IMG/VR virus record: IMGVR_UViG_3300017989_000126
Location: 1 to 60,652 of that record
Length of the DNA: 60,652 bases
Reading direction: 5' to 3' (one strand)
Source of the DNA: a virus
Shown here: piece after piece, positions 1 to 60,652 of the stretch
How positions within the stretch are numbered: position 1 is the stretch's first letter
Layout of the letters: every line of letters starts with the position of its first letter
Translations under genes and position numbers: made by a program
Notes under the pieces: model-generated
The model's database searches: none
What the model was told of the DNA's origin: nothing
Seen by the model: the letters and a program-made list of their open reading frames with translations, nothing else

Positions 1-253
1 AGCCAAGCCAGAAGTACACTTCTGGAAGGTGCAGAGATCACTGGAGAGATAAAGTTCTCTTAATTACCAGCATGAGCGTCCGACATCCCAAGTGGATGAT
101 GATATGATCCATCCCATAAGAAATTGTGGAATTAGATGTACACCAAAATTCACACTCAACACTGAGTAATTTGAATTACTGTAACTTTCAATTAAAGAAT
201 AGCGTTCTTCAATTCGATACTATGTTATCATGGTATCGAAATTGGAGGACGCT

Positions 254-817
254 ATGTCTATTTGTATGCATTGCAATAAAGAGTATACACCAGTGAGGTT
301 CAAAAAAGGTTCACCGCTTGCGAGCAGGAAGCCCCTACTTTCGTAGAAAGTTTACAAAGAGCAAAACCGCATTACTACAGCCAAGAAACGAGCATTGGTA
401 ACCAAAAAATGCAAACTTTGCGAAAAAGAATTCTCTCCCCAAAAAAGAATAACTCAAGTTTATTGCTCCAAACGTTGCCGTGAGTTAATTCCCAAGCGAG
501 CATATCAAATGCTCAGGCGATGCATGAAGCTTACGAAACAAAGTAAGCTGCATCATACTCATGAGACTCTTGGGTACACCCCTGCTCAGTTACAAGAGCA
601 CATTATGTCTCATTCAAATTGGGAAAAGGTGAAAGATGGACCATGGCATATCGATCACATATTTCCCGTTGTAGCTTTTATAGAACACAACATAACAGAT
701 ATGTCGGTTATCTGTGCCTTAGAAAATCTGCAACCCTTGTCAGATGAAGATAATCACTCTAAAAATGGAAAATATGATAAAGGTCAATTCAGCAAATTTT
801 TAAAAGAGTCTTTATAA
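254..817 (+). pseudogene. HNH homing endonuclease with zinc-ribbon N-terminus, interrupted by an in-frame TAG
   Basis: Translation from ATG 254 gives a first Cys pair (CMHC), reaches TAG at 344-346, and continues in the same frame through a second ribbon (CKLC, then YCSKRC) and an HNH core with WHIDHIFPV near the middle and NLQPL after it. The stop lies inside a roughly 41-base hairpin insertion (313-353) that replaces the second half of the first ribbon. Translation could restart at TTG 395, giving about 140 residues with an intact HNH core. It is related to the HNH at 25.7-26.4 kb. Its position inside the group I intron fits an intron-borne homing endonuclease. Activity of the shortened form is uncertain. 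Confidence 0.75.
313..353 (+). repeat. Short hairpin element, copy 1 (resembles a TnpB/IS605 right-end guide-RNA segment)
   Basis: The segment reads ACCGCTT, a spacer, AAGCCCCTACTT, then a hairpin (337-342 pairing with 346-351) and TTT. A longer copy lies at 23618-23730. One hairpin pair differs in a compensatory way between the copies (T-A here, G-C there), which supports an RNA structure. Here it sits inside, and breaks, the zinc ribbon of the endonuclease ORF. The right-hand GGGGTAGTTGAC terminus of copy 2 is missing. Confidence 0.5.
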
Positions 818-823
818 TATGAC

Positions 824-1021
824 ATGTATGATGGAAGAACAGCAGAGCCAGCACAATTCAAGAGGATAACCATACCTTTAATTCGTAGAATTTACCCACA
901 ACTCATTGTCGGTAATGTTGTTGCTGTCCAACCATTGATGAGCAGTTTTAATTTACAAAGATACATTCAAGGCAGCTCGCCAAATAAAGAAAAAGCTAAT
1001 TGGAAGACCGAAGGATTCTAA
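824..1021 (+). CDS. Fragment resembling the T4 gp23-type major capsid family (probable 3' exon)
   Basis: A 65-residue reading frame has the pattern IPLIRRIYPQLI followed by VVAVQPL. This is how gp23-like capsid proteins read where the chain runs '(V)RR.(Y/F)P.LI....VGVQPM'. It lies directly downstream of the group I intron and its endonuclease, so the N-terminal coding part is probably the 5' exon beyond the left edge. It stops far too early for a capsid protein of usual length (about 400-500 residues), so it may be a truncated or duplicated copy. It ends in WKTEGF, a C-terminus shared with four other small proteins in the window. No Shine-Dalgarno sequence precedes ATG 824. Confidence 0.45.
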   Translation: MYDGRTAEPAQFKRITIPLIRRIYPQLIVGNVVAVQPLMSSFNLQRYIQGSSPNKEKANWKTEGF

Positions 1022-1063
1022 TCAAACAACCGGGTTCTCTTAGGGCAATATTGGCTTAAAGTA

Positions 1064-1092
1064 TTGCTAAATTCAGCATTTTTTGCTATGAT
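1064..1092 (+). promoter_or_regulatory. Sigma70-type promoter for the LolA-like gene
   Basis: TTGCTA at 1064-1069, a 17-base spacer and TATGAT at 1087-1092 lie just upstream of the gene starting at 1111. The spacing is ideal and the boxes are near consensus. No transcription data are implied. Confidence 0.5.
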
Positions 1093-1110
1093 ATGTTGTG
1101 GAGAATTTCT

Positions 1111-1977
1111 ATGCTTAACAAAGTTTTAATTTGTGTAGTCGTTTTGTTGACAGTGATAATTGGTTTTGGCGTCTATGAAAAAGCCAAAAAAACCTTACCT
1201 TATCCTTACGATTATGTTCATGCACCTCCAAGTGCACTTAATCAGTTAAATTTGGAAACAATCACAGTTGAACCTGATCCTGAGCCTATCTGTATTCCCA
1301 AAGAGGTTTTGGAAGTTAATCGAATCAATAGTCAACTGAAAGGCATGGCTTGTAGCGGCATCAATGTTTATGTCTGGGAAGGCGGTTTTAAATTTCGCCT
1401 ATCAGGTAATCTTCGCTATGAGAAAGGGAAAAAATTTCGCATGACAGTTCGTTCTCTGTTTGGGAAAGAACTCGACCTTGGGTCTAATGATGAACAGTTT
1501 TGGTTTTGGTCTCGTCGAAGCAATGAACCCGGTTTATTCTACGCAAAACACGAAGATTATTACAAAACAAGGCTCAAAACCCCATTCAATCCCGTATGGA
1601 TCATGCACACTCTGGGAATTGACGAAATCGATGCAGAAGATGTCGAAATTGTTGATGAAAAAGACAAAGATGAGATCTTGGTTGTCAAAGAAGGCGTAAA
1701 TTCTATGGGAAAACCCATATTGACCACAACTTTTGTGAATCGATACACAATGAGAGTCACAAAGGTGCTAACAACAGATTTGAATGGAAAACCTTTAGCC
1801 TCTTCTGAAATTAAGAAATACAGCGGTAATTTCCCGATTGAAATCGTTTATGACTGGTTTGAAGAAAACAAAACCATGGAAATCAAGATTAAAGGACCAT
1901 GGGAAGGCGGAAAATCTAACCCGCTTCTTTGGGAGAGACCTAATATCAATCCAAAAACTGACATGGGTGTTGACTAA
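1111..1977 (+). CDS. Membrane-anchored LolA-like lipoprotein-handling protein
   Basis: About 288 residues. A hydrophobic signal-anchor covers residues 3-21, followed by a Pro-rich linker and a beta-rich domain. The stretch SNDEQFWFWSRR near residues 125-136, then an 'LFYAKHEDY' strand and a 'P..P.WIM..LGI' segment, resemble LolA-like proteins I associate with Planctomycetota; this recall would need a profile search. ATG 1111 is preferred over upstream codons because GGAG lies eight bases before it. It stands alone behind its own promoter. A role in envelope lipoprotein trafficking is inference. Such a gene in a phage hints at host origin. Confidence 0.5.
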   Translation: MLNKVLICVVVLLTVIIGFGVYEKAKKTLPYPYDYVHAPPSALNQLNLETITVEPDPEPICIPKEVLEVNRINSQLKGMACSGINVYVWEGGFKFRLSGNLRYEKGKKFRMTVRSLFGKELDLGSNDEQFWFWSRRSNEPGLFYAKHEDYYKTRLKTPFNPVWIMHTLGIDEIDAEDVEIVDEKDKDEILVVKEGVNSMGKPILTTTFVNRYTMRVTKVLTTDLNGKPLASSEIKKYSGNFPIEIVYDWFEENKTMEIKIKGPWEGGKSNPLLWERPNINPKTDMGVD

Positions 1978-1980
1978 ATT

Positions 1981-2343
1981 TTAGTTCATCAGAAATTTAA
2001 CACATTCATTGATTACATCTTTTTTTTGACAATCAAAATCACTTTCCCAAACAACTAAAATTTCAAATCCGTTTTTTCTAGCTTTTTCTAATTTATTAAA
2101 ATCTTTTTCCCATACTTCTTTCGCTGTCATATTCCACACTCGAATAAACTCATCTTCTTTAAAATATTTTGGATTTGCGTGCCAAATATTTCCGTTAAAT
2201 TCTATAACTTTTTGTCATCAACAATTACAAAATCAAAATTTGTATTTGTGCCACATCCATATTCGTGATTTAATTCTCCAAAATAAACCCTTTTATCTTG
2301 CAAACACAATCTGTTGTATAAATCCCAAAATAGTTTTTGAGAT
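1981..2343 (-). pseudogene. Remnant of an EDxHD/Vsr-like homing endonuclease
   Basis: Read on the minus strand, the region gives SQKLFWDLYNRL, then 'YFGELNHEYG' and 'FDFVIVDDKK'. After a one-frame jump near 2213 it continues 'IEFNGNIWHANPKYF' and 'EILVVWESDF' to a stop at 1981. This is the C-terminal half of the Vsr-like PD-(D/E)xK endonucleases common in phages (an IEFNG..WHANP core and a VWESD ending). The N-terminal part is missing and the frame is broken, so it is a decayed insertion. Its lost 5' part abuts the start of the CCA-enzyme gene. Confidence 0.7.
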
Positions 2344-2390
2344 TTCTTAGAATAATTTTGTCGATTAAGAGTTCAGTAATATATAACACT

Positions 2391-4550
2391 ATGTTCAAAA
2401 AATGGTTGATTGAAGAAGGCAAAAAAGAACTTGCCAAACAATTTAAACAAAAGCTACACGGTGTGCCTCAAGATCCAGATCACCACCCGGAAGGATCGGT
2501 GTTTTTTCATACACGCTTAGTTCGTAAAGCAATTCCTAATGCAATTCAAGAATTGAAATCTCTTCAACAAAACGATCCTGAACTCAGCTATGTACTTTCA
2601 AATTTGAATTTTGATCTTCCTCCAGAAGAAATGAATGTTTTGAAAATGGCAGCTTGGTTGCATGACATTGGAAAGCCTGCAACAACAACTGTTGGTGGAT
2701 TGCCTTTTTTGACACGTGCTCCATTGACTGGAAAAATACAGTCAATTGCACATCAAGATCCCAAAAACTACATGCCGGAAATTGAAGATCTGGAAAGCGT
2801 AGCCCCACCAGAAACAATTGCATTTTTCAAAAAACATGAACCTTTAATTCGATTCCTTGTCGATCACCACATGGACTTTGTGGCAGAAAAGTTTTCAAGA
2901 ACCATTGTAGATGAATTTTTCAGAGATGGAAAAATAATCAACGATGTTCGCATCAAACTTCTGCTTGCTTTAATGTGGTCTGATAAAATGGGTCGAGAGC
3001 CAGCAGAAATGGTGGTCAGAGGGATTGCAAAGAATGCTAAAAAGCTGGCTCTTTCTGCAAAGTTTGGCTTACAAAGACAAAAGAAACGAGACAATCAATC
3101 AAAGCCATTTGAAGGTGGACCAGATGCTTTCAGAGCTATGCTTCAGAAGCGTGGTGTGGATTCTGCAAGCATTGAAAAAGCGATACAAAACAAATTTGGA
3201 ACAAACGAATCATTTAGAACGTTTTTAGAAATGCAAGAAGCACAACCAACCACAATTGAAGCCAACATCCCCATGACGGACAAGGTCCATGTGGTCGCCA
3301 AACATTTAAAGAATGGCGACAATGGGGTTGTTGTGTATGCTGTTGGTGGTGCAGTACGGGATTTTCTGAATGGAGTTCAACCAAAAGACATTGACCTCAC
3401 CACCAATCTTTCTGAAGAAGATATAATCAAAAGATTAGAAACTCCAGAAGCTCGTAAAGATGGCATACGCATACATAAAAAAGAAAGTGTAGACACATTT
3501 GGTGTTGTGTTTGTGTTTGTTGATGGTCACGATTTTGAAGTTGCACCATTCCGAAAAGACATAGGCTCTGCTGATGGTCGTCGTCCTGAAGCTGTTGAAC
3601 GTGGCACTATTCAGGATGATGCTATGCGTCGTGATCTTACCATGAACAACCTCTATTATGATTTCGAGAAGAATTTGATTCTTGATTTCAATCCCAATGG
3701 GCAGGGAATAGAAGACGCACAAAATGGCGTTGCACGTCCTGTTGGCGATCCATTTGAACGATTCGACGAAGACAAAATTAGAGTATTTCGATTGGTTCGT
3801 TTCTTCTCTCGGTTTAATCCCGGAATTATCACTAATACCCTTGATGAAAGAACTCGAAAAGCTGTAGAGCATTACAAAGAAGTTCACAAACAAAAAGGAA
3901 TTTTCCCTGAGAGGATTTATGAAGAATTTACTGGTGGAATTAAACAGTCTCAAAACACCAGCATGTTCTTAAAAAGTCTTGCTGCACTTGATTTAATGCA
4001 AGCTGTATTTCCGGGAATGAATGTAGATGTTGAAGGCATTGATCGAATTGGCAACAGTAAAAAATTGGGTGTTATTTTAGCATGGTTATTGAGAAATAAC
4101 CCAAATGCCTCAAGGCAACTTAAGGCTTTAAAGTACCCTAATGTTGTCACTGATAAAGTCAATTTCCTGCATCAACTATTGGATAGATTTCAAGGGAATC
4201 CTGAAAGCATATCAAACATTCATGGTTTGATTAAACAACGTGACAGGTTCATCGATCCAAACTATGACACTGAGCAAAAAGAGCAAATGTCACAGGAAAT
4301 GAAACAGGACATTATTGAGTTCAGCCAAATGGCAGGAGTCGATTTATTGAATCTTGACCGTGCTACTCACTTTGCATCTTATAATGTGCCAAAAATTAAT
4401 GGCAATGAATTGATGCAAAGACTGGGAATTTCAGGGCCAGAAGTGGGCGCAGCAATGGATCAGGAAAGAGACAGACATTACAGTCAATCTTTCCAAGATT
4501 ACCTAAAGCAATCACTTCCCAAGTCTTCTGCGAATCGCATCCCGTCTTAA
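2391..4550 (+). CDS. cca: HD-domain / CCA-adding tRNA nucleotidyltransferase fusion
   Basis: 719 residues. An N-terminal metal-dependent HD phosphohydrolase-like domain has H40, H91-D92 in HDIGKP and D158-H159-H160. Then comes a class II nucleotidyltransferase/poly(A) polymerase head domain with G319-G320, D333-x-D335 (KDIDLTT) and RRD at 413-415, followed by the helical tRNA-binding part. It would add or repair CCA on tRNA 3' ends. Bacterial CCA enzymes with an HD domain usually carry it at the C-terminus, so this order is unusual. ATG 2391 is chosen because the protein then begins MFKKWLIEE, a leader like those on several virion-type proteins here. The stop overlaps the convergent gene at 4512. 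Confidence 0.85.
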   Translation: MFKKWLIEEGKKELAKQFKQKLHGVPQDPDHHPEGSVFFHTRLVRKAIPNAIQELKSLQQNDPELSYVLSNLNFDLPPEEMNVLKMAAWLHDIGKPATTTVGGLPFLTRAPLTGKIQSIAHQDPKNYMPEIEDLESVAPPETIAFFKKHEPLIRFLVDHHMDFVAEKFSRTIVDEFFRDGKIINDVRIKLLLALMWSDKMGREPAEMVVRGIAKNAKKLALSAKFGLQRQKKRDNQSKPFEGGPDAFRAMLQKRGVDSASIEKAIQNKFGTNESFRTFLEMQEAQPTTIEANIPMTDKVHVVAKHLKNGDNGVVVYAVGGAVRDFLNGVQPKDIDLTTNLSEEDIIKRLETPEARKDGIRIHKKESVDTFGVVFVFVDGHDFEVAPFRKDIGSADGRRPEAVERGTIQDDAMRRDLTMNNLYYDFEKNLILDFNPNGQGIEDAQNGVARPVGDPFERFDEDKIRVFRLVRFFSRFNPGIITNTLDERTRKAVEHYKEVHKQKGIFPERIYEEFTGGIKQSQNTSMFLKSLAALDLMQAVFPGMNVDVEGIDRIGNSKKLGVILAWLLRNNPNASRQLKALKYPNVVTDKVNFLHQLLDRFQGNPESISNIHGLIKQRDRFIDPNYDTEQKEQMSQEMKQDIIEFSQMAGVDLLNLDRATHFASYNVPKINGNELMQRLGISGPEVGAAMDQERDRHYSQSFQDYLKQSLPKSSANRIPS

Positions 4551-4745
4551 TTTTTCAATACGCTGTCTTTGAGAATCAAGCCTCTGTGCTTGTTTGGGAG
4601 ATGTTGCAGCTTGAGCATTGAGTGTTCTAAGTTGCTGAGGAGTAGCTCCTGCTGCAACTCCACCCTGAGTTGACCTAGGTCCAACTGTTGGTCTCAAAGC
4701 TGATCTGCGTCTAACAACACCTTTACGTCCACACCCACATCCCAT
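4512..4745 (-). CDS. Small basic Cys/Arg-rich protein of unknown function
   Basis: 77 residues beginning MGCGCGRKG, with an Arg/Lys-rich remainder and a predicted C-terminal helix (residues about 50-75). A strong ribosome site (AGGAGG, six bases before the ATG) supports it as real, and TATATAAA lies further upstream. It converges with, and overlaps by 39 bases, the end of the CCA-enzyme gene. The charge and size would suit a nucleic-acid- or capsid-interior-binding protein, but that is only a guess. I do not recognise the family. Confidence 0.65.
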   Translation of the reverse strand: MGCGCGRKGVVRRRSALRPTVGPRSTQGGVAAGATPQQLRTLNAQAATSPKQAQRLDSQRQRIEKLRRDAIRRRLGK

Positions 4746-4803
4746 GAGAAACCTCCTTTGCCTTTATATATGGGTTGCGAATTTAAATCAAATGCACTAA
4801 ACT

Positions 4804-6330
4804 ATGTGCATGTCTAATCTTGAATTAAATGCTGAGGAAATTTTAGAAAGCGCCATAGAAAAAAGCAGAGAGATCATGAACTCTCAGCCACAAGTAGCAG
4901 AAATTATCCTCAAACAACTTATCAAATGTAAACCAGATCACCCTGAAGGATTGCAACTTTTGGGATTATTGGAACATAGACTAGGCAAACATGCCGAAGC
5001 TATTGAAATCATTCAGGTTGCCATAGAAGTAGACCCGGAATGTGCTGAAAACCATAATAATATTGGGTTGGCCTATGCTTGTTTGGGCGAATATGAAAAA
5101 TCTATTGAACACATAGAAAAAGCTGTTGAGATGAAAACGGATCATTATGTTTTCCTCAATAATTTAGCTCTACAATATCGACAAGTTGGCAGATACGATG
5201 AGTCTATTGATACATTCCAAAAAGCTATCGATGCCAATAACACGCCGCAAATTTGGGGCAATCTTGGTGGTGTGTGGGGAGAATTGGGTAATCTCGAAAA
5301 ATCAGAAGAGTGTTTCATGAATGCTTTGGAAATTGATCCAAATTATCCTGCGGCTCATGTAGACATAGCTTTCATAAATCATCTAAGAGGAAATTGGGAA
5401 AAAGGATTTGAAGAATACGAATGGCGATTCGATCACTTTCCTCAACTTCAATTTTACAAAAAAGTCTATGACCAAGAAAAAAAATGGGATGGAAAAGCCG
5501 ACCTCAAAGGCAAAACAATTATTCTATACGGAGAACAAGGTCTGGGCGACACAATTCAGTTTGTTCGTTATGTAAAAGTTCTTAAAGAAAAAGGTTGTCA
5601 TGTTATTGTACATTGCCCAAGTTCTTTAAACGCTGTGATCTCCAGATGTGAAGGTGTTGATGAAATTGTCAATCGTGACATTGTCACAGGCAAAGGTGAT
5701 CCTTTGCCTGAATATGATTACCAATGTTCTTTATTGAGTTTGCCACATTTGCTTAAAGTGGTTGATGTAGGAACATCACCGTACATTTCACCTATAGTTA
5801 CTCTGAATACTAAAGAGCAATATCCTGACACATTCAACATAGGGATTTGCTGGGCAGGCAGCCCTGCACACCCCAAAGATGCAGAAAGGTCCATTAAGCT
5901 AAAACACTTCAAGCCTATTCATGATATACCTAATGTCAAGCTGTTCAGTCTTCAAGTTGACATGAGAAAAAGAAGTTACGTGAACACTCTTTCTAATTTA
6001 GATCTCACTGAAGATTGCGATGATATAAGAATTGTAGATATGACGAACATGATCCAGACATTTGATGATTCTGCAACAATCATTAGCGGCCTTGATCTTG
6101 TAATTAGTTGTGATACTGCATTGGTTCATTTAGCTGGTGCCATGGGTGTGCCTTGTTGGGCTTTAATTCCATACAGTCCTGATTGGCGGTGGGGAATTGA
6201 AGGCGATAAAACAAACTGGTATGAATCTTTGACATTGATACGTCAAAAAGAACGAGGTGATTGGACAGGTGTATTTGAGGAAGTAAAAGACCGACTTAAC
6301 AAAAACTTTTCTTTACCGGAGACAACATGA
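4804..6330 (+). CDS. TPR-repeat protein with a GT9-like glycosyltransferase domain
   Basis: 508 residues. Residues about 40-200 are tandem tetratricopeptide repeats (ENHNNIGLAYACLGEYEKS and similar). From about 235 there is a heptosyltransferase/GT9-like domain with LYGEQGLGDTIQFVRYVK near its start, 'GICWAGSP' in the middle and 'ISCDTALVHLAGAMGVP' toward the end. These fused proteins are common in bacteria, where they act on surface glycans or proteins. Here it could glycosylate virion or host surface components (inference). It overlaps the next gene by four bases, so the two are co-translated. The start could also be ATG 4810; neither has a clear ribosome site. Confidence 0.8.
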   Translation: MCMSNLELNAEEILESAIEKSREIMNSQPQVAEIILKQLIKCKPDHPEGLQLLGLLEHRLGKHAEAIEIIQVAIEVDPECAENHNNIGLAYACLGEYEKSIEHIEKAVEMKTDHYVFLNNLALQYRQVGRYDESIDTFQKAIDANNTPQIWGNLGGVWGELGNLEKSEECFMNALEIDPNYPAAHVDIAFINHLRGNWEKGFEEYEWRFDHFPQLQFYKKVYDQEKKWDGKADLKGKTIILYGEQGLGDTIQFVRYVKVLKEKGCHVIVHCPSSLNAVISRCEGVDEIVNRDIVTGKGDPLPEYDYQCSLLSLPHLLKVVDVGTSPYISPIVTLNTKEQYPDTFNIGICWAGSPAHPKDAERSIKLKHFKPIHDIPNVKLFSLQVDMRKRSYVNTLSNLDLTEDCDDIRIVDMTNMIQTFDDSATIISGLDLVISCDTALVHLAGAMGVPCWALIPYSPDWRWGIEGDKTNWYESLTLIRQKERGDWTGVFEEVKDRLNKNFSLPETT

Positions 6331-7217
6331 AAATATTTTACAGGATCAGTGACAACAGTTATGCGAAACAAAAGCTTCCCGGTGCAGATAAAGAAACATG
6401 TCTCACAAATTTTGTTAAAGCATTTGAAGATGTAATTTTCACAAAAGAGACATTAGAGGGAAAGAACGAACCTCCTATTTTCATTATAGCAGATCGCTGT
6501 ACTCGAAAAACGAATAAAATGCTTACAGAAACCGGTCTTCCCATGAAGATCACTGATTTAGGTAATGCTGGATCATTGCACTATGCTTTAGATTTAGCCC
6601 TTGAAGAATGTCGTCCCGGAGAATTGGCATATTTTGTTGAAGATGATTATCTTCATTTAGGAAATGCTTCCCAAGTTCTCAGAGAAGGCATGATGATCTC
6701 TGATTACCTAACATTATATGATCATCCTGACAAATACACAAATTTGTATGACATGGGAGAAACATCAAAAGTTGTTAGAACTAACAGTAGTCATTGGAGA
6801 TATACGGTTAGTACATGTATGACATTTGCTGTTAAAACAGACATTCTTGCTGAAGATATTGAGATCTTCAAAAAGCACACAGACACTTTTGAAACAGGCA
6901 ATGAAGGGGAACATCCTCTTGATCATGAAATTTTTGTGGAGTTACGTGAGAAGGGTAGAAAATTGGCTGTTTCTATTCCGGGCGTTGCTTGTCATGTTGA
7001 TATGACGCTTTCTGCAAAAGCTAGTAGAAACATGATGGAACCTTGGGCCATTGAAACCATGACAAGGGATTTGGAAGAGCAGGTAAAAAGCGTTTACAAA
7101 CGCCTAAAGCCAGAAGATGTAAAAAGGTTTGCTGATTTGGAGTCTTCTGTTCTCAAAAGTCAGGGGTGGAATCGCCTGATAAGACTTGATGCATTATTGA
7201 AAAAATGCGAAGGATAA
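6327..7217 (+). CDS. Putative GT-A fold glycosyltransferase
   Basis: 296 residues, translationally coupled (ATGA overlap) to the TPR/GT9 gene. The motif YFVEDDYLH near residue 115 looks like the acidic metal/nucleotide-sugar site of GT-A enzymes, and residues 60-100 (GNAGSLHYALDLAL) resemble the preceding nucleotide-binding segment. A later 'DHEIF' and 'PGVACHVD' fit the acceptor side. There is no membrane segment. The pair probably builds a glycan together; the substrate cannot be told from sequence. Confidence 0.6.
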   Translation: MKIFYRISDNSYAKQKLPGADKETCLTNFVKAFEDVIFTKETLEGKNEPPIFIIADRCTRKTNKMLTETGLPMKITDLGNAGSLHYALDLALEECRPGELAYFVEDDYLHLGNASQVLREGMMISDYLTLYDHPDKYTNLYDMGETSKVVRTNSSHWRYTVSTCMTFAVKTDILAEDIEIFKKHTDTFETGNEGEHPLDHEIFVELREKGRKLAVSIPGVACHVDMTLSAKASRNMMEPWAIETMTRDLEEQVKSVYKRLKPEDVKRFADLESSVLKSQGWNRLIRLDALLKKCEG

Positions 7218-7290
7218 TAATATTTGAATAAATTCTCCTCAAACTCTATATACTTCATACCGTTGCAACAGGTACAGGAGAATTAGAACT

Positions 7291-7512
7291 ATGGATTTTA
7301 TCACTTGGTGCCAAGACAGAGGACTGGCAATCCCAACTGTAGATGAACAGCGTGAACGAACTGGTGTAAGAGGTCAGTATCCTGATGGATACGTTCGCAG
7401 CCAGTATCCTGATGGATATTTCGCTCCGACAACAGCTACATGGAAACTCGACCTTCAAAATGCCGAAAAGGTTAAGAACAAGAAGGACGCTGGAGAAACG
7501 CCGGTCAAGTAA
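7291..7512 (+). CDS. Small protein with a tandem QYPDGY repeat
   Basis: 73 residues starting MDFITWCQDRGL, with an AGGAG ribosome site upstream. Two copies of a 17-base identical segment (7375-7391 and 7402-7418, period 27 bases) encode QYPDGY twice in succession. The tail is Lys-rich. It is followed directly by a terminator. The aromatic FITW start loosely resembles the leaders described for virion proteins but has no clear (L/I)xE site. Function is unknown. Confidence 0.6.
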   Translation: MDFITWCQDRGLAIPTVDEQRERTGVRGQYPDGYVRSQYPDGYFAPTTATWKLDLQNAEKVKNKKDAGETPVK

Positions 7513-7527
7513 GTCTAAAAAACAAAC

Positions 7528-7563
7528 AAAAAGCCCTTTAAACACGTGTTTGAAGGGCTTTTT
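7528..7563. terminator. Bidirectional intrinsic terminator
   Basis: A-run, GCCCTT stem, loop, AAGGGC and T-run. It lies between convergent genes ending at 7512 (+) and 7567 (-), so it can serve both strands. Confidence 0.85.
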
Positions 7564-7566
7564 GTA

Positions 7567-7902
7567 TTATTTGCCAGCATCATTCCACATTGATTCTACA
7601 ATTCGTTTATCTTGATCTTTTTCAGCTAAGGATTTTTCTTTCTTAATCAGGTCAAGATTACGTTCCCAATAAATCCATTGATTTTCGTTCTTCTCGTGCT
7701 GAAAAACTATCCCCATTGCTAAGTATTTCTCAATGATTTCTTCAACTCTTTCTGTTGAGAGACCTGAGTCTTTTGCAATCATGGCTGTACTGCGATAAGG
7801 CCATTCATTATTGCGAGAAAGTGCAATAAAAAACCTTTGCTCTTCGTTGCCTTCTTCTGTTCCTTGTGGATAAACATCGATCCATTTTTTTGGTTTTGGC
7901 AT
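7567..7902 (-). CDS. Winged-helix-like hypothetical protein
   Basis: 111 residues. The segment from about 30 to 80 (a serine/Arg-rich helix, then STERVEEIIEKYLAMGIV) has the spacing of a winged helix-turn-helix, with a C-terminal coiled, charged helix. GGAGG lies seven bases before the ATG. It is divergent from the gene at 7977 across a 74-base spacer and convergent to the gene at 7291. It may be a small DNA-binding regulator, but there is no specific family match. Confidence 0.6.
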   Translation of the reverse strand: MPKPKKWIDVYPQGTEEGNEEQRFFIALSRNNEWPYRSTAMIAKDSGLSTERVEEIIEKYLAMGIVFQHEKNENQWIYWERNLDLIKKEKSLAEKDQDKRIVESMWNDAGK

Positions 7903-7976
7903 ATGACCTCCGAAAAACTAATAGCTAAACTCTACTATACATAGTTAGGACGTAACAGTAAAGGGGTAAATAAACC

Positions 7977-8486
7977 ATGAAGTATCAAGAGAAAATGAAT
8001 CGATATGAAAAGAAGCAACTTCAGGAGAAAATTCTGGATGAAGCTTTGGCAGGCAAAGGGTTGTATCTTTACGAAAACAATTCCGATGCCGATTTAACAC
8101 TTCCTCGACCCACACAAAGTGGGAGGCGTGAAATTGGAGGAAGAGAACAATTTCAGGGTGATGACTACTATATGCAGTTAGTTCGTACAGGATTTCTGAG
8201 ATTGATTAAAGAACTCCAACCACCAACGCCAGCGGCACCTCCGCAAACAAACATTCAAGAACAAAATGAGGTAACAATGACAGAACAAAAACAAGAAAAG
8301 CTTATTCTGGATCAACCAGACACAGTTACAACTGAAGGAACTGTTGAGAATGTAGCTCAACCACAACAGTGCGATAAAGGCACAGAATGCTGTGGGGGAA
8401 CTGGACATGGGCAACCACAGCCAGAAGTTCTTCTCAATGAAGCTCCTGTTGATGACGATGACAGCTTCATGATCATTGAAGACTGA
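7977..8486 (+). CDS. Hypothetical protein with acidic C-terminal tail and possible internal start
   Basis: 169 residues. The N-terminal half is helical and charged, the middle is Pro/Gln-rich, a Cys pair region (CDKGTECCGG) follows, and the end is acidic (DDDDSFMIIED). GGGG precedes the ATG. A second good ribosome site (GAGGTAACA before ATG 8278) could make a 69-residue product in the same frame containing only the Cys and acidic parts. The acidic tip with a hydrophobic end recalls protein-interaction tails such as those of single-strand DNA-binding proteins, but no OB fold is visible. A terminator follows. Confidence 0.6.
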   Translation: MKYQEKMNRYEKKQLQEKILDEALAGKGLYLYENNSDADLTLPRPTQSGRREIGGREQFQGDDYYMQLVRTGFLRLIKELQPPTPAAPPQTNIQEQNEVTMTEQKQEKLILDQPDTVTTEGTVENVAQPQQCDKGTECCGGTGHGQPQPEVLLNEAPVDDDDSFMIIED

Positions 8487-8508
8487 TTCCAGTCCAATTT
8501 TTGTACTT

Positions 8509-8554
8509 AAAACCTCAGATTGAGTTGCTTATGCGATTTAATCTGAGGTTTTTT
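8509..8554 (+). terminator. Intrinsic terminator
   Basis: AAAACCTCAGATT pairs with AATCTGAGGTTTT across an 18-base loop, ending in six T residues, 22 bases after the stop at 8486. Confidence 0.8.
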
Positions 8555-8641
8555 CATTCAAAGCCCAAGCTTGTATTCCCAAGAAGATCTTCCAAAGCTA
8601 TACTCAGCCAAATCCATCATTGATTTGGTAAGGAGGAGAAG

Positions 8642-9088
8642 ATGGCGTTTTTTGGGCTTTTTAAAAATGGAGCACTTGTGCATTTGTCGGATCAGGAAAC
8701 AGAGGTAGTTTCCAAATTCGAAACACTCGGTGCTGACAAACTGCAACGCATTGAAAGTTTAGGCCGACTTTCCGAAATTCTAAATGAAAATCAAGAGAAG
8801 CCAAAAACTGCCCCTCTTCTGAGCGACGAGGACATTGAGGCATTTGCTGAAAGTATGTCTGATGCTGCTGAAACAGTTATGCAAAAACTGGAGAAGCTCG
8901 AAGATGCAGGCGTTGAAAACATACAAAAACTTCGTGATAGCGGCAAAAGTATCGTCGCCGAAGTAAAGAGTTTGGGAATAAGAGGCGTATCTGCTCTGAA
9001 TGAGCAACTTAAATCCTTTTCATCCCAACTAGATGAAACCCTGTCGGCACAACAAAGTGACGACAAATCCAACGAAGGAGAAATTTGA
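8642..9088 (+). CDS. Helical hypothetical protein, first gene of a membrane-linked trio
   Basis: 148 residues with a strong AAGGAGGAG ribosome site. After a short hydrophobic start (MAFFGLF) it is almost entirely amphipathic helix with heptad character (residues 60-140). Its stop codon overlaps the start of the next gene (TGATG), so it is co-translated with the single-pass protein at 9088. It may be a coiled-coil partner of that protein. I do not recognise the family. Confidence 0.6.
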   Translation: MAFFGLFKNGALVHLSDQETEVVSKFETLGADKLQRIESLGRLSEILNENQEKPKTAPLLSDEDIEAFAESMSDAAETVMQKLEKLEDAGVENIQKLRDSGKSIVAEVKSLGIRGVSALNEQLKSFSSQLDETLSAQQSDDKSNEGEI

Positions 9089-9639
9089 TGATTTTGGCAG
9101 GTATTGTAAACGGTTTGTTTTTCGTAATTGTTTTTGCTGTTGTTGTAGGTGCCGTCATTTGGCTCTACAAAAACACAGTTGTAGAAGATGAAGATGGATC
9201 TAAAGAACCGCTTTTTGAAGATGAAGAAATCACACCGGCCCCAAAACGAACACCGCCAGCAGACACTCGGAAAAGAAAATACAAGAAACGTGATGATGGT
9301 CGGTATGAAAATGAAGATGGCGATATCGTAGATGAACTTCTTGGTTGGATGCTTTTAGTTGAATTGTTTGATGACGAACAACCGCCTCAAGAAGAGCCTC
9401 CTTTTGAAGTTAAAGAAGAGTCTGATGCCGAAACAGATAATGACTCTTTTGAATTTGAAGAAGAACCCGAATCTAAACCTGTTCAATCTGACCCTGAACC
9501 GACACCGCTTGCTGAAGCGGATGATGATTCAAGAAGAAACCCTCCACCTGCATATGAACCGCCAAGCTACGAAGATAACAGCAGTAGCAGCAGTTATGAT
9601 TCTGGTGATTCTGGTGATTCTGGCAGTTTTGGAGACTGA
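9088..9639 (+). CDS. Single-pass membrane protein with acidic Pro/Ser-rich tail
   Basis: 183 residues. One transmembrane helix spans about residues 5-25, then a KRKYKKR basic patch and a long, very acidic low-complexity region ending in Ser/Gly/Asp repeats (SGDSGDSG). ATG 9088 overlaps the previous stop. The tail is probably disordered and cytoplasmic by the positive-inside rule. Coupling with the neighbours suggests a membrane complex; its function is unknown. Confidence 0.6.
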   Translation: MILAGIVNGLFFVIVFAVVVGAVIWLYKNTVVEDEDGSKEPLFEDEEITPAPKRTPPADTRKRKYKKRDDGRYENEDGDIVDELLGWMLLVELFDDEQPPQEEPPFEVKEESDAETDNDSFEFEEEPESKPVQSDPEPTPLAEADDDSRRNPPPAYEPPSYEDNSSSSSYDSGDSGDSGSFGD

Positions 9640-9643
9640 TTAA

Positions 9644-10780
9644 ATGAAATATTTGTTAGCATCATTAATGCTGATGTCTTCATCAGCATTTGCTCAAACA
9701 GATTTTCAATCTTTAGTAAGCATTCGTGAAAGTTACGAAATCGTTCAAAGCATGGGCGAACGTGATTTGATGGATGAAGCTGATTGTACAAGCTTGAAAC
9801 AAGAGCTTATGCAAAAGGCTCAAAAGATTGATCCCGAAATAAAAAGCTTTGAAGACCTTCGATGGGAAACACAAGGTTTCTCTGAAAGGGTTGGTGGGTT
9901 TTTTACCTTCACCAACATTCTATTGGTTACAGCCTGTTTAATGTTCACCCTTGCGGTAATATGGTTGTTTGGGCTTTATATGCTAACCATTTTACTCGCT
10001 GTTCCAATCGGAGTTTATGAATTTGGATGTTATGCCATTTGTGGCTGGGCAATATTGGCTGGTACTCAGGTATCTCCTAGCTTCACTATGGCAACTGTGT
10101 TACCCGGCTGTCTTGGCTTGATTGGATGTTTAAGTTTCAGCCATAAACGTCACGTCGATGAAAGTGCCAGAAACTTCAAAGAAGAAAAATACATTTCGAT
10201 ATATTCTTCTATCCTCTTCTTTGTATGGGGTGCTGTTGCGATTTATTACGATAGTTCAATTATTGGGTTCATGTCAGTAGGTGCTTTCATGACCGCTGTT
10301 GGATTTATCTGCGGTATGGTGCCGGGTGTTGTGTATGTCGGATTTGAAAATGATGAAGTTGTGCCACAAGGGACACTTGCTGCCTTTTTTGTCCTTTTGG
10401 CACATGTTGTTTTATCAATCACAAACACAACAATAAATCAACTTGAACCATTTAGAACAGGCATGGAATTTCTCGGAACATTCGTTTATTTTCTGGGAAT
10501 ACTGATCATGGCTTCTAAGTATTGGTCCAAAAAACTTTATCCAATTTACAATCTCCTTGCCATCGTTTCTGGCTGTGCTGCTTTGTATCTCGGCAGCGTT
10601 TATGGAATGGGCATGTTACTTGGAGTTGGCGGTACATTCTTTTATCTGTACCTGCTTGAAAAATATTACGAAATCCCTTGGGAAGGTAAAGGTTGGGCTT
10701 GGTCTTTGCTAGGGCTGTCAATTATCCTCTACGGCATGTACGCTTTTTCCATTAAGCACCCGGAATATTTTCTGTGGTAA
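9644..10780 (+). CDS. Polytopic membrane protein with cleavable signal peptide
   Basis: 378 residues. A classic signal peptide (MKYLLASLMLMSSSAFA, cleavage after AFA) is followed by an exported segment of about 70 residues and then roughly nine or ten hydrophobic helices to the C-terminus. GGAG lies nine bases before the ATG. It begins four bases after the single-pass protein. No transporter or enzyme motif is evident. Together with the two preceding genes it forms a three-gene envelope-associated unit. Confidence 0.6.
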   Translation: MKYLLASLMLMSSSAFAQTDFQSLVSIRESYEIVQSMGERDLMDEADCTSLKQELMQKAQKIDPEIKSFEDLRWETQGFSERVGGFFTFTNILLVTACLMFTLAVIWLFGLYMLTILLAVPIGVYEFGCYAICGWAILAGTQVSPSFTMATVLPGCLGLIGCLSFSHKRHVDESARNFKEEKYISIYSSILFFVWGAVAIYYDSSIIGFMSVGAFMTAVGFICGMVPGVVYVGFENDEVVPQGTLAAFFVLLAHVVLSITNTTINQLEPFRTGMEFLGTFVYFLGILIMASKYWSKKLYPIYNLLAIVSGCAALYLGSVYGMGMLLGVGGTFFYLYLLEKYYEIPWEGKGWAWSLLGLSIILYGMYAFSIKHPEYFLW

Positions 10781-10793
10781 AATCTTGATCTGC

Positions 10794-10822
10794 TTTACAG
10801 ATTGAGTAATCTGCCGTAGAAT
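10794..10822 (+). promoter_or_regulatory. Sigma70-type promoter for the nicotinamidase/vWA region
   Basis: TTTACA (10794-10799), 17 bases, TAGAAT (10817-10822), then GTTTGTGTA. The same architecture and the same downstream GTTTGTGTA occur at 18383-18411 ahead of the kinase gene, suggesting that both units are turned on together. Confidence 0.6.
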
Positions 10823-10877
10823 GTTTGTGTAAAAAGCTGATTTTGAATCCGCCAGAACAATTTTTGGAGATCGAACA

Positions 10878-11741
10878 ATGAAACGTGTGGACCTGATCGT
10901 TATTGACGGTCAAAATGACTTCCTTGACCCAAAAGGTGCCCTTTATGTGCAGGATGCCGACAAGGAAGCAGAAAAGCTGGCGGCGATGATCGACCGTTTG
11001 GGCAACAAAATCTACAAGATTCACGCCACGCTGGACAGTCACTATCCAGTTGATATTGCTCATCCAGTCATGTGGATTGATTCACACGGAAACAATCCTG
11101 ATCCTTTCACTATCATCACAGCCGATGATGTTCGAAATGGAAAATGGCGTTGTACTCTGTTGGGTAACATTCCAGACCCAGTTACAGGTGAAACAATCAG
11201 CTATCAACAGCGTTGCCTGAACTACGTGGAAGAACTGGAAAAGAATGCACGATATCCACTGTGCATTTGGCCTCCGCACTGTCTGATTGGTTCATGGGGA
11301 CACAACGTGTATCCACCTCTTTTCGAGGCATACACACGTTGGATCGAAAAGAGTCGATCACCATGGGTTGACTACGTTGTCAAAGGCGACAACGTGTGGA
11401 CCGAACATTATTCTGCTATCAAAGCAGATGTACCTGATCCTTCTGATCCAAGAACGCAGCTTAATGCTGACCTGTTGAACACAATCAACAAAGCAGACAT
11501 TGTTCTTTGGTCTGGTTGGGCTGGATCGCACTGTCTCGCCAATACTGGCAATGATGTTGAATCATTCCCGGCTGGTGATGAAATCTACAAGAAGTCAATT
11601 CTTCTTGAAGACCTGAGTGCTCCGGTGACTTCCCCTATTACGGATGTGAATGACATGTTCGCTCAGTTGCGAACTGACTTCATCGACAACATGCGGAATA
11701 AGGGAATGCAGATCATGAACAGCACTGATGTTCTCACATAA
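10878..11741 (+). CDS. pncA: Nicotinamidase (isochorismatase-like cysteine hydrolase)
   Basis: 287 residues. It should hydrolyse nicotinamide to nicotinate, the first step of Preiss-Handler salvage. The triad is visible: D10 in VIDGQNDF, K169 in VVKGDN and C219 in GWAGSHC. A metal site like that of known nicotinamidases is present (D53, H55, H62, H70). It is longer than the usual 180-220 residues because of inserts between about 75 and 135. GGAG precedes the ATG and a sigma70 promoter lies upstream. Nicotinate phosphoribosyltransferase, NadD and NadE follow within 8 kb. Other isochorismatase-family substrates are possible, but context favours nicotinamide. Confidence 0.8.
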   Translation: MKRVDLIVIDGQNDFLDPKGALYVQDADKEAEKLAAMIDRLGNKIYKIHATLDSHYPVDIAHPVMWIDSHGNNPDPFTIITADDVRNGKWRCTLLGNIPDPVTGETISYQQRCLNYVEELEKNARYPLCIWPPHCLIGSWGHNVYPPLFEAYTRWIEKSRSPWVDYVVKGDNVWTEHYSAIKADVPDPSDPRTQLNADLLNTINKADIVLWSGWAGSHCLANTGNDVESFPAGDEIYKKSILLEDLSAPVTSPITDVNDMFAQLRTDFIDNMRNKGMQIMNSTDVLT

Positions 11742-11785
11742 CATCAGTCTTTCATTCACACACTTCACAATTTTGGAGAAAAGAT

Positions 11786-12535
11786 ATGAGCAGCAAAGAT
11801 TTAAGTCAGGGACTCACTGACTTCGAAGTACCGGGTGCAAATTTTGGTTTTACCGGTGCGAACATTGATGATCTTGCATCAATGGAACAGACTCTTTACG
11901 GTCTGGTTGTGGATGAAAGTGGCTCAACAATGCCATTTCGACCAGAAATGTCTAAGGCCACAGTGGCAATTGTCGATTCTCTGAGAGAGAGCCCACGGGC
12001 AGACAATCTCATGTATCGAATGACCCACTTTTCTAATGGGGTTCGTGAAATTCACGGTTTCAAAGAACTTCAGAATTGTCATCCCGGCGATTATGACGAT
12101 CTGTTTGAACAGACAGGTCAGACTGATCTTTATGATGCAACACTTGAAATGTCAGAAGCTATTCGCATCTATGGCGAAAAGCTTGCCGAACAGAGCTATA
12201 TGGCCAATGGCATTCTTGTGGTGATCACCGATGGTTGTGATTTTCCCGGCTCTACTCACGGCATGGGTGATGTCAAACGATCTTTTGAGCAGGTTATTCA
12301 GGGTGAAATTCTTGAATCCATGAACACCATTTTGCTCGGAGTCAATATTCATGAGGCTCATGTAAAGCAGAAGCTTGAAGAGTTTCATCGAGAAGCTGGC
12401 TTCACTCAGTTTGAATGTGTCGAAGACGCTTCAAAATCAACAATGGCCAAACTGGCACAGTTTGTTTCTGACAGCGTCAGTTCTCAGTCGCAGGCTTTGG
12501 GAACTGGGGGAGCTTCACAAAGTCTTACGTTCTAG
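11786..12535 (+). CDS. von Willebrand factor A domain protein (TerY-like)
   Basis: 249 residues, essentially one vWA domain. The metal-ion-dependent adhesion site is intact: D43-x-S45-x-S47 in DESGS, a Thr in QTDLYDATLE near 111-120, and ITDG near 147. GGAG lies eight bases before the ATG. It sits between nicotinamidase and the NAD operon that also carries a PP2C phosphatase and a protein kinase. That is the gene set of the TerY-P module known from tellurite-resistance and stress gene clusters. It probably acts as a metal-dependent interaction scaffold for the phosphatase/kinase pair (inference). Confidence 0.8.
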   Translation: MSSKDLSQGLTDFEVPGANFGFTGANIDDLASMEQTLYGLVVDESGSTMPFRPEMSKATVAIVDSLRESPRADNLMYRMTHFSNGVREIHGFKELQNCHPGDYDDLFEQTGQTDLYDATLEMSEAIRIYGEKLAEQSYMANGILVVITDGCDFPGSTHGMGDVKRSFEQVIQGEILESMNTILLGVNIHEAHVKQKLEEFHREAGFTQFECVEDASKSTMAKLAQFVSDSVSSQSQALGTGGASQSLTF

Positions 12536-12570
12536 GAGAGTACCAACTGGGCAAGGCATTGCTTGGTTGC

Positions 12571-12654
12571 AGGATGAATACACGTGGAAGTTACAGTCTT
12601 CTGAATGGACTGGGTCTTAGCGGACCATGCAGGGTTCAAATCCCTGCCATCCGA
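12571..12654 (+). tRNA. Degenerate tRNA-like gene, type II (possibly tRNA-Ser, anticodon TGA)
   Basis: A perfect T-arm is present (CAGGG, loop TTCAAAT, CCCTG at 12630-12646). A long-variable-arm stem (GGTC 12613-12616 with GACC 12623-12626) precedes it. An anticodon stem (12595-12599 with 12607-12611, one U-G pair) encloses a 7-base loop reading TGA at 34-36. The acceptor pairs only five of seven (12571-12577 with 12647-12653), position 33 is C instead of T, and the D-arm is unclear. CCA is not encoded, so a CCA-adding enzyme would be needed. It could be a decayed tRNA or another structured RNA ending at the terminator that follows. Confidence 0.4.
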
Positions 12655-12665
12655 AATCTCCTTTA

Positions 12666-12700
12666 ACACACCGGGGCACCTCCCCCGGTGTGTTGTTTTT
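12666..12700 (+). terminator. Strong intrinsic terminator
   Basis: ACACACCGGGG pairs with CCCCGGTGTGT over a short loop and is followed by a T-run. It ends the nicotinamidase/vWA/tRNA-like unit before the invaded pncB region. Confidence 0.9.
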
Positions 12701-12714
12701 TCAGGAAAAGTGCT

Positions 12715-12762
12715 ATGAACAATCTCATCTCCAGATCGCTTTTCGACAACGACCTGTATAAG
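12715..12762 (+). pseudogene. Orphaned 5' stub of the original pncB
   Basis: ATG 12715 begins a short reading frame MNNLISRSLFDNDLYK, which resembles the N-terminus of the intact PncB downstream (VRSILDSDLYKFTMM). The stub diverges after DLYK, and about 40 bases later the GIY-YIG endonuclease gene begins. The simplest reading is that the endonuclease inserted into the 5' end of pncB and the displaced first codons remain upstream while a new N-terminus is used. Confidence 0.6.
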
Positions 12763-12800
12763 AATGACAAAAACTTATACAAAACAAACTACTATAGTGT

Positions 12801-13481
12801 ATGGAACATTTCATCTATGCACTAAAACAACAAGGTAGCGAATTGCCTTTCTATATTGGAAAATCAAACAATCCAAAGAAGCGGAAAAAACGCCATCTTT
12901 ATGATGCAAAGAACTTGATGCTGAATTACCCAGTTCATAACAAATTGAGAAAGCTGTTAAGAGACGGACTTGGAATTGATCTTGAAATTCTGGAATCGAA
13001 GCTAACCGAAGATGAAGTTGATGATAGGGAGGTTTATTGGATTTCTTTTTATCGTACCAAAACCAAATTGTGTAATTTAGCCAATGGTGGAGAAGGCGGC
13101 AAAGGGTTGACCGAAGAGACAATTGAAAAAATAAAGAAAGCCAACATTGGACAAAAACGATCTGAAGAAACTCGAAAACGAATAAGTGATTCCCGTAAAG
13201 GGATTGTATTTTCAAAAGAACACAAACAGAATCTTTCAAAAGCACGGAAGAAAAGAATTGTAACTGAAGAAACTCGTCGGAAAACAAGTGAAACCTCTAC
13301 TGGTTCGATTAACATCAAGAAATATAAACTTACTGATCCAAACGGTGGGATTCACTTCACTGACAGAGGGTTGTCAGATTTTTGTCGCAAGAACAATTTA
13401 ACACCAGCTAATTTGTCAAAAGTTCTAAAGGGCGAACGCACACACCATAAAGGTTGGAGGATTGAATATGTCGAACCATGA
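12801..13481 (+). CDS. GIY-YIG homing endonuclease with NUMOD3-type DNA-binding repeats
   Basis: 226 residues. An N-terminal GIY-YIG nuclease domain (residues 3-95) has FIYALKQQG and FYIGKS strands, an Arg in the downstream helix and the EVYWISFYRT motif. Then come Lys/Arg-rich NUMOD3-like repeats (GQKRSEETRKRISDSRKG and relatives) and a C-terminal helix-turn-helix (residues about 185-215). It lies between a pncB 5' stub and the functional pncB, and its last 14 bases overlap the pncB start, whose ribosome site (GGAGG) is inside this gene. This marks a homing insertion into pncB without an obvious intron. Confidence 0.85.
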   Translation: MEHFIYALKQQGSELPFYIGKSNNPKKRKKRHLYDAKNLMLNYPVHNKLRKLLRDGLGIDLEILESKLTEDEVDDREVYWISFYRTKTKLCNLANGGEGGKGLTEETIEKIKKANIGQKRSEETRKRISDSRKGIVFSKEHKQNLSKARKKRIVTEETRRKTSETSTGSINIKKYKLTDPNGGIHFTDRGLSDFCRKNNLTPANLSKVLKGERTHHKGWRIEYVEP

Positions 13482-14646
13482 CCCCGCTGTTCGATCAATA
13501 TTAGATTCGGACTTATACAAATTTACAATGATGGCAGCAGTCTTGAAGCACTACGAAAACACACCGGTTCAGTATCGATTTAGCAATCGTCGGAAAGAAG
13601 GTAAATTCAATAATGCTTTTGTTTATGAATTTGAATCTGAAATTGATCGTCTTTGTGGATTAAAAGTAGAAGATAAAGAACTAGATTGGTTTTCTAAAAC
13701 CTGTCCTTTTCTCACGGATCAGTATTTCGAATTTCTGCGAAACTACCGTTTTAACAAAAATGAACTTAGATGGTCAGTTGAAGATGGTGAATTAAACCTG
13801 TCTGTCAATAGCTCATGGGAACTAGGTATTTTGTGGGAAGTACCTCTTATGAGCATAATTTCAGAATGCTTCTTTCGTACATGTGACACTGAATGGGAGT
13901 TTAATGTTCTTGAGCAAGAAAAAAGAATTCGAGACAAAGCTAAAATTCTAACCGATGTTACATTTGCAGACTTCGGCACTCGACGCCGAAGGTCTTATGA
14001 TGTTCAAGATTTGGTTGTAAAAACACTTGTGAATTGTGCTCCAAATTTTGTAGGCACAAGCAACGTCTCACTCGCCATGAAGCACAACACCAAGCCAATT
14101 GGAACTTTAGCACATGAGTGGATCATGGCGACCAGCGTTCTCATGGGACTTCGCCACGCCAACAAGTTTGCACTGGATGCTTGGAGTGAAGTATTCAACG
14201 GCGATTTGGGAATTGCATTAACGGACACTTATGGAAGCAAAGCTTTCTTCGAGGATTTTGACGGATATCTGGCTCGATTGTTTGATGGAGTTCGTCATGA
14301 TAGCGGCGATCCTTTTGAATTTGCCAGAAAAGCGATCACTCACTACAAGTCACTGGGAATCAATCCCATGTCAAAAACCATCGTGTTTAGCGACGGTTTG
14401 ACAGCCAAACTTGCTGCGGAAATCAACGAAAGATTCAAAGATGTCATCCGATGCTCTTTCGGCATCGGAACTCACTTCACGAATGATTTCCATAACAGCA
14501 AGGCTCTGAACATGGTCATCAAACTTTGGTCTTGTGAAGGGGTTCCACTGGTGAAGTTGGGAGATGACGAAGGGAAAGCCATTGGCGATCCTGATGCCGT
14601 TCGAGTTGCTCGATGGGTGTTCAACGACAAACCACTGGACAATTAA
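13468..14646 (+). CDS. pncB: Nicotinate phosphoribosyltransferase
   Basis: 392 residues, the normal PncB length. It converts nicotinate and PRPP to nicotinate mononucleotide. Conserved blocks are seen in order: SILDSDLYKFTM, FRNYRFN, LWEVPLMSIISE, DFGTRRRRS, FVGTSNV, GTLAHEWIMA, GIALTDTYG, VRHDSGDPFEFA, KTIVFSDGL and SFGIGTHFTND. ATG 13468 with GGAGG seven bases upstream is the best start; TTG 13462 is also in frame. The N-terminal 15 or so codons replace the stub left at 12715 after the endonuclease insertion. The next gene starts two bases after the stop. Confidence 0.93.
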   Translation: MSNHDPAVRSILDSDLYKFTMMAAVLKHYENTPVQYRFSNRRKEGKFNNAFVYEFESEIDRLCGLKVEDKELDWFSKTCPFLTDQYFEFLRNYRFNKNELRWSVEDGELNLSVNSSWELGILWEVPLMSIISECFFRTCDTEWEFNVLEQEKRIRDKAKILTDVTFADFGTRRRRSYDVQDLVVKTLVNCAPNFVGTSNVSLAMKHNTKPIGTLAHEWIMATSVLMGLRHANKFALDAWSEVFNGDLGIALTDTYGSKAFFEDFDGYLARLFDGVRHDSGDPFEFARKAITHYKSLGINPMSKTIVFSDGLTAKLAAEINERFKDVIRCSFGIGTHFTNDFHNSKALNMVIKLWSCEGVPLVKLGDDEGKAIGDPDAVRVARWVFNDKPLDN

Positions 14647-14647
14647 A

Positions 14648-14977
14648 ATGGAACAACTTCTCTGTCACTTGCTTGGAGACTATCTCCTGCAAACATCATG
14701 GATGGCTTTGAACAAAAGCAAGCGATGGTGGCCTGCAATTGTTCATGTGTCAATTTACACAAGCGTGTTCCTGTTGTTGACAACAAGCATCCCGGCATTG
14801 CTTGTCATTGGCGGAACACACCTGCTGATTGATCACTATCAGTTTCCCAAGATTTGGTTCAATGCAGTTCGTGGAAAAGAGGATTCCCCGGAATGGTTTC
14901 TGATGTGGCTTTACGTCATTCAGGACAACTCTTGGCATCTGATCATTAACTTCTTGGCGTTGAGGTATCTGACATGA
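14648..14977 (+). CDS. DUF3307-type small membrane protein
   Basis: 109 residues. It starts with LLCHLLGDYLLQTSWMA, the HLLGDYLLQ pattern of DUF3307, followed by hydrophobic helices at about 28-55 and 85-108 and an 'HLLIDHYQF' motif between them. It lies between pncB and nadE with almost no spacing (overlapping nadE by four bases), so it is part of the NAD operon. DUF3307 proteins are found in phages and bacteria without a settled function. A role in precursor transport is possible but not shown. Confidence 0.75.
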   Translation: MEQLLCHLLGDYLLQTSWMALNKSKRWWPAIVHVSIYTSVFLLLTTSIPALLVIGGTHLLIDHYQFPKIWFNAVRGKEDSPEWFLMWLYVIQDNSWHLIINFLALRYLT

Positions 14978-16950
14978 ACAAATATGGATTTGTAAGAGTT
15001 ACTGCTGTTTCACCTCGGGTTTACATTGGCAATCCAGAACAAAACCTCTTCGAAGCACATGGTGAACTTGCTCGTTCAGACGATTCAGATATTATTTTGT
15101 TTCCTGAACTCAGCATGACAGGATACACTTGCGGTGATTTGTTTGGTCAGGAAAGTTTGACTAACAATGCGTTGAAAGAAACGGTTAGGTTAGCTGATGG
15201 TGTTGGCAACCAGTTGGTTGTTGTTGGATTACCATTTGTGTTTGAATCTAATCTCTACAACTGTGCTGCTGTCTTGAACAATGGTCGCATCGTGGGGATT
15301 GTCCCCAAGCAATATTTGCCCACCTACAAAGAGTTTTACGAAAAGAGGTGGTTTCAGGCTGGTGAAGGTCTACCAAACACAGAAGTTGAAATTGAAGGTC
15401 GTGCTGTTCTTTTTGGGCCGAATCTCCTATTCAGCTACGAAGGAGTCAAAGTTGGCATTGAAATTTGTGAAGATGTCTGGATGCCCATTCCACCTAGTTG
15501 TTATCACACTATTGCTGGTGCAAACGTCATCCTCAATCTCTCTGCCAGCAATGAGACCGTTGGAAAATCTGATTACCGCACAGATTTGGTGAAAAATCAG
15601 TCTGGTCGCTGCGTGTGTGCTTATGCATACGCCAGTTCCGGGCCAATGGAATCCACCTCTGATCTTGTGTTTGGTGGACATTCTCTAATCGCTGAAAACA
15701 GTCATATTCTGGCTGAGTCACCTCGTGTGGGCAAAGGTAATCACAGTGCATCTGTGATTACAGCAGATGTTGACTATGAAAAACTGAATCATGAGAGACG
15801 CTCATCTACGTCTTTCGGTGACTCTGCATCATGTGTCACTAATCACGACACAATTCCCATTGAACTCGTAAATCGTCCTGAAGTTGTTACTCCGATCAAA
15901 CGAGTGATTGCCAAACATCCATTTGTCCCAAGTGACAAAGAGCGGTTGCGGGATCGTTGTGAGGACATCTTCGGCATTCAGACAATGGGTCTGGTGGGTC
16001 GATTGGCCAACATCAGAGGTCCAATCAATATTGGAATCTCTGGTGGTCTCGACTCAACGTTGGCATTGCTGGTTGCCATCAAAGCCTGTGATCACTTCAG
16101 GTTTGATCACAGGCGAATTCAAGGCATCACCATGCCCGGATTCGGAACCACCAAGAAGACCAAGAAGAATGCCAAGAAACTGATGAAGGGTCTGGGGATT
16201 ACTCAGAAAGAAATAGACATCAGGCCGATGGCCCTTCAGGTGTTCAATGACATGGAACACACTCCATTTGGCATCGGCAGCACACCTTTGACTTTAGAAG
16301 ACCTTCAAGGTGGGCTTGAAAGTCTTGAACCGGGTGCTCAGGACTTGGTATTTGAAAATGTGCAGGCACGTGTCAGAACCCTGACGCTGATGTCTCATGG
16401 GTTTGTTCTGGGAACCGGTGATCTCTCCGAGCTTGCTCTGGGCTGGTGCACCTACAACGGTGACCACATGAGCATGTATAACGTCAACTGTTCGATCCCA
16501 AAGACTCTGGTCAAGTTCTTGGTGGAGTATGTTGCCAACAATGATCCTGCCTTCAAAAAGGTCAAAGATACGTTGTTGGATATTGTGGACACTGAAATCT
16601 CTCCAGAACTTTTGCCACCCGGCAAAGACGGAGAGATCGCACAGTCCACAGAAGACAAACTTGGGCCTTACGAACTGCACGACTTCTTCCTGAGTCACTT
16701 CATTCGCAATGGTTCAAGCCCTCAGAAGATTCTTCTTTTGGCTTGTCAGGCATTTGAAAGTGATTACGAGCCTGACTTCATCAAAGTAACTCTCATCACT
16801 TTTTTGAAGAGATTCTTTGCAAATCAGTTCAAAAGAAATTGTGTGCCAGATGGCCCAAAAGTTGGATCAGTGAGTCTTTCGCCTCGTGGCGATTGGCGAA
16901 TGCCTTCTGACGCTGATGTCAGCATGTGGATTAAGGAACTTGAAGAATGA
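14974..16950 (+). CDS. nadE: Glutamine-dependent NAD+ synthetase
   Basis: 658 residues. It amidates nicotinate adenine dinucleotide to NAD+. The N-terminal nitrilase-type glutaminase domain has the catalytic E45 (FPELSMTGYTCGD), K119 (PTYKEFYEKRWF) and C165 (GIEICEDVW). The C-terminal synthetase domain has the PP-loop SGGLDST at 356-362 and GTGDLSELALGWCTYNGDH further on. The length matches the bacterial two-domain enzymes. It is translationally coupled at both ends (four-base overlaps with DUF3307 and PP2C). With NadD two genes later, it completes nicotinamide to NAD+. Confidence 0.95.
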   Translation: MNKYGFVRVTAVSPRVYIGNPEQNLFEAHGELARSDDSDIILFPELSMTGYTCGDLFGQESLTNNALKETVRLADGVGNQLVVVGLPFVFESNLYNCAAVLNNGRIVGIVPKQYLPTYKEFYEKRWFQAGEGLPNTEVEIEGRAVLFGPNLLFSYEGVKVGIEICEDVWMPIPPSCYHTIAGANVILNLSASNETVGKSDYRTDLVKNQSGRCVCAYAYASSGPMESTSDLVFGGHSLIAENSHILAESPRVGKGNHSASVITADVDYEKLNHERRSSTSFGDSASCVTNHDTIPIELVNRPEVVTPIKRVIAKHPFVPSDKERLRDRCEDIFGIQTMGLVGRLANIRGPINIGISGGLDSTLALLVAIKACDHFRFDHRRIQGITMPGFGTTKKTKKNAKKLMKGLGITQKEIDIRPMALQVFNDMEHTPFGIGSTPLTLEDLQGGLESLEPGAQDLVFENVQARVRTLTLMSHGFVLGTGDLSELALGWCTYNGDHMSMYNVNCSIPKTLVKFLVEYVANNDPAFKKVKDTLLDIVDTEISPELLPPGKDGEIAQSTEDKLGPYELHDFFLSHFIRNGSSPQKILLLACQAFESDYEPDFIKVTLITFLKRFFANQFKRNCVPDGPKVGSVSLSPRGDWRMPSDADVSMWIKELEE

Positions 16951-17804
16951 ATACAGGATCGTTTTTTACCATTGGTAGCACTCACGTTGTTTGTGAAGAC
17001 TATGCCTTACATGGGGTCGCAGAAGATCCTTATGTGATTCTTTCTGATGGCTGCTCTAACGGAGGTGTGCGAATTGATACAGACTTTGGCTCTCGGCTAC
17101 TTTGCAAATCAGCCGAGAATCATTTGTCAATATTGCCATACAATTCATTTGGATTTAAAGAACGTGTCATTAGCACAACGGTGACACAAGTGCAAACTTA
17201 TTTCAACATGGATCTTGCATGCCTTACTGCTACTTTGCTGTTGGCTAGAAAATATGATGACTTCATTTACACCATGTTAATTGGAGATGGATATATTGGG
17301 GGAAAACGACGTGATGGACGATGGATGCTTTATGAAATAGAATATGAAAAAGGAGCACCTTATTACCTTAAATACAGTTGGAATCCCAAAGACAAAGAGG
17401 CTTATTTTAATCGATTTGGAAGCATTGGAACACTTAGAACCTTTTCTTGGAGAGAAGGTGGAGATATTGAAACATCCAGTATGGAATTTGATCTGAAAGA
17501 CGATCATCCAGAGCATTTTGAATTCGATTTTAAAATTGATGAATATGAATTTGTATTCATTGCTTCTGATGGATTGAGTCGTTTTTATCATCAGGCAACT
17601 ACGCCAGATAAATCAATGATTCCCATTCCGATAACAACCGTTGTGCCTATTTTGTATGGATTCAAAGGATATCAAACGTCATTTGTCGAAAGGCAAATGC
17701 ATTGGGTCATGAACACCAAAAAGCCAAGATCACTTTCTAAAACACTGGGCGTTGATGTAAAGTGTTCAGATGATTTCAGCACCGGAGTAATTCACTGTGG
17801 CTAA
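16947..17804 (+). CDS. PP2C-family protein phosphatase
   Basis: 285 residues. PP2C motifs in order are CEDYAL (motif I Asp), VILSDGCSNGG (motif II DG), a GDGYIGG segment, FIASDGLSRF and DDFSTGVI near the C-terminus. All metal-binding acidic positions appear present, so it should be active on phospho-Ser/Thr. It is inserted between nadE and nadD, overlapping both (4 and 8 bases). A predicted kinase lies just downstream and a vWA protein upstream, matching the TerY-P set. It may reverse the action of that kinase on NAD enzymes or host targets (inference). Confidence 0.85.
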   Translation: MNTGSFFTIGSTHVVCEDYALHGVAEDPYVILSDGCSNGGVRIDTDFGSRLLCKSAENHLSILPYNSFGFKERVISTTVTQVQTYFNMDLACLTATLLLARKYDDFIYTMLIGDGYIGGKRRDGRWMLYEIEYEKGAPYYLKYSWNPKDKEAYFNRFGSIGTLRTFSWREGGDIETSSMEFDLKDDHPEHFEFDFKIDEYEFVFIASDGLSRFYHQATTPDKSMIPIPITTVVPILYGFKGYQTSFVERQMHWVMNTKKPRSLSKTLGVDVKCSDDFSTGVIHCG

Positions 17805-18408
17805 ATTTGCGATTTTTGGAGGATCTTTTGATCCTCCCACATATGCACATAAAATGGCTGGAGAACTTGTCTATGCTGAAACAGACATAGATCAATTCTG
17901 GTACATGCCTTGTTGCAGCCACAAATTCAATAAAGACTCTGAAGATTCTTGTCATCGATTAACCATGGTAGAAAGAATGGTTTATCAGATAAACGAGAAC
18001 TACCAAGGATTTCCTTTTCGTGAATGCACTTACGAAATCGACAACAAAACCAAAGGCCATCTAATTGAAACGATGGAAGCTTTAGAAAAAGAAAATCCAA
18101 AAGATGAATTTGTGATCGTTGTGGGTTCAGATTGTGCCAATGATATCAAGAAAAAATGGCATCGTGGCAAGGAACTTATCGAACGATATCCATTCATTGT
18201 GTTGAAAAGAAGTGGATACGAATTGTTAGCTTCTTGGCCATACGAAAAACCAAATCAGGTTTTGGAATTTGGTGTAAGCTATAGCTCAACAACGCTTCGT
18301 AAAGCTTTATCAGAAGGCGATTTTGAGCACGCTCAACGAAGACTCTATCCTGCAATTTTCAATTACATTAAGAAGAACAAACTTTACAGTCAGGAAAACC
18401 AGACGTAA
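17797..18408 (+). CDS. nadD: Nicotinate-nucleotide adenylyltransferase
   Basis: 203 residues, usual length. It makes nicotinate adenine dinucleotide from nicotinate mononucleotide and ATP. The nucleotidyltransferase signature GGSFDPPTYAH at 9-19 is the (T/H)xxH variant, and VSYSSTTLRKAL near 166-177 is the C-terminal ISSTxxR motif. The start is GTG 17797, overlapping the phosphatase stop. Its 3' end contains the promoter of the kinase operon. Use of the nicotinamide mononucleotide form cannot be excluded, but PncB and a glutamine-dependent NadE point to the deamido route. Confidence 0.9.
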   Translation: MAKFAIFGGSFDPPTYAHKMAGELVYAETDIDQFWYMPCCSHKFNKDSEDSCHRLTMVERMVYQINENYQGFPFRECTYEIDNKTKGHLIETMEALEKENPKDEFVIVVGSDCANDIKKKWHRGKELIERYPFIVLKRSGYELLASWPYEKPNQVLEFGVSYSSTTLRKALSEGDFEHAQRRLYPAIFNYIKKNKLYSQENQT

Positions 18409-18411
18409 AAT
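18383..18411 (+). promoter_or_regulatory. Sigma70-type promoter for the kinase/SPFH unit
   Basis: TTTACA (18383-18388), 17 bases, TAAAAT (18406-18411), then GTTTGTGTA. It is the twin of the promoter at 10794 and lies at the 3' end of nadD. Confidence 0.6.
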
Positions 18412-18441
18412 GTTTGTGTACACTTTTACGGGAATACATTC

Positions 18442-20154
18442 ATGAAACTTACCATTCGAGGCACTGGTGATAAAGTCAATATCACCAAGACACATGTAGT
18501 CGCCAAAGGTGGTGAGGGTGTCATCTATATTAAAGATGGCGTTGTCTACAAAATCTGTCATGCTGGGAAAATGATTCCCGATGGAAAATTTCAAGAACTG
18601 GCTGTTCTCAATCATCCCAACATCATCAAGCCAGAGCAAGTTTTACTGGATTCTAAAGGAAAACCAGTTGGCTATACCATGAAGCTGGTTCCTAATTCAG
18701 TGCCACTTGCTCAAATTCTAACAAAATCTTACCGAGATCGAGAGAACGTTACATTCGATCAAATGGGTAAGTTAATACAGGATATTCGTGATGGCATTGA
18801 ACACATCCACTCCAAGGACATTCTCCAAGTAGATGGTAATGAGATGAACTACATGGTTTCGTTGGATTACGAAACTGTGTCATTCATTGATGTGAATAGT
18901 TTTCAAACCAAACATTATCCAGCAGAGGCTTTAATGCTAAGCGTGCGAGATTGGCACGTTGAAAAGAAAAACGGAGTCTACATTTGGACAGAGCTGAGTG
19001 ATTGGTTTTCTTTCGCAATTATCTCGTTCTACATGTGGACCGGAATTCATCCCTTCAAGGGAGCACATCCTCGTTTCAAAAATGTCAAAACGAGGATGGA
19101 AGATCAAATGAAGGCAAATGTTTCAGTTTTAAACTCTGAAACAAAATACCCTGCTGCTGCTGTTTATCCTTTTGATGTCATTCCTGATGTTTACATGCAG
19201 TGGTACAAAGCTCTGTTTGAACGTGGCGAACGACATCCGGCCCCACAGGACTTTCATGGCAAAATCCTTCTTGTCGCCAAAGTCAAAGAAATCAGTGGCA
19301 GTGATAACTTCGAAATCAAAGAAATTCATGATTTTGGGGAAATGCTGGTTGGTTTTATAGGTCGCCCCGGAACAGAGGTTTCTATTGGACCTGAACATGT
19401 GTTTGTAAATCAGGCCCCTAAGCCAAAACCATACAAGAAAATCCGTGCAGGCATTACAAATGTGATGCAAATTCCTGTCTCAGCTCATCTTGAGAACAAT
19501 ATCGTTCATTTGACAAATCTAAAAACTCAGGAAAAAATCGATTATCAAGGGAATGGAAGTGATCTGATGAGTTGCGAGGGGCGTTTGTACGTTCAAAGCA
19601 ATAATCGAATCGTTGAAATTCAATTCATTGAATCTGGCAAAAACATTATGGCGGCACCGAAAGTCGTTTGTGATATTTTGCCCAATGCAACGCAGATGTT
19701 TCAGGGAACAATCATCCAGTATCTGTTCGAAGGATACTTTGTCTCTGTATTCCCAAAATCAGGCATTGCTCAACAGTTCCATATTAAAGAACTTGATGAA
19801 TATCAAATTACTGAAGCGAAATATGAAAATGGGGTTCTGATGGTTGTTGGAATTTCCAAAGGCAAGTATGATCGCTTCGTGATCCGTTTTGAAGAAAGAT
19901 GGGGCAATTATGAAATAGCCCGTAAAATTGAAGACATCATTCCCACTGGTTTGAACTTCACAGTTCTGGAGAATGGGGTTTGTGTTTGTATTACGGAAGA
20001 AGAGAAAATCGAATTGTTCTCTTCCCGTTCGGGATCGCAAAATGTTAAATCGATCTCTGACCCGGTTATAGAAAGCGACATGAGGTTATGTCGAGTTGGG
20101 TCACAAGTTATGTTTGCCAAAGGCAACAAGCTGTTCAAGCTGTCTATGAAATAA
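18442..20154 (+). CDS. Protein kinase-like protein with C-terminal beta-rich domain (TerY-P type)
   Basis: 570 residues. The kinase lobe (about 15-260) shows a glycine-rich GGEG loop, VVYKIC with the ATP-binding Lys, VDGNEMNYMV as the catalytic loop (Asp..Asn) and FIDVNSFQT as the DFG-equivalent with DVN, then DWFSFAI of the APE-side helix. Residues about 290-570 form repeated beta strands, perhaps a propeller-like sensor. The divergent DFG and loop suggest an atypical but possibly active kinase. It follows PP2C and NadD and precedes two SPFH genes. Candidate substrates are the NAD enzymes, the SPFH proteins or host proteins; none is shown. Confidence 0.8.
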   Translation: MKLTIRGTGDKVNITKTHVVAKGGEGVIYIKDGVVYKICHAGKMIPDGKFQELAVLNHPNIIKPEQVLLDSKGKPVGYTMKLVPNSVPLAQILTKSYRDRENVTFDQMGKLIQDIRDGIEHIHSKDILQVDGNEMNYMVSLDYETVSFIDVNSFQTKHYPAEALMLSVRDWHVEKKNGVYIWTELSDWFSFAIISFYMWTGIHPFKGAHPRFKNVKTRMEDQMKANVSVLNSETKYPAAAVYPFDVIPDVYMQWYKALFERGERHPAPQDFHGKILLVAKVKEISGSDNFEIKEIHDFGEMLVGFIGRPGTEVSIGPEHVFVNQAPKPKPYKKIRAGITNVMQIPVSAHLENNIVHLTNLKTQEKIDYQGNGSDLMSCEGRLYVQSNNRIVEIQFIESGKNIMAAPKVVCDILPNATQMFQGTIIQYLFEGYFVSVFPKSGIAQQFHIKELDEYQITEAKYENGVLMVVGISKGKYDRFVIRFEERWGNYEIARKIEDIIPTGLNFTVLENGVCVCITEEEKIELFSSRSGSQNVKSISDPVIESDMRLCRVGSQVMFAKGNKLFKLSMK

Positions 20155-20164
20155 GGAGAACCTA

Positions 20165-21724
20165 GTGCGAGATTTCAGTGAAAATCCAATTGATGTACGC
20201 AATGCCATGAGGAAATTAGCCCCATGGATATTTGTCATTGGCATTGTGTTTATGGTTGGAATGACTTATCTCATCTATTCACAATTCCGAATCGATGTGC
20301 CAACCAAACATTTTGCCGTCCTGATCAAAAAGACCGGCAAAAATATTCCCAATGACGCAGAATGTGCCCCGGATGAATCTTACAAAGGGGTTCAAAAAGA
20401 GCTTCTATTGGAAGGGCGATATTTCCGCAACCCATTTGAATGGGACTGGGAAGTTCATCCCTATGATGAAATTGCGTCAAATGAACTTGGTGTACTTGTA
20501 AAGCTCAATGGCGAAAACCTCCCTTACAGACACTTTGTTGCGTCAAAAGATATTGAAAAGGGAATTGTCGAAGACGTGCTTCGACCGGGACGTTATCCAA
20601 TCCATCCCTACACCGAAAAACTTTTGCGATTCAAACCAATCACAATTCCTGCTGGACACAAAGGTGTTGTCACGTTACTAGCTGCTCCAATGCCAGAAAA
20701 TCCCAACGAACTTCTTGTAGAAGAAGGACGCCGTGGGGTTCAGAAAAAGACACTTGATCCCGGAACGTATTATGTGAACCCATATGTGACACGGATCAAT
20801 GAAATCGATTGTCGGTCTCAACGATTCAACCTTTCCGAAGGTGGTGACATGGGATTCCCGTCTCTGGACGGATTCTGGGTCCAATTGGATGGAATTGTTG
20901 AATTCCGTGTTAACCCCGAGAAAGCCGCTGAAGTTTTTGTGATCTACAATGAAACGTTCAATGACAAAAATGACATTGAACGAGTAGATGAAGAAATTGT
21001 CACAAAGATTATTCTTCCTAATGCAAGAAGTTTCTGCCGTTTGAAGGGGTCAAGCAACAAAGGTCGTGACTTTATCGGTGGCCAAACTCGTATTGAATTT
21101 CAGAAGGCTTTTGCAGAAGCAATGGAATCTGAATGTGAGCCTTTGGGTATTGAAATCGTCCAAGCTTTGATCACAAAGATTTATCCACCAGAAGCAATTG
21201 CTGGACCTGTTCGTGATCGTGAAGTTGCACGTCAGCAATTGCGACAGTATGGACAGCAGATTCTCCAACAGGAATCTGAGATCAAACTTGCTGTTGAAAA
21301 GCAAAAAGTTGTTCAAAGAACAGAACTGCGTGCTGCGGATCAATCTGTTGTAACGGAAACTGTGGCTGCTAAGCAGAAGCAGCAGGTTGCTGTCACTAAA
21401 GCAAATGAACAACGAGAAGTTGCCAGATTTAAACTTGATGCAGCAAAAGATGAAGCAGAAGCGATCATTGCTCGTGGAGAAGCTGCTGCTTCTGTTATCA
21501 AATTCGACAATGAAGCTATTGCTGCGGGTTGGGAGCGTGCCATCAAAGCCTTTGGTGGAGATGGAAGTGCATATGCTGATTATACTCTTTGGGAAAAGAT
21601 TGCACCGAGTTTTCGAAAAATCATGACCAATACAAACAACAGTCCTTTGATGGAACACTTCGGTTTGTCTGGCCCAACACCAGAAAAACCTGAAACTGTC
21701 GAACAAGCCACACCTGCTGAATAA
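20165..21724 (+). CDS. SPFH/Band 7 membrane protein, copy 1
   Basis: 519 residues. A transmembrane helix spans about residues 18-40. Repeated short beta modules with '(G)VL..LLxPGRY.(I/N)PY' patterns (GVQKELLLEGRYF, DVLRPGRYPIHPY, KTLDPGTYYVNPY) follow, then an SPFH domain (about 225-385) and an Ala/Glu/Gln-rich coiled coil (about 370-460). SPFH proteins oligomerise into membrane cages or microdomains. The start is GTG 20165 with AAGGAGAA upstream. It is 10 bases from the kinase and 32 bases from its paralog. The pair may build a hetero-oligomer at the host membrane. Confidence 0.85.
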   Translation: MRDFSENPIDVRNAMRKLAPWIFVIGIVFMVGMTYLIYSQFRIDVPTKHFAVLIKKTGKNIPNDAECAPDESYKGVQKELLLEGRYFRNPFEWDWEVHPYDEIASNELGVLVKLNGENLPYRHFVASKDIEKGIVEDVLRPGRYPIHPYTEKLLRFKPITIPAGHKGVVTLLAAPMPENPNELLVEEGRRGVQKKTLDPGTYYVNPYVTRINEIDCRSQRFNLSEGGDMGFPSLDGFWVQLDGIVEFRVNPEKAAEVFVIYNETFNDKNDIERVDEEIVTKIILPNARSFCRLKGSSNKGRDFIGGQTRIEFQKAFAEAMESECEPLGIEIVQALITKIYPPEAIAGPVRDREVARQQLRQYGQQILQQESEIKLAVEKQKVVQRTELRAADQSVVTETVAAKQKQQVAVTKANEQREVARFKLDAAKDEAEAIIARGEAAASVIKFDNEAIAAGWERAIKAFGGDGSAYADYTLWEKIAPSFRKIMTNTNNSPLMEHFGLSGPTPEKPETVEQATPAE

Positions 21725-21756
21725 CAAAAAGAAAATAAACGAAAGGATTATAAATC

Positions 21757-23340
21757 ATGAAATGGCGAACAAAGTTTCTGCTAACTTCACTTCTGATAAC
21801 AGTTATCGGAGCGTTTACATTACACTGGATGATTAACCGTGTTTATGTTGAGCCCGGTTACAGCTTGCAGCTTCGCTACAAAGGTTCACTGCTGGCTATG
21901 GTCGGCGTGCCTGTCAAGAAAGCCAAACCCGGACACTTTGCAGAAGAAGGTGAAGTCGGTGTTCTCAAAGAAATGCGTGGACCCGGACGGCACTTCTATT
22001 GCCCACTATGGTGGGAAACTGAAATCGTCCCAGACAAAATTGTAATGCCGGGACAAATCGCTGTTGTAAAGAGTAACCTTGGTGAGCCTCTTCCATCGGG
22101 TGAATACCTCGTGGAGGGTGATCTTGGAGAAACGAAACACAAAGGGATTTTGAGAAAATCTTTTGGTCCGGGACGTTATCGTGTGCATCCTTATGCATAT
22201 GAATTTGATGTCATCGAAAGACCTGTTCGAAGCGAAAATGGAAAACACGCTGGGTTTATTTCAATACCAACTGGTTATGTTGGTGTTGTGACAAACAAAG
22301 CATCAAATCCAATCACAGAAGAGCCAAAAGGTGTACTCGATGATGTTCTTCCTCCCGGTTTATATCCAATCAATGGACGTGAACAGGAAGTTGACATTGT
22401 TGAAATTGGATACCGTGAGGCATCTATCAACGTAAAAACTCAAGTTGAAGCTGATGGTTCTGTGAAGGTGGATGAAGCAGGTGAGCCTGTTATTGCCAGT
22501 TTGACAGAAGGAATTAACTTCCCAAGTAGCGATGGCTTTCCGATTCTAATGGACTTTACAGCAATTTGGGGAATTCTTCCTGATGCAGCGCCGAGAATTA
22601 TTCGAACATTCGGCAACATTGGTGCTGTAGAACAAAAAGTGGTGATGCCTCAAATTGAATCGATTTGTCGAAACAATGGCTCAGCCCACTCTGCTGTTGA
22701 TTTGCTTGTTGGTGAGTCTCGACAAAAATTCCAAGAAGACACTGAAATTGAATTTCACCGTGTTCTTGATGATAAGCAGATTCAACTTCTGTATGGTTTG
22801 GTGCGTCACATCTACATTCCGAAAGAAGTTCGTCAGCCAATTCAAACAGCATTTATTGCCGATGAATTAAAGTTGACTCGGGATCAGGAACAGATCACCA
22901 CGCAAAAAGAAGCTGAACTTCGTGAAATTGAAAAGCTGAAAGATGTGGAAGCTGAAAAAATTGATGCTGACACGAAGAAGCAGGTTGCTGAGATCATAGC
23001 ACTTGGTCAAAAGCAAGTTGGAGAAACCGAAGCTGAAACAATTCAATTGGTTGCTGAAATCGATAAAGAAACAGCCACAATTGAAGCTGAATCGACTGTG
23101 GTGATTGGTCAAGCCAAAGCTAAAGCAAACCAATTGGAAGAAGAAGCTAAAGCCCAATTGTTTGAATTGGCCGTACAAGCTTTCGAAAGACCGAATGCCT
23201 ACAATCGATATATCTTTGCCGATGGTTTGCCAGAAGATCTGGAATTTGAATTTCTCTATGCAGGCGAAGGTACTCTTTGGACTGACATGAAGAACTTTGG
23301 AATTCGAGGGAACGTCGATCTGAACCCTGAAAAGAAATAA
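21757..23340 (+). CDS. SPFH/Band 7 membrane protein, copy 2
   Basis: 527 residues, a diverged paralog of the preceding gene. A transmembrane helix at about 6-26 is followed by the same PGRY/PY beta modules (GPGRHFYCP, GPGRYRVHPY, PPGLYPINGR), an SPFH domain and a Glu/Ala/Lys-rich coiled coil (about 375-475) ending with an aromatic tail. AAAGGA precedes the ATG. A terminator follows, closing the kinase/SPFH unit. Bacterial SPFH pairs such as HflK/HflC act as membrane-protease regulators and phage-related factors, a useful functional analogy only. Confidence 0.85.
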   Translation: MKWRTKFLLTSLLITVIGAFTLHWMINRVYVEPGYSLQLRYKGSLLAMVGVPVKKAKPGHFAEEGEVGVLKEMRGPGRHFYCPLWWETEIVPDKIVMPGQIAVVKSNLGEPLPSGEYLVEGDLGETKHKGILRKSFGPGRYRVHPYAYEFDVIERPVRSENGKHAGFISIPTGYVGVVTNKASNPITEEPKGVLDDVLPPGLYPINGREQEVDIVEIGYREASINVKTQVEADGSVKVDEAGEPVIASLTEGINFPSSDGFPILMDFTAIWGILPDAAPRIIRTFGNIGAVEQKVVMPQIESICRNNGSAHSAVDLLVGESRQKFQEDTEIEFHRVLDDKQIQLLYGLVRHIYIPKEVRQPIQTAFIADELKLTRDQEQITTQKEAELREIEKLKDVEAEKIDADTKKQVAEIIALGQKQVGETEAETIQLVAEIDKETATIEAESTVVIGQAKAKANQLEEEAKAQLFELAVQAFERPNAYNRYIFADGLPEDLEFEFLYAGEGTLWTDMKNFGIRGNVDLNPEKK

Positions 23341-23360
23341 CAGTTCGTTTCCTAAAACTC

Positions 23361-23394
23361 AAAAGGCCGCTGTTCCAAAACAGCGGCCTTTTTT
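23361..23394 (+). terminator. Intrinsic terminator of the SPFH unit
   Basis: AAAAGGCCGCTG pairs with CAGCGGCCTTTT across a short loop and ends in T residues, 20 bases after the SPFH stop. Confidence 0.9.
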
Positions 23395-23408
23395 GCTATT
23401 ATATCTAT

Positions 23409-23549
23409 ATGTGGGCAATTTATTGGTTAATTATTGAAACGAAAAAAGCTTGGAAAGGCAAAGATCAACAGAGAAGGTACGCTTTAGCTAATGTTTGGGG
23501 AGCAGGTGCTTTACTCGGAGTTGTTATTGCAGCTTATTTTTGGAGCTAA
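23409..23549 (+). CDS. Small membrane protein
   Basis: 46 residues starting MWAIYWLIIETKKAW. It has an aromatic amphipathic N-terminus, a basic middle (KGKDQQRR) and a hydrophobic helix (about 27-44). No clear ribosome site is present; TATATCTATAT lies just upstream. It is three bases ahead of a second small membrane ORF. Tentative. Confidence 0.4.
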   Translation: MWAIYWLIIETKKAWKGKDQQRRYALANVWGAGALLGVVIAAYFWS

Positions 23550-23552
23550 AAA

Positions 23553-23678
23553 ATGTGGGTTGTCTGTGTTTTAATTTTTATCATCTGTTTGTTTACAATT
23601 GGCGTCAACAAAACTTTACCGCTTCACGGCGAGAAAGCCCCTACTTGCGTAAGCAAGTTTGCCTATCATAGATCGTGA
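23553..23678 (+). pseudogene. Small membrane peptide truncated by the RNA-like element
   Basis: 41 residues. MWVVCVLIFIICLFTIG is a clean membrane segment, preceded by GGAG eight bases upstream. After VNKT the frame runs into the hairpin element at 23618 and stops at 23676-23678. The original C-terminus was probably lost when the element arrived, the same outcome as in the endonuclease ORF at 254. Confidence 0.4.
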
Positions 23679-23730
23679 GCGAAGCGAACGAGTAAGGCAG
23701 GCAAACCTCTTTAGGGTCGGGGTAGTTGAC
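23618..23730 (+). repeat. Orphan TnpB/IS605-type right-end guide-RNA-like element, copy 2
   Basis: The element opens with ACCGCTTCACGGCGAG, then AAAGCCCC, and closes with GGGGTAGTTGAC. The outer GCCCC (23637-23641) pairs with GGGG (23719-23722). Inside lie a GNRA-type hairpin (23643-23648 with 23653-23658, GTAA loop) and a longer stem (23657-23664 with 23699-23706) with a nested TCGT/ACGA hairpin. GCCCC...GGGGTAGTT(G/C)A is how I remember the 3' end of TnpB omega RNAs in IS200/IS605 elements. No tnpB or tnpA is in the window. Copy 1 is at 313-353. Structure is seen directly; identity is inference. Confidence 0.5.
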
Positions 23731-23752
23731 TAGGAAGCATTGTCGCTGCTCT

Positions 23753-24214
23753 TCACTGGACCAGTGACCATTCCCTAAATGTCAAAGCTCTATTTCGCAT
23801 AACGTGAAAATAACGATCTAATTGAGCTTCGAATTTTGGATGAAGATTCAAATCTTTAATCTTATCCAAATCAACCCATTTGTATTCTGAATGCTCTTCG
23901 CTCAGAGATACGTCAAATGGCTCTTTAATGCGATAAAGATAAGTAGTCCAACGATGTGTTCCATCTTGGCTTTCAACGGCATCTATTCGATTTCCGGGGA
24001 TATTTGGAATACCTGTCTCTTCTTCTGTTTCACGAATAGCACAGGCAATCATCGATTCGCCTTTTTCGGCTTTTCCGCCCGGCAATCCCCAAGTTCCCTG
24101 ATGATCTCCTTCATCTCTCTTAAGTAAGAGAGTTTGCTTGCCATCAGTGAACATGATGCCAGCTCCTCTTTTGCCTTTGTATCTTGATCCGCCCTTACCA
24201 ATTCTATGATACAT
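23753..24214 (-). CDS. Nudix hydrolase
   Basis: 153 residues. The Nudix box is complete: GGKAEKGESMIACAIRETEE followed by ETG, i.e. G-x5-E-x7-RE-x2-EE-x-G, at about residues 46-68. Preceding strands 'LLLKRDEGDHQGTWGLPGG' are typical of MutT/ADP-sugar pyrophosphatases. It hydrolyses a nucleoside diphosphate linked to another group; NAD-, ADP-ribose- or cap-related substrates would suit the neighbouring NAD operon but cannot be assigned. It overlaps the methylase gene by 11 bases, and its GAGG ribosome site lies within that gene. Confidence 0.9.
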   Translation of the reverse strand: MYHRIGKGGSRYKGKRGAGIMFTDGKQTLLLKRDEGDHQGTWGLPGGKAEKGESMIACAIRETEEETGIPNIPGNRIDAVESQDGTHRWTTYLYRIKEPFDVSLSEEHSEYKWVDLDKIKDLNLHPKFEAQLDRYFHVMRNRALTFREWSLVQ

Positions 24215-25013
24215 GGTTCCTCACATACAAGCTGTGTTTGACTTCTACTTTACTGTCTGCCAAACGTTGAAAACCGTTTTCAATAAACACGTGTTTTGTA
24301 TATAGATCAATTGGAACATCAATTGTTTTATCAATGCCGTTTTCACTACCATTCAAAGAAAGAGCGTAATTACATTTCAAAGATCTCAACCAATCAAAAA
24401 GAAGATTGATATTGAAGTCTCCATAGTAATAAACTTCTTTAGACACATAAGGGGGGTCAAGGTACAAAAAATCTCCCGATTTTGCATTGACCTTTTGATA
24501 ATCTTTAACTTCAAACTTGATATCAACTTTGCCGAATTCGCAATTCCATTGATTAAGAATTGACTTTAAATTTTGAGGTCGAATTCCACTTCTTCTTAAA
24601 TGAAAGCCACTATTGAACTCGCCTTTTTTGTTGTAGCGAACTAAACCATTTCGACATGTTCTCAATAGAAAAAAGAATTTGAGAGGATCTTGGTCTTTGT
24701 TGAACTCGCTACGAGTTTCATAATAATAGTCTTTGCCTTTAGACTGTAATTTATGCCATCTAATTGTGTAGTCTTCAAAAAGTCGATTAGGATCATTTTG
24801 AACTAATTTCCAAATCTCTATAAGAGGTTTGTTGTGATCGCTGGCTCGATATTTTTTAGCAGCTTTGTTTTTTATTGCTTCATAAAGAACAGAAGCTCCC
24901 CCAAGAAATGGCTCGTAATATGTGTCTGTTTCTTTTGGGAAATGAAAAAGAATTCGTTCAGCTTGTAACCGCTTACTGCCTTTCCATTTTACGAGGACTT
25001 CATTTTGTTTCAT
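24204..25013 (-). CDS. dam: DNA adenine-N6 methyltransferase (Dam/D12 class)
   Basis: 269 residues, usual for Dam-like enzymes. The N-terminal WKGSKR and YYEPFLGGASVLYEAI (AdoMet-binding FxGG motif) and YLDPPYV (catalytic DPPY) lie in alpha-class order. It methylates adenine, probably in a short palindrome such as GATC (inference). It could protect phage DNA from host restriction or from the PD-(D/E)xK nuclease at 33.4 kb. The start overlaps the stop of the upstream gene (ATGA), and it is co-transcribed with the Nudix gene. Confidence 0.9.
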   Translation of the reverse strand: MKQNEVLVKWKGSKRLQAERILFHFPKETDTYYEPFLGGASVLYEAIKNKAAKKYRASDHNKPLIEIWKLVQNDPNRLFEDYTIRWHKLQSKGKDYYYETRSEFNKDQDPLKFFFLLRTCRNGLVRYNKKGEFNSGFHLRRSGIRPQNLKSILNQWNCEFGKVDIKFEVKDYQKVNAKSGDFLYLDPPYVSKEVYYYGDFNINLLFDWLRSLKCNYALSLNGSENGIDKTIDVPIDLYTKHVFIENGFQRLADSKVEVKHSLYVRNHVS

Positions 25014-25489
25014 TTGAAGGATTTCGGTCCCCGTTTCAGGGGAACAGCTTTCAGTTTTTGAACGTGACGATCAGGTGTATCCTTAAGAGAGTGCATCACG
25101 TTTTTAATATCCTTCACTATTTCAGCAGCATTGTCAGATTCGCATTTCTGCGTGTTGCCATCAGGAATAGAAACTGTTTTTCTATCTTTGTTCCAGAAAC
25201 CTTTAGAAATGAAATAACACTTTTGACTTGGGTTCCAAGAAACTACCCCTACATGTTCTCCGTCATCCCAGTTTCTTGAAGAAACTAGAAGTCTCAGTGG
25301 TTGCTCTTCAAATACCTGACGAACATGAAAATCTGACTTCTTTAAAGCAGCCGAAGCATACCCAAGGCAAATCTTAGCATAGTTCTTCAACACCTCATCA
25401 GCTTTAGTGCGATAATTCACTTCAACGCTGTATCTGGTATCTGCTTCGTTTAAAGGTTCTCTTTTAAGCCAATCAATGAAAGTTTCCAT
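25010..25489 (-). CDS. Putative virion/injected protein with capsid-targeting-like leader
   Basis: 159 residues starting METFIDWLKREPLNE, i.e. an amphipathic aromatic leader ending in L-N-E, followed by a compact alpha/beta domain with a C-terminal basic stretch (KLKAVPLKRGPKSFK). ATG 25489 is preferred; a longer frame upstream is a low-complexity poly-Phe extension produced by reading an A-run. It is divergent from the gene at 25512, with a TAATATATAG box between the two starts. By analogy with T4 internal proteins the leader could be cut by the prohead protease. The enzymatic role is unknown. Confidence 0.6.
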   Translation of the reverse strand: METFIDWLKREPLNEADTRYSVEVNYRTKADEVLKNYAKICLGYASAALKKSDFHVRQVFEEQPLRLLVSSRNWDDGEHVGVVSWNPSQKCYFISKGFWNKDRKTVSIPDGNTQKCESDNAAEIVKDIKNVMHSLKDTPDRHVQKLKAVPLKRGPKSFK

Positions 25490-25511
25490 ATCGCTAATAT
25501 ATAGTTGTATG

Positions 25512-25706
25512 ATGAAAACTTTTACACAATGGCTTGAAGCAAGATTGGCAGAAGAGGATGGAGGCGGTGGCGGTGGCGGTGGTACGGACACTGGTGCCAT
25601 AGCTACGCATCCTTCACCTTTGGGTTGCCAATGTAACTGTGGAACAAAAAAAAAGAAGAAAAAGACTAAGTCACGATCAAACTTTGGGTCTAGTGACAAT
25701 TCCTAA
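25512..25706 (+). CDS. Small Gly/Lys-rich protein with capsid-targeting-like leader
   Basis: 64 residues. The leader MKTFTQWLEARLAE ends in an LxE prohead-protease-type site and is very like the leader I recall for T4 internal protein III (MKTYQEFIAE). Eight glycines, a CQCNC cluster and a KKKKKKTK basic stretch follow. The overall plan (leader, Gly linker, basic tail) recurs at the C-terminus of the 1059-residue protein at 27462. TAATATATAG lies eight bases before the ATG. It could be a DNA-condensing internal head protein. Confidence 0.55.
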   Translation: MKTFTQWLEARLAEEDGGGGGGGGTDTGAIATHPSPLGCQCNCGTKKKKKKTKSRSNFGSSDNS

Positions 25707-26370
25707 TAATCTCAAATAATCGTCTACACCACCCGAAAATGCCGTACTACCAAATGTTGTTGCGTCAGTTACATCTTTGTTTTGCAGGCCCCTATGAAAT
25801 ATAGCACCTGTAGGAGTTAAATACAAACTTTCGATACCATAACGTAAGTTGTACACTTTAAATTCATAATCTCCATTCCCGTATTTGTCCTTCTTTTGAT
25901 TGTTCTCTCTTTGAGTGATCGGACGTAGGTTCTCTAAGCAGTTGATCAGCTTCAGGTCGTAAATCTTGTGCTGTATGAATGCTTCAATTGGGAAGATGTG
26001 GTCCAAGTGCCATCGCTTATCTTTAACATTATCCCAATTGGGATGATTTGTGATATGCTCCTGTAACTCCTTTGGGCCATAGCCAAGCATGTCACTGGTG
26101 CGACCAACCTTTTCTTTGTCGGTTGCCTTGAGTGAACTTTGAAGTGCTTTGTAGCATCGCTTCCGAAAAGTTCTATCGAGCTTCAGTTTTTCACGATCAT
26201 CCACCCAATTATGGTGGTTTGAACCTCTTAGTTTTTCAAGGCCACATTCTTTGTGTGTTTCCACATGAACATTGATACTTCATTTTGTTCATGCAACCAG
26301 TGTATTTATCTAAAAGTTCGCACCCTCCGGCACGGAACAAATCAGCCATTTCAGCAGTTGTGTATTTCAT
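25677..26370 (-). pseudogene. HNH homing endonuclease split by a frameshift
   Basis: Starting at 26370 (MKYTTAEMADLFRAGGCELL) the frame encodes a zinc-ribbon-like YQCSCGN module and stops at a TGA near 26236. The rest continues in another frame from about 26264, with LRGSNHHNW and the HNH core (WHLDHIFPIEAF, LENLRPITQREN) closely matching the endonuclease at 254-817. A +1 shift at TGG CCT TGA would join the parts. The C-terminal 45 residues or so (TPTGAIFHRG onward) have no counterpart in the other HNH. It lies directly behind the neck gene, a typical invasion site. Confidence 0.75.
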
Positions 26371-26402
26371 AGCTACATCATCGTAGTAAGAATAAATATA
26401 CT

Positions 26403-27419
26403 TTAGTCCACTGTGATGGGATTCGTATATTTTTCCCAAATTGGCTTGATATAGTTTTCGAAGATTGCCTTGAAAGCCCAGACAAGTCCGGCATCCATGG
26501 TAATGGGCAGAAAATCGCCATAACGATATAAAAGATCTTCTTGCCATTGTTTTTTCATTTCCCAACCTTGTTGCTTCATGTAATCTCCATCCAATTGCAT
26601 ACCACCACCCGGACCCGGTGGTTGAGCATACTTACCTCGAACATGACCAAGCATAATCATTGCATGAGCTAAAGCTCCTTCCTGCATCGCTTGTGTCACT
26701 TCTTTCCAGTCTTTGCATTTTTGAAGATAATGAACAATTACAAGCTGAGGCTTGTAAGGAGTTGGGTAAATTTTAATGTGGCGACGATCAGCGACCCATT
26801 CCCAACCGCCAATATTGCTGCTAAGTCGTGAGAACATTTGCTCATACTGTTTGTAGAGCACCCATTCACCGGCACGTCCCCAAATTGGCTGAATTGGGTC
26901 GATCATTCCACCTTGAATGCTGGAATATGCACCACCCGGATAGAAATATTCAATGGGAATTGCTCCATCAAGGTCAGATGCTTGAAACGCAAAGCTACCC
27001 TGTTCTTTGTAAAATACATTGCGAATCATGCCAATATCATCAGGCATTTTATACACAGACTGGCCGGGAATTGCTCTGAAAGTGTAATAATCATAATGAT
27101 CTCGACCAGCATATTCTTCAAAAACAGCTAATGATTGATCGACTGCCAAATCTAATTGTTGTTCGTCTAATTCTACTTTAACTACAGGTGCACCAAGCAT
27201 CAATAAAACATAGTCTTTAATGTCCTCACGAACTTTCTCACGATAAGTTCTACGAGTCATATTAGGACGGTCATGTGGAGCAACTGGTGAATTACAACCT
27301 CCAATGCTGCCGCATGTTGAAGCTTTAGATTTAGTGCCTCCTACTGTGCAGGTGGCATCATCAAACGATCTTTGAGAAGGTCGATTTATTACTAAGGTAT
27401 TTGATCCGCAATTTGCCAT
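26403..27419 (-). CDS. Neck protein, T4 gp13-like
   Basis: 338 residues. After a Ser/Thr/Cys-rich N-terminal extension (about 50 residues) the chain reads 'REDIKDYVLLMLGAPVVKVEL', the pattern of gp13-type head-completion proteins (KDY.LR.LGAPV..V.L), followed by an acidic helix and a Tyr/Trp-rich beta region. T4 gp13 (about 309 residues) with gp14 closes the filled head for tail joining. It is divergent from the large gene at 27462 with a CTATATAG box between. An HNH pseudogene follows immediately. Confidence 0.7.
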   Translation of the reverse strand: MANCGSNTLVINRPSQRSFDDATCTVGGTKSKASTCGSIGGCNSPVAPHDRPNMTRRTYREKVREDIKDYVLLMLGAPVVKVELDEQQLDLAVDQSLAVFEEYAGRDHYDYYTFRAIPGQSVYKMPDDIGMIRNVFYKEQGSFAFQASDLDGAIPIEYFYPGGAYSSIQGGMIDPIQPIWGRAGEWVLYKQYEQMFSRLSSNIGGWEWVADRRHIKIYPTPYKPQLVIVHYLQKCKDWKEVTQAMQEGALAHAMIMLGHVRGKYAQPPGPGGGMQLDGDYMKQQGWEMKKQWQEDLLYRYGDFLPITMDAGLVWAFKAIFENYIKPIWEKYTNPITVD

Positions 27420-27428
27420 GATAAATCT

Positions 27429-27436
27429 ATATAGTT
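27429..27436. promoter_or_regulatory. Candidate late promoter box (TATATAG)
   Basis: CTATATAG lies between the divergent neck gene and the large gene at 27462. Similar TATATA boxes lie close ahead of many virion-type genes in this window and recall the T4 late consensus TATAAATA. A gp55-like sigma is encoded at 42.2 kb. Confidence 0.35.
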
Positions 27437-27461
27437 GTGATAACGAAATAAGGTAATGTAC

Positions 27462-30400
27462 ATGTCGTCTTTCAGAAATCTTTTCAACGATGAATTAAAG
27501 AAAACAACTCCTCTCTGGATGGAGATGGGGATAGGAACCACGCCCAAAGTAGAAAACAAGGGTTGGATGGCTCAATTGTCCCCTGCGGCAAGAAATCTTC
27601 TTAGTATGGCTCCCAAAACAAAAGAAGACGACAAAGATAAAAATAACAGAGGATTGAAACAAGGTAAAGACGTTGTCAATCAGGCTAAAATTGCTTATTG
27701 GCTATTTCATGATGGTCTATATGAAGCCTCTCAAGAAAGGGCTAAGTTTACAAAAAGAGTCAACGAGCAACTTCCTCCAGAACAACAAGTACATGAAGTT
27801 TATGTGTTTGCCGAACAAGCACACAAAAAATTTCCAGCACTTGCCAAACTTTGGAATGAAAGCATGAAACAAGAATGGTTTAGCAACCATGAACCTAAAA
27901 TGCTGGAATCCATGGGTTTGATTATGGATCTGCAAAAAGTCAATGAGATTATTCGTGAGTTTGGCGGTGAAGAATTTTATTTTGGTGGACTTAATGGCTT
28001 CATGCCTTGGTTGGAATCTGCACAGTGGGAAGGTGCACCAAAAATGTCCTTCAAAGAGCCTTTTGACCAACAGGGACCGGATCTTTCTCAAGGTAAACTT
28101 CACATCGATGATGACAGCGGTCAGTCATTTTATGAATTCAAAGGACTTCAGGCTCCTAATGAAATAGTATATTTTCAAAACCCAATTAAAAACGCTTTAG
28201 TAAAAATGGACCGTGCTATGGAGTCCGATGAAGGCAAAGCGTTTACTGAATTCCAGAAAAGCTTAAAAACTTCTAAGATTAAAAGTAGAGATTATTCTTA
28301 CGGGTCGCAATATGACGCTGATAATAAGTTTAGCGGAAAAGATGGAATGCTGCCTGTAGATGATAATGGATATGATGATAAGGTATACGAACACATTAAG
28401 AAAATGGTTGCGTATGGACTAAAGCTGCCTTACGTCTCCAAGCAAAGTATCGATTTTTTCCCTCCTGAAAACAGAGCTTTCATGAAGGGAAATAAAACGT
28501 TTTATTATCTTTCTCCCGAACAGCAAAAGGAAGCCTATGAAAATTTCATTTCAGGGGCTTCTATGAACAATAAAGTCATGGCTAGGATAAACAATCCAGT
28601 CACAGGAGCAAGATGGCATATTGCAGGAATCATTAACACCGCTGCAAAAAAACTAAAATTACCAGCTACCAAATTGACATTGTATCGACCAGAAGGAATT
28701 GATTATAGCCAATTTGCTTATGTCGAAAAGCAGGATGAAGTAGATGAAAAAGGCAGCACATTGTATCACATCACTCAAGCTCTTGGTGATGGTTGGAATT
28801 GGGATTTAACTGATGAAGAAAAATCAGAAGGACGTGAAATTCCAAGTTCTAAAAGAAGACAAGCTACAATTAGACTAGGAAGTAAACGATCAGGCAGCAA
28901 AAAATACACTTTCAAAAAGAACAATGAAACAGGTCTGTTTCATTTGGTGAAACCAACAAAAGAACCTTGTGGCCCAGAGGGCTGTGGGCTTATTGGTGTT
29001 GATTTTGGAATTAACACCAACACACAAGGAAAAATGAGAACAGTGCCCCTTCCAACCCCGGAAGCAACAGAAGATGCTTTGCAGGACATGGTAATCAATC
29101 CAGAGAATTGGGGAGAAAGAGAAGGTACAAGTGCATCAAACGTAATGGATCTTCCAGCAGTTAAATCTGCTGTCAGAAGAGGTATATCAGCAGCTAAAAG
29201 CCGAGGGGTTGCAGACCCGGATGAAGGCAATGCTTTCACCGCTGCTGTAATATGGCTTCAAAACAATCTTGGTGATGGCCATATAAAAATCGGAAATCTA
29301 AACAATACTAAATTCATTGAAAAACTACAAGAACTAGAAAATGTAGATTACAAAAAAATTGATGCATTGTTTAAATCAGGGAAAGAACCTCAATCAATTG
29401 ATCCTTCTAATGAAGAAACTTATTTCCCAGAGGATATTACAAAAGCTCTTTTGAAAAATGGAAAAGAGTGGAGAATTTATCAAATGTCTTCATTCATCGC
29501 CAGAGTTGCTACAGGAGAAGAATCGCTTGATGATAAAATGGTTCAGCAAAGTGCATTGGCAGATGAAGATGGAAAAGGCATTGAGGCTGGAGATAATCAA
29601 AGAGTAGGAGCAACGGAACGTGAAGGTAAAATGGCAATGACATTTACCAGCAACCGTGCTCGTAAATTCAATGCTATTACTGGTTCAAAAACTGGTGTTA
29701 CCGAAGTAGATCCCAGCACCATTTCATTCGATAAAGTCATGGACATGATCCGAAAAAGATCAGAACCGTTTATCAACATCACAAGACTTGAAAAACAAGG
29801 CTACAGTGATGATTATGCCAATGCTTTCAAAAATACAATAAGCATGCTTGATGCAAACGATCTACAAAGTGGCCCAATTCGAGCTTTGAAAAACGCTCAA
29901 AATTCAAGTAGCGAAGATGAAAAATTAGGTATTGTTGACGGAGTTCATGATTATTTTGTGGAATTAGTGAACTCTGTCATGCGTGTACCTGATCCATCTG
30001 AAGAAGTTGAAACTATGATTTTCACACTTGCTTCAGTTTTAAGACAAACCATACCAAAGCTAAAAGCCTTAGACAGCAATGGCTTGATTGCAGATAGTGG
30101 GATTGATCAAATTGCCGATGAGGTTTCTAAAAGAACCAAAACAACAAATGTGCCTCAACAAGATATACGTCAGTTGCCTCAACAAGGTGATGCTGCAATG
30201 TTCAAGGCAGCAATGCAGGATGCTATTCAGGCTCATCAATATGGATATGGAAGTATGAATGATTTTCTGGCACAAGTGTATCAAAATGACAACTGGTCAA
30301 GAATGTGGCAAAAGGTCATGCAAAGTGACCCTGAACTACAACACTATCAGCAACAATATCAGCAACAATATCAGCACCAACAACAGCAACAACCTCAGAT

Positions 30401-30641
30401 AAGGAAAGTAGCAGAAAGTCTTATAAAGGTAACTAAATTTTCTGAATGGATGGACTCTTTAAAAGAGACTGATGCTGTTTATGACGGAACGCCTGCTAAA
30501 GATGGAGGTGGATTTAATTGGTGGGGAGCTGTTGGCTCTCCCGGTGGAGTAAGCATTTCAGGTGAAGCTGATAATGCAGAAGAAGATCCAACAGGCAAAG
30601 GAAAGAAACGTGGAAAAAGAAGAACAAGAAAAAAGAAGTAA
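27462..30641 (+). CDS. Large (1059-residue) putative virion protein
   Basis: No family recognised. It starts MSSFRNLFNDELKK with AAGG eight bases upstream, so ATG 27462 is preferred to 27456. The sequence is mixed alpha/beta with a Cys pair (PCGPEGCG) near residue 505. A Gln/Tyr-rich stretch lies at about 960-980. The last 75 residues consist of KFSEWMDSLKE (leader-like, ending LxE), a Gly-rich segment and a GKGKKRGKRRTRKKK tail. That tail has the plan of the small protein at 25512, as if a second polypeptide had been fused on. The neighbouring neck gene and the basic end suggest a head-interior or portal-proximal protein. Confidence 0.6.
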   Translation: MSSFRNLFNDELKKTTPLWMEMGIGTTPKVENKGWMAQLSPAARNLLSMAPKTKEDDKDKNNRGLKQGKDVVNQAKIAYWLFHDGLYEASQERAKFTKRVNEQLPPEQQVHEVYVFAEQAHKKFPALAKLWNESMKQEWFSNHEPKMLESMGLIMDLQKVNEIIREFGGEEFYFGGLNGFMPWLESAQWEGAPKMSFKEPFDQQGPDLSQGKLHIDDDSGQSFYEFKGLQAPNEIVYFQNPIKNALVKMDRAMESDEGKAFTEFQKSLKTSKIKSRDYSYGSQYDADNKFSGKDGMLPVDDNGYDDKVYEHIKKMVAYGLKLPYVSKQSIDFFPPENRAFMKGNKTFYYLSPEQQKEAYENFISGASMNNKVMARINNPVTGARWHIAGIINTAAKKLKLPATKLTLYRPEGIDYSQFAYVEKQDEVDEKGSTLYHITQALGDGWNWDLTDEEKSEGREIPSSKRRQATIRLGSKRSGSKKYTFKKNNETGLFHLVKPTKEPCGPEGCGLIGVDFGINTNTQGKMRTVPLPTPEATEDALQDMVINPENWGEREGTSASNVMDLPAVKSAVRRGISAAKSRGVADPDEGNAFTAAVIWLQNNLGDGHIKIGNLNNTKFIEKLQELENVDYKKIDALFKSGKEPQSIDPSNEETYFPEDITKALLKNGKEWRIYQMSSFIARVATGEESLDDKMVQQSALADEDGKGIEAGDNQRVGATEREGKMAMTFTSNRARKFNAITGSKTGVTEVDPSTISFDKVMDMIRKRSEPFINITRLEKQGYSDDYANAFKNTISMLDANDLQSGPIRALKNAQNSSSEDEKLGIVDGVHDYFVELVNSVMRVPDPSEEVETMIFTLASVLRQTIPKLKALDSNGLIADSGIDQIADEVSKRTKTTNVPQQDIRQLPQQGDAAMFKAAMQDAIQAHQYGYGSMNDFLAQVYQNDNWSRMWQKVMQSDPELQHYQQQYQQQYQHQQQQQPQIRKVAESLIKVTKFSEWMDSLKETDAVYDGTPAKDGGGFNWWGAVGSPGGVSISGEADNAEEDPTGKGKKRGKRRTRKKK

Positions 30642-30642
30642 A

Positions 30643-30912
30643 ATGATGAGCTATATGGCCAACCCAAGGTCATTTACCATTAAAAAATGGACTTCTCAAC
30701 TTCTCAAAGCATTTTACAGCGACAAACATGATCAAATCATAGATCGAGTTTCCACTTCTCTTTTAACAGATGGAGATGTTCAGGACTTTGGCAAACTTTT
30801 GGGTGCCATTTATGAAAGTGGATATCGTAAAGCAGTTAAAGAGTTACAGGGTCAAATTGAAGATCTTGGATATAAAGTCGATGTTAAAACTCAAGTAGAA
30901 GACATCAACTGA
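30643..30912 (+). CDS. Small helical hypothetical protein
   Basis: 89 residues, starting one base after the stop of the large gene. SFTIKKWTSQLLKAFYS at the N-terminus is amphipathic, then a helix-rich body and 'ELQGQIEDLGYKVDVKTQVE' at the end. The start could be any of three nearby ATGs (30643, 30646, 30655). It converges with the minus-strand gene at 30905 (8-base overlap). Co-transcription with the 1059-residue gene suggests a virion or assembly partner. Confidence 0.55.
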   Translation: MMSYMANPRSFTIKKWTSQLLKAFYSDKHDQIIDRVSTSLLTDGDVQDFGKLLGAIYESGYRKAVKELQGQIEDLGYKVDVKTQVEDIN

Positions 30913-31525
30913 AATCAGGATTCACATCAGATGTGATAGCTGAAACTAAGTAACCTCCTGATTTTGGCTCAACTTCTGTTACTCTCCACCATCTTTTAGA
31001 TTCATCTTGAGGATAAATCACAGATTCTTTAGAGACTTCACTTGTAGTCCATAGTTCGATATCAAAATCTGTTTGTTTTGATATCACCGCTGCAAATTTG
31101 ACTTTATTTCCATATGTGATTCTTTCATAAGAATCGCCATAGAGTTCATCTTTGATTTGAGTTTTGATTGCAGGAGCACAATGAACCATCACTTTGTTCT
31201 TTTGAAGAAACTCCATTGTTTTTTTATCAAAATCAATTTTGTTTTCTTCTAAAGATTGAATTTCAGGTTCTGGTTCTACTTTTTTAGGTTCTTCAATTAC
31301 AGGCTCTGCAACATTTTCTTCTAATCCCAGCTCTTCTGCAATGTCAACTACATCATAATCTTTCTTGAATTGTTCGATTGGGTTGTTTTCATCTTCTTTA
31401 ACGTCTTCTTTCCATCCAAAATTAATGAGCTTAACATTGTCCGAATTCCATTCGGATTGTTCTTTCATCAAGGGATTTGGACCCCTAAGTTTATACACGT
31501 TTCCATCTCGATCTTTAATCGCCAT
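30905..31525 (-). CDS. Hypothetical protein with MAI..DGxVY N-terminus
   Basis: 206 residues. The first 25 (MAIKDRDGNVYKLRGPNP) resemble the start of the protein at 34679 (MAIRNPDGSVYR), a pattern I also associate with T4-like phage structural proteins. A Glu/Pro-rich linker (about 75-110) and a C-terminal beta-rich domain (about 115-206, ESKRWWRVTEV) follow. It overlaps the upstream HTH gene by 11 bases. The likely role is virion-associated; confidence in function is low. Confidence 0.6.
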   Translation of the reverse strand: MAIKDRDGNVYKLRGPNPLMKEQSEWNSDNVKLINFGWKEDVKEDENNPIEQFKKDYDVVDIAEELGLEENVAEPVIEEPKKVEPEPEIQSLEENKIDFDKKTMEFLQKNKVMVHCAPAIKTQIKDELYGDSYERITYGNKVKFAAVISKQTDFDIELWTTSEVSKESVIYPQDESKRWWRVTEVEPKSGGYLVSAITSDVNPDFS

Positions 31526-31736
31526 GCTGATATCCCACTTTTACCTTTGCCTCACCGCTAATTTTGATTTCTGAAGATTGTTTATGAATTTCATTGTTGA
31601 TTATCTTACAAACAGTCGATTGGCTGATTTCGAACAAATCAGCCAGTTTTTTCTGCGTGTAATCCCCTTTACTATAAAGACATCTGATTTCTTTGATTGT
31701 GTCTGATGTAAGATTTTTAGGGCCTCTTTTTGTCAT
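31515..31736 (-). CDS. Small helix-turn-helix DNA-binding protein
   Basis: 73 residues. 'DTIKEIRCLYSKGDYTQKKL' followed by ADLFEISQSTVCKIINNE is a Fis/Hin-type helix-turn-helix (residues about 9-47). It resembles the HTH modules attached to phage homing endonucleases and also stand-alone regulators. GGAG precedes the ATG. A TATATAC box lies in the 74-base divergent region toward the gene at 31810. It may regulate its neighbours, or be the leftover recognition domain of an endonuclease. Confidence 0.6.
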   Translation of the reverse strand: MTKRGPKNLTSDTIKEIRCLYSKGDYTQKKLADLFEISQSTVCKIINNEIHKQSSEIKISGEAKVKVGYQHGD

Positions 31737-31809
31737 TTGAATATTCTCCAAATAATTCAATTTCACATTAGTATATACAGGAAATTGAATATTTAAGGAG
31801 ATCCTTTCT

Positions 31810-32208
31810 ATGTCTCTCGTGTGCCCTAATGAAAAAGGTGAATATTTGCTCCTACAGTACATTGTAGGAATCACAACAGCGGACAATCCAGTTCTGCACC
31901 TTTATTCGACAGATACTACGCCAACAGATTCAACTGTTATTGGTGATTTGACAGAAGTTGCTTCAACAGGCTATGCGGCAATAACGCTAACATCCACCAA
32001 CTGGACCACTACACAATCTGCTGGTGTAACCACAGCTATTTTCAGTGAGCAAACATTTACTTTTGGTACAACCACAACTGCGTATGGCTACTATGTCACA
32101 GACGAATCCGGCAACTTGCTTTGGTTGGAAAGATTCAGTGGTGCTCCATTCTCAATCCCATCTGGCGGTGGAACTATAAGTATCACTACCAAGCTTACGC
32201 TTTCTTGA
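31810..32208 (+). CDS. Phage structural protein (Thr-rich beta protein)
   Basis: 132 residues with an AAGGAG ribosome site. It has the look of a conserved phage virion protein family: 'LLLQYIVGI....NPVLHLYSTD.TP', 'STGYAAITL', 'FTFGTTTTAYGYYVTDESGN' and 'LLWLERFSGAPFSI', ending in alternating Thr/Ser strands. All-beta and Thr-rich, it is probably a head decoration or tail surface protein. It has its own box upstream and an endonuclease gene downstream. The family is remembered from sequence style, not verified. Confidence 0.6.
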   Translation: MSLVCPNEKGEYLLLQYIVGITTADNPVLHLYSTDTTPTDSTVIGDLTEVASTGYAAITLTSTNWTTTQSAGVTTAIFSEQTFTFGTTTTAYGYYVTDESGNLLWLERFSGAPFSIPSGGGTISITTKLTLS

Positions 32209-32268
32209 TTTCTGCAAAGTTTACTTAAAAATAAATTCATGATTACTATCATAATGTTGGAGGTAATC

Positions 32269-33366
32269 ATGAATTTTAATAAACCTTATAGTAAGTGGTC
32301 TAAAGAAGATGTTCTGTGTCGTTTAAAAGGAATTGCACAAAAAGATGGACAATTCCCTGCAAGGAAGAGGCTTGATGAATTAAAAGAATTTAAGCTTATA
32401 AATGCAATAACTCATCTTGGACTAAAGTATCACGATCTTTCAATAACACTTGGGTATAAGTGCAACCGTAAACCTCGTGGGTATTGGACTGAAGAAAATG
32501 TCATCAAAAAACTTCAATTAATCGAAAAAGAACTTGGTTCATTTCCAACATCTAAATATGTCAATGATGTATATCCAGAGGTAATGAGAGCAATTTACCG
32601 AACGAGAGATTGGAGATATTACAAGTCTAAGCTTGGACATGTCGTCAAAGAGAAATGGTCAAAGTCAAAAGTTCTTGATCGTATACAGCAACGCATTGAT
32701 GAACTAAAGCATGTCCCCCCTACAACAGAAATTAGAAAATTAGACCCATCGTTGATGGCAGCTATTGATCGTCTGCCAAACAACTATGGAGAACTTTTGA
32801 CCGAACTTGGGCATCAACCAATTCAACGGATCAATGGGTTTTGGAAGGTGTGGGAAAATGTAGAAAAAGAAATTCTTCCAAGATGCAAAGACGGCAAAAT
32901 GCCTTCTGTATCTCAATTGAAACAAGAGATAGGGTCGTCAGTGGCTTTAGCTATAGCTGATTTTGGAGGTGTAGTTGAAGTAGCTGATAGACTTGGTGTA
33001 GAAGTAAGTCCTGAGTCGTACTTAATATCAAAAGATGGCCACGCTCTTAAGTCAACATATGAAGTTGAATTTGACGATTTTTTATTTGATCAAAAAATAA
33101 AACATGAGGTTGATTGCGAAGTAACAAAAGACAGCAAAATTCGATGTGATTTCAAGGTGGCAAATTCGTTCATCGAAATATGGGGCTTCGAAGAAAGAAC
33201 AAACAATAAAAGGTGCGAACGTTACGCTAAGAAGCGGATCAAAAAAGAAAAGATATACCGAAAACACAATTTGAAATTAATTTCAATTGAAGCAACAACG
33301 TTTAGAAAAAACAAAGAGTCACGTCGAAATATTTTTCAAGAAAAGCTTGATGAAGCACTTTCTTGA
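32269..33366 (+). CDS. Homing endonuclease with HNH-associated repeats and a PD-(D/E)xK-like nuclease domain
   Basis: 365 residues. Four or five 50-60-residue repeats begin W(S/T)KE(D/N)V with 'G.FP....' cores (residues 5-245), the helical DNA-binding repeats typical of phage homing endonucleases. The C-terminal domain (about 255-365) has 'KSTYEVEFDDFLF', 'IRCDFKVANSFIEIWG' and 'YRKHNLKLISIE', fitting a PD-(D/E)xK fold (E, D, E-x-W...). ATG 32269 has GGAGG in front. It is a free-standing insertion between structural genes. Confidence 0.8.
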   Translation: MNFNKPYSKWSKEDVLCRLKGIAQKDGQFPARKRLDELKEFKLINAITHLGLKYHDLSITLGYKCNRKPRGYWTEENVIKKLQLIEKELGSFPTSKYVNDVYPEVMRAIYRTRDWRYYKSKLGHVVKEKWSKSKVLDRIQQRIDELKHVPPTTEIRKLDPSLMAAIDRLPNNYGELLTELGHQPIQRINGFWKVWENVEKEILPRCKDGKMPSVSQLKQEIGSSVALAIADFGGVVEVADRLGVEVSPESYLISKDGHALKSTYEVEFDDFLFDQKIKHEVDCEVTKDSKIRCDFKVANSFIEIWGFEERTNNKRCERYAKKRIKKEKIYRKHNLKLISIEATTFRKNKESRRNIFQEKLDEALS

Positions 33367-33387
33367 TTTCTATGGTTTGAATTAGTA

Positions 33388-33417
33388 TTGACCACAACAT
33401 GTGGTATGTGGTACTAA
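33388..33417 (+). promoter_or_regulatory. Possible sigma70-type promoter
   Basis: TTGACC (33388-33393), 18 bases, TACTAA (33412-33417), only 10 bases before the nuclease ATG at 33427. The spacer holds the palindromic-looking ACAACATGTGGT. The leader would be very short. Confidence 0.35.
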
Positions 33418-33426
33418 TATGAATCT

Positions 33427-34113
33427 ATGAAACAGAAATTTTATGCAATCAACAAGGGCATAGAGTTTCAATGTGGGTTCGATATTGATTCTTTAAAGTT
33501 ATCAACTGCTGTTCAAGAATGTAATGATGGACTTGCTGCTCTTCCTATGACCCTTTGGCATCGTATTGCTCTTAAAAACAGCACCGCTGTCGTTGGAGAA
33601 TATCTTGTTGCGGCAATTGCTGCAACAACAAATGCCATAGTTAATCCAATTGAAAAAGGCTATCCCGACCTTCTTCCTAAGACTGCAATATCTGCAACAG
33701 AAAAGCAACTTCGAAATTATCCAACAGGATTAGAAATCAAAGGAACTTGTGGAACTCTGTCTAAAAAATGTTCTTTGGAAGTAGGAAAACCAAGGTTGCC
33801 TCATTTAAAAGGCTTAACATGGCAAGCTCATCATAGAGAAGTGAATCAACTATTGAGTTTTGTATGGGATTTCTGTGAAATTACAGAAAACCAAATATCA
33901 CCTTGTATTACAGCTATTTTTTATTCTGCGAATTTAAATGAAAGTGACTGGGGAGTTATCTCTGGAACAACTGGCAGAAACACAAAAGTAAGTGGTATGG
34001 TGAAATCTGGGAAATCAAAAATGGCTGAAGGATTGGTTTGTGTAATAAATGATGAAGAGTGCAAAAGTCGTTATAAGAAAATATTACCTAACTTAGCATT
34101 GCCAATTGATTAA
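33427..34113 (+). CDS. Putative restriction-endonuclease-like PD-(D/E)xK nuclease
   Basis: 228 residues. A helix containing 'EYLVAAIAATTNAIVNPIEK' is followed by YPDLLP, 20 or so residues, then LEIKG: PD...ExK in the order of type II restriction enzymes. C-terminal strands and 'SGTTGRNTKVSGM' could contact DNA. No ribosome site is evident. It has its own promoter-like sequence and terminator. With a Dam-type methylase 9 kb away it may be a restriction-like weapon against host or rival DNA; alternatives are a homing nuclease or a resolvase. Confidence 0.55.
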   Translation: MKQKFYAINKGIEFQCGFDIDSLKLSTAVQECNDGLAALPMTLWHRIALKNSTAVVGEYLVAAIAATTNAIVNPIEKGYPDLLPKTAISATEKQLRNYPTGLEIKGTCGTLSKKCSLEVGKPRLPHLKGLTWQAHHREVNQLLSFVWDFCEITENQISPCITAIFYSANLNESDWGVISGTTGRNTKVSGMVKSGKSKMAEGLVCVINDEECKSRYKKILPNLALPID

Positions 34114-34141
34114 AAAAGGCGAGGTTGAAACCTCGCCTTTT
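34112..34141. terminator. Bidirectional intrinsic terminator
   Basis: AAAAAGGCGAGG pairs with CCTCGCCTTTT, between convergent genes ending at 34113 and 34145. Confidence 0.85.
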
Positions 34142-34144
34142 CTC

Positions 34145-34612
34145 TTAAGCAGTTTTTTCTTTCCAAGCACCTTCACGATACTTGGCAACCATCCAGTCAA
34201 TTGCTGTGGAAACCAACACGCTCATGATATAACTTTTCACTCGACCAGCAAAAGGTCTCATCCAAATAGGAATTGCTTCACGAACGATGTAGTCATAAAG
34301 AATATCGACAGCATTCATTACGGTTGCTTTTTTATCTGGTCCAAGATCAACAAGATCATCAACAAGCCAGATTAAACCATCAATACTATTGAGCAAAAAT
34401 TTGGTTGCTTTGTAAAGACCAGCAGTGGTTCTCTGCCAGATTTTCCACCAAGTTCTTTCTCCACGAATGTTTGTCCATTCTTCTATAAGAGTAGCCACAT
34501 AAGTGTCTACTTCTTTAACAGGCTTAACGTCACCAATTGGATCTGCTTCTGTTTTTTCCATGCCAGCGACTTGACTTAGTGCAAATGCTTCTATTGAAAG
34601 ATTTTCTTTCAT
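34145..34612 (-). CDS. Conserved phage protein, possibly membrane-associated
   Basis: 155 residues with a strong GGGAGG site. The N-terminal 35 residues are polar. Helices then follow, including LIWLVDDLVDLGPDKKATVM, 'DILYDYIVREAIPIWMRPFAG' and 'YIMSVLVSTAIDWMVAKYREG'. The pattern 'D.KATV..A...LYD.I....P.W..PF' recurs in phage proteins of unknown role. Moderately hydrophobic helices might associate with membrane or capsid. Function is unassigned. Confidence 0.6.
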   Translation of the reverse strand: MKENLSIEAFALSQVAGMEKTEADPIGDVKPVKEVDTYVATLIEEWTNIRGERTWWKIWQRTTAGLYKATKFLLNSIDGLIWLVDDLVDLGPDKKATVMNAVDILYDYIVREAIPIWMRPFAGRVKSYIMSVLVSTAIDWMVAKYREGAWKEKTA

Positions 34613-34678
34613 TGTAATACCCTCCCTTGTGAACCGTATTTAGGAATTCTCAACCTAGTATTGCTACATAAATTTATA

Positions 34679-35245
34679 ATGGCAATAAGAAATCCTGACG
34701 GTTCAGTATACAGAACATCAAATAGTCTACAACAATTTGATCCCAACAATCCAGAACATGATTTGTTCAATATTTGGGATGAAGAGGTCATCGAAATTGG
34801 TGGATCACCTTTGTATTATTATGAAGTGTTCATCAACATGAATACAATTGATGAACTCTATGTTGAAGACAGAGGAAAGCTTTGGTCTAATTGTCCAAAG
34901 TGCATTTATGGATACTACGAACCAATTCCAGCACAGAATTATATGACAGTCTTCGGCATCGACTCACCTGATGAAATGATGTTCGAAGTGAACTACCGTC
35001 ATGCACTGCGGGAAATTGGACATGCTCCTAAAATTGGTTCACGTATTTTCACGCCACATAAAAGAGAGAATTGGGTAGTCATTCAAAGAAATCTTGAAGT
35101 TTACAAAATGTGGGGAGAACTTCGCATTCAACTAATGTGCCAGAGATTTCAGGAATCTCTTACAACTGGCGAAGGCAAAGTTACTCAACCATCTCCAAAC
35201 TTTAAAATCAATGATATAAAAGATCTTGGTGGCGGGAAATGTTAA
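34679..35245 (+). CDS. Putative neck/connector structural protein
   Basis: 188 residues starting MAIRNPDGSVYR, which resembles the start of the minus-strand protein at 31525. A CPKC-containing segment (SNCPKCIYGYYEPIP) near residues 78-92 and an Arg/Trp-rich region (HKRENWVVIQRNLEVYKMWGE) follow. No ribosome site; TTTATA lies directly before the ATG. Position between neck and tail genes favours a head-tail connector such as gp14, but I see no decisive motif. Confidence 0.5.
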   Translation: MAIRNPDGSVYRTSNSLQQFDPNNPEHDLFNIWDEEVIEIGGSPLYYYEVFINMNTIDELYVEDRGKLWSNCPKCIYGYYEPIPAQNYMTVFGIDSPDEMMFEVNYRHALREIGHAPKIGSRIFTPHKRENWVVIQRNLEVYKMWGELRIQLMCQRFQESLTTGEGKVTQPSPNFKINDIKDLGGGKC

Positions 35246-35251
35246 CCATCA

Positions 35252-35656
35252 TCAAAACCCTTCTTCTTTCCAGTTAAAATCAACTTTTACATTAGATAAC
35301 GGAGGAAGAGGAGGTAGTTCTGGCACTGGCACAAAAGCTCTGACATTTTCAGAAACTTGATTTCTAATATCTTGAACCAAATTTCCTTCTATTGGCCAAT
35401 CGTCATTTGGCATATTTGGAAGTTCATCTATTACTTCCATGTGTATTTCGCCATCTTCATCCAAAGATATTTTGTAAGTGACTGGTTCAGTATTGGTAAT
35501 TCTTCCATCTTCATTTACTGACATGGAAACGCTTTGAACAATTGTTCGTGTAGAAGAACTTGGTTCTTGTGTGCGAGCAATATCTTCTTCAGAAAAGAAT
35601 CTATTATCATTAGCACTTGGTCCCCAAATAACTTTAAGTTGATCAAACCAACTCAT
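35252..35656 (-). CDS. Hypothetical protein ending in WKEEGF
   Basis: 134 residues from ATG 35656 (MSWFDQLKVIWGP), with an acidic, beta-prone middle, a Pro-rich segment (PVPELPPLPPL) and the end DFNWKEEGF. The last six residues match the end of other small proteins here (1021, 52287, 52120, 51956). The MSWFDQL start is aromatic and amphipathic like the capsid leaders but lacks an LxE site close by. It overlaps the start of the gene upstream on the minus strand. Confidence 0.55.
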   Translation of the reverse strand: MSWFDQLKVIWGPSANDNRFFSEEDIARTQEPSSSTRTIVQSVSMSVNEDGRITNTEPVTYKISLDEDGEIHMEVIDELPNMPNDDWPIEGNLVQDIRNQVSENVRAFVPVPELPPLPPLSNVKVDFNWKEEGF

Positions 35657-35801
35657 TAGCTTCTTCTTTCTCGATAACAAATTTCGGTGGATTCACTTTA
35701 GTGAATAGTTTTTTAGGAATTTTCGCTTTAGGTAATTTAGAACCTACGACAACCTTCTTGGGAAGAGGGATTTTGCTGCTGATTATTCTATAAGGCTTCA
35801 T
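35643..35801 (-). CDS. Small basic protein
   Basis: 52 residues. MKPYRIISSKIPLPKKVVVG then a run of Lys/Pro/Val (SKLPKAKIPKKLFTKVNPPK) and an acidic end. It overlaps the next minus-strand gene by 14 bases. There is no ribosome site, so it is tentative. The composition suits a DNA- or capsid-binding peptide. Confidence 0.4.
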   Translation of the reverse strand: MKPYRIISSKIPLPKKVVVGSKLPKAKIPKKLFTKVNPPKFVIEKEEANELV

Positions 35802-35852
35802 AATCTAATGTAGAAACAAAAAGACAAACCTAAATATATCAAAGGTAAGAAA

Positions 35853-36842
35853 ATGACTCAACCCGATTTAAATCCATGCAATGATCCGGGGCCTATTAAA
35901 GATCTCAACATAGACCCAATTTCGCCACTTTGCTCACCAAACGACCCTTCAAAACCAAAATCTCAAAAAGATGTTGAAGGAAAAGGGCTTGACTGGCTGG
36001 TGGATGAAATGTCCAACAGGAAAAAGGGCATTGGTCAAAGTGGGCTATGTGACCCAATGCAAAAAGGTCACATCATTAATGAACAGGGCATGAGCCCACC
36101 CGACAGGAATACACTATACCGATATGGTCGATCTCTCAGAGGTACAGATGAAGCTGTCATGGATATGTTTCGTGACATTGTGGTTCTTGATGAACAAGGC
36201 AAAGCTCATAATGTGCCAATTATCTGGGGAACTCAGGAAAAAGCGGTTGCTGCTGTAATTCAGGAAAATGTTCGTAAAGATGAAAGTGTTGTTGTTGATA
36301 GGATTAAACTACCAATCTTAGCGATCCATACTTCTGGTTACAGCATGAATCAGGATCGTTACATTTATCATAAGGCAACAGATTATTTAAAGAGTCTTAA
36401 TAGAGACTGGAAGCCGGGATTCGCCATCAAGGAAAGATATGAGCGTGATACGGTCTTTGGAGTCACAAGGGGCATTCCTATGGATGTGGAATACACTCTT
36501 TATGCTTGGACTCTTTATGAAGAGGATGTCAGGCAAATCCTCACACAAATTATTACAAAATTCAGCCCCATGGCATACATAAGGGTTAGAGGTGTTTCTT
36601 GGGAAATTGGGGTCAAACTTGATTCCATTTCTAATAACGTTGAGGCGGAACCCGGTGATCAAGCGGTAAGAGTCATCAAATACCAATTCAACTTGACAGC
36701 AGAGACATTTGTTACACAACCGATACAACGAAAGAAAGCTGTATTGAAAACAAAAGTAGACATTGTCGATTCTGTTGATGACGAGGCGGTTACAGAGGTG
36801 ATCGCAAGATTAGAACAAGCAGTGAAGGAACTGAAAGAATGA
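35853..36842 (+). CDS. Tail-completion/sheath-terminator-like protein (gp15-type, tentative)
   Basis: 329 residues. The first 110 are Pro/Asn-rich and probably extended. The body has 'LPILAIHTSGYSMNQDRY', then 'VTRGIPMDVEYTLYAWTLYE', 'ILTQIITKFSPMAYIRV' and 'VIKYQFNLTAETFVTQPI'. This resembles T4-like gp15 (sheath stabiliser) proteins, in which a P...(L/V)(D/E)(F/Y).L.(V/I/A).... block precedes 'I.E.(I/L)L..F.P'. A short coiled helix ends the protein. It overlaps the next gene by four bases and lies two genes before the sheath. TAAATATA is upstream. Confidence 0.5.
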   Translation: MTQPDLNPCNDPGPIKDLNIDPISPLCSPNDPSKPKSQKDVEGKGLDWLVDEMSNRKKGIGQSGLCDPMQKGHIINEQGMSPPDRNTLYRYGRSLRGTDEAVMDMFRDIVVLDEQGKAHNVPIIWGTQEKAVAAVIQENVRKDESVVVDRIKLPILAIHTSGYSMNQDRYIYHKATDYLKSLNRDWKPGFAIKERYERDTVFGVTRGIPMDVEYTLYAWTLYEEDVRQILTQIITKFSPMAYIRVRGVSWEIGVKLDSISNNVEAEPGDQAVRVIKYQFNLTAETFVTQPIQRKKAVLKTKVDIVDSVDDEAVTEVIARLEQAVKELKE

Positions 36843-37072
36843 TTGAAGTAACCAACAAGGGCCGAAGCCCTGTGCAATTGATAGTAAGATCAAAACTAGC
36901 AACCAAGTCATTCACTACCTTGATCGTTCCCGGAATCGGGGCTGGGAAGAACATTGTAGAGATAGAAGATGAAATGACCACAGACTATATCGGTCGTGTG
37001 GAGAAAATGGGTTTGATCACCACTAGATACTTGCCAAACACGACTCATCGTAAGGGATCAAAGGGAGATTAA
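36839..37072 (+). CDS. Small hypothetical protein upstream of the sheath
   Basis: 77 residues, ATGA-coupled to the gp15-like gene and ending four bases before the sheath ATG. Beta-rich, with 'PVQLIVRSK...FTTLIVPGIGAGKNIVEIEDE'. It looks like a compact beta domain with a charged C-terminus. The position suggests a tail-associated or chaperone role. Family not recognised. Confidence 0.6.
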   Translation: MIEVTNKGRSPVQLIVRSKLATKSFTTLIVPGIGAGKNIVEIEDEMTTDYIGRVEKMGLITTRYLPNTTHRKGSKGD

Positions 37073-37075
37073 CCA

Positions 37076-39424
37076 ATGGCTATACTTAGAGGATTTCCTC
37101 CATCGAACACAATTTCGCCTAGCGTTCGAATCACCGAAAAAGATTTGTCCTTTATTGCACCAGAACAATCCTTCCATCGTGCAGGTATTGTTGGGTTTGC
37201 ATCCAAGGGACCAATCAACGTGCCAACCCAGATTTCCACGCACAGACAACTCAACACGGTATTTGGCTACCCGCATCCTGAAAGCGGTGACCCGTACCTC
37301 ATTTACGCTGCTGAGCAATACCTGCTTGTTGCAAATGAACTGTGGGTTGTTCGTGTTGGAGACGAGGAAAACGTTAGTGACGAACAAGCTCGAAAAGCAG
37401 AAGTAGAACTTCCTGCTGCTGGTGGCCAGATTCTTATTGAATCTGATACTGCTGGGCCATACACATTTGCGGAAGACTCTTTCTTCCGCTGGAGACTCAA
37501 TGGAGTCTTGCAAGAAAAGGTTTTGGTTGTGCTTGCTGGAACATACACAACAGCACAAACAGTCGAAGACCTCAACCTTCAGCTTGAATCAGATATTGAC
37601 GGCATTGAATTCTATGTCGCAACAGATGACAAAATCGCTGTACGAACCACATTCTCGTTTGGCCCAGATGCTGAACTGGAACTCGTTTCTGTTCAGGACG
37701 CCATCTATGGTGGTGCTGTTGTTGATGGAAACGTAACTGGTTTGGGAACAGGCATGACACAAGCCAGCATTACTGGCTCTAAATCACAATATCCAGCAAG
37801 TTATCAAACTGCTGGTGAATATGACTTCGCTGGTCTTACTGACCAGAACATTCAAATCGTCATTGACGGCACAGACAATGTGTTGATCGACAATGTTATT
37901 CAGGTCATCGACCTTGAAGACCTTGAAGGTGGCGAATACACGATTGCTGAAGTCGTTTCAGAAATCAATAGTCAGAAGACAGTAAACGGTGGCTCTTTGC
38001 CGGGTGGCTGGACTGCTTCTGCAACAGGAGACAACCTCACATTTACAACCGATCACCATGGACGAGATGCAAGATTGCTTATCAAGTCTGACAGTACTGC
38101 TGATGGTGTTTTCGGATTTGAAAATGTGACCGTCACAGGAACAAGCCCGCTGGGAACTTCTGGTGACGCTGCTGTTCATACTTATGGACGAGCCAACGGT
38201 GATGCAGGAGACGGAGAACTTACTCTGACAATTACTGCTGACACTGCTGGTATCGATGGTAACGACACACAAGTTGTTGTCACCAACAACATTCGTGAAG
38301 GTAACTTTGAAATCGATGTTTATAACAACGGTGTTCAAGTTGAAGCATGGGGACAGTTAACCAAAGATGAAACAAGTCGTTTCTATGTTGAAACGTTCTT
38401 GGCTTTGGTTTCTGACTGGATTCGTGGCGTCGATGTCACATCTAACCCTGCTCCTCCACTGGATGGAACTTACCGATTAGCAGGTGGTTCAGACGGTATC
38501 CCATCAGACCCTGATGAACAAGATGCATTAATCTTGGGTAATCAGCTTGGATTTACTGGACTGTACGCTTTGTCAGAACCAGAACAGATCGACATCGACC
38601 TGATCTGTGTTCCGGGGCACACCTCAACATCAGTTGTTACAGCCTTGTTAGACTTCGCACAAAACCTGCGAGCTGATTGTTTAGCTGTTATCGATCCACC
38701 ATTTGGTTTGACAGTTAACGAAATTATTGCATGGCAAAACGGTGTTCACCCGCTCAACACTACTCGCTTTGACAGCGACTTTGGTGCTCTCTACTGGCCT
38801 TGGGTCAAGATCAGAGACAACTTCAACCGTGTTGATATTTGGGCTCCACCATCTGGTTCTATCTTGGCGGTTATCGCTCGATCTGATCAGTTGGCAGCAC
38901 CGTGGTTCGCACCTGCTGGTCTTAACCGAGGAACAGTTCCGGGTATTTCGGACGTATTCTCTCGACCAACCCTGCAAGAGCGAGACCTGATGTACGGATA
39001 CAGAAATGCCATTAACCCAATTGTTCAGTTTGTGGACTTTGAAGGGTTTGTGGTTTGGGGTCAGAAGACCCTGCAAAGGCGTCCTACGGCTCTCGACAGA
39101 GTCAATGTAAGGCGGCTCTTGTTCTATCTTGAGAAGAGAATTAGAGCAGCTTCTCGTGCTCTGCTCTTTGATCCACACGATGAAGAACTAAGGGCTCAGT
39201 TTGTTCGATTGGCAACAGCTATTCTTACAGAGGTCCAAGTTGGTCGTGGTCTGACAGACTTCAGAGTCAAATGTGACGATGAGTTGAACCCACCAGACGT
39301 TATCGACCGAAATGAAATGCGAGCTAGAATTGGCGTCCAGCCAACACGTGCGGTTGAGTTTATCTTCATTGAATTCTCGATTCACAGAACTGGAAGCTTT
39401 GCAGAGAACGCTGACACGTTCTAA
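37076..39424 (+). CDS. Contractile tail sheath protein (gp18-like)
   Basis: 782 residues. The N-terminal sheath domain starts with 'SPSVRITEKDLSFIAPEQSF..AGIVGFASKGPINVP' and 'YAAEQYLLVANELWVVRV'. A large Thr/Asp/Gly-rich insertion (about 125-430) probably forms surface domains. The conserved C-terminal region has 'ALYWPWVKI', 'APPSGSILAVIARSD', 'APAGLNRG', 'NAINPIVQFVDFEGFVVWGQKTLQ', 'DRVNVRRLLFYLEKRI' and an 'RAVEFIFIEFSIHRTG' strand. These are the hallmarks of sheath proteins, which polymerise around the tail tube and contract at infection. A terminator follows. Confidence 0.97.
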   Translation: MAILRGFPPSNTISPSVRITEKDLSFIAPEQSFHRAGIVGFASKGPINVPTQISTHRQLNTVFGYPHPESGDPYLIYAAEQYLLVANELWVVRVGDEENVSDEQARKAEVELPAAGGQILIESDTAGPYTFAEDSFFRWRLNGVLQEKVLVVLAGTYTTAQTVEDLNLQLESDIDGIEFYVATDDKIAVRTTFSFGPDAELELVSVQDAIYGGAVVDGNVTGLGTGMTQASITGSKSQYPASYQTAGEYDFAGLTDQNIQIVIDGTDNVLIDNVIQVIDLEDLEGGEYTIAEVVSEINSQKTVNGGSLPGGWTASATGDNLTFTTDHHGRDARLLIKSDSTADGVFGFENVTVTGTSPLGTSGDAAVHTYGRANGDAGDGELTLTITADTAGIDGNDTQVVVTNNIREGNFEIDVYNNGVQVEAWGQLTKDETSRFYVETFLALVSDWIRGVDVTSNPAPPLDGTYRLAGGSDGIPSDPDEQDALILGNQLGFTGLYALSEPEQIDIDLICVPGHTSTSVVTALLDFAQNLRADCLAVIDPPFGLTVNEIIAWQNGVHPLNTTRFDSDFGALYWPWVKIRDNFNRVDIWAPPSGSILAVIARSDQLAAPWFAPAGLNRGTVPGISDVFSRPTLQERDLMYGYRNAINPIVQFVDFEGFVVWGQKTLQRRPTALDRVNVRRLLFYLEKRIRAASRALLFDPHDEELRAQFVRLATAILTEVQVGRGLTDFRVKCDDELNPPDVIDRNEMRARIGVQPTRAVEFIFIEFSIHRTGSFAENADTF

Positions 39425-39437
39425 GAAAAATTCCACA

Positions 39438-39465
39438 GGACTCCCCATTCCGGGGAGTCCTTTTT
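39438..39465 (+). terminator. Intrinsic terminator after the sheath gene
   Basis: AGGACTCCCC pairs with GGGGAGTCCT, followed by a T-run, 14 bases past the stop. It probably sets the ratio of sheath to tube messages. Confidence 0.9.
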
Positions 39466-39488
39466 ATCCACAGAAATAAGAGGTTTTC

Positions 39489-40037
39489 ATGGCTGATATG
39501 GGAATAGGCAGGCTAGGTGCCCCCACAACCATCATGAAAAGAAAGTTCCGATGGAAATTCCAAATACAAACACCACTTGGGTTCGTTCCTGAATGGTGGT
39601 GTAAAATTGGATCACGTCCACAATTGGACATAGATGAAACAGAAGTCAACTTCCTTAACCAAGCAACTTGGTTCCCCGGAAAGGCTAGATGGCAACCCCT
39701 TTCGATCACTTACATAGACAACAATGAATCGGGCGATGCGGGTCTACAAGGTTTGTGGAACCTCATTGCTTCTGTTTACAACTTTCAAACAAACGAATTA
39801 GGTCAGACAGAAAAATTAGGATGGAATAGCACTGGCATTCTAACAATGTACGATGGATGCGGTGGGCTCATGGAAACATGGCAATTAGGATCTTTATGGC
39901 CTCAGTCAATTAACTGGGGTGATTTAGATTACGCAGTGTCTGAAGAAGCAACAATAGACGTGACTTTTAGATATTCTGAGGTCCGACACTTCTCTTCTTG
40001 CGGACCAACACCATTTGGAATATGTCAAGGGTGTTAA
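39489..40037 (+). CDS. Tail tube protein, paralog 1
   Basis: 182 residues. It shares the tube-protein pattern of its three neighbours: 'KRKFRWKF', 'RPQLDIDETEVNFLNQATWFPGKA.W', 'ITYID', 'LTMYDGCGGLMETW' and 'WGDLDY..SEEATIDVTFRYSEV'. Such gp19-like proteins stack as hexameric rings inside the sheath. It ends with Cys residues (SCGPTPFGICQGC) that could form disulfides. GAGG lies before the ATG. It is the most diverged of the first three and may serve at a tube end. Confidence 0.9.
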   Translation: MADMGIGRLGAPTTIMKRKFRWKFQIQTPLGFVPEWWCKIGSRPQLDIDETEVNFLNQATWFPGKARWQPLSITYIDNNESGDAGLQGLWNLIASVYNFQTNELGQTEKLGWNSTGILTMYDGCGGLMETWQLGSLWPQSINWGDLDYAVSEEATIDVTFRYSEVRHFSSCGPTPFGICQGC

Positions 40038-40081
40038 TACATCATAAATAGTTCTAATAGAACAACCATACAGGAGTAAAA

Positions 40082-40687
40082 ATGGCTAACAAACCTATGG
40101 GAATCGGCATTATCGGCCAGCCGGATATCGTCTTTAAAAGACAATTCCGTTGGACTTTTGAAATCCAAGGTTTTTGTAACAACGAAAAAAACGTAGTTCC
40201 AGAACACTTTGTGATGACGACAGGCCGTCCAAACCTCAGTATTGAGGAAACACAAATCGACCACTTGAACGCCAGAACATGGATTCCGGGTAAAGCTCAG
40301 TGGGAAACTATCACAGTAACATATATCGATGTGGCACATGACCAAATGCGAATGCTTTGGAACTGGCTTGCAACAACCCATGATTTCACTGATCCAGTAA
40401 ATCTTACCATGGGTAATAAGCGAGACTGGCATGCAGTCGGTGTTCTGAACATGTACGATGGTTGCGGTGTTCTTCTGGAAACTTGGGAAATGAGAAACAT
40501 GTGGCCAACCGCCGTAAACTTCGGCGAGCTTGACTACTCAAGTTCTGAATACGCAACAATTGAATTAACGCTTCGTTACTCAGATGTGGCTTACAGATCA
40601 CTGTGTCCAGAATTCACTCCAGAAGCTTGCTGCTCTGGTTGTGGTACTGGTACGACTGTTACCCAGCCAAGTGTCGATTTTGTTTAA
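40082..40687 (+). CDS. Tail tube protein, paralog 2
   Basis: 201 residues: 'FKRQFRWTFEIQGF', 'RPNLSIEETQIDHLNARTWIPGKAQWE', 'NMYDGCGVLLETWEM' and 'FGELDYSSSEYATIELTLRYSDV'. The C-terminus carries CPEF..EACCSGCG. It has an AGGAG site and a CATAAATAG box about 30 bases upstream, close to the T4 late consensus. It shares most with paralog 3; these two are the best candidates for the main tube subunit. Confidence 0.92.
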   Translation: MANKPMGIGIIGQPDIVFKRQFRWTFEIQGFCNNEKNVVPEHFVMTTGRPNLSIEETQIDHLNARTWIPGKAQWETITVTYIDVAHDQMRMLWNWLATTHDFTDPVNLTMGNKRDWHAVGVLNMYDGCGVLLETWEMRNMWPTAVNFGELDYSSSEYATIELTLRYSDVAYRSLCPEFTPEACCSGCGTGTTVTQPSVDFV

Positions 40688-40718
40688 AAATTGATACAGG
40701 TATAGATAAGGAGATAAA

Positions 40719-41345
40719 ATGGCTATACCTATGGGTATTGGCAATTTGGGTTTCGAAAACAATGTGTTCAAACGGAAATTCCGTTACACCGTTGAGTTGC
40801 AAAATATTTGTGGCGGTCAACAGGTTCCAAAACATTATGTGAAAATGGCTGACCGCCCAAATATTTCAATTGAACCAACTGAGATCAATTTCCTCAACGC
40901 TAAAAGCTGGATTCCGGGCAAAGCATCATGGGAAACCATTACTTTGACTTACTATGATGTTGCCAACACATATGAATTGAAACCACTATATGACTGGTTA
41001 GCATCAGTCTACAATTTTGCTGATCCTCGTGGTATTTTTGGAGGTTTACAACAAGGCTCTCAAAAGAATGATTATGCAGCAACTGCTATCATATCTCTTT
41101 GGGATGGTTGTGGAGAAGAATTAGAAAGATGGACAATTAGAGATGCTTGGCCAGAAGCAGTGAATTTTGATTCCCTCGATTACAGTGATTCCGAAGCAGT
41201 CACTATCGAATTGACACTGCGTTACTCCGATGTATTTTACCAACACATGTGTCCAAATTACATTCCTCAAAACTGCTGTTCGCCTTGTGGTGGCATAGGA
41301 GGGGGTTTGACTTTAATAAACGTTGAAAGAACTCCGCTTCGTTAA
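40719..41345 (+). CDS. Tail tube protein, paralog 3
   Basis: 208 residues: 'FKRKFRYTVELQNI', 'RPNISIEPTEINFLNAKSWIPGKASWE', 'SLWDGCGEELERWTI' and 'FDSLDYSDSEAVTIELTLRYSDV'. The Cys-rich end (CPNYIPQNCCSPCGG) parallels paralog 2, followed by a short extra tail. It has an AAGGAG site. A terminator separates it from paralog 4. Confidence 0.92.
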   Translation: MAIPMGIGNLGFENNVFKRKFRYTVELQNICGGQQVPKHYVKMADRPNISIEPTEINFLNAKSWIPGKASWETITLTYYDVANTYELKPLYDWLASVYNFADPRGIFGGLQQGSQKNDYAATAIISLWDGCGEELERWTIRDAWPEAVNFDSLDYSDSEAVTIELTLRYSDVFYQHMCPNYIPQNCCSPCGGIGGGLTLINVERTPLR

Positions 41346-41374
41346 ACGATCATTGTCGTTGGTTACTATATTGA

Positions 41375-41400
41375 GGGGTAGCTTATGCTGCCCCTTTTTT
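41375..41400 (+). terminator. Intrinsic terminator between tube paralogs 3 and 4
   Basis: AGGGGTAGC pairs with GCTGCCCCT (one G-T pair) and is followed by six T residues. It may lower expression of paralog 4. Confidence 0.75.
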
Positions 41401-41416
41401 ATCTATGGAGGCTCAA

Positions 41417-41938
41417 ATGGGTCGTAGAATGAGCATTGACTTTGGCGATAAGTTGTGCAAAAGAAAACATCGTTGGCTATTTCAGCTTACCAGCAATAAT
41501 GGCGAAGTAATTGGAGATGGATCGCTTAACACATTACCTCCACTTAAAACATCCCGACCAACTTTAGTTTTCAAAGAAATGTCAGCACAACATCTTAACG
41601 AAGAGGTGTTTTACCCGGCAAAGCCTGACTGGAAGCCAATTCAAATCACATTATACGACATTAAAACAAATGGAAACCACCCTGTATTCGAATGGCTGAA
41701 AAGCCTTTATGATCCAGAAGATCAAGCAAAGTGGTCAGCTCCTGTTGACAGTGGTTTCATTAGACCAAATGCAACTTTGACTTTATTTGATGGTTGCGGT
41801 GAAGTTGTGGAAAGATGGGTCTACCAAAGTGTCTGGCCTCAGACAGTGGATTTTCAACAACTAGACATGGGCTTAAGCGAATATGTTACATGTGATTTGA
41901 TTTTAAGATACGTCAGAGCTTACATTGAGGAATTTTGA
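41417..41938 (+). CDS. Tail tube protein, paralog 4 (diverged)
   Basis: 173 residues. It keeps 'CKRKHRWLFQL', 'RPTLVFKEMSAQHLNEEVFYPAKPDW', 'ITLYDIK', 'TLFDGCGEVVERWV', 'LDMGLSEYVTCDLILRY' but lacks the Cys-rich tail. ATG 41417 is chosen because GGAGG lies seven bases before it. The divergence and the preceding terminator suggest a minor role such as a tube-tip or terminator ring. It overlaps the convergent gene at 41920 by 19 bases. Confidence 0.85.
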   Translation: MGRRMSIDFGDKLCKRKHRWLFQLTSNNGEVIGDGSLNTLPPLKTSRPTLVFKEMSAQHLNEEVFYPAKPDWKPIQITLYDIKTNGNHPVFEWLKSLYDPEDQAKWSAPVDSGFIRPNATLTLFDGCGEVVERWVYQSVWPQTVDFQQLDMGLSEYVTCDLILRYVRAYIEEF

Positions 41939-42186
41939 TCTTCTTGCTCTTCGTCATATTCTTCTTTTAAACACTCTTTCATTCCACGCAGGGCGTCTTC
42001 AAGTTGCTTGTTTTTCCAACCCATTTCACGACATGTACTGCTTTTATTGAGACGACCTTTTTTGGTGTATACAATATTTTCACCGCCTAACAAACACTCC
42101 ACTAAATCGCCATATCCATTGTCGATTAATTTTTGAATCATCTCACCTGTTTCAAGGTTAATTGTTGGATCTACATTAGCATTCAT
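41920..42186 (-). CDS. Small hypothetical protein downstream of the late sigma gene
   Basis: 88 residues, with an N-terminal helix (TGEMIQKLIDNGYGDLVECL), a 'TKKGRLNKSSTCREMGWKNK' segment resembling a short helix-turn-helix, and an acidic C-terminal helix (ECLKEEYDEEQEDQ). It starts 16 bases after the sigma factor gene, in the place where a small transcription co-factor could sit. A T4 gp33-like role is only a thought; no gp33 motif is visible. Confidence 0.6.
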   Translation of the reverse strand: MNANVDPTINLETGEMIQKLIDNGYGDLVECLLGGENIVYTKKGRLNKSSTCREMGWKNKQLEDALRGMKECLKEEYDEEQEDQNSSM

Positions 42187-42201
42187 AAATTTTACCCCAC
42201 T

Positions 42202-42744
42202 TTAATTGTATCGCTCTTTTCCATTTCTAAGAAAAACTGATTCGAGTTTGTCTTGCAAGAATGTATGATACTTCTTTTTCAATTCATGATAATTTCGTGC
42301 GCTGCGATAAAGTTGTCGATAATGATTCAAAATACATGTTGTCATATAATTGAATGCTTTAGCTTTTTGTCCATTCTTGCCTGTGTAATTGGGGTTGAAT
42401 CTATCTACTTTTTCAAAGCAGATAACTACGCCTTCCTGAATAGCATCATCAATATCAATGCCACTAAATTTTGCATAGTTAGCGATGTTTTCAGACAAGA
42501 TATAAAAAGCAGTAGCTAACTGGTCCTGACACTCTTTGAAATTTTCACATGTTTCTTCATATGAATCAATTTTGTCTTGCAGTAGCTTCTTCTTTTGGTT
42601 ATCTTTGTATTTCAACTTGCGTCTTTGGTGTGTCTCTTGTAGATCCTGAAGTATTAATTCGTATTTTTGTTTTTCACGTTTGTGTATTTGAAAGGACTGA
42701 ATCACAGATTCAAATGTCTTATTGTTTAGATACTCGTTAGCCAA
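42202..42744 (-). CDS. Late-transcription sigma factor, T4 gp55-like
   Basis: 180 residues. The N-terminal half is a charged coiled helix. The C-terminal half, 'GIDIDDAIQEGVVICFEKVDRFNP', then 'AFNYMTTCILNHYRQLYRSARNYHELKKKYHTF', is sigma70 region 2 (core binding and -10 recognition) in the short form used by gp55 proteins. T4 gp55 directs host RNA polymerase to TATAAATA late promoters with gp33 and the sliding clamp. An AGGAGG-type site lies upstream. It likely recognises the TATATA boxes seen ahead of virion genes here (inference). Confidence 0.85.
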   Translation of the reverse strand: MANEYLNNKTFESVIQSFQIHKREKQKYELILQDLQETHQRRKLKYKDNQKKKLLQDKIDSYEETCENFKECQDQLATAFYILSENIANYAKFSGIDIDDAIQEGVVICFEKVDRFNPNYTGKNGQKAKAFNYMTTCILNHYRQLYRSARNYHELKKKYHTFLQDKLESVFLRNGKERYN

Positions 42745-42845
42745 AAGTCCTCCTGTGTACCAAAGGGGGGATTATATATCTGTTTGTGGCTAACAAATTC
42801 TCACAAGAAAAAACAAGAAATCCATTCTATTAAAATAATCATAGT

Positions 42846-43037
42846 ATGCATCTTATCAGTTTGTTCTCAGAAATACAAGCCAATCCTAAGAATATTAGGG
42901 CTTACAGGCGTCTCATAGATCATTATCGTAAACAAAATATGATAAATGAAGAGCAAGCTTTTATTAGCCTGCTGGAGGAAAAGTTTGACACTACTTACGA
43001 TTCAAATCCTGACGAAGAACAACGAACAAACAATTGA
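42846..43037 (+). CDS. Small TPR-like hypothetical protein
   Basis: 63 residues, helical, with 'NPKNIRAYRRLIDHYRKQN' reading like one TPR unit. It overlaps the glycosyltransferase start at 42985. The ribosome site for that gene lies within it, which suggests translational coupling. It has no clear ribosome site of its own, and TATATA lies upstream at about 42773. Tentative. Confidence 0.4.
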   Translation: MHLISLFSEIQANPKNIRAYRRLIDHYRKQNMINEEQAFISLLEEKFDTTYDSNPDEEQRTNN

Positions 43038-43944
43038 AAAAACACTTCGTTCAATTCAACCTTTAGATTGTCCCATTGTAGCCATAGACATGGGCAGCAA
43101 AGATAACACTATAGAAATATGTCAAAATTATGGAGTGGAAGTTGTTTGGGACAAATCTACTACAAATAGAAGCGATCTTCGTAACAAAATAACACAACAA
43201 TGTGACACAGAATGGCAAATGTATATTGAACCATGGGAAACATTAAACCAAGGTCATATGCTTGTTTTAAATGGCCTAAAAAGCAATTTTCATTACCTGA
43301 CAATTATACGCAACACTATATTCAGCAAAGAGATACGAATTTGGAAACCTGCAAGTGGTAAAAAATTCATAAACCCTGTTTTTGAACGAATTGATTCCGA
43401 TCAAGCCGATAATCTATCAGGAATCATTTATTCAGGAGGCAATTTAAACTTTGAAGATGCCAGAAAAGAATTAAATCGCTGGAAAAACGAAAAACCAATG
43501 GATGCTGCTCCGTTTTACTATGAAGCATCTCTTTTAATGGCCGAAGGAAAATATGAAGAATTTATGAAATCATCTTCGCATTATATGTTCATTGAAAACA
43601 AAGTCTCTATGTCTTCTGTAATGAATCGATACTATTATGCATTCGTTTCTTTGTACCACTTCAAACAAGTAAAACCCACTTTGCAGAACTTAGCTCTTTG
43701 CCTTGAAGCCAAACCATTAATGGCAGAATTTTGGTGTTTGACAGCAGATGTCCATTACCATCTTTTGAACGATTTTGACAAAGCAAAAAAACTTTATGAA
43801 AATGCAATTTTTTTAGGCCGGAGACGACTGAAAAGTGATGAATGGCCGATGGATGTCACAAAATATGGATCATATCCAGAGAAAATGATTGCCAGTTGTG
43901 ATGAACTTTTGAAATCAACACAAGTTTATTCTAAAAGAAATTAA
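42985..43944 (+). CDS. Family 2-type glycosyltransferase with TPR-like C-terminal half
   Basis: 319 residues from TTG 42985, which has GGAGG six bases upstream. The N-terminal 'LTIQILTKNNEQTIEKTL' and 'IVAIDMGSKDNTIEICQNYG' are the GT2 nucleotide-sugar-binding start. The usual DxD is weak (YIEPWE at its place), so the domain may be degenerate. The second half (about 180-310) is helical with TPR-like repeats (EFWCLTADVHYHLLNDFDKA). It may be partner to the TPR/GT9 protein at 4.8 kb in decorating a surface. It converges with the gene at 43941. Confidence 0.65.
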   Translation: MTLLTIQILTKNNEQTIEKTLRSIQPLDCPIVAIDMGSKDNTIEICQNYGVEVVWDKSTTNRSDLRNKITQQCDTEWQMYIEPWETLNQGHMLVLNGLKSNFHYLTIIRNTIFSKEIRIWKPASGKKFINPVFERIDSDQADNLSGIIYSGGNLNFEDARKELNRWKNEKPMDAAPFYYEASLLMAEGKYEEFMKSSSHYMFIENKVSMSSVMNRYYYAFVSLYHFKQVKPTLQNLALCLEAKPLMAEFWCLTADVHYHLLNDFDKAKKLYENAIFLGRRRLKSDEWPMDVTKYGSYPEKMIASCDELLKSTQVYSKRN

Positions 43945-44312
43945 AACCCCAAATCATTTATCACAACAGTAACTTGATCTTCAAACCTTGCAATGTCGAG
44001 TTGTTTGCGACCGGGAGGGAGAGCACGAAGTTTACTGGCCAATTCATGAATCGTGCAATTGATTACCGACCACTCGTTCTTTGTCACTGTTTCTTCTTCA
44101 GCTTCACTTGTGTCTTTTGTTGGGAAATAATCTGCAAGTTGTTTTGAAGCTGTTTTCATTACCTTTTTGTAGATTGGATGATTGCAGGCACATCCCGGAT
44201 TTTGGAGAAACTTAGTGACATCCTTTGTCAGCTCTTCGGGGAGAGTTGACCGAAAACGGTCATCGAGAAGTGCTTGCTTCACATCCAGTAATTTGATTTT
44301 CTGTTTGCTCAT
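43941..44312 (-). CDS. Conserved T4-like phage hypothetical with PGCACN motif
   Basis: 123 residues. 'DVKQALLDDRFRSTLPEELTKDVTKFLQNPGCACNHPIY' and 'ELASKLRALPPGRKQLDIARFEDQVTVVIND' are blocks I associate with uncharacterised proteins of T4-like phages. The Cys-x-Cys might bind metal. It is first in position but last in transcription of a five-gene minus-strand run with overlapping ends. Confidence 0.65.
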   Translation of the reverse strand: MSKQKIKLLDVKQALLDDRFRSTLPEELTKDVTKFLQNPGCACNHPIYKKVMKTASKQLADYFPTKDTSEAEEETVTKNEWSVINCTIHELASKLRALPPGRKQLDIARFEDQVTVVINDLGF

Positions 44313-44647
44313 GTTTCATCCAATTCTTCTGGTTCTTCGATCTTTCTCTGAGCTTCTTTTTGACGTTCTTCCTCTTCTTCAATCCTTTTTCTTTGCTCTT
44401 TTTCTGCTTTCACAAAGACATCAGGAAGTCTTTTTAAAACAACGCCTCTGCCACATTTTGGACATTTAACTGAAGGGGGTTGTTCTGTTGCTTTCTTGGT
44501 TTTAGTCTTTTTGGTCAATGGATCAATGTAAGGAGAACCACCGGGAACTTTAGGTCTTCTGATTTCCACCAGTCCTTCTGTTGATTCAACAATTTTTTTG
44601 TAAGCACATGGCTCGCAAAAAATCATATACCTTTTATTCGCTGTCAT
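44309..44647 (-). CDS. Zinc-ribbon hypothetical protein
   Basis: 112 residues. Two Cys pairs (CEPC near 12-15 and CPKCG near 70-74) form a probable zinc ribbon with a Lys/Pro linker between them. A Glu/Arg-rich helix follows. It overlaps both neighbours by a few bases. ATG 44647 is used; in-frame starts slightly upstream are also possible. Might contact DNA or RNA polymerase; function unknown. Confidence 0.55.
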   Translation of the reverse strand: MTANKRYMIFCEPCAYKKIVESTEGLVEIRRPKVPGGSPYIDPLTKKTKTKKATEQPPSVKCPKCGRGVVLKRLPDVFVKAEKEQRKRIEEEEERQKEAQRKIEEPEELDET

Positions 44648-44960
44648 CCCCAACATCACCTATTACAAATTCTGTTTTTGAAACAATGTAATCGTTTATA
44701 ATCATATAAGCTGGCGAAACGAAACTTCCAGCAAAACCTGAAGCAAGAATCCAAAATGGGTTTTGTGAAATAATAATTGCTCCGCAGATCATGCCACACC
44801 AAAAACCACAACATTGATGACATGTAACAAGTTTGTTAAAAGTGTCACCAAGCAATTCAGTGCCCTTGTTTCTAAACAAAACAACAAGAGGCATGTCGCT
44901 TTCAACGACAATATTTGTCAATCCAATTGTGCTCAATAAAAAGAAAATTATATCAGCCAT
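44634..44960 (-). CDS. Small membrane protein, DUF1360-like
   Basis: 108 residues from ATG 44960 (GAGG upstream). Two or three hydrophobic helices include 'DIIFFLLSTIGLTNIVVES', 'CGFWCGMICGAIIIS' and 'WILASGFAGSFVSPAYMII', with a conserved TCHQCCGFW motif between. This C..CCGFW pattern is typical of DUF1360 proteins in phages. Membrane location is clear; function unknown. Confidence 0.7.
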   Translation of the reverse strand: MADIIFFLLSTIGLTNIVVESDMPLVVLFRNKGTELLGDTFNKLVTCHQCCGFWCGMICGAIIISQNPFWILASGFAGSFVSPAYMIINDYIVSKTEFVIGDVGDDSE

Positions 44961-45216
44961 TATTTGCCTCTTCATTTAAAACAACATTCATCCCTGATGA
45001 ATGACATGGTTTATCCCAATGTGTAACTTCTATGCGAGAGGATTCATTAGAGGTAGGAACAAACATTACGATGTAATTTTCTTCCTTTTCAATTCGTTGA
45101 ATCATCTCTTTGTTGAACTCTTTCGCTGTTTTCATCGTTTGAATTCTTTCTTCCTGAGAATCCTCAGACAAAAAGTTAATGTAAAAAGTCAATATTCCAC
45201 GCATTTGCTCAGCCAT
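44953..45216 (-). CDS. Conserved T4-like phage small protein
   Basis: 87 residues starting MAEQMRGILTFYINFL, with a charged helix (ERIQTMKTAKEFNKEMIQRI) and a beta strand pair (IVMFVPTSNESSRIEV). AGGAG lies seven bases before the ATG and a CTATATATC box about 30 bases further up. The ferredoxin-like pattern recurs in T4-like phages, function unknown. Confidence 0.65.
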   Translation of the reverse strand: MAEQMRGILTFYINFLSEDSQEERIQTMKTAKEFNKEMIQRIEKEENYIVMFVPTSNESSRIEVTHWDKPCHSSGMNVVLNEEANNG

Positions 45217-45233
45217 TATTTCTCCTATCAATT

Positions 45234-45605
45234 TTATCGCCAGAAGGATATATAGAGATATTCAGCATCCCTCCATGTACTGAAGTATTGAAACTCAATT
45301 TCACACAATGCTTCACATATCTTAGTTTCTGACAAGGGTATTTTGTAGTTTTCAACTGATCGATAGTTGAGTTTTTCTACTACCAATTGCTCGCCAAAAT
45401 GCTTTTCTAATATCTGAACGTGTTCATCATTCAATTGATCCAAGAAGTCTAAAATGGCTTGTTTTGCCATTTGTCGAAGCATTGGCACTCTAAACCCCAA
45501 TCTCCATTGCTCAAAATAACTGAACATGTAGGGAGGCAATAGTTTCTGAACTTCAGTATCTTGAAAAACAAGTTCTTCTGCGGTGGAGAAATTTAATCTT
45601 TTCAT
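45234..45605 (-). CDS. Conserved T4-like phage hypothetical protein
   Basis: 123 residues. 'LNFSTAEELVFQDTEVQKLLP', 'QWRLGFRVPMLRQMAKQAILDFL' and 'CEIEFQYFSTWRDAEYLYISFWR' are blocks I associate with uncharacterised proteins near baseplate genes in T4-like phages. It is first in the minus-strand operon and divergent from the gp26-like gene. Confidence 0.65.
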   Translation of the reverse strand: MKRLNFSTAEELVFQDTEVQKLLPPYMFSYFEQWRLGFRVPMLRQMAKQAILDFLDQLNDEHVQILEKHFGEQLVVEKLNYRSVENYKIPLSETKICEALCEIEFQYFSTWRDAEYLYISFWR

Positions 45606-45672
45606 ACTCTAATATTTCGCACCCTCGGTAGCGAAAAGCCTAATCAACTTAGAATAGTAACAAGGAGCCAAT

Positions 45673-46812
45673 ATGGCCGATGATGTTTACAGACAAACAC
45701 GAAAGAAAGTAGATCCAGATCCACAAGCTGAATCCGAAACAGTTTCACAGCCAAGTATTGATCAATTGCCTGATGATCACCCTCTAAAGGCTGTTCAATC
45801 CGTTCATCAAGCTGCTGCCCAAGAAGTTGGACAAGAAGCCCCTGCTCCTATGCGGCCTATGGCGACCCCAGATGGTGGTTTACAAATTTCAGGCAATGTG
45901 CCCCCACAATTGCGTGCACAAATGCAAGGTGGTTCACAAGGACCACCAAAAATGAACAATCCCAGATCAACTTCAACACCACAGCCCACTCCTGATAGTC
46001 AATTAAGACTTCAGGGAAGCAGCGAATTAGAAAATTTGTTGGGAAGGCTGGCCGAAGAACATTCAAATTGGGAACCTTTGGAACTTCCTTCTAAAGGTCG
46101 ATTTTACGAAAACATCCCTCCTGTTCTTCATATTCGACCTATGACAGGTGAAGAAGAGCAAATCCTTGCCACCCCAAGATGGGTCAAAAAAGGCAAGGCG
46201 ATTGATATGATTTTCGAGAAATGCATTAGAGAAAAAATACCAACAGAAGAGTTACTTTCAGTAGATCGTAACTATCTTTTGATTTTCCTTCGAGGTATAT
46301 CTTATACTCCTGAATACGATGTAGAAGTGAAATGTCCTGAATGTGCTACCAACTTTGCCACAATCATTAACCTTGACGGAATTGAAGTTGAGGAATGTCC
46401 TGACGACTTTGATTCATCTAAACTTGTAGGAACATTGCCAATTACAGGATTTGGTTATCGTTACAAATTAGCAACTGGTGGCGACGAACAGGCAATTACA
46501 GATTATCGTGAACGACGAGTTCAAATGTTTGGCGATCAAACAGAAGATGATACGTTGTTGTTTAGAACAGCTTCTTTGTTGGAATGGGTTGAAGGCGTCA
46601 CAGATCGACGTGAGATTCAAGTTCTTTTGAAGCGTCTTCCAATTGGTGACGTTGCTCATCTTCGAAATGCAGTTAATGATCCTCCTTTTGGCGTAGACAC
46701 TAAAATTCCCATGGTTTGTCCGGCATGTGCAGAAGAATTCAATATTGAATTGCCACTAGAAGCAAGTTTTTTCTTCCCACGGAAGAAGAAGGAAAACCCA
46801 ACCCATCAGTAG
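45673..46812 (+). CDS. T4 gp26/T4_baseplate-family tail assembly protein
   Basis: 379 residues. The N-terminal 120 are Pro/Gln-rich and disordered. The body starts 'LELPSKGRFY' and 'LHIRPMTGEEEQILATPRWV', the signature of the T4_baseplate (gp26-like) family. Two CxxC pairs (CPEC near 222 and CPAC near 350) suggest a zinc site. T4 gp26 is needed for baseplate hub assembly. Near its 3' end (46767-46773) is T TTT TTC, and a -1 frame continues 176 bases past its stop, so a longer fusion is likely to be made by frameshifting. Confidence 0.8.
   Translation: MADDVYRQTRKKVDPDPQAESETVSQPSIDQLPDDHPLKAVQSVHQAAAQEVGQEAPAPMRPMATPDGGLQISGNVPPQLRAQMQGGSQGPPKMNNPRSTSTPQPTPDSQLRLQGSSELENLLGRLAEEHSNWEPLELPSKGRFYENIPPVLHIRPMTGEEEQILATPRWVKKGKAIDMIFEKCIREKIPTEELLSVDRNYLLIFLRGISYTPEYDVEVKCPECATNFATIINLDGIEVEECPDDFDSSKLVGTLPITGFGYRYKLATGGDEQAITDYRERRVQMFGDQTEDDTLLFRTASLLEWVEGVTDRREIQVLLKRLPIGDVAHLRNAVNDPPFGVDTKIPMVCPACAEEFNIELPLEASFFFPRKKKENPTHQ
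46767..46773 (+). promoter_or_regulatory. Candidate -1 ribosomal frameshift heptamer (T TTT TTC)
   Basis: In the zero frame the codons are AGT TTT TTC, so both tRNAs can slip back one base. Zero-frame translation stops 39 bases later. A 7-bp hairpin (46771-46777 with 46781-46787) overlaps the 3' side. The -1 frame is open from upstream of this site to 46988. Confidence 0.6.
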
Positions 46813-46988
46813 AGCTTTGGCAAACGCTGATGGAGGAATTGTTCTTCTTCCAGTATCATATGCATATGAGCAAAAAAGATTGCATGACCTTACCTGTGCA
46901 TGAGCGCAAGTGGTTAATTCAAAGATTTATAGACCAGAAGAAAAAGGAAAATGAAGCCATAGATAAAGCACGTAAGAAAATTAAATAG
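46773..46988 (+). CDS. C-terminal extension made by -1 frameshift, gp51-like tail chaperone part
   Basis: Frame -1 relative to the gp26-like gene: 71 residues including SVELWQTLMEELFFFQYHMH, 'MSKKDCMTLPVHERKWLIQRF' and a charged helix. 'F..YHMHMS...L....(R/K)W.I.R' resembles T4-like hub-assembly proteins such as gp51. An internal ATG 46830 exists but has no ribosome site, and the reading frame joins smoothly to the gp26-like protein at the slippery heptamer. This resembles the gpG/gpGT tail-chaperone arrangement. Coordinates begin at the first shifted codon. Confidence 0.65.
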   Translation, partial: LPTEEEGKPNPSVELWQTLMEELFFFQYHMHMSKKDCMTLPVHERKWLIQRFIDQKKKENEAIDKARKKIK

Positions 46989-46999
46989 CGGGGTCGCTA

Positions 47000-47155
47000 A
47001 TGCGGAATTATTGGCTTAATCAGCACAAGGAAAGGAAAAAGAAAAAAACACTTTTGAAAGACTTGGATAAATCTGCCAGAGGCATTATCTTAAAACATTT
47101 AAAGCATAAAACGCCTAAAAAAAGTGGCAAAAAACTTTGGCTACCGGGAGACTAA
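47000..47155 (+). CDS. Small basic protein after the frameshift region
   Basis: 51 residues: MRNYWLNQHKERKKKKTLLK, then a helical, Lys-rich remainder ending LWLPGD. It starts 11 bases after the frameshift product stops and ends two bases before the next ATG. It supplies the GGGAG ribosome site for the next gene. Unknown function; the packed context makes it likely to be real. Confidence 0.55.
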   Translation: MRNYWLNQHKERKKKKTLLKDLDKSARGIILKHLKHKTPKKSGKKLWLPGD

Positions 47156-47157
47156 GG

Positions 47158-47898
47158 ATGGCAACTAAAGAAAGATATCAAAACCCTGTTGTGAACGACA
47201 CAATTAATTTAAGAATGTTTACTTACAACAGTGCTAATTTGGCAGATGTGTCAGGTATCGAAAAGGTAGACATTTATTACCTTGATCCACAAGAAGTTAC
47301 AGAAACAAATGCAGATGGGCGAAGATTAGTAGAAAGCATAGATGGTTCTGGTGTCACTGTCGAAGACACTGGAACACATCTTGTCACAATATCTGCTGAA
47401 ACAACCAAATATGTCATAGGTCAATATCTTGACATTTGGTCAATTACAATGGAATCCGATGAACCGGATCAAACCATTGAAAACTGTTTCACAATTTACC
47501 CAGACCTATGGTACACAACTCCTACTCCTGTTGTGTATGATTTTAATTTTCACTTTCAGCCAAACAAGCTCAGAAAAGGCTCTAAACAATACTTGATTGC
47601 GGAAATCATACCAAATGTTCCGAGAGGATCTGATTTGGAACGATACTATCACAATTTAGCTATTGTAAGTGATCTTAAAGTCACAATTGAACAAGAGTGT
47701 GGAGATTGCTTGCCTGAAGAACGAGATCTTAGAATCGTAGTTGATGAAGAAAGTGTTGGTTATCGTGAAATGCGATACGGATACTATCAGCTTGATACTA
47801 CTGATTTAAATTGTGGGATTTACAATGTTACATTCAAGCTGGAATTTGGTGATAATATTTTTATTTCAGACCGAATGCCATTGCAAATTTATGATTGA
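47158..47898 (+). CDS. Putative tail/baseplate structural protein
   Basis: 246 residues, all-beta in appearance: alternating strands 'NDTINLRMFTYNSANLADVSG', 'TGTHLVTISAETTKYVIGQY', 'YDFNFHFQPNKLRKGSKQYL' and 'CGIYNVTFKLEF'. Immunoglobulin-like repeats are possible. ATG 47158 has GGGAG in front; it follows the tail assembly genes directly. No named family recognised. Confidence 0.6.
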   Translation: MATKERYQNPVVNDTINLRMFTYNSANLADVSGIEKVDIYYLDPQEVTETNADGRRLVESIDGSGVTVEDTGTHLVTISAETTKYVIGQYLDIWSITMESDEPDQTIENCFTIYPDLWYTTPTPVVYDFNFHFQPNKLRKGSKQYLIAEIIPNVPRGSDLERYYHNLAIVSDLKVTIEQECGDCLPEERDLRIVVDEESVGYREMRYGYYQLDTTDLNCGIYNVTFKLEFGDNIFISDRMPLQIYD

Positions 47899-47938
47899 TA
47901 TTTAGAAAACATTACTCTTACAAGTCATTGGAGAAATA

Positions 47939-48454
47939 ATGGAAACAGTATCAATAGATCAGACAAACGTCCCTCAGCCTACAAAGCTCCCGGATTGGAA
48001 TAATTTTTGGTTGATTCCAGCCAGCAGTCCACATCTCAGAGAATTTGTACTTTCGGCAGAATGGAGTTACAGAGATAAGACTCTGTCTTTTGAACTCAAA
48101 GAAACACCAGCATTTTCTGCCTTTGATTGGTTCAGTAAACTTCCAAATGATACAGATAATGAAGAAATAATTGCTGTTTGTTTCTTTGATGATGACAATT
48201 TGGAAATTGCCAGATTGGAATTCAAAGGATTAGCTTTGTCTGGTCACAGGTGTGAATTAAACGATGGTGAAGAAGATGAAGATGAAGACAATGATTTGAT
48301 TCATGAGCTGATTTTGAGATTTCAATCAGTAAAACGTGTTCGTGGGAATCAACAATCCCTAGAAAATGTTCACAAAAAATTTCAGGAAGTAGCTGATGAA
48401 GAATGGAACGGTGAACAAAAAGAACTGGTGACAAGCACAATTCTTGATCACTGA
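47939..48454 (+). CDS. Putative tail-associated beta protein
   Basis: 171 residues. 'FVLSAEWSYRDKTLSFELKE', 'SAFDWFSKL', 'CFFDDDNLEIARLEFKGLALSGHRCEL' and 'LIHELILRFQSVKRV' give the strand order of tube-like beta proteins, with a very acidic insert (EEDEDEDN). It may be a tube cap or baseplate component related to the tube fold (inference). A ribosome site GGAG is present. An A-run and a sigma70 promoter follow. Confidence 0.5.
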   Translation: METVSIDQTNVPQPTKLPDWNNFWLIPASSPHLREFVLSAEWSYRDKTLSFELKETPAFSAFDWFSKLPNDTDNEEIIAVCFFDDDNLEIARLEFKGLALSGHRCELNDGEEDEDEDNDLIHELILRFQSVKRVRGNQQSLENVHKKFQEVADEEWNGEQKELVTSTILDH

Positions 48455-48467
48455 AAAAAAAAAAGAC

Positions 48468-48496
48468 TTGACAGAAAATTTCAGGTCCGATATAGA
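48468..48496 (+). promoter_or_regulatory. Strong sigma70 promoter
   Basis: Perfect TTGACA (48468-48473), 17 bases, TATAGA (48491-48496). The leader of about 100 bases contains two small hairpins (GCAGC/GCTGC and GCAAC/GTTGC) before the AGGAGG site of the gene at 48601. It is the best consensus promoter in the window and probably acts early. Confidence 0.75.
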
Positions 48497-48600
48497 TACG
48501 TTTGCTTGGTGAGGCGTGCCGTGTGGCAAAAGTCACGTAGTGCAGCAATCGGCTGCGAATTTGCAACAATAGGTTGCGTAGACAATTTAGGAGGTAGACT

Positions 48601-49620
48601 ATGTCTATCCAAGATATGTACGATTCCGTACAGACGTTGCTCGAAGAGCACAATGAGGCCATCGCCCCCGGTAAAACAAATGAACCGGGACAAGTTGATC
48701 CGCAAAAGATGATCAACTGCTTAAAAGCTGCTGGTGGCACTACCACTGATCGCCTGAAAGCCTTCAAATATGAAGACATTTTGCAGTGTCTTCCTGCTGT
48801 GGAAGGTATTGAAACAGGCCGTCTTGTTAAACCAATTGCTCTTGCTAAAGACATTGCCAAAGTTTTCCGTGGAAACACCACAGAGGCTTCCGACGAACCA
48901 AGGCGACCAGTTTCCAGCAAAAAAGCGTCTCGCATGACGCCAAAAGAGCTTTTGGAAAGTTTTGATCCCGATGAACCAAAGTCACCCATTGGGAAACGCC
49001 TCGCTGAAATTTCACGAGGTGAACCATGTCTGATTTACAAAGATGAAACAAGCCGAATCCTTGACATTGATACGTCATTGGCTCACCTCAAAGAGGCGAA
49101 ACAGGGACTTCCGGGTGTTGAATCCTTTAAAGTCGGGGATGAAATCAAAAAGGTTTATCGAGTTGGTGAATTGCCTCAAAACTTCACTGATGAAAACCCA
49201 ATTTATCCCGGTCGTCCACTTCGCTTAGGTGGAACATGCGACCAAACGAACCGTTCATGGGAAGGTGTTGGTCTTAGCATTCGTCAAATGGTACGTCTTG
49301 TTACTGAGTTTGAAAACATTGAACTCGATATTGACAAATCTAACGATTTGATCGACAAAGCTGTTGGTCCAGATGCCTTCAAGCAACTTCGAGATCGTTA
49401 CCGTAAAGCAGCTCTGAGATTTGATGAGCTGAAACAAACGGGAGATCTTCCAAAGCTAAAAATTGCTCTTGGGCAATTGGAAGGAGCTTCTCCAAAAGGA
49501 GGTCGCCCTTTTGATGGAGGCCGAAGAGTAGACATGTTTGCTGCCAGTTCCCCTGTTTTCCACGAAGGGGTATGGTCTGCATCTGAAAGCTATCTTCGTG
49601 CCAATCGAGCCGGTAAGTAA
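48601..49620 (+). CDS. Unrecognised 339-residue protein under a strong early-type promoter
   Basis: No family recognised. The N-terminal helical part (MSIQDMYDSVQTLLEEHNEA, then a segment to about 95) could be a death-like or adaptor helical domain. A Pro/Lys linker follows, then a mixed domain (about 120-300) with 'LIYKDETSRILDIDTSLAHL', 'YPGRPLRLGGTCDQTNR' and a Lys/Arg-rich helix. AGGAGG precedes the ATG and a terminator follows. A sigma70 promoter and isolation from virion genes suggest a host-interaction protein. A vWA gene is next. Confidence 0.65.
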   Translation: MSIQDMYDSVQTLLEEHNEAIAPGKTNEPGQVDPQKMINCLKAAGGTTTDRLKAFKYEDILQCLPAVEGIETGRLVKPIALAKDIAKVFRGNTTEASDEPRRPVSSKKASRMTPKELLESFDPDEPKSPIGKRLAEISRGEPCLIYKDETSRILDIDTSLAHLKEAKQGLPGVESFKVGDEIKKVYRVGELPQNFTDENPIYPGRPLRLGGTCDQTNRSWEGVGLSIRQMVRLVTEFENIELDIDKSNDLIDKAVGPDAFKQLRDRYRKAALRFDELKQTGDLPKLKIALGQLEGASPKGGRPFDGGRRVDMFAASSPVFHEGVWSASESYLRANRAGK

Positions 49621-49637
49621 TCAACGCAAATAAGAGC

Positions 49638-49667
49638 ACCGATCCGGTTCGTTGCCGGATCGGTTTT
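49638..49667 (+). terminator. Intrinsic terminator
   Basis: ACCGATCCGG pairs with CCGGATCGGT, followed by TTT. It ends the unit starting at 48468. Confidence 0.85.
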
Positions 49668-49733
49668 ACAAAGTTTATGTGATACTCATGTAAACTCACT
49701 ACAAATACAACCCCATGAAGGGAAAAAATATCA

Positions 49734-50729
49734 ATGAGTAAAAAACCAAGAACCCATGTTTTGTTTGTCGTTGACCGGTCGTCATCTATGAGCACAACCA
49801 AAAAACAAGCTGTTGATGGCTTTAATGAACAAGTTGATCAACTGAGAGAGGATTCAAAAGATCAGGACATTCGTGTTTCTCTGGTCACATTCAATGGCAA
49901 TGTCTATGAGCATTTCTGGGATCAACCAGTCGATACTCTGGAGAATGCTAAACACAAAGATTTCAAACCCAGTGGTTCCACATCATTTTATGATGCCTTG
50001 GGTTATGGAATTCAAAAACTTCAGGAAACAACAGACACTCAAGATGAGAACAATGCTTATCTTGTAATCTCAATTTCTGATGGTGGAGAAAACTCTTCAA
50101 AGTTCTACGTCAATGGAAGTTTGAAAGAAATGGTAGAAGGCTGTCAGCTTAGCAAAAGATGGACATTCACATATATGGGATGTTCTGAAGCTGTACTGGC
50201 AGAAGTTGCTCAAGCTACTTCTATTCCTGTTTCCAATATGGCTGTTTGGGCAAATCAAACAGCCGATGCTGCAACTCGTGGAATGTCTGGTACACGTAAG
50301 AGAATGAAGTCTTACATGACCAATCGAACCAAAGGCACTGTGTCTGCTGAATGTTTCTATTCAGCAGATGTTGGTACAGCTATGAACTTTTCAGACGTTG
50401 ACGAATCTTCTGTTTCTATTAACACATTTGGTAATACATCAGGAACATTTGCTGATACATCAAATTCAGTTGTTGAATCTACAGATACAGATACAGATTC
50501 GGTAAAAGATTACAATTTCGATAAGTTGCGTGAATCTCAACTTCCTGAATACACTTGTCGAAAAGCAGAAGAAAGGGGGACTATCTTTGGGTGTTCCAGC
50601 ATGGTTGAATTCAAAGGAAAAGAAGGAGAAGAAACCTCTGATTTTGAATATCCCAATGCACAAATGTGGAATTCAATGAGGCGAGGTGGTCCTGATGTTT
50701 ATCGAAAGATGACCTCTAAATTGTCTTAA
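49734..50729 (+). CDS. von Willebrand factor A domain protein, second type
   Basis: 331 residues. The vWA domain (about 5-190) has an intact metal site: D14-x-S16-x-S18 in VVDRSSSMS, a Thr in GSTSFYDAL near 86, and SISDGGENS near 120. After it comes a Ser/Thr/Asp-rich region (about 215-265), then a Cys-bearing tail. It differs clearly from the TerY-like vWA at 11.8 kb. The gene lies between terminators and is probably monocistronic. A partner (AAA ATPase, kinase) is not adjacent. Confidence 0.8.
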   Translation: MSKKPRTHVLFVVDRSSSMSTTKKQAVDGFNEQVDQLREDSKDQDIRVSLVTFNGNVYEHFWDQPVDTLENAKHKDFKPSGSTSFYDALGYGIQKLQETTDTQDENNAYLVISISDGGENSSKFYVNGSLKEMVEGCQLSKRWTFTYMGCSEAVLAEVAQATSIPVSNMAVWANQTADAATRGMSGTRKRMKSYMTNRTKGTVSAECFYSADVGTAMNFSDVDESSVSINTFGNTSGTFADTSNSVVESTDTDTDSVKDYNFDKLRESQLPEYTCRKAEERGTIFGCSSMVEFKGKEGEETSDFEYPNAQMWNSMRRGGPDVYRKMTSKLS

Positions 50730-50745
50730 TCGATATCAAACGAAT

Positions 50746-50776
50746 AAAAGCCCGGTTGTCACAACCGGGCTTTTTT
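50746..50776 (+). terminator. Intrinsic terminator
   Basis: AAAAGCCCGGTTG pairs with CAACCGGGCTTTT and is followed by T residues, 17 bases past the vWA stop. Confidence 0.9.
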
Positions 50777-50835
50777 ATTGAACCTCTGCAAAAAATTTGT
50801 GTCCTTGAGTAACTTATACTCTCAAGAGAATTATC

Positions 50836-51477
50836 ATGAAACATTACCCAAGCATCAATAGTGCCTCAAAGGCACCCAGAGAGCCCTGTATAGGGTTTGT
50901 GAAATACGATGGAACCAACTTCAGAGCGGAATGGTCTCGGAAGCGTGGTTGGTATAAATTTGGCGTAAGAAATCGCCTCATCGACGAAAATGAAGACATC
51001 TACGGCCCATCAATCCCATTGTTTTTGAACAAATACAGCGACGAACTGGTCAAGGTTTTCAAAGCACACAAGAAGATCAAAACCTGTCAGAGCGTCATCG
51101 TGTATGGTGAATTTTTCGGAACAAAAAGTTTCGCAGGTTCTCATATGCCCTGCGAAGACTGGGATGTGGTTTTATTTGATGTGAATCCACATAAGCAAGG
51201 GTTCATATCTCCACGGGAATTCGTTGATGAATTTGGCCATCTCAATGTCGCCGAGGTAATTTACCAAGGTGATCTCACTGATCAATTTATTGAAAACGTC
51301 CGAAACTCTGATCTTGACTTTGAATCAAAGTATAAGGTAAAAACAGAGGTTCCTGAAGGCGTGATTGTCAAAGGCGGATCAGGTCACCGGCTCTGGATGG
51401 CGAAAGTCAAATCCCTTGCCTACAAAGAAGCTCTCAAGAAAAGATATGAGGCTGATTGGATAAAATTCTGGGAATAA
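50836..51477 (+). CDS. RNA ligase (Rnl2-like nucleotidyltransferase)
   Basis: 213 residues. Motif I KYDGTN has the AMP-accepting Lys near residue 24. Motif III is VYGEFFG near 93, motif IV is EGVIVKG and motif V is WMAKVKS. It joins RNA 3'-OH and 5'-phosphate ends, for example in tRNA repair after host anticodon-nuclease cleavage. It is shorter than T4 Rnl2 (334 residues), lacking the C-terminal domain. An inverted repeat CTTGAG...CTCAAG lies just before the ATG. Confidence 0.85.
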   Translation: MKHYPSINSASKAPREPCIGFVKYDGTNFRAEWSRKRGWYKFGVRNRLIDENEDIYGPSIPLFLNKYSDELVKVFKAHKKIKTCQSVIVYGEFFGTKSFAGSHMPCEDWDVVLFDVNPHKQGFISPREFVDEFGHLNVAEVIYQGDLTDQFIENVRNSDLDFESKYKVKTEVPEGVIVKGGSGHRLWMAKVKSLAYKEALKKRYEADWIKFWE

Positions 51478-51482
51478 GCAAG

Positions 51483-51767
51483 ATGCTTGATGAAAAAGCT
51501 TACGAACTGATTCGCTCTTGGAGAAGGGGTGAAATAAATGGAAATCAGTTTGATTATCGATTACAACTACTAGGTGTGACAGAAGCTTATTGCAGATCTG
51601 TCACAAAAGAAAAAGATGCTGAATGTATTCGAGCAGTTGTCAAAGAAGCCGCTGTTTTGGCTTTTGGGACAATGTTGTTTGTCAGCTTTATTTTCAAAAG
51701 CGGAGATTTAAGACTCGTTGAAAAACGGGAGAATCAAAGATACATTATGAACATCATTCGAATCTGA
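51483..51767 (+). CDS. Small hypothetical protein with hydrophobic segment
   Basis: 94 residues from ATG 51483. The N-terminal half is charged and helical (RSWRRGEINGNQFDYRLQLL), and a moderately hydrophobic stretch (AAVLAFGTMLFVSFIF) could span or touch the membrane. It starts five bases after the RNA ligase stop, so it may be co-expressed. It overlaps the convergent gene at 51708 by 60 bases. Unknown function. Confidence 0.5.
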   Translation: MLDEKAYELIRSWRRGEINGNQFDYRLQLLGVTEAYCRSVTKEKDAECIRAVVKEAAVLAFGTMLFVSFIFKSGDLRLVEKRENQRYIMNIIRI

Positions 51768-51941
51768 ACTTGTAACAGTCAATAAAACTTCTCTTACTTG
51801 CGGATCGAGCCCCACTACACTCCACTTATCATCTGCAAGACTTTCCAACCATACTCTTGTTTTCCCTCCCTCCGGGAAGGATTTAATAACAGCGTTTTTT
51901 GATAAAGAACGGCTGAATCTTTTATAAGGTGAAATTGCCAT
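51708..51941 (-). CDS. Small hypothetical beta protein
   Basis: 77 residues beginning MAISPYKRFSRSLSKNAVIK, with beta-strand-like 'TRVWLESLADDKWSVVGLD' and 'EVLLTVTSSDSNDVHNVSLI'. There is no ribosome site; TATATAAAG lies immediately before the ATG, so translation might be near-leaderless. It is last in the minus-strand operon coming from 55.0 kb. The 60-base overlap with the plus-strand gene lowers confidence. Confidence 0.45.
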   Translation of the reverse strand: MAISPYKRFSRSLSKNAVIKSFPEGGKTRVWLESLADDKWSVVGLDPQVREVLLTVTSSDSNDVHNVSLILPFFNES

Positions 51942-51955
51942 GCTTTATATAGCAA

Positions 51956-52120
51956 TCAAAAACCCTCTTTCTTCCAAGGGACATTGATCTTTCTGCGGCG
52001 TTTTAATTCGTTGTCGATAGCTTTAATTTCTGGCTTTAATTGTCCTAGCGTATTATGACGAATAAGCACTTTCAACGTTTGTAAAAGCTCTTTTGTGGAA
52101 TATAAATGAAGCCCTTCCAC
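51956..52120 (-). CDS. Small helical paralog C ending WKKEGF
   Basis: 54 residues from GTG 52120, which overlaps the stop of paralog B by one base (TAGTG) and has GAGGGG upstream. 'STKELLQTLKVLI', 'IKAIDNELKRRRKI' and the end VPWKKEGF align with its two upstream neighbours. Third of three tandem copies. Function unknown. Confidence 0.6.
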   Translation of the reverse strand: MEGLHLYSTKELLQTLKVLIRHNTLGQLKPEIKAIDNELKRRRKINVPWKKEGF

Positions 52121-52287
52121 TAAAACCCCTCTTTTTGCCAAACAATTATATTTTCTCTTCGCTTCAATTCGATACGAATTTCCTGTACATGCTTTGCTAA
52201 AATACCAGACATATCTTCGCACATCAAATAAGCCTTGAGCCTACGTTGCAATTCTTCTGTTGGCTCAAACAACAAAAGAGATCGCAT
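52120..52287 (-). CDS. Small helical paralog B ending WQKEGF
   Basis: 55 residues from ATG 52287 (TGATG overlap with paralog A). 'PTEELQRRLKAYL' and 'VQEIRIELKRRENIIVWQKEGF' align with paralogs A and C: two amphipathic helices, a basic patch, then the WxxEGF end. The codons for KEEGF of the upstream gene contain its Shine-Dalgarno sequence. Confidence 0.6.
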   Translation of the reverse strand: MRSLLLFEPTEELQRRLKAYLMCEDMSGILAKHVQEIRIELKRRENIIVWQKEGF

Positions 52288-52484
52288 CAAAAACCTTCTT
52301 CTTTCCAAGAAAGCTTTTTCTTAGGTTTTTGAAAACAATTTTTAATTCTGTTATGTCGCAACATAAGTTCGGCAGATATAGCCGCTGCTTTATCTTCAGG
52401 AAGATTAGTATAATCTTTCCATTGCAACGACCTAATCAGGTCACCGATTGGCACATGAGAAAGGTTCATTTTTGAACAAGCCAT
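52287..52484 (-). CDS. Small helical paralog A ending WKEEGF
   Basis: 65 residues. 'PIGDLIRSLQWKDY', 'AAAISAELMLRHNRI', a Lys-rich segment and the end LSWKEEGF. It is the longest of the three tandem paralogs. It overlaps the end of the upstream gene by 19 bases. The start might also be the internal ATG at 52469. Confidence 0.6.
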   Translation of the reverse strand: MACSKMNLSHVPIGDLIRSLQWKDYTNLPEDKAAAISAELMLRHNRIKNCFQKPKKKLSWKEEGF

Positions 52485-52702
52485 CCAAGAGGATTATCTA
52501 AATGACGGCCCGGAGCATTTGCTGGAAGCTTAGCCATTCCTTTAATGACTTTTTGCCATGGCATGAATATTTTTCGACTGGTGCTTTTCATACGAAATTC
52601 AATTCCGTCTTTTTTCATGGTTACAATCACGTCGCCAGAATTTCCAAATTCATCTTCTAGCTCCACTTCCCTTGAGACAGGCTTTACTAGCTTAGTCGCC
52701 AT
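52466..52702 (-). CDS. Small hypothetical beta protein
   Basis: 78 residues: 'VELEDEFGNSGDVIVTMKKDGIEFRMK' is a beta hairpin pattern, then 'FMPWQKVIKGMAKLPANAPGRHLDNPLGWLVQ'. AAGG lies eight bases before the ATG. It overlaps the HAD gene by 16 bases. The fold looks like a small beta barrel with a C-terminal loop. Unknown function. Confidence 0.6.
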   Translation of the reverse strand: MATKLVKPVSREVELEDEFGNSGDVIVTMKKDGIEFRMKSTSRKIFMPWQKVIKGMAKLPANAPGRHLDNPLGWLVQK

Positions 52703-53085
52703 TCTGCACCTTTTCCTTCAATTAGAAACTCTCGAACTTTATCCCACCCCATGAAACCACCAAGGTTTCTGTCGTCAATGTGCCATGTTGCATGAGGCTT
52801 ACGTGTATCGCAATTATAACATGATCGAAAATCAAAATCAAGTATGGTCTCATTAACAGCATCAAACTCTATGCCATTATGCTTGCAAAAATCAACTGCA
52901 TCCTTGAGATATTGTTTGTCTATTTTATGTCGAACATCTTCTCTGCATGTCCATAAAATAAGTTTGTAACCATATTGTTGAAGTTCTTTTAAAACCTCGA
53001 AAGCTCCCGGTAACGTTTCCCCAATATCAGGAAAACTGTGCTCGACAATAGTTCCATCAAAATCAATCAACAACACGCCTTTCAT
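52687..53085 (-). CDS. HAD-superfamily phosphatase
   Basis: 132 residues from ATG 53085, overlapping the kinase stop (ATGA). Motif I is LLIDFDGTIVEH (D-x-D nucleophile near 7-9), motif II is ILWTCRED (T near 43), and HIDDRNLGG near 106-114 supplies the acidic motif IV. A cap is absent, so this is a C0 type acting on a polymer or small phospho-substrate. Because it is coupled to the sensor kinase, it might dephosphorylate a partner of it, but nucleotidase activity is equally possible. Confidence 0.8.
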   Translation of the reverse strand: MKGVLLIDFDGTIVEHSFPDIGETLPGAFEVLKELQQYGYKLILWTCREDVRHKIDKQYLKDAVDFCKHNGIEFDAVNETILDFDFRSCYNCDTRKPHATWHIDDRNLGGFMGWDKVREFLIEGKGAEWRLS

Positions 53086-54521
53086 TCCTCTACTCCACTT
53101 AAAGTAAACCAAAATCTGGAACCTTCGCCAATGTTGGATTCCACTCCGATTTCTCCATCGTATTCATGAACAATTCTTTTAGCAATAGCTAAACCAGCAC
53201 CAATTTTGCCATTGGGGTTTAATACTTCAAACATTTGAAAAATCTTATCATGATATCTTGGTTCTATTCCGGGACCATCATCTTTGATGATGAATTTTCC
53301 ATTATCGTAAATCACATCAATTTCAACTACGGATTCATTCGAGTGTTCAATTGCATTTTCTATAAACACATTGAATAACATTTGCATTTGGTGACGATTG
53401 GCATTTATCACAGGAAGATTAACTACGTTTAATTCAATATCTTTTCCAATGGAATTGACACCAACACAATTTTGGACTACTTCAGAAATATCAATCTCTG
53501 ATCTAAAATCAGAATTAGGTATCTTTGTATATTCTAAAATGGCATCTATTAACCCATGCATTTTGGTTGATTTCTTTTTGATAGCTTTAAGGTGAGTTAA
53601 AGCCTCATCTGTAAGATGTTTTGGATCAATGTCTTCTTCAAGCCAATTTGCTAAATTGGAAATAGCTCTCAGGGGAGATTTGAGATCGTGTGAAGAAAGT
53701 CTAATAAAGCCTTCAAGATCTTTAACTAAACTTTCCACACGTTTCAAGTGTCTTTCACTTGCTTCAATTTCTGTAATATCTTCGATTTGAGAAACTGTGT
53801 GTATAAAGTTTCCATTTTCGTCTCGAACAACTGAAACAGTAAGTCTTACTGGAAATACCGTGCCGTCTTTTTTGATGTATCTTTTCCGCATTTGATACGT
53901 GTCTAAAGTGCCAGCTAAAACCTGTTTAAATTGATCCCAGTCTGGTTTGATATCATCTTCCAGAGTATGATCCATAAAAGTCATGGACAAAAGTTCTTCT
54001 TCTGTATATTGAAGCATTTCGCAAATAGCAGGATTAACTTTCAGCCATTCTCCACCTGCGGACACCAATCCCATGCCAATACCAGAAGCGTAAAACGCTC
54101 GTTCAAATCTATCTTTTTCTACGTCGAGTTCACCTGCTGAAGCTATGAATTTCAATGCTTTTGTTTGAACAAAAATCAATAAATAAACAGCGGTAATGAC
54201 AGAAACAAATGCCGTTAAGAATTTCAGCATTCCTGAAATTCTGTAAATGGGATTATAGAAGATGCACGCTTCTATCAAATGCGTAAAACCACAAAGGAAA
54301 ATGAACAAAGAAAACAAAACAAGAAAAGTTTTAATCTTCTTGAGATTAGTGCTCATTCTGTAAAGAATAAACAAGAGCCCTACAGGAATAGCAAAATAGG
54401 AAACAAAAATTGTAATGTCAGAACAAATATGAAGCCAACCTTCAAATTGACTCCAATTTCCGCAACTCCATCTTGCTGGATAGTCAGATGTGTCAAATAG
54501 TTTTTTGAAAAATTCTAACAT
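53082..54521 (-). CDS. Membrane sensor histidine kinase with ethylene-receptor-like domain
   Basis: 479 residues. Residues about 30-115 form three transmembrane helices with the ethylene-binding pattern of plant ETR1: CSDITIFVSYFAIP (Asp and Tyr positions) and FLCGFTHLIEA (the copper-binding Cys and His), then 'KFLTAFVSVITAVYLL'. A PAS domain (about 140-250), HisKA with SSHDLKSPLRAI and HATPase with an N-box NAIEHS, DDGPGIE and GAGLAIAKRI follow. All catalytic motifs look intact. No response regulator is adjacent. It lies in a minus-strand operon with a nuclease upstream (overlapping by one base) and a HAD phosphatase downstream. Confidence 0.9.
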   Translation of the reverse strand: MLEFFKKLFDTSDYPARWSCGNWSQFEGWLHICSDITIFVSYFAIPVGLLFILYRMSTNLKKIKTFLVLFSLFIFLCGFTHLIEACIFYNPIYRISGMLKFLTAFVSVITAVYLLIFVQTKALKFIASAGELDVEKDRFERAFYASGIGMGLVSAGGEWLKVNPAICEMLQYTEEELLSMTFMDHTLEDDIKPDWDQFKQVLAGTLDTYQMRKRYIKKDGTVFPVRLTVSVVRDENGNFIHTVSQIEDITEIEASERHLKRVESLVKDLEGFIRLSSHDLKSPLRAISNLANWLEEDIDPKHLTDEALTHLKAIKKKSTKMHGLIDAILEYTKIPNSDFRSEIDISEVVQNCVGVNSIGKDIELNVVNLPVINANRHQMQMLFNVFIENAIEHSNESVVEIDVIYDNGKFIIKDDGPGIEPRYHDKIFQMFEVLNPNGKIGAGLAIAKRIVHEYDGEIGVESNIGEGSRFWFTLSGVEE

Positions 54522-55057
54522 TAAATCTCAAACCAAAACTTTTCATTTGTTGACGATAACAACTTTTCCAAAGTTCCAATATTCCAATCACGATAAACAA
54601 ATGAGTAGTCAAAATTTGACACGCTGATATCTGTGTTCTTGGCAATAAAAATCCATGGTTTACGACTTCGCTTCCAAAGAATGATTGGTTTACGTCCACT
54701 TTGTTCAGCATCATGTGTAGATTGTTCTATAAATTCATCAAGTCTGGCACAGCCACCATCTAAAACGCTGCTAAAATCCACATCATTGTCGTACCCACCT
54801 TTACATTCAATAACCCACTTAAACCCTTCAGGACAACACAAGTCGCCAATAAATGAATCTCTTGCATGTGCAGGCATAGATGTAACTTGGCTCCATCGAT
54901 TGCCGGAACCAACAGATCGAGAAAATTCTTTTTTGAAATGTTTGGTAAGAAGCTTGCAGAGTTCCAGTTCAACTCTGTTTCCTTTTCTTTTGCCATTTAC
55001 TCTCTTTTTGTCGCTGCTCATGTTTTCAAAAATATCGTCAATATCAAGATCATCCAT
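54521..55057 (-). CDS. PD-(D/E)xK nuclease, possibly Holliday-junction-resolvase-like
   Basis: 178 residues. A basic N-terminal helix 'GKRKGNRVELELCKLLTKHF' is followed by SRSVGSGN, 'SFIGDLCCPEGFKWVIECKGGY' and 'LDEFIEQSTHDAEQSGRKPIILWKR': E...GD...ExK then Q/K, the arrangement of Hjc/RecU-type and related nucleases. It could resolve replication intermediates. It is first in the minus-strand operon. A perfect inverted repeat CATACA-AATA-TGTATG covers its start codon (55055-55070). Confidence 0.7.
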   Translation of the reverse strand: MDDLDIDDIFENMSSDKKRVNGKRKGNRVELELCKLLTKHFKKEFSRSVGSGNRWSQVTSMPAHARDSFIGDLCCPEGFKWVIECKGGYDNDVDFSSVLDGGCARLDEFIEQSTHDAEQSGRKPIILWKRSRKPWIFIAKNTDISVSNFDYSFVYRDWNIGTLEKLLSSTNEKFWFEI

Positions 55058-55070
55058 ACAAATATGTATG
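55055..55070. promoter_or_regulatory. Palindrome over the nuclease start codon (possible operator)
   Basis: CATACA AATA TGTATG is a perfect 6-bp inverted repeat including the minus-strand start codon, in the 103-base divergent region that also holds TATAAT (about 55109). It could be a repressor site or an mRNA hairpin. Confidence 0.35.
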
Positions 55071-55160
55071 ATTATTGACTAATAACATCCTTTAATTTTA
55101 GGATAACGTATAATGAACGAAATGAAGAATATCCTTGGTTTACACACTAAATAGAGTGCT

Positions 55161-55688
55161 ATGTTCAACAAATTTACAGAATGGGCTAATTACAAGCTTG
55201 AAGAATCAACCGCTGAATCCGCACCTAAAACAAAAATGCCGGAAAAGGGCGATATTGTCATCAAGCGGCCCAGTGCTGTCTTTTGGGATGACCGTAAGCC
55301 AAAATCGTCTTGGGTAAAATGTCCAAGCAATAGAAATCTGAATAATACTTCTATGACAATGTATATTGTCATAGGAGATCAGGACTTTGGGCATGACGGT
55401 AAAATTCCGGCTCTCAACACCAGCCCTGCCAAAAATAGAAGCAGAAAGAAAACTTGGCTGGACCCGGAACATTTATTTGATATTACGGACATCTACAAGC
55501 CAGAAGACAGAAAAGGCAATAATGTTTGGTTGAGAATACCGCCTGATTCCAAATATCGAGAGATATATGACTTTTGGAAACAAGAGTGTTTAGAAGAACC
55601 TATCGAAGAGAACAAAAACTACAAAAGAATGTGGAAAGTGGATTTGAATGAACAAAAGCTGTACAGAGAGTATCCAACAGGAGGGTGA
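55161..55688 (+). CDS. Putative virion/injected protein with capsid-targeting-like leader
   Basis: 175 residues starting MFNKFTEWANYKLEE, an aromatic amphipathic leader ending in an LxE site, followed by Ser/Ala/Lys-rich linker and a compact domain with 'GDIVIKRPSAVFWDD', 'MTMYIVIGDQDFGHDGKIPAL' and Trp-rich C-terminal strands. CTAAATAG lies just before the ATG. The gene is followed one base later by another leader-bearing protein. Function unknown. Confidence 0.6.
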   Translation: MFNKFTEWANYKLEESTAESAPKTKMPEKGDIVIKRPSAVFWDDRKPKSSWVKCPSNRNLNNTSMTMYIVIGDQDFGHDGKIPALNTSPAKNRSRKKTWLDPEHLFDITDIYKPEDRKGNNVWLRIPPDSKYREIYDFWKQECLEEPIEENKNYKRMWKVDLNEQKLYREYPTGG

Positions 55689-55689
55689 C

Positions 55690-56205
55690 ATGGGGTTTAA
55701 AACCTACTTGTTAAACGAAGAAAAAAGTCATCTGGGGCACAAAGTAACCGATGTGCTCACTACCGTGCATGATCTTCAGAATGACATGGAGCACATGGGC
55801 GTTCGTCAAACAACACGATTAGCAGACGACATTGTCAACAGAATAAGAAAAATTCTTCACAGCCAGTGGACAATCAAGCAACAAAAGCATTTGCAATCAC
55901 TTCAAAAAGTGGCAGTTGCTTTAAAGAAAACCATTGAAGAAAAAGGTGATCTAAAGCAAATGATCCCGGCAGCAGCTCAGGAACTGGAAAATGTTTCTAC
56001 TAAACTGGGAATCAAAACAACAAGTGCTTTAGATCAAGCAGCAGAACTTGGCGGCGAAGACGTTGAACAGCAGGATATGGAATTGACCTCACAACAGGAT
56101 GGCCCAGAACAACCTGTTGATCCTCAAATGGACCAAATGGGACAAATGCCGCCAGATCCGAATCAACAAGACCCCATGATGGGACAGGGACAACAAGGCT
56201 TCTGA
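55690..56205 (+). CDS. Scaffold-like helical protein with leader and Gln/Met-rich tail
   Basis: 171 residues from ATG 55690 with GGAGGG before it. It starts MGFKTYLLNEEK (LNE site). A long helical body (residues 20-115) carries 'QQKHLQSLQKVAVALKKTIEEKG', and the tail is disordered and Gln/Pro/Met/Asp-rich. The composition resembles internal scaffold or head-core proteins. Its stop overlaps the mini-kinase start (TGATG). Confidence 0.6.
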   Translation: MGFKTYLLNEEKSHLGHKVTDVLTTVHDLQNDMEHMGVRQTTRLADDIVNRIRKILHSQWTIKQQKHLQSLQKVAVALKKTIEEKGDLKQMIPAAAQELENVSTKLGIKTTSALDQAAELGGEDVEQQDMELTSQQDGPEQPVDPQMDQMGQMPPDPNQQDPMMGQGQQGF

Positions 56206-56681
56206 TGAAATCTCCATATGGAATAGGCACAAAAAATGTGTCTATTAAATCCGGGATAGTAGAAAAAACCTTTTCAAATCAAGCTAATTATAACTCTGAA
56301 GTACATCATTTAAATAAATTAGCTGACTTTCATCGTGTTCCTAATATAATTGAATTAAATGACGAAAAAATGTCTATAAAAATGACATATGTGGGTGAAC
56401 CAATAAGTCGAATTACAATCCCTGAAGATTGGCGACATCAATGCAATGATATTTTAGACGGTCTGCAAAAATACAACTGCGTTCATGGAGACCTAGAAGA
56501 AAACGTGACAGTTTTAAATGGTAAACTTCACATAATAGATTTTGCTAACTCATACAAAGATGAATGGGGACACAAAGGAGATGAATATCTCTTGTTTCTG
56601 CACATTGTGTGTGTTCACAAAAACTTCAAAAAACAAGACTTAATTGACCTGTCTGAAAGAAAACGATCTATCCTGATTTAG
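56205..56681 (+). CDS. Minimal protein/small-molecule kinase-like protein
   Basis: 158 residues. It has kinase-fold landmarks in very compact form: a Lys-bearing strand (GIVEKTF), a Glu helix (NSEVHHLNKL), hinge-like 'MTYVGEPIS', catalytic loop VHGDLEENV (HGD...N) and IIDFANS (DFG-like). The size and HGDxxxxN pattern resemble Bud32/RIO or Kdo-kinase-type enzymes. ATG overlaps the stop of the scaffold-like gene, so it is co-translated with a putative virion protein. It converges with CTP synthase (14-base overlap). Confidence 0.7.
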   Translation: MKSPYGIGTKNVSIKSGIVEKTFSNQANYNSEVHHLNKLADFHRVPNIIELNDEKMSIKMTYVGEPISRITIPEDWRHQCNDILDGLQKYNCVHGDLEENVTVLNGKLHIIDFANSYKDEWGHKGDEYLLFLHIVCVHKNFKKQDLIDLSERKRSILI

Positions 56682-58311
56682 TAGTTGAAGCCACGTAATG
56701 ATCCTTTGCGGCATTAAGCAACCCTACAAACAAAGGTGCTGGATTTTGAAAGCGTGACTTAAACTCAGGATGAGCCTGAGTTCCAACAAAATAAGGATGA
56801 ATTTCAGGATCAAGTTCCATCATTTCTACAAGATTGCTTTCAGGGGTTCTTCCAACTACTCGAAACCCTTTCTTTTCAAGCTTGCAAACATAATCACCAT
56901 TCACTTCGTAACGATGGCGATGTCTTTCGCTGATATTTTTCTTGTTTCCATAAAGGGAACGAATGATCCCTTTTTCAAGTATACAGTCATATGATCCCAA
57001 ACGCATTGTGCCTGATTTGTGATCGATATTTTCTTGACCATCAACATAATCAATCACGTAACGATGAGAATCTTTCTTTTTCGAAAATTCTCGACTCGTG
57101 GCATCATCCCACCCAAGAACATTCTGTGCAAACTCGATAACAGCACATTGAAGACCAAGGCAAATCCCCAAGAAAGGAATTTTCTTTTCCCGACAATATC
57201 GAATTGCAAGTGTCTTGCCTTCAACTCCACGTGAATCAAATCCGCCCGGAACAATGACTCCATTAACATCTTTGAAAATATGGCGAACACTGCGTAAATC
57301 TTTGCCCTCTAATTCTTCAGCGTTGATCCAAGTGATTTTAACTTTAGTCTCACAATCCACGCTGGCATGAACAAGGGCTTCTTTAAGGCTTTGATAAGCT
57401 TCATCGCAATTATCGTACTTGCCAACAATGGCAATATTTGTATCTGGATAATCTTCGCCTTCAATATAAGCTTCCACCAATTTTCGATACTTGTGTATCT
57501 TGACGCCTTTTCGAGGCAGGTGGAATTTGTCGGCAATCAAATCATCAACGTGCCTATCGTAGAACTCAATAGGCACTTGGTAAATTGAACTTACATCAGG
57601 AGCTTCAAAAACAGCTTCTCTGGATACATTGGTTAAACGAGCAACTTTGTCCAATATTTGTTTTGGAAGCTCTCTATCAGTACGACAAAGCAGCATTTCA
57701 GGTTGAATGCCATGCATCAACAAAGTTTTCACGGAGTTTTGTAATGGTTTTGTTTTGAATTCTTTGACGGTTGCATTCCAAATTACTGGAGCAACCATAA
57801 TGACCATTACATTATCAGGGTTTGCTTGTTTAAATTGCCGTATTGCTTCATAAAACCCACTGGATTCAATATCGCCAACTGTTCCACCAATTTCAGCTAT
57901 AACGATGTTGTCATTAGTGCCCAGTGCTTTTAGTCGTTCGTGAACCTTACCTGTAACATGAGGGATCACCTGAACAGTTTCACCAAGGTATTGCCCTTGT
58001 TCTTCTTCGCTCAAAAGCTCTTTATACAAAGTACCACTGGTAAAAATATTTTTGCCAGACATTGTAATGTCTGTAATTCGTTCGTAATGACCGAGATCAA
58101 GATCTGTTTCTGATCCGTCATCACAAAGAAACACCTCGCCGTGTTGACGAGGATTCATAGTGCCAGCATTAACGTTAAGATAAGGATCGAGTTTGATCAA
58201 CTCTACATTAGATCCACGCATTTTTAGCAACAAGCCAATTGAAGCGGCACTGATGCCTTTTCCTGTCCCAGAATACACACCTCCTACCACAACAATAAAT
58301 TTGCCAGTCAT
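56668..58311 (-). CDS. pyrG: CTP synthase
   Basis: 547 residues, full length. The synthetase domain starts KFIVVVGGVYSGTGKGISAA (P-loop) with 'KLDPYLNVNAGTMNP' and 'EIGGTVGDIES'. The glutamine amidotransferase domain has GICLGLQCAVIEF (nucleophile Cys) and HPEFKSR near the C-terminus. It converts UTP to CTP with glutamine. The canonical GG.VS (serine) is GGVYSGTGKG here, a normal variant. As a phage auxiliary gene it boosts pyrimidine supply along with the ribonucleotide reductase 270 bases away on the same strand. Confidence 0.97.
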   Translation of the reverse strand: MTGKFIVVVGGVYSGTGKGISAASIGLLLKMRGSNVELIKLDPYLNVNAGTMNPRQHGEVFLCDDGSETDLDLGHYERITDITMSGKNIFTSGTLYKELLSEEEQGQYLGETVQVIPHVTGKVHERLKALGTNDNIVIAEIGGTVGDIESSGFYEAIRQFKQANPDNVMVIMVAPVIWNATVKEFKTKPLQNSVKTLLMHGIQPEMLLCRTDRELPKQILDKVARLTNVSREAVFEAPDVSSIYQVPIEFYDRHVDDLIADKFHLPRKGVKIHKYRKLVEAYIEGEDYPDTNIAIVGKYDNCDEAYQSLKEALVHASVDCETKVKITWINAEELEGKDLRSVRHIFKDVNGVIVPGGFDSRGVEGKTLAIRYCREKKIPFLGICLGLQCAVIEFAQNVLGWDDATSREFSKKKDSHRYVIDYVDGQENIDHKSGTMRLGSYDCILEKGIIRSLYGNKKNISERHRHRYEVNGDYVCKLEKKGFRVVGRTPESNLVEMMELDPEIHPYFVGTQAHPEFKSRFQNPAPLFVGLLNAAKDHYVASTTKSG

Positions 58312-58321
58312 CTTTTTTCCC

Positions 58322-58513
58322 CTACCTTCTTTGTCTACACAATCTGAGAAGAATGATGATCAGACATGCTACAGCAGACCAAGTTTTGATCGCAAATGGT
58401 ATTTTCAGCCCAAAAAGAACGTTTAGGCTCCAAATAACCACAAAAGGGGTGGCGGTGATCAAAATCAAGACCACCACCACCCGAATGATCAACAAGACAT
58501 TCTCATTGTTCAT
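58322..58513 (-). CDS. Small two-helix membrane protein
   Basis: 63 residues. Hydrophobic helices at about 5-32 and 38-57, separated by KIPFAIK and ending in RLCRQRR. The GAGG site precedes the ATG by five bases. It lies between ribonucleotide reductase and CTP synthase in the same direction. Holin-like size and topology are possible, but nothing specific supports lysis. Confidence 0.55.
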   Translation of the reverse strand: MNNENVLLIIRVVVVLILITATPFVVIWSLNVLFGLKIPFAIKTWSAVACLIIILLRLCRQRR

Positions 58514-58581
58514 GTTACCTCAATTCCAAAATTTATTCAACTCTACATGAGTTAGCTATTTGGTTTTTTATCGGCAACTTA

Positions 58582-60652
58582 TCAAACGTACTGTAAATCG
58601 CAACTGCCACCTGCGCAAGCAATGGTAGCTTCGAGGCGAGTATTGTCTTGCTCTTCAATCATAGCAGAGAAATCAACATCTTTGTATTCTCTCATGAGAT
58701 CGCAATAATACTTCCAATTGTTTACGTCTTTCAAACAATAAGTCATCTGTTTGATGTTTCCATCAAAATACCTTTCAGCAAACTGTTTTGCTCGACGAAC
58801 CCAATCAACCTTAGCTTCGTAAACTTGTTGTTCACGTTCCTGTTCTCGAACATCTTCTAAACTGATATGCGGCATTTCTTCAGTAACTTTTGGTTGTGGC
58901 TCTGTAAGAGGTTCTCCCAGTCCCAAAACGACTTCACAAGCTTTCCAAAGATTGTCATTGAAAGCATGAAGCCCATCAACAATCAAACCGCTTGCCATAA
59001 CACTTGCATCGCCATACATTTTAACCAATTGAGATGGACGATAAATTGCAGTGAATGGAGCTTGTGGGTAATCTTTGTCCCCTGTAATTGGCAAGAGACT
59101 AATACCGGCAAAGTATTTCCTATTCTTGAAAATATACTGAGTGACATCATCCCATTCATCTTCCTTGACTGTAATTGTATTTGAAACATTATGCACCAGC
59201 CAATCAGCGGTACATCTGGATTCAACAGTTCCTGCCATGACCCAGTTTTGTTGAGTGCTTTTAACATGATCCAACAAAGTGAGAGCATCAATGTCATTCT
59301 TAGTCTTAGCACCTTTAGGCACTTCAACACAAAAAGCAATGACCTCATCGGTGCCATTGGCTGACCAGACAGATTTTTCAACAGCTAATGGGTTGATTTC
59401 TTTAAAGAATTTCAGGGGCGGCTCAAGATAGTTGCCCTGAGAACGACGAATATAAACACTGGCGTGATGTGGGTGAATGCCGGAAGCAGTTCCCAAAATA
59501 CAAGAAGTTGTCCCTGCTGGTTTCACGCATGTTGCACGAGCAGTTGGATTGATGCCAATTTTCTCAGCGATCTTTTCATTTGTCTTAATGATCAACTTAG
59601 CATTTTGCCGTTGAAGTTTGGGATCAAACAAAACGTCTGGATTATCCATCATGCCAGTAATGCTTACTCCCAACAAAGCTTCTCTCTCAATGATTCTTCG
59701 AGATGTGTCGCCCAGATATTTCAAATCTGTGTAACCTGCCTGACAAGTGCCAATAATAGCAGCGGCTTTAGAAGCCGTTTTGAAATCTTCAGGAGTCTTA
59801 CATTTTGCTCCATTGATTTCACAAAGATTACAAGCTTCCCAGCCACTTTTACCAGTAATTTCATCAACTGGATAAAGGCCAATTTCTACACACGGGTTTA
59901 CCAACAATTCTGTTGAATCTGACCAGACAAAACCCGGTTCGCCAAATTCACGCACATAAGACATCAGTTCTTCAAACTGTTCTTTAGTGGTTTCATTACG
60001 AATTAAAAGTGCTGAATTGTTGCTGCGACCACGTTGTGGGTTTTCTGCAAACCAATTACCCGTTTTTGCAGTTGCCATTTCTTTGTCAGTAGGACTAAAA
60101 AGACAAATTGTGGCAGATCGTCTTACGCCACCACTCAACACAGCATCTGAGGCGTGCATGACAATGTCATATGCATCAATTGGTCGAATGCGACTTTGAC
60201 CTCTTTCAAGACAGGCGTCCAATAGCTCACGAACTTTTTCCAAAGCTATTTTGAGCGGTTTAGGACCGGGTGCCTTCCCAGATGAAGAACCCAAAGGAGC
60301 ACCTTCAGGACGAATCAAACTGTAGTCAAATACTACATCAAACCCTTCAAATTCCGGGAATTCTCCACCAGACATATAGCTACTCAAAAGAACACCAAGT
60401 GAATCAGCCCAGCCTTCAATTGAGTCCGGTATTAGATATGTTTTGTTTTTGCCCAAGCGTTCTGGAACAAAATCAGGAATTTTAGCAACATGATGTTCCT
60501 GCACTGAAAAACCTGTTCCACAACCGCACAACAATAGCCAAAAACATTCTTGAAAAAATCGCATTCTGTCACAATATGATGCGATGCAATTATAGATTCT
60601 GGCATTCTTCTTTTCAATCGGTTTGCCCCCGAACTGTAAAGCTCGTTGCGAC
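58582..60652 (-). CDS. nrdJ: Adenosylcobalamin-dependent (class II) ribonucleotide reductase, 5' end beyond the window
   Basis: At least 690 residues; the frame is open through the right edge, reading ...RALQFGGKPIEKKNARIYNC upstream of the first in-window Met. The core contains FWLLLCGCGTGFSVQ, 'DAVLSGGVRRSATI', NPCVEIGLYP, 'WEACNLCEI' and 'CVKPAGTTSCILGTASGIHP' (loop 2 region). CAGGSC near the C-terminus is the redox Cys pair. These fit the monomeric B12-dependent reductase rather than class I NrdA. It makes deoxynucleotides aerobically or anaerobically given host cobalamin. Confidence 0.93.
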   Translation of the reverse strand, partial: SQRALQFGGKPIEKKNARIYNCIASYCDRMRFFQECFWLLLCGCGTGFSVQEHHVAKIPDFVPERLGKNKTYLIPDSIEGWADSLGVLLSSYMSGGEFPEFEGFDVVFDYSLIRPEGAPLGSSSGKAPGPKPLKIALEKVRELLDACLERGQSRIRPIDAYDIVMHASDAVLSGGVRRSATICLFSPTDKEMATAKTGNWFAENPQRGRSNNSALLIRNETTKEQFEELMSYVREFGEPGFVWSDSTELLVNPCVEIGLYPVDEITGKSGWEACNLCEINGAKCKTPEDFKTASKAAAIIGTCQAGYTDLKYLGDTSRRIIEREALLGVSITGMMDNPDVLFDPKLQRQNAKLIIKTNEKIAEKIGINPTARATCVKPAGTTSCILGTASGIHPHHASVYIRRSQGNYLEPPLKFFKEINPLAVEKSVWSANGTDEVIAFCVEVPKGAKTKNDIDALTLLDHVKSTQQNWVMAGTVESRCTADWLVHNVSNTITVKEDEWDDVTQYIFKNRKYFAGISLLPITGDKDYPQAPFTAIYRPSQLVKMYGDASVMASGLIVDGLHAFNDNLWKACEVVLGLGEPLTEPQPKVTEEMPHISLEDVREQEREQQVYEAKVDWVRRAKQFAERYFDGNIKQMTYCLKDVNNWKYYCDLMREYKDVDFSAMIEEQDNTRLEATIACAGGSCDLQYV

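Follow-up and report, generated by a model that had tools for sequence, protein, structure and literature searches.

The window, i.e. the whole 60,652-nt stretch of DNA that was analysed, is a 60.7-kb piece of a large T4-like phage (a virus record in which tail sheath, gp15 and baseplate genes are present). Its plus strand carries, in this order, pncA, a vWA gene, a homing endonuclease gene, pncB, a DUF3307 gene, nadE, a PP2C gene, nadD and a kinase gene (Table 1). There is a gap of 1 nt between pncB and the DUF3307 gene, an overlap of 4 nt at both the DUF3307/nadE and the nadE/PP2C junction, an overlap of 8 nt between the PP2C gene and nadD, and a gap of 33 nt before the kinase gene. The common strand, the close spacing from pncB to nadD and the phosphatase gene lodged between nadE and nadD had been described in the first-pass annotation, and ORF and profile evidence confirmed each of them. 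The GIY-YIG homing endonuclease gene and the tRNA-like element between vWA and pncB were absent from that annotation. A second contig (IMGVR 3300029258_004850) matches the window at 99.5-100% from inside the PP2C gene onward, and the assembly downstream of this point is thus supported. The arrangement of the genes is not due to chance, since their order recurs in divergent phages and in bacteria. An Rfam scan of the whole window gave zero matches.

Table 1. Features of the locus, with positions in the window and the evidence for each
Feature	Position	Strand	Evidence
Promoter-like TTTACA-17-TAGAAT with downstream AATGTTTGTGTA, before pncA	10794..10831	+	Consensus match only
pncA, nicotinamidase, cassette gene 1 (predicted)	10878..11741	+	PDB profile match, Foldseek, conserved residues
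vWA adaptor, complete MIDAS, conserved Ser-rich C-terminal tail, cassette gene 2	11786..12535	+	PF00092/PF13519 via family
tRNA-like element between vWA and pncB, outside the cassette	12559..12655	+	ARAGORN
Intrinsic terminator between pncA-vWA and pncB (predicted)	12664..12695	+	13-pair stem and T run; fold z = -6.3
Orphan former 5' end of pncB (MNNLISRSLFDNDLYK...) (putative)	12715..12825	+	Resembles relatives' PncB N-terminus
GIY-YIG/NUMOD3 homing endonuclease at pncB start	12801..13481	+	PF01541, PF07460, TIGR01453, phrog_314
pncB, nicotinate phosphoribosyltransferase, putatively re-made start	13468..14646	+	TIGR01514, NF003704 above cut-off
DUF3307 membrane protein, passenger	14648..14977	+	PF11750 3.5e-8
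nadE, glutamine-dependent NAD+ synthetase	14974..16950	+	NF002730; invariant catalytic residues
PP2C phosphatase, cassette gene 3	16947..17804	+	PF13672 6e-7
nadD, nicotinate-nucleotide adenylyltransferase (predicted)	17797..18408	+	TIGR00482; TxxH, SSTxxR motifs
Promoter-like TTTACA-17-TAAAAT with AATGTTTGTGTA, before kinase	18383..18420	+	Consensus match only
Ser/Thr kinase with predicted C-terminal beta-propeller, cassette gene 4	18442..20154	+	PF00069 5e-7; model

The phage encodes a predicted complete route from nicotinamide to NAD+
PncA, PncB, NadD and NadE make up the deamidating (Preiss-Handler) salvage route. The window sequence of PncA alone had no Pfam match. Its family profile, in turn, found yeast nicotinamidase Pnc1 as the best PDB match (2h0r, 8e-17) and other nicotinamidases as well, while the top Foldseek matches of the PncA model (pLDDT 95) were Pnc1 and the nicotinamidases of Acinetobacter and Leishmania. 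Conservation of residues D10, D53, H55, H134, K169 and C219 extends over phages and bacteria; among about 70 phage relatives and 44 bacterial ones, the metal ligands and the catalytic Asp, Lys and Cys hardly vary. By sequence and modelled fold, the window PncA is therefore predicted to be a divergent nicotinamidase.

PncB matches the TIGR01514 equivalog with 410 bits (cut-off 270), which identifies it as a predicted NaPRTase and not as a NAMPT. NadE reaches 807 bits with NF002730 (cut-off 473), has a glutaminase domain, and its catalytic residues are invariant. NadD matches TIGR00482 at 6e-27 with 95 bits, slightly below the cut-off of 112, contains the TxxH and SSTxxR motifs, and is a predicted NaMN adenylyltransferase. 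The phage is thus predicted to encode the whole route leading from nicotinamide through nicotinate, NaMN and NaAD to NAD+; a complete Preiss-Handler set had been claimed for this locus before, and the claim holds, as all four enzymes were recognised by sequence and PncA also by fold. Active-site residues are intact in these four enzymes as well as in the vWA protein, PP2C and the kinase.

The vWA protein, the PP2C phosphatase and the kinase
Single-sequence searches with the vWA and PP2C proteins of the window gave little or nothing (no profile match at all for vWA), whereas alignment-based searches succeeded. The vWA family matches PF00092 at 5e-6 and also PF13519, its MIDAS is complete, and a TerF-like model was matched by one family member only. 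The protein ends in a striking tail, FVSxSISSQSQALGTGGPSQ, which, like the MIDAS, is conserved in phages and bacteria. In PP2C, residues D34, G35, D114, G115, D208 and D275 are conserved. Searches of PDB sequences with the vWA and PP2C profiles returned nothing useful.

The kinase has conserved K37, D131, N136 and D150, and in its model (pLDDT 90) residues from about 290 to 570 are predicted to be all-beta and propeller-like. Neither a conserved set of Cys residues nor a zinc ribbon or OB fold was seen in the model and alignment, and PADLOC gave generic kinase matches only.

Transcription signals and inserted elements
Each of the two promoter-like sites agrees with the consensus at 10 of 12 positions, and exact copies of the 12-mer downstream of them are confined to these two places in the window, before pncA and before the kinase gene, which suggests that the two genes at the ends of the cassette may be controlled jointly. 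As a strong predicted terminator separates pncA-vWA from pncB and promoter-like sites precede both pncA and the kinase gene, the locus is probably not a single transcription unit.

Between vWA and pncB, the homing endonuclease gene seems to have displaced the original 5' end of pncB, whose putative remnant is now orphaned, and the present pncB start was apparently re-made. The tRNA-like element, for which no Rfam match at the gathering score was obtained, is probably decayed. The DUF3307 gene has no counterpart in the relatives' loci that were compared.

Four genes form a conserved cassette in phages
We searched IMG/VR with alignments of the kinase (74 loci) and of the vWA protein (45 loci), and found 68 distinct complete copies of a four-gene cassette, pncA-vWA-PP2C-kinase, in phage contigs. 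This cassette is the conserved unit, while pncB, nadE and nadD are its variable partners: they are inserted inside the cassette in the window and its lineage, lie beside it elsewhere, and are absent nearby in many phages. Of 48 long contigs, 47 keep the same cassette order and strand, the exception being L067, one of three loci (with L047 and L064) in which pncA is placed last. When relatives of NadE were retrieved from IMG/VR, the gene order of the window was found in the divergent phages L004 and L006, and also in L007, there without pncB. Active-site residues of all four cassette genes are intact and near-invariant in phages and bacteria. Losses look modular, as in L002, where a single deletion that starts near codon 40 of the PP2C gene and reaches almost the end of the kinase gene has removed nadD too, and in L003, which is without PP2C and kinase and whose vWA protein has lost the MIDAS. 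The cassette was found in none of the phage isolates, and in a collection of named phages it occurs in three metagenomic huge phages only.

The first-pass annotation had described a pathway of four NAD enzymes interleaved with a signalling trio, and had named the lack of recurrence in relatives as one of the results that would speak against its reading. In fact, the linkage of vWA, PP2C and kinase with NAD genes recurs widely, so that the reading survived this check. The linkage is real, but the grouping had to be changed: the nicotinamidase, taken at first merely as the first enzyme of the pathway, belongs to the signalling cassette itself as a fixed partner of the vWA protein.

The cassette is also a chromosomal module of bacteria
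A genome scan with the kinase profile yielded 80 cellular loci, 64 of which had at least 3 kb of upstream sequence and could be assessed. Of these 64, 53 have all four cassette genes with unchanged order and strand, the carriers including Parcubacteria, Acidobacteria, Myxococcota and Rhodoferax, among others. Cultured Bradyrhizobium is also among the carriers (L188, L208, L209). A domain-level check for PP2C-kinase fusions in bacterial loci seemingly without PP2C found none. The cassette is therefore not phage-specific.

The NAD connection recurs in bacteria as well. In 37 of the 64 assessable loci, pncB, nadE, nadD or a gene for an NrtR-type regulator lies within about 8 kb, and when one cluster of artefactual antisense ORFs is disregarded, NrtR, PncB, NadE and NadD are the leading neighbours; NrtR_WHD is present in every one of the 30 NrtR-cluster members that were scanned. 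In the Parcubacteria loci L176 (on a 413-kb contig) and L184, nrtR and pncA-vWA-PP2C-kinase-pncB-nadE follow each other consecutively, and a 1.36-Mb contig of Armatimonadetes (L141) has pncA-vWA-PP2C-kinase-nadE. In the tree, kinases of phages and of cells intermingle, which forces at least nine changes between phage and cell labels. Misbinned phages could be among the "cellular" contigs, for instance L143, whose kinase is very close to a phage kinase, while misbinning is unlikely for megabase contigs and isolates.

NAD genes gather around the cassette
In an unbiased clustering of neighbours (2107 ORFs around 72 phage cassettes), the commonest were NAPRTase and NAD synthetase, each at 27 of the 72 loci, followed by Nudix proteins (20), NadD (18), RNA ligase (9), NADAR-type proteins (9) and NAD-dependent DNA ligase (8). 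An NrtR DNA-binding domain is carried by 7 of 21 phage Nudix neighbours. Two minus-strand clusters, one phage and one bacterial, were rejected as genes, being antisense ORFs within the cassette. Among 48 long contigs and two named huge phages taken together, NAPRTase is encoded in 31 of 50, NAD synthetase in 36 and NadD in 20. In proximity tests, which along with their P-values treat contigs as independent though they are related by descent, 23 of 34 phage contigs had NAD synthetase no more than 5 kb from the cassette, where 2.9 were expected, and 15 of 29 had NAPRTase at this distance (2.4 expected), as against 0 of 26 for the control, ribonucleotide reductase (2.0 expected). On the kinase tree, the state of having a NAD gene nearby changes at least 26 times, and the association has therefore been remade or lost repeatedly and is not one inherited coincidence.

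On the other hand, many phages have the cassette without a NAD gene in the available, often partial, contig sequence. As L009 carries pncB-nadE-nadD without the cassette, and NAD synthetase is found in two of five cassette-less huge phages (a size-matched control set with too few members for a verdict on co-occurrence), neither the cassette nor the NAD genes strictly need each other. Still, the link between them is well supported.

A proposed phosphorylation switch on NAD+ salvage
We consider it rather probable that this phage carries its own version of a bacterial module for controlling NAD+ salvage, which acts as a phosphorylation switch on the conversion of nicotinamide to NAD+; the phosphorylation target, the direction of control and the role in infection are parts of this reading that we infer. 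In such a scenario, the beta-propeller of the kinase would be its sensing or docking part, and the kinase and PP2C would together determine whether the vWA adaptor, with its conserved Ser-rich tail as a candidate site, or the enzymes are phosphorylated. The vWA adaptor would then open or close the entry step, PncA, and perhaps later enzymes too, so that nicotinamide set free by NAD+ consumers, be they NADases of host defence or reactions of the phage itself that use NAD+, could be turned into NAD+ on demand. For the phage, the benefit of the module might be an NAD+ level that is maintained or recovered despite consumption by host NADases or phage enzymes. Speaking against this reading, the kinase and PP2C could have targets elsewhere than the NAD enzymes. 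The chances are about even that this is an undescribed system common to bacteria and huge phages, in which kinase-propeller, PP2C and vWA protein control a nicotinamidase gate, serving NAD+ homeostasis in bacteria and repeatedly captured by huge phages for holding host NAD+ during infection. No account of the cassette, nor of nicotinamidase combined with PP2C, vWA, kinase and NrtR, was found in the open-licence literature searched, and within this scope the novelty is provisional.

The locus might also be a strict phage counter-defence operon, which would restore NAD+ by the deamidated route against NAD-depleting immunity, its signalling genes serving as regulators timed to infection. This overlaps with the switch reading, which does not commit itself to one purpose in infection, and it agrees with the complete route in the window, with the NADAR-type genes near nine phage cassettes and with the restoration of NAD+ by other phages through NARP1 (PMC12774641). 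However, bacteria too carry the module on their chromosomes, together with NrtR, and counter-defence is thus not its sole or original job; a strict role of this kind seems possible yet somewhat doubtful. If NAD genes were plain metabolic cargo, raising NAD+ for replication, the signalling genes would be mere neighbours with other phage or host targets. Many contigs with the cassette but no NAD genes, the reverse situation in L009 and the NAD-dependent DNA ligase adjoining eight cassettes would fit such a picture, but not the fixed membership of PncA, the interleaving of pncB, nadE and nadD inside the cassette, or the recurrence of NAD-gene proximity in bacteria, and we regard it as quite improbable.

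It is also conceivable that a TerY-P-like stress or defence module is at work, the nicotinamidase being one of several exchangeable effectors; it would be anti-phage in bacteria and exclude rivals in phages, where the NAD genes would replace spent NAD+. Triads of vWA, PP2C and Ser/Thr kinase do indeed occur, in TerY-P as well as in anti-phage modules that stand alone (PMC11090510), and the kinase was exchanged repeatedly between phages and cells. What makes this explanation unlikely is the kinase, with its merely generic PADLOC matches and without zinc ribbon or OB fold, and the bacterial neighbourhood, led by NAD metabolism and NrtR and not by restriction or defence genes.

Comparison with known systems
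TerY-P combines vWA and PP2C proteins with a kinase that has a C-terminal zinc ribbon, or, in defence modules that stand alone, an OB fold (PMC11090510). The likeness is that a vWA protein with a MIDAS, a PP2C and a Ser/Thr kinase are encoded together as a phosphorylation switch, and by analogy the trio may work like TerY-P. However, the present kinase ends in a predicted beta-propeller, and the present cassette has the nicotinamidase as a fixed fourth gene and NAD genes as neighbours. The trio had been called a TerY-P module; while the resemblance of the three proteins stands, we rejected the assignment on account of the kinase C-terminus, the defining form of which is missing. If the switch reading is true, vWA/PP2C/kinase triads would acquire a concrete, testable metabolic target.

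Phage NAD+ salvage by an amidated, NAMPT-type route is represented by NARP2. The NAPRTase/NMN adenylyltransferase systems of jumbo phages are likewise amidated and NAMPT-type (PMC7824862); both share phage-encoded NAD+ salvage with the present locus, which is, in contrast, deamidating. In the terms searched, the jumbo-phage survey (PMC7824862) and a survey of viral NAD genes (PMC9503650) contained no mention of nicotinamidase or of a vWA/PP2C/kinase cassette. NARP1, composed of Adps and Namat, is a two-step route that links ADPR-PP with nicotinamide and involves no deamidation (PMC12774641). It, too, rebuilds NAD+ from nicotinamide with phage-encoded enzymes, whereas the route predicted for the window takes four enzymes, one of them of PncB type, proceeds by deamidation and is accompanied by signalling genes; no PRPP-synthetase-like gene was found among the ten locus proteins scanned, and PncB scores as the NaPRTase equivalog. 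If the proposed control is real, a deamidating, regulated route would join the known phage ways of NAD+ rebuilding.

In bacteria, the control of NAD+ salvage is known to rest mainly with transcription factors, NrtR among them. The present loci resemble NrtR-regulated salvage operons in having nrtR beside pncA, pncB and nadE in bacteria, but while the known control is transcriptional, they add a Ser/Thr phosphorylation cassette, which, if the proposed switch is real, would constitute a post-translational layer of NAD+ salvage control across bacteria, including Parcubacteria, and huge phages.

The cassette and nadD in related phages

In one related phage (L002), a deletion has fused the tail of the kinase to roughly the first 40 codons of PP2C, and the same deletion has removed nadD; pncA-vWA-pncB-nadE is retained. 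A second relative (L003) has neither PP2C nor kinase, and its vWA protein is devoid of the MIDAS, which suggests that selection is relaxed once the partners have been lost. In another phage, found in two samples (L004 and L005), TAG interrupts the nadD reading frame twice, in one or both cases at a conserved Trp position; the gene may be either a pseudogene or one whose stops are suppressed.

Features of the window and of related phage loci
Source	Positions	Strand	Feature	Match
Window	4804-6330		TPR protein, end resembling glycosyltransferase-9	
Window	6327-7217, 7977-8486		Neighbours of TPR gene	
Window	12559-12655		tRNA-like element	ARAGORN Cys-aca
Window	12715-13530		GIY-YIG homing endonuclease region	
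Window	20165-23340		Two SPFH/Band-7 proteins in tandem	
Window	53082-54521	-	Histidine kinase with PAS; ethylene-receptor-like N-terminal domain	PF25487 3e-25
L002	12130-12344		Deletion joining start of PP2C to kinase tail	
L003	6768-7424		vWA without MIDAS	
L004/L005	12863-13462		nadD with TAG codons	
L068	3411-4859		NAPRTase-like protein	
L070	4097-5590		NAPRTase-like protein	

Surroundings of the NAD genes

The start of pncB in the window is interrupted by a homing endonuclease. What appears to be the former 5' end of the gene (MNNLISRSLFDNDLYK) is left upstream, a replacement start (MSNHDPAVRSILDSDLYKFTMM) with its own GGAGG site lies downstream, and the repeat ACTTATACAAA stands at both ends. 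The tRNA-like element, immediately 5' of the strong terminator, has a good T arm and no Rfam tRNA match, and is probably a decayed tRNA.

The TPR gene and its neighbours are kept 5' of the NAD genes in three relatives (L003, L007 and L009). The SPFH/Band-7 genes immediately follow the kinase gene and may be co-transcribed with it. A PAS-containing histidine kinase is also encoded in this phage genome.

Divergent NAPRTase-like proteins

In L068, L070 and similar loci, highly divergent NAPRTase-like proteins, scoring about 1e-5 against PF04095 or undetectable, adjoin pncA and the NAD synthetase gene.

Follow-up and report, generated by a model that had tools for sequence, protein, structure and literature searches.

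A probable T4 gp26-type tail assembly chaperone, very likely made in short and long forms by -1 frameshifting at T_TTT_TTC

Among the described tail assembly chaperones, those of the lambda gpG/gpGT type consist of a short protein and a minor -1 frameshift product with a small C-terminal domain, encoded near the tail-tube genes, the slippery heptamer of lambda being G_GGA_AAG. The domain of the minor product recruits the tail-tube protein while the short form coats the tape measure, as stated in the part of a 2016 review dealing with these chaperones (PMC5009743), in which T4 is still given as the exception. The relevant passage of PMC3004832 presents gp26 and gp51 of T4 as hub assembly chaperones and the function of gp51 as unknown. 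According to papers which credit Vladimirov, Gautam and Davidson (2022), in the passages where that work is cited, some T4-like phages hold the short and the long tail chaperone as a gene pair (PMC10885494), and poly-T -1 signals occur in T4-like phages (PMC12846349); the genes meant are presumably 26 and 51. A further chaperone locus is that of the Vandenendeviridae/Andersonviridae, where the -1 shift of Pseudomonas phage Adele was deduced, in the passage of PMC12846349 concerned with it, from a poly-T motif conserved near the end of the short gene, on its 3' side; this basis for the shift is shared with the locus described here, the motif being GTTTTT in Adele versus T_TTT_TTC in our case. 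The preliminary description of the present DNA knew of no established gp26/gp51 case, which these citing papers make out of date. By their account the T4 short/long pair and the poly-T -1 signals are already in print, therefore the gene presented here is not the first case; it is an addition to a kind that is already known.

The DNA analysed, hereafter the window, has 60,652 bases and is a virus record of IMG/VR. On its + strand an open reading frame of 379 amino acids (45673..46812) follows an AAGGAG upstream of the ATG (45662-45667). The product matches PF12322 (T4_baseplate, the T4 gp26 family; E 2.3e-15, 57.3 bits, above the gathering cut-off of 24.5), residues 138-367 being aligned with profile positions 9-218 of 219, and also PHROG 150 'baseplate hub' (E 8e-19). 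Compared with lambda, not only the heptamer is different: the first protein has 379 residues, CxxC motifs resembling a zinc ribbon, and a long additional stretch at its N-terminus. The slippery heptamer TTTTTTC (46767..46773) is read in the zero frame as (AG)T TTT TTC, that is in the phase T_TTT_TTC, and the zero-frame stop TAG (46810..46812) lies 36 bases past the heptamer, or 39 bases past the first base of its TTC codon, the latter being the distance given in the preliminary description. The same description was also right about the -1 frame, its coordinates and its lengths: this frame is open from behind a TGA at 46746, across the heptamer, up to the TAG ending at 46988, which makes 216 bases counted from 46773 (46773..46988; 71 amino acids and a stop). 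Joining both frames at the heptamer gives a predicted long form of 438 amino acids (45673..46988).

Motifs of the X_XXY_YYZ type are common, 305 being present on the + strand of the whole window, and it had to be considered that the heptamer stands by chance next to a downstream frame that is decayed or unrelated, and that no shift takes place. The window contains 98 ORFs with 90 or more amino acids, many of which are spurious; an in-phase X_XXY_YYZ was found within the last 60 bases in 5 of them and a -1 frame open for at least 150 bases beyond the stop in 26; both features coincide in a single one, the gp26-like gene. Chance is further opposed by the purifying selection on the extension and by the retention of the heptamer throughout the readable loci of two clades, both detailed below, and we regard it as extremely improbable.

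Searching IMG/VR with a profile yielded 229 confirmed relatives, the best 80 of which (53-100% identical to the window protein) were used. Two of these run off the contig, and in all 78 readable loci the same heptamer stands in phase, 28-49 bases ahead of the stop, beyond which the -1 frame stays open for another 173-197 bases; because the loci share ancestry, these counts are not independent trials, although synonymous sites outside the heptamer have diverged among them despite that ancestry. The 78 loci and the window (79 sequences) were thinned to 56 by removing sequences with an identity above 93%. In this set the codon preceding the heptamer's first full codon ends in T in 56/56 cases and is followed by TTT in 56/56 and TTC in 56/56, against a background, in the remainder of the same genes, where TTT makes up 0.47 of the Phe codons and the T-ending share is 0.54 for Asn and 0.42 for Ser. 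The synonymous-identity profile has its maximum at the heptamer, which is covered by the top one of 268 seven-codon windows (ratio 1.81 versus a median of 1.06). Conservation of heptamer and phase in relatives, proposed in the preliminary description as a check, was thus found in 78/78 readable window-clade loci and 79/79 readable loci of the cyanophage type.

The homopolymeric nature of the site also brings in transcriptional slippage on the T run, which would produce mRNAs with an altered U count, then read normally, and could reach the same frame. The run is, however, exactly six T in 79/79 window-clade and 79/79 cyanophage-type sequences, six being short for efficient transcriptional slippage, and the constraint extends to the phase of the codons and to the C after the run, as is required by tandem tRNA slippage; we consider this route very unlikely. 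As to stimulating elements, no conserved downstream RNA structure was found in the window clade (RNAalifold, no pairs predicted; mean z -0.37), a possible hairpin immediately 3' of the window heptamer was rejected as not conserved, and no upstream Shine-Dalgarno is conserved, a GGAG-type motif being present in just 12/56 window-clade loci.

Past the zero-frame stop, differences per site in the window clade amount to 0.35, 0.23 and 0.57 at the first, second and third positions of the -1 frame, variation is greatest at the third position in 1536 of 1540 sequence pairs, and the median NG86 dN/dS is 0.19 (73 pairs with dS between 0 and 2). The extension evolves as a protein in the -1 frame, under purifying selection, and the site, its phase, its conservation and the coding in both frames are shown by these data. 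In the AlphaFold2 model (mean pLDDT 88.7) the extension is predicted to form three helices (11-29, 34-38, 42-70). DUF6760 (PF20546) matches it at 19 bits, below the gathering cut-off of 27 (E 0.0014), and matches 2 of 9 extensions at E <= 0.1; a match to Tma16 of Pfam (E 1e-4, just under the cut-off) was judged to be chance helical similarity.

Such a protein could also be the product of a second gene, translated separately from an internal start (ATG 46830 or later), perhaps by reinitiation after the stop at 46810. The preliminary description had mentioned an only ATG in the -1 frame, which was wrong: four are in frame (46830, 46860, 46866, 46884), and TTG 46839 and GTG 46896 are non-ATG candidates. 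It was correct concerning the ribosome site, since no well-placed one was seen before any of these starts. Separate translation is favoured by the four ATGs, by Synechococcus phage S-SM2, annotated with its own 'baseplate hub assembly catalyst' gene, and by the ATG within the first 12 extension codons in 77/79 cyanophage-type loci, where it stays compatible with the sequence. In the window clade, however, no start codon is conserved upstream of the core as a single shared one among the 56 loci, 20 of them lack any ATG, GTG or TTG ahead of the conserved core and in only 2 is a start in that stretch accompanied by a Shine-Dalgarno-like site; because of the latter two figures separate initiation is unlikely, and it would leave the invariant heptamer and its phase unexplained. 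Altogether we hold two separate genes to be highly improbable, and a real frameshift at T_TTT_TTC to be very likely on the pattern of conservation.

The arrangement was found in other phages with PF12322 proteins as well. A protein search of a phage collection matched 44 records, and 12 loci from them were examined: six carry a T-run heptamer in the correct phase, followed by a -1 extension (LR756511, Agrobacterium Atu_ph07, Stenotrophomonas RAS14, Vibrio 2.275.O, Synechococcus S-SM2 and Klebsiella RaK2), and in the remaining six the longer downstream frame is the +1 frame; one of the 12, from Alishewanella (L014), is without a frameshift site. For the cyanophage type, the best 80 of at least 598 loci were taken, of which one runs off, and TTTTTTC stands exactly 10 bases ahead of the stop in all 79 readable ones. 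The Bacillota-type profile gave 42 loci, 3 running off and 39 readable, with the extension in the +1 frame in 34 and in the -1 frame in 5, and the +1 extension of these relatives (within loci L187-L223) joins at the same protein position as the -1 extensions. The commonest zero-frame site of this group is TTT or TTC, then TTT, then CGN (21/39), for which we propose a +1 slip at UUU_C; variant sites read TTA TTY AAT CCC and TTT YTT TGG CCT. A -2 slip fits the +1 group poorly, because variants read TTC TTT CGN. The +1-site motifs sought were missing in 11 of the 39 readable loci, five of these 11 being the -1 loci, and in L200 and L201 no clear shift site was seen. In a comparison by hhalign the window-clade and +1-group extensions reached a probability of 98.5%, and the two are homologous. 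Searches with gp26 of phage SP-15 gave no match among plasmids and, in a scan of viral contigs, SP-15 itself only.

In T4 the PF12322 family is likewise shared by the chaperones (gp26/gp51; TAC-N/TAC-NC), gp26 corresponding to the short form and gp51 to the short form with the extension. Each of the two is a full PF12322 protein (E 9e-64 and 4e-52, respectively), and gp51 consists of the whole PF12322 domain and a C-terminal extra part; PHROG 634 matches this part as well as the -1 extension of S-SM2 (E 1e-23 and 3e-30). The alignment of T4 gp26 with the cyanophage protein extends as far as residue 240, where the cyanophage short form ends. The preliminary description called the window pair gp26-like and gp51-like: conservation strongly upholds the -1 shift as well as the likeness to gp26, whereas the gp51 likeness is only indirect, running through intermediate families. 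Direct hhalign comparison was not significant either between the window extension and T4 gp51 (P 0.054) or between the window-clade and cyanophage extensions (P 0.099), and the chain leads from the window clade to the +1 group (98.5%), from the latter to the cyanophage extension (83%) and from there to gp51 (72%). T4 gp26 and gp51 look like the short and long forms kept as two genes. In T4 they are separate, divergent genes on opposite strands, the 3' end of gene 26 being without T_TTT_TTC, whereas in the window one gene apparently yields both forms by the shift.

The tail sheath gene of the window (37076..39424, + strand; PHROG 23, E 1e-83) is followed on the same strand by four tandem gp19-like tail-tube genes (39489-40037, 40082-40687, 40719-41345 and 41405-41938; PHROG 4542). 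The gp26-like gene lies downstream of these, with minus-strand genes in between, and no tape-measure gene was recognised adjoining it. Elsewhere in the window, at 12559-12655, ARAGORN reports an odd-looking tRNA-Cys of 97 bases with anticodon ACA. In SP-15, LIS04 and immuto the sheath gene is followed, in this order, by the tube, the gp26-like gene, the extension and the tape measure, and a chaperone role is supported by this position of the gene between tube and tape measure in the three phages. The model of the gp26 domain (mean pLDDT 90.3) found nothing at E <= 0.001 with Foldseek, where YqbN (3klu) appeared at E 4.6. With VIA-align YqbN was the top row (Z 4.5, 91 aligned, rmsd 4.3; next Z 2.9), a weak match, as a Z under 8 may reflect just a common arrangement. 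YqbN is an XkdN-type tail chaperone and a member of the Phage_TAC_5 family, which was matched in B. subtilis alone among 14 control genomes. The fold match may lend weak support to the chaperone reading.

Taking these data together, the gene most probably encodes a tail assembly chaperone comparable in kind to lambda gpG/gpGT and built on a T4 gp26 (PF12322) domain, with a major short form and a minor long form arising by the -1 shift; we infer the occurrence of the shift, its efficiency and the chaperone role. Most ribosomes would end at 46810 and give the 379-residue short form. A minority would slip one base back at T_TTT_TTC, where two Phe-tRNAs could re-pair from UUU UUC to UUU UUU, and, passing the zero-frame stop, would make the 438-residue long form with its small helical C-terminal domain. 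If lambda is taken as the model, the short form would coat the tape-measure protein, and the C-terminal domain of the long form would bring tail-tube subunits to it in a fixed ratio.

DUF6760 was also seen in bacterial genomes, in what may be contractile injection systems. In a Pseudomonadota locus (L229, 1130-1674) a 123-codon open frame lies between two tube-like genes, with an in-phase G_GGA_AAG 19 bases ahead of its stop and the DUF6760 domain in the -1 frame; going by this arrangement, it is possibly a frameshifted chaperone of a contractile injection system. A second locus (L230, reverse strand) has the order tube, short protein, DUF6760, tube, and there DUF6760 seems to start via a stop/start overlap. 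The domain is rare, being above the cut-off in 2 of 299 genomes of the bacterial phylum sampled, and two order searches of 150 genomes each revealed no further genome with it.

These results add a large group of phages, uncultured ones and ones of large size, to those with tail chaperones produced by frameshifting; in this group the second half is annotated as a separate gene or is unannotated. They also offer a simple evolutionary explanation for the helper proteins gp26 and gp51 of T4. It is conceivable, though we place it somewhat below an even chance, that one chaperone family arrives at its short/long pair by three routes at a single protein junction, namely a -1 shift at T_TTT_TTY, a +1 shift mostly at UUU_C in Bacillota-type phages and paralogues in T4, and that such domains may be frameshift-made in cellular contractile injection systems too. 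That relatives use different frames at one and the same junction provides a natural experiment on the maintenance of the ratio of short to long form.
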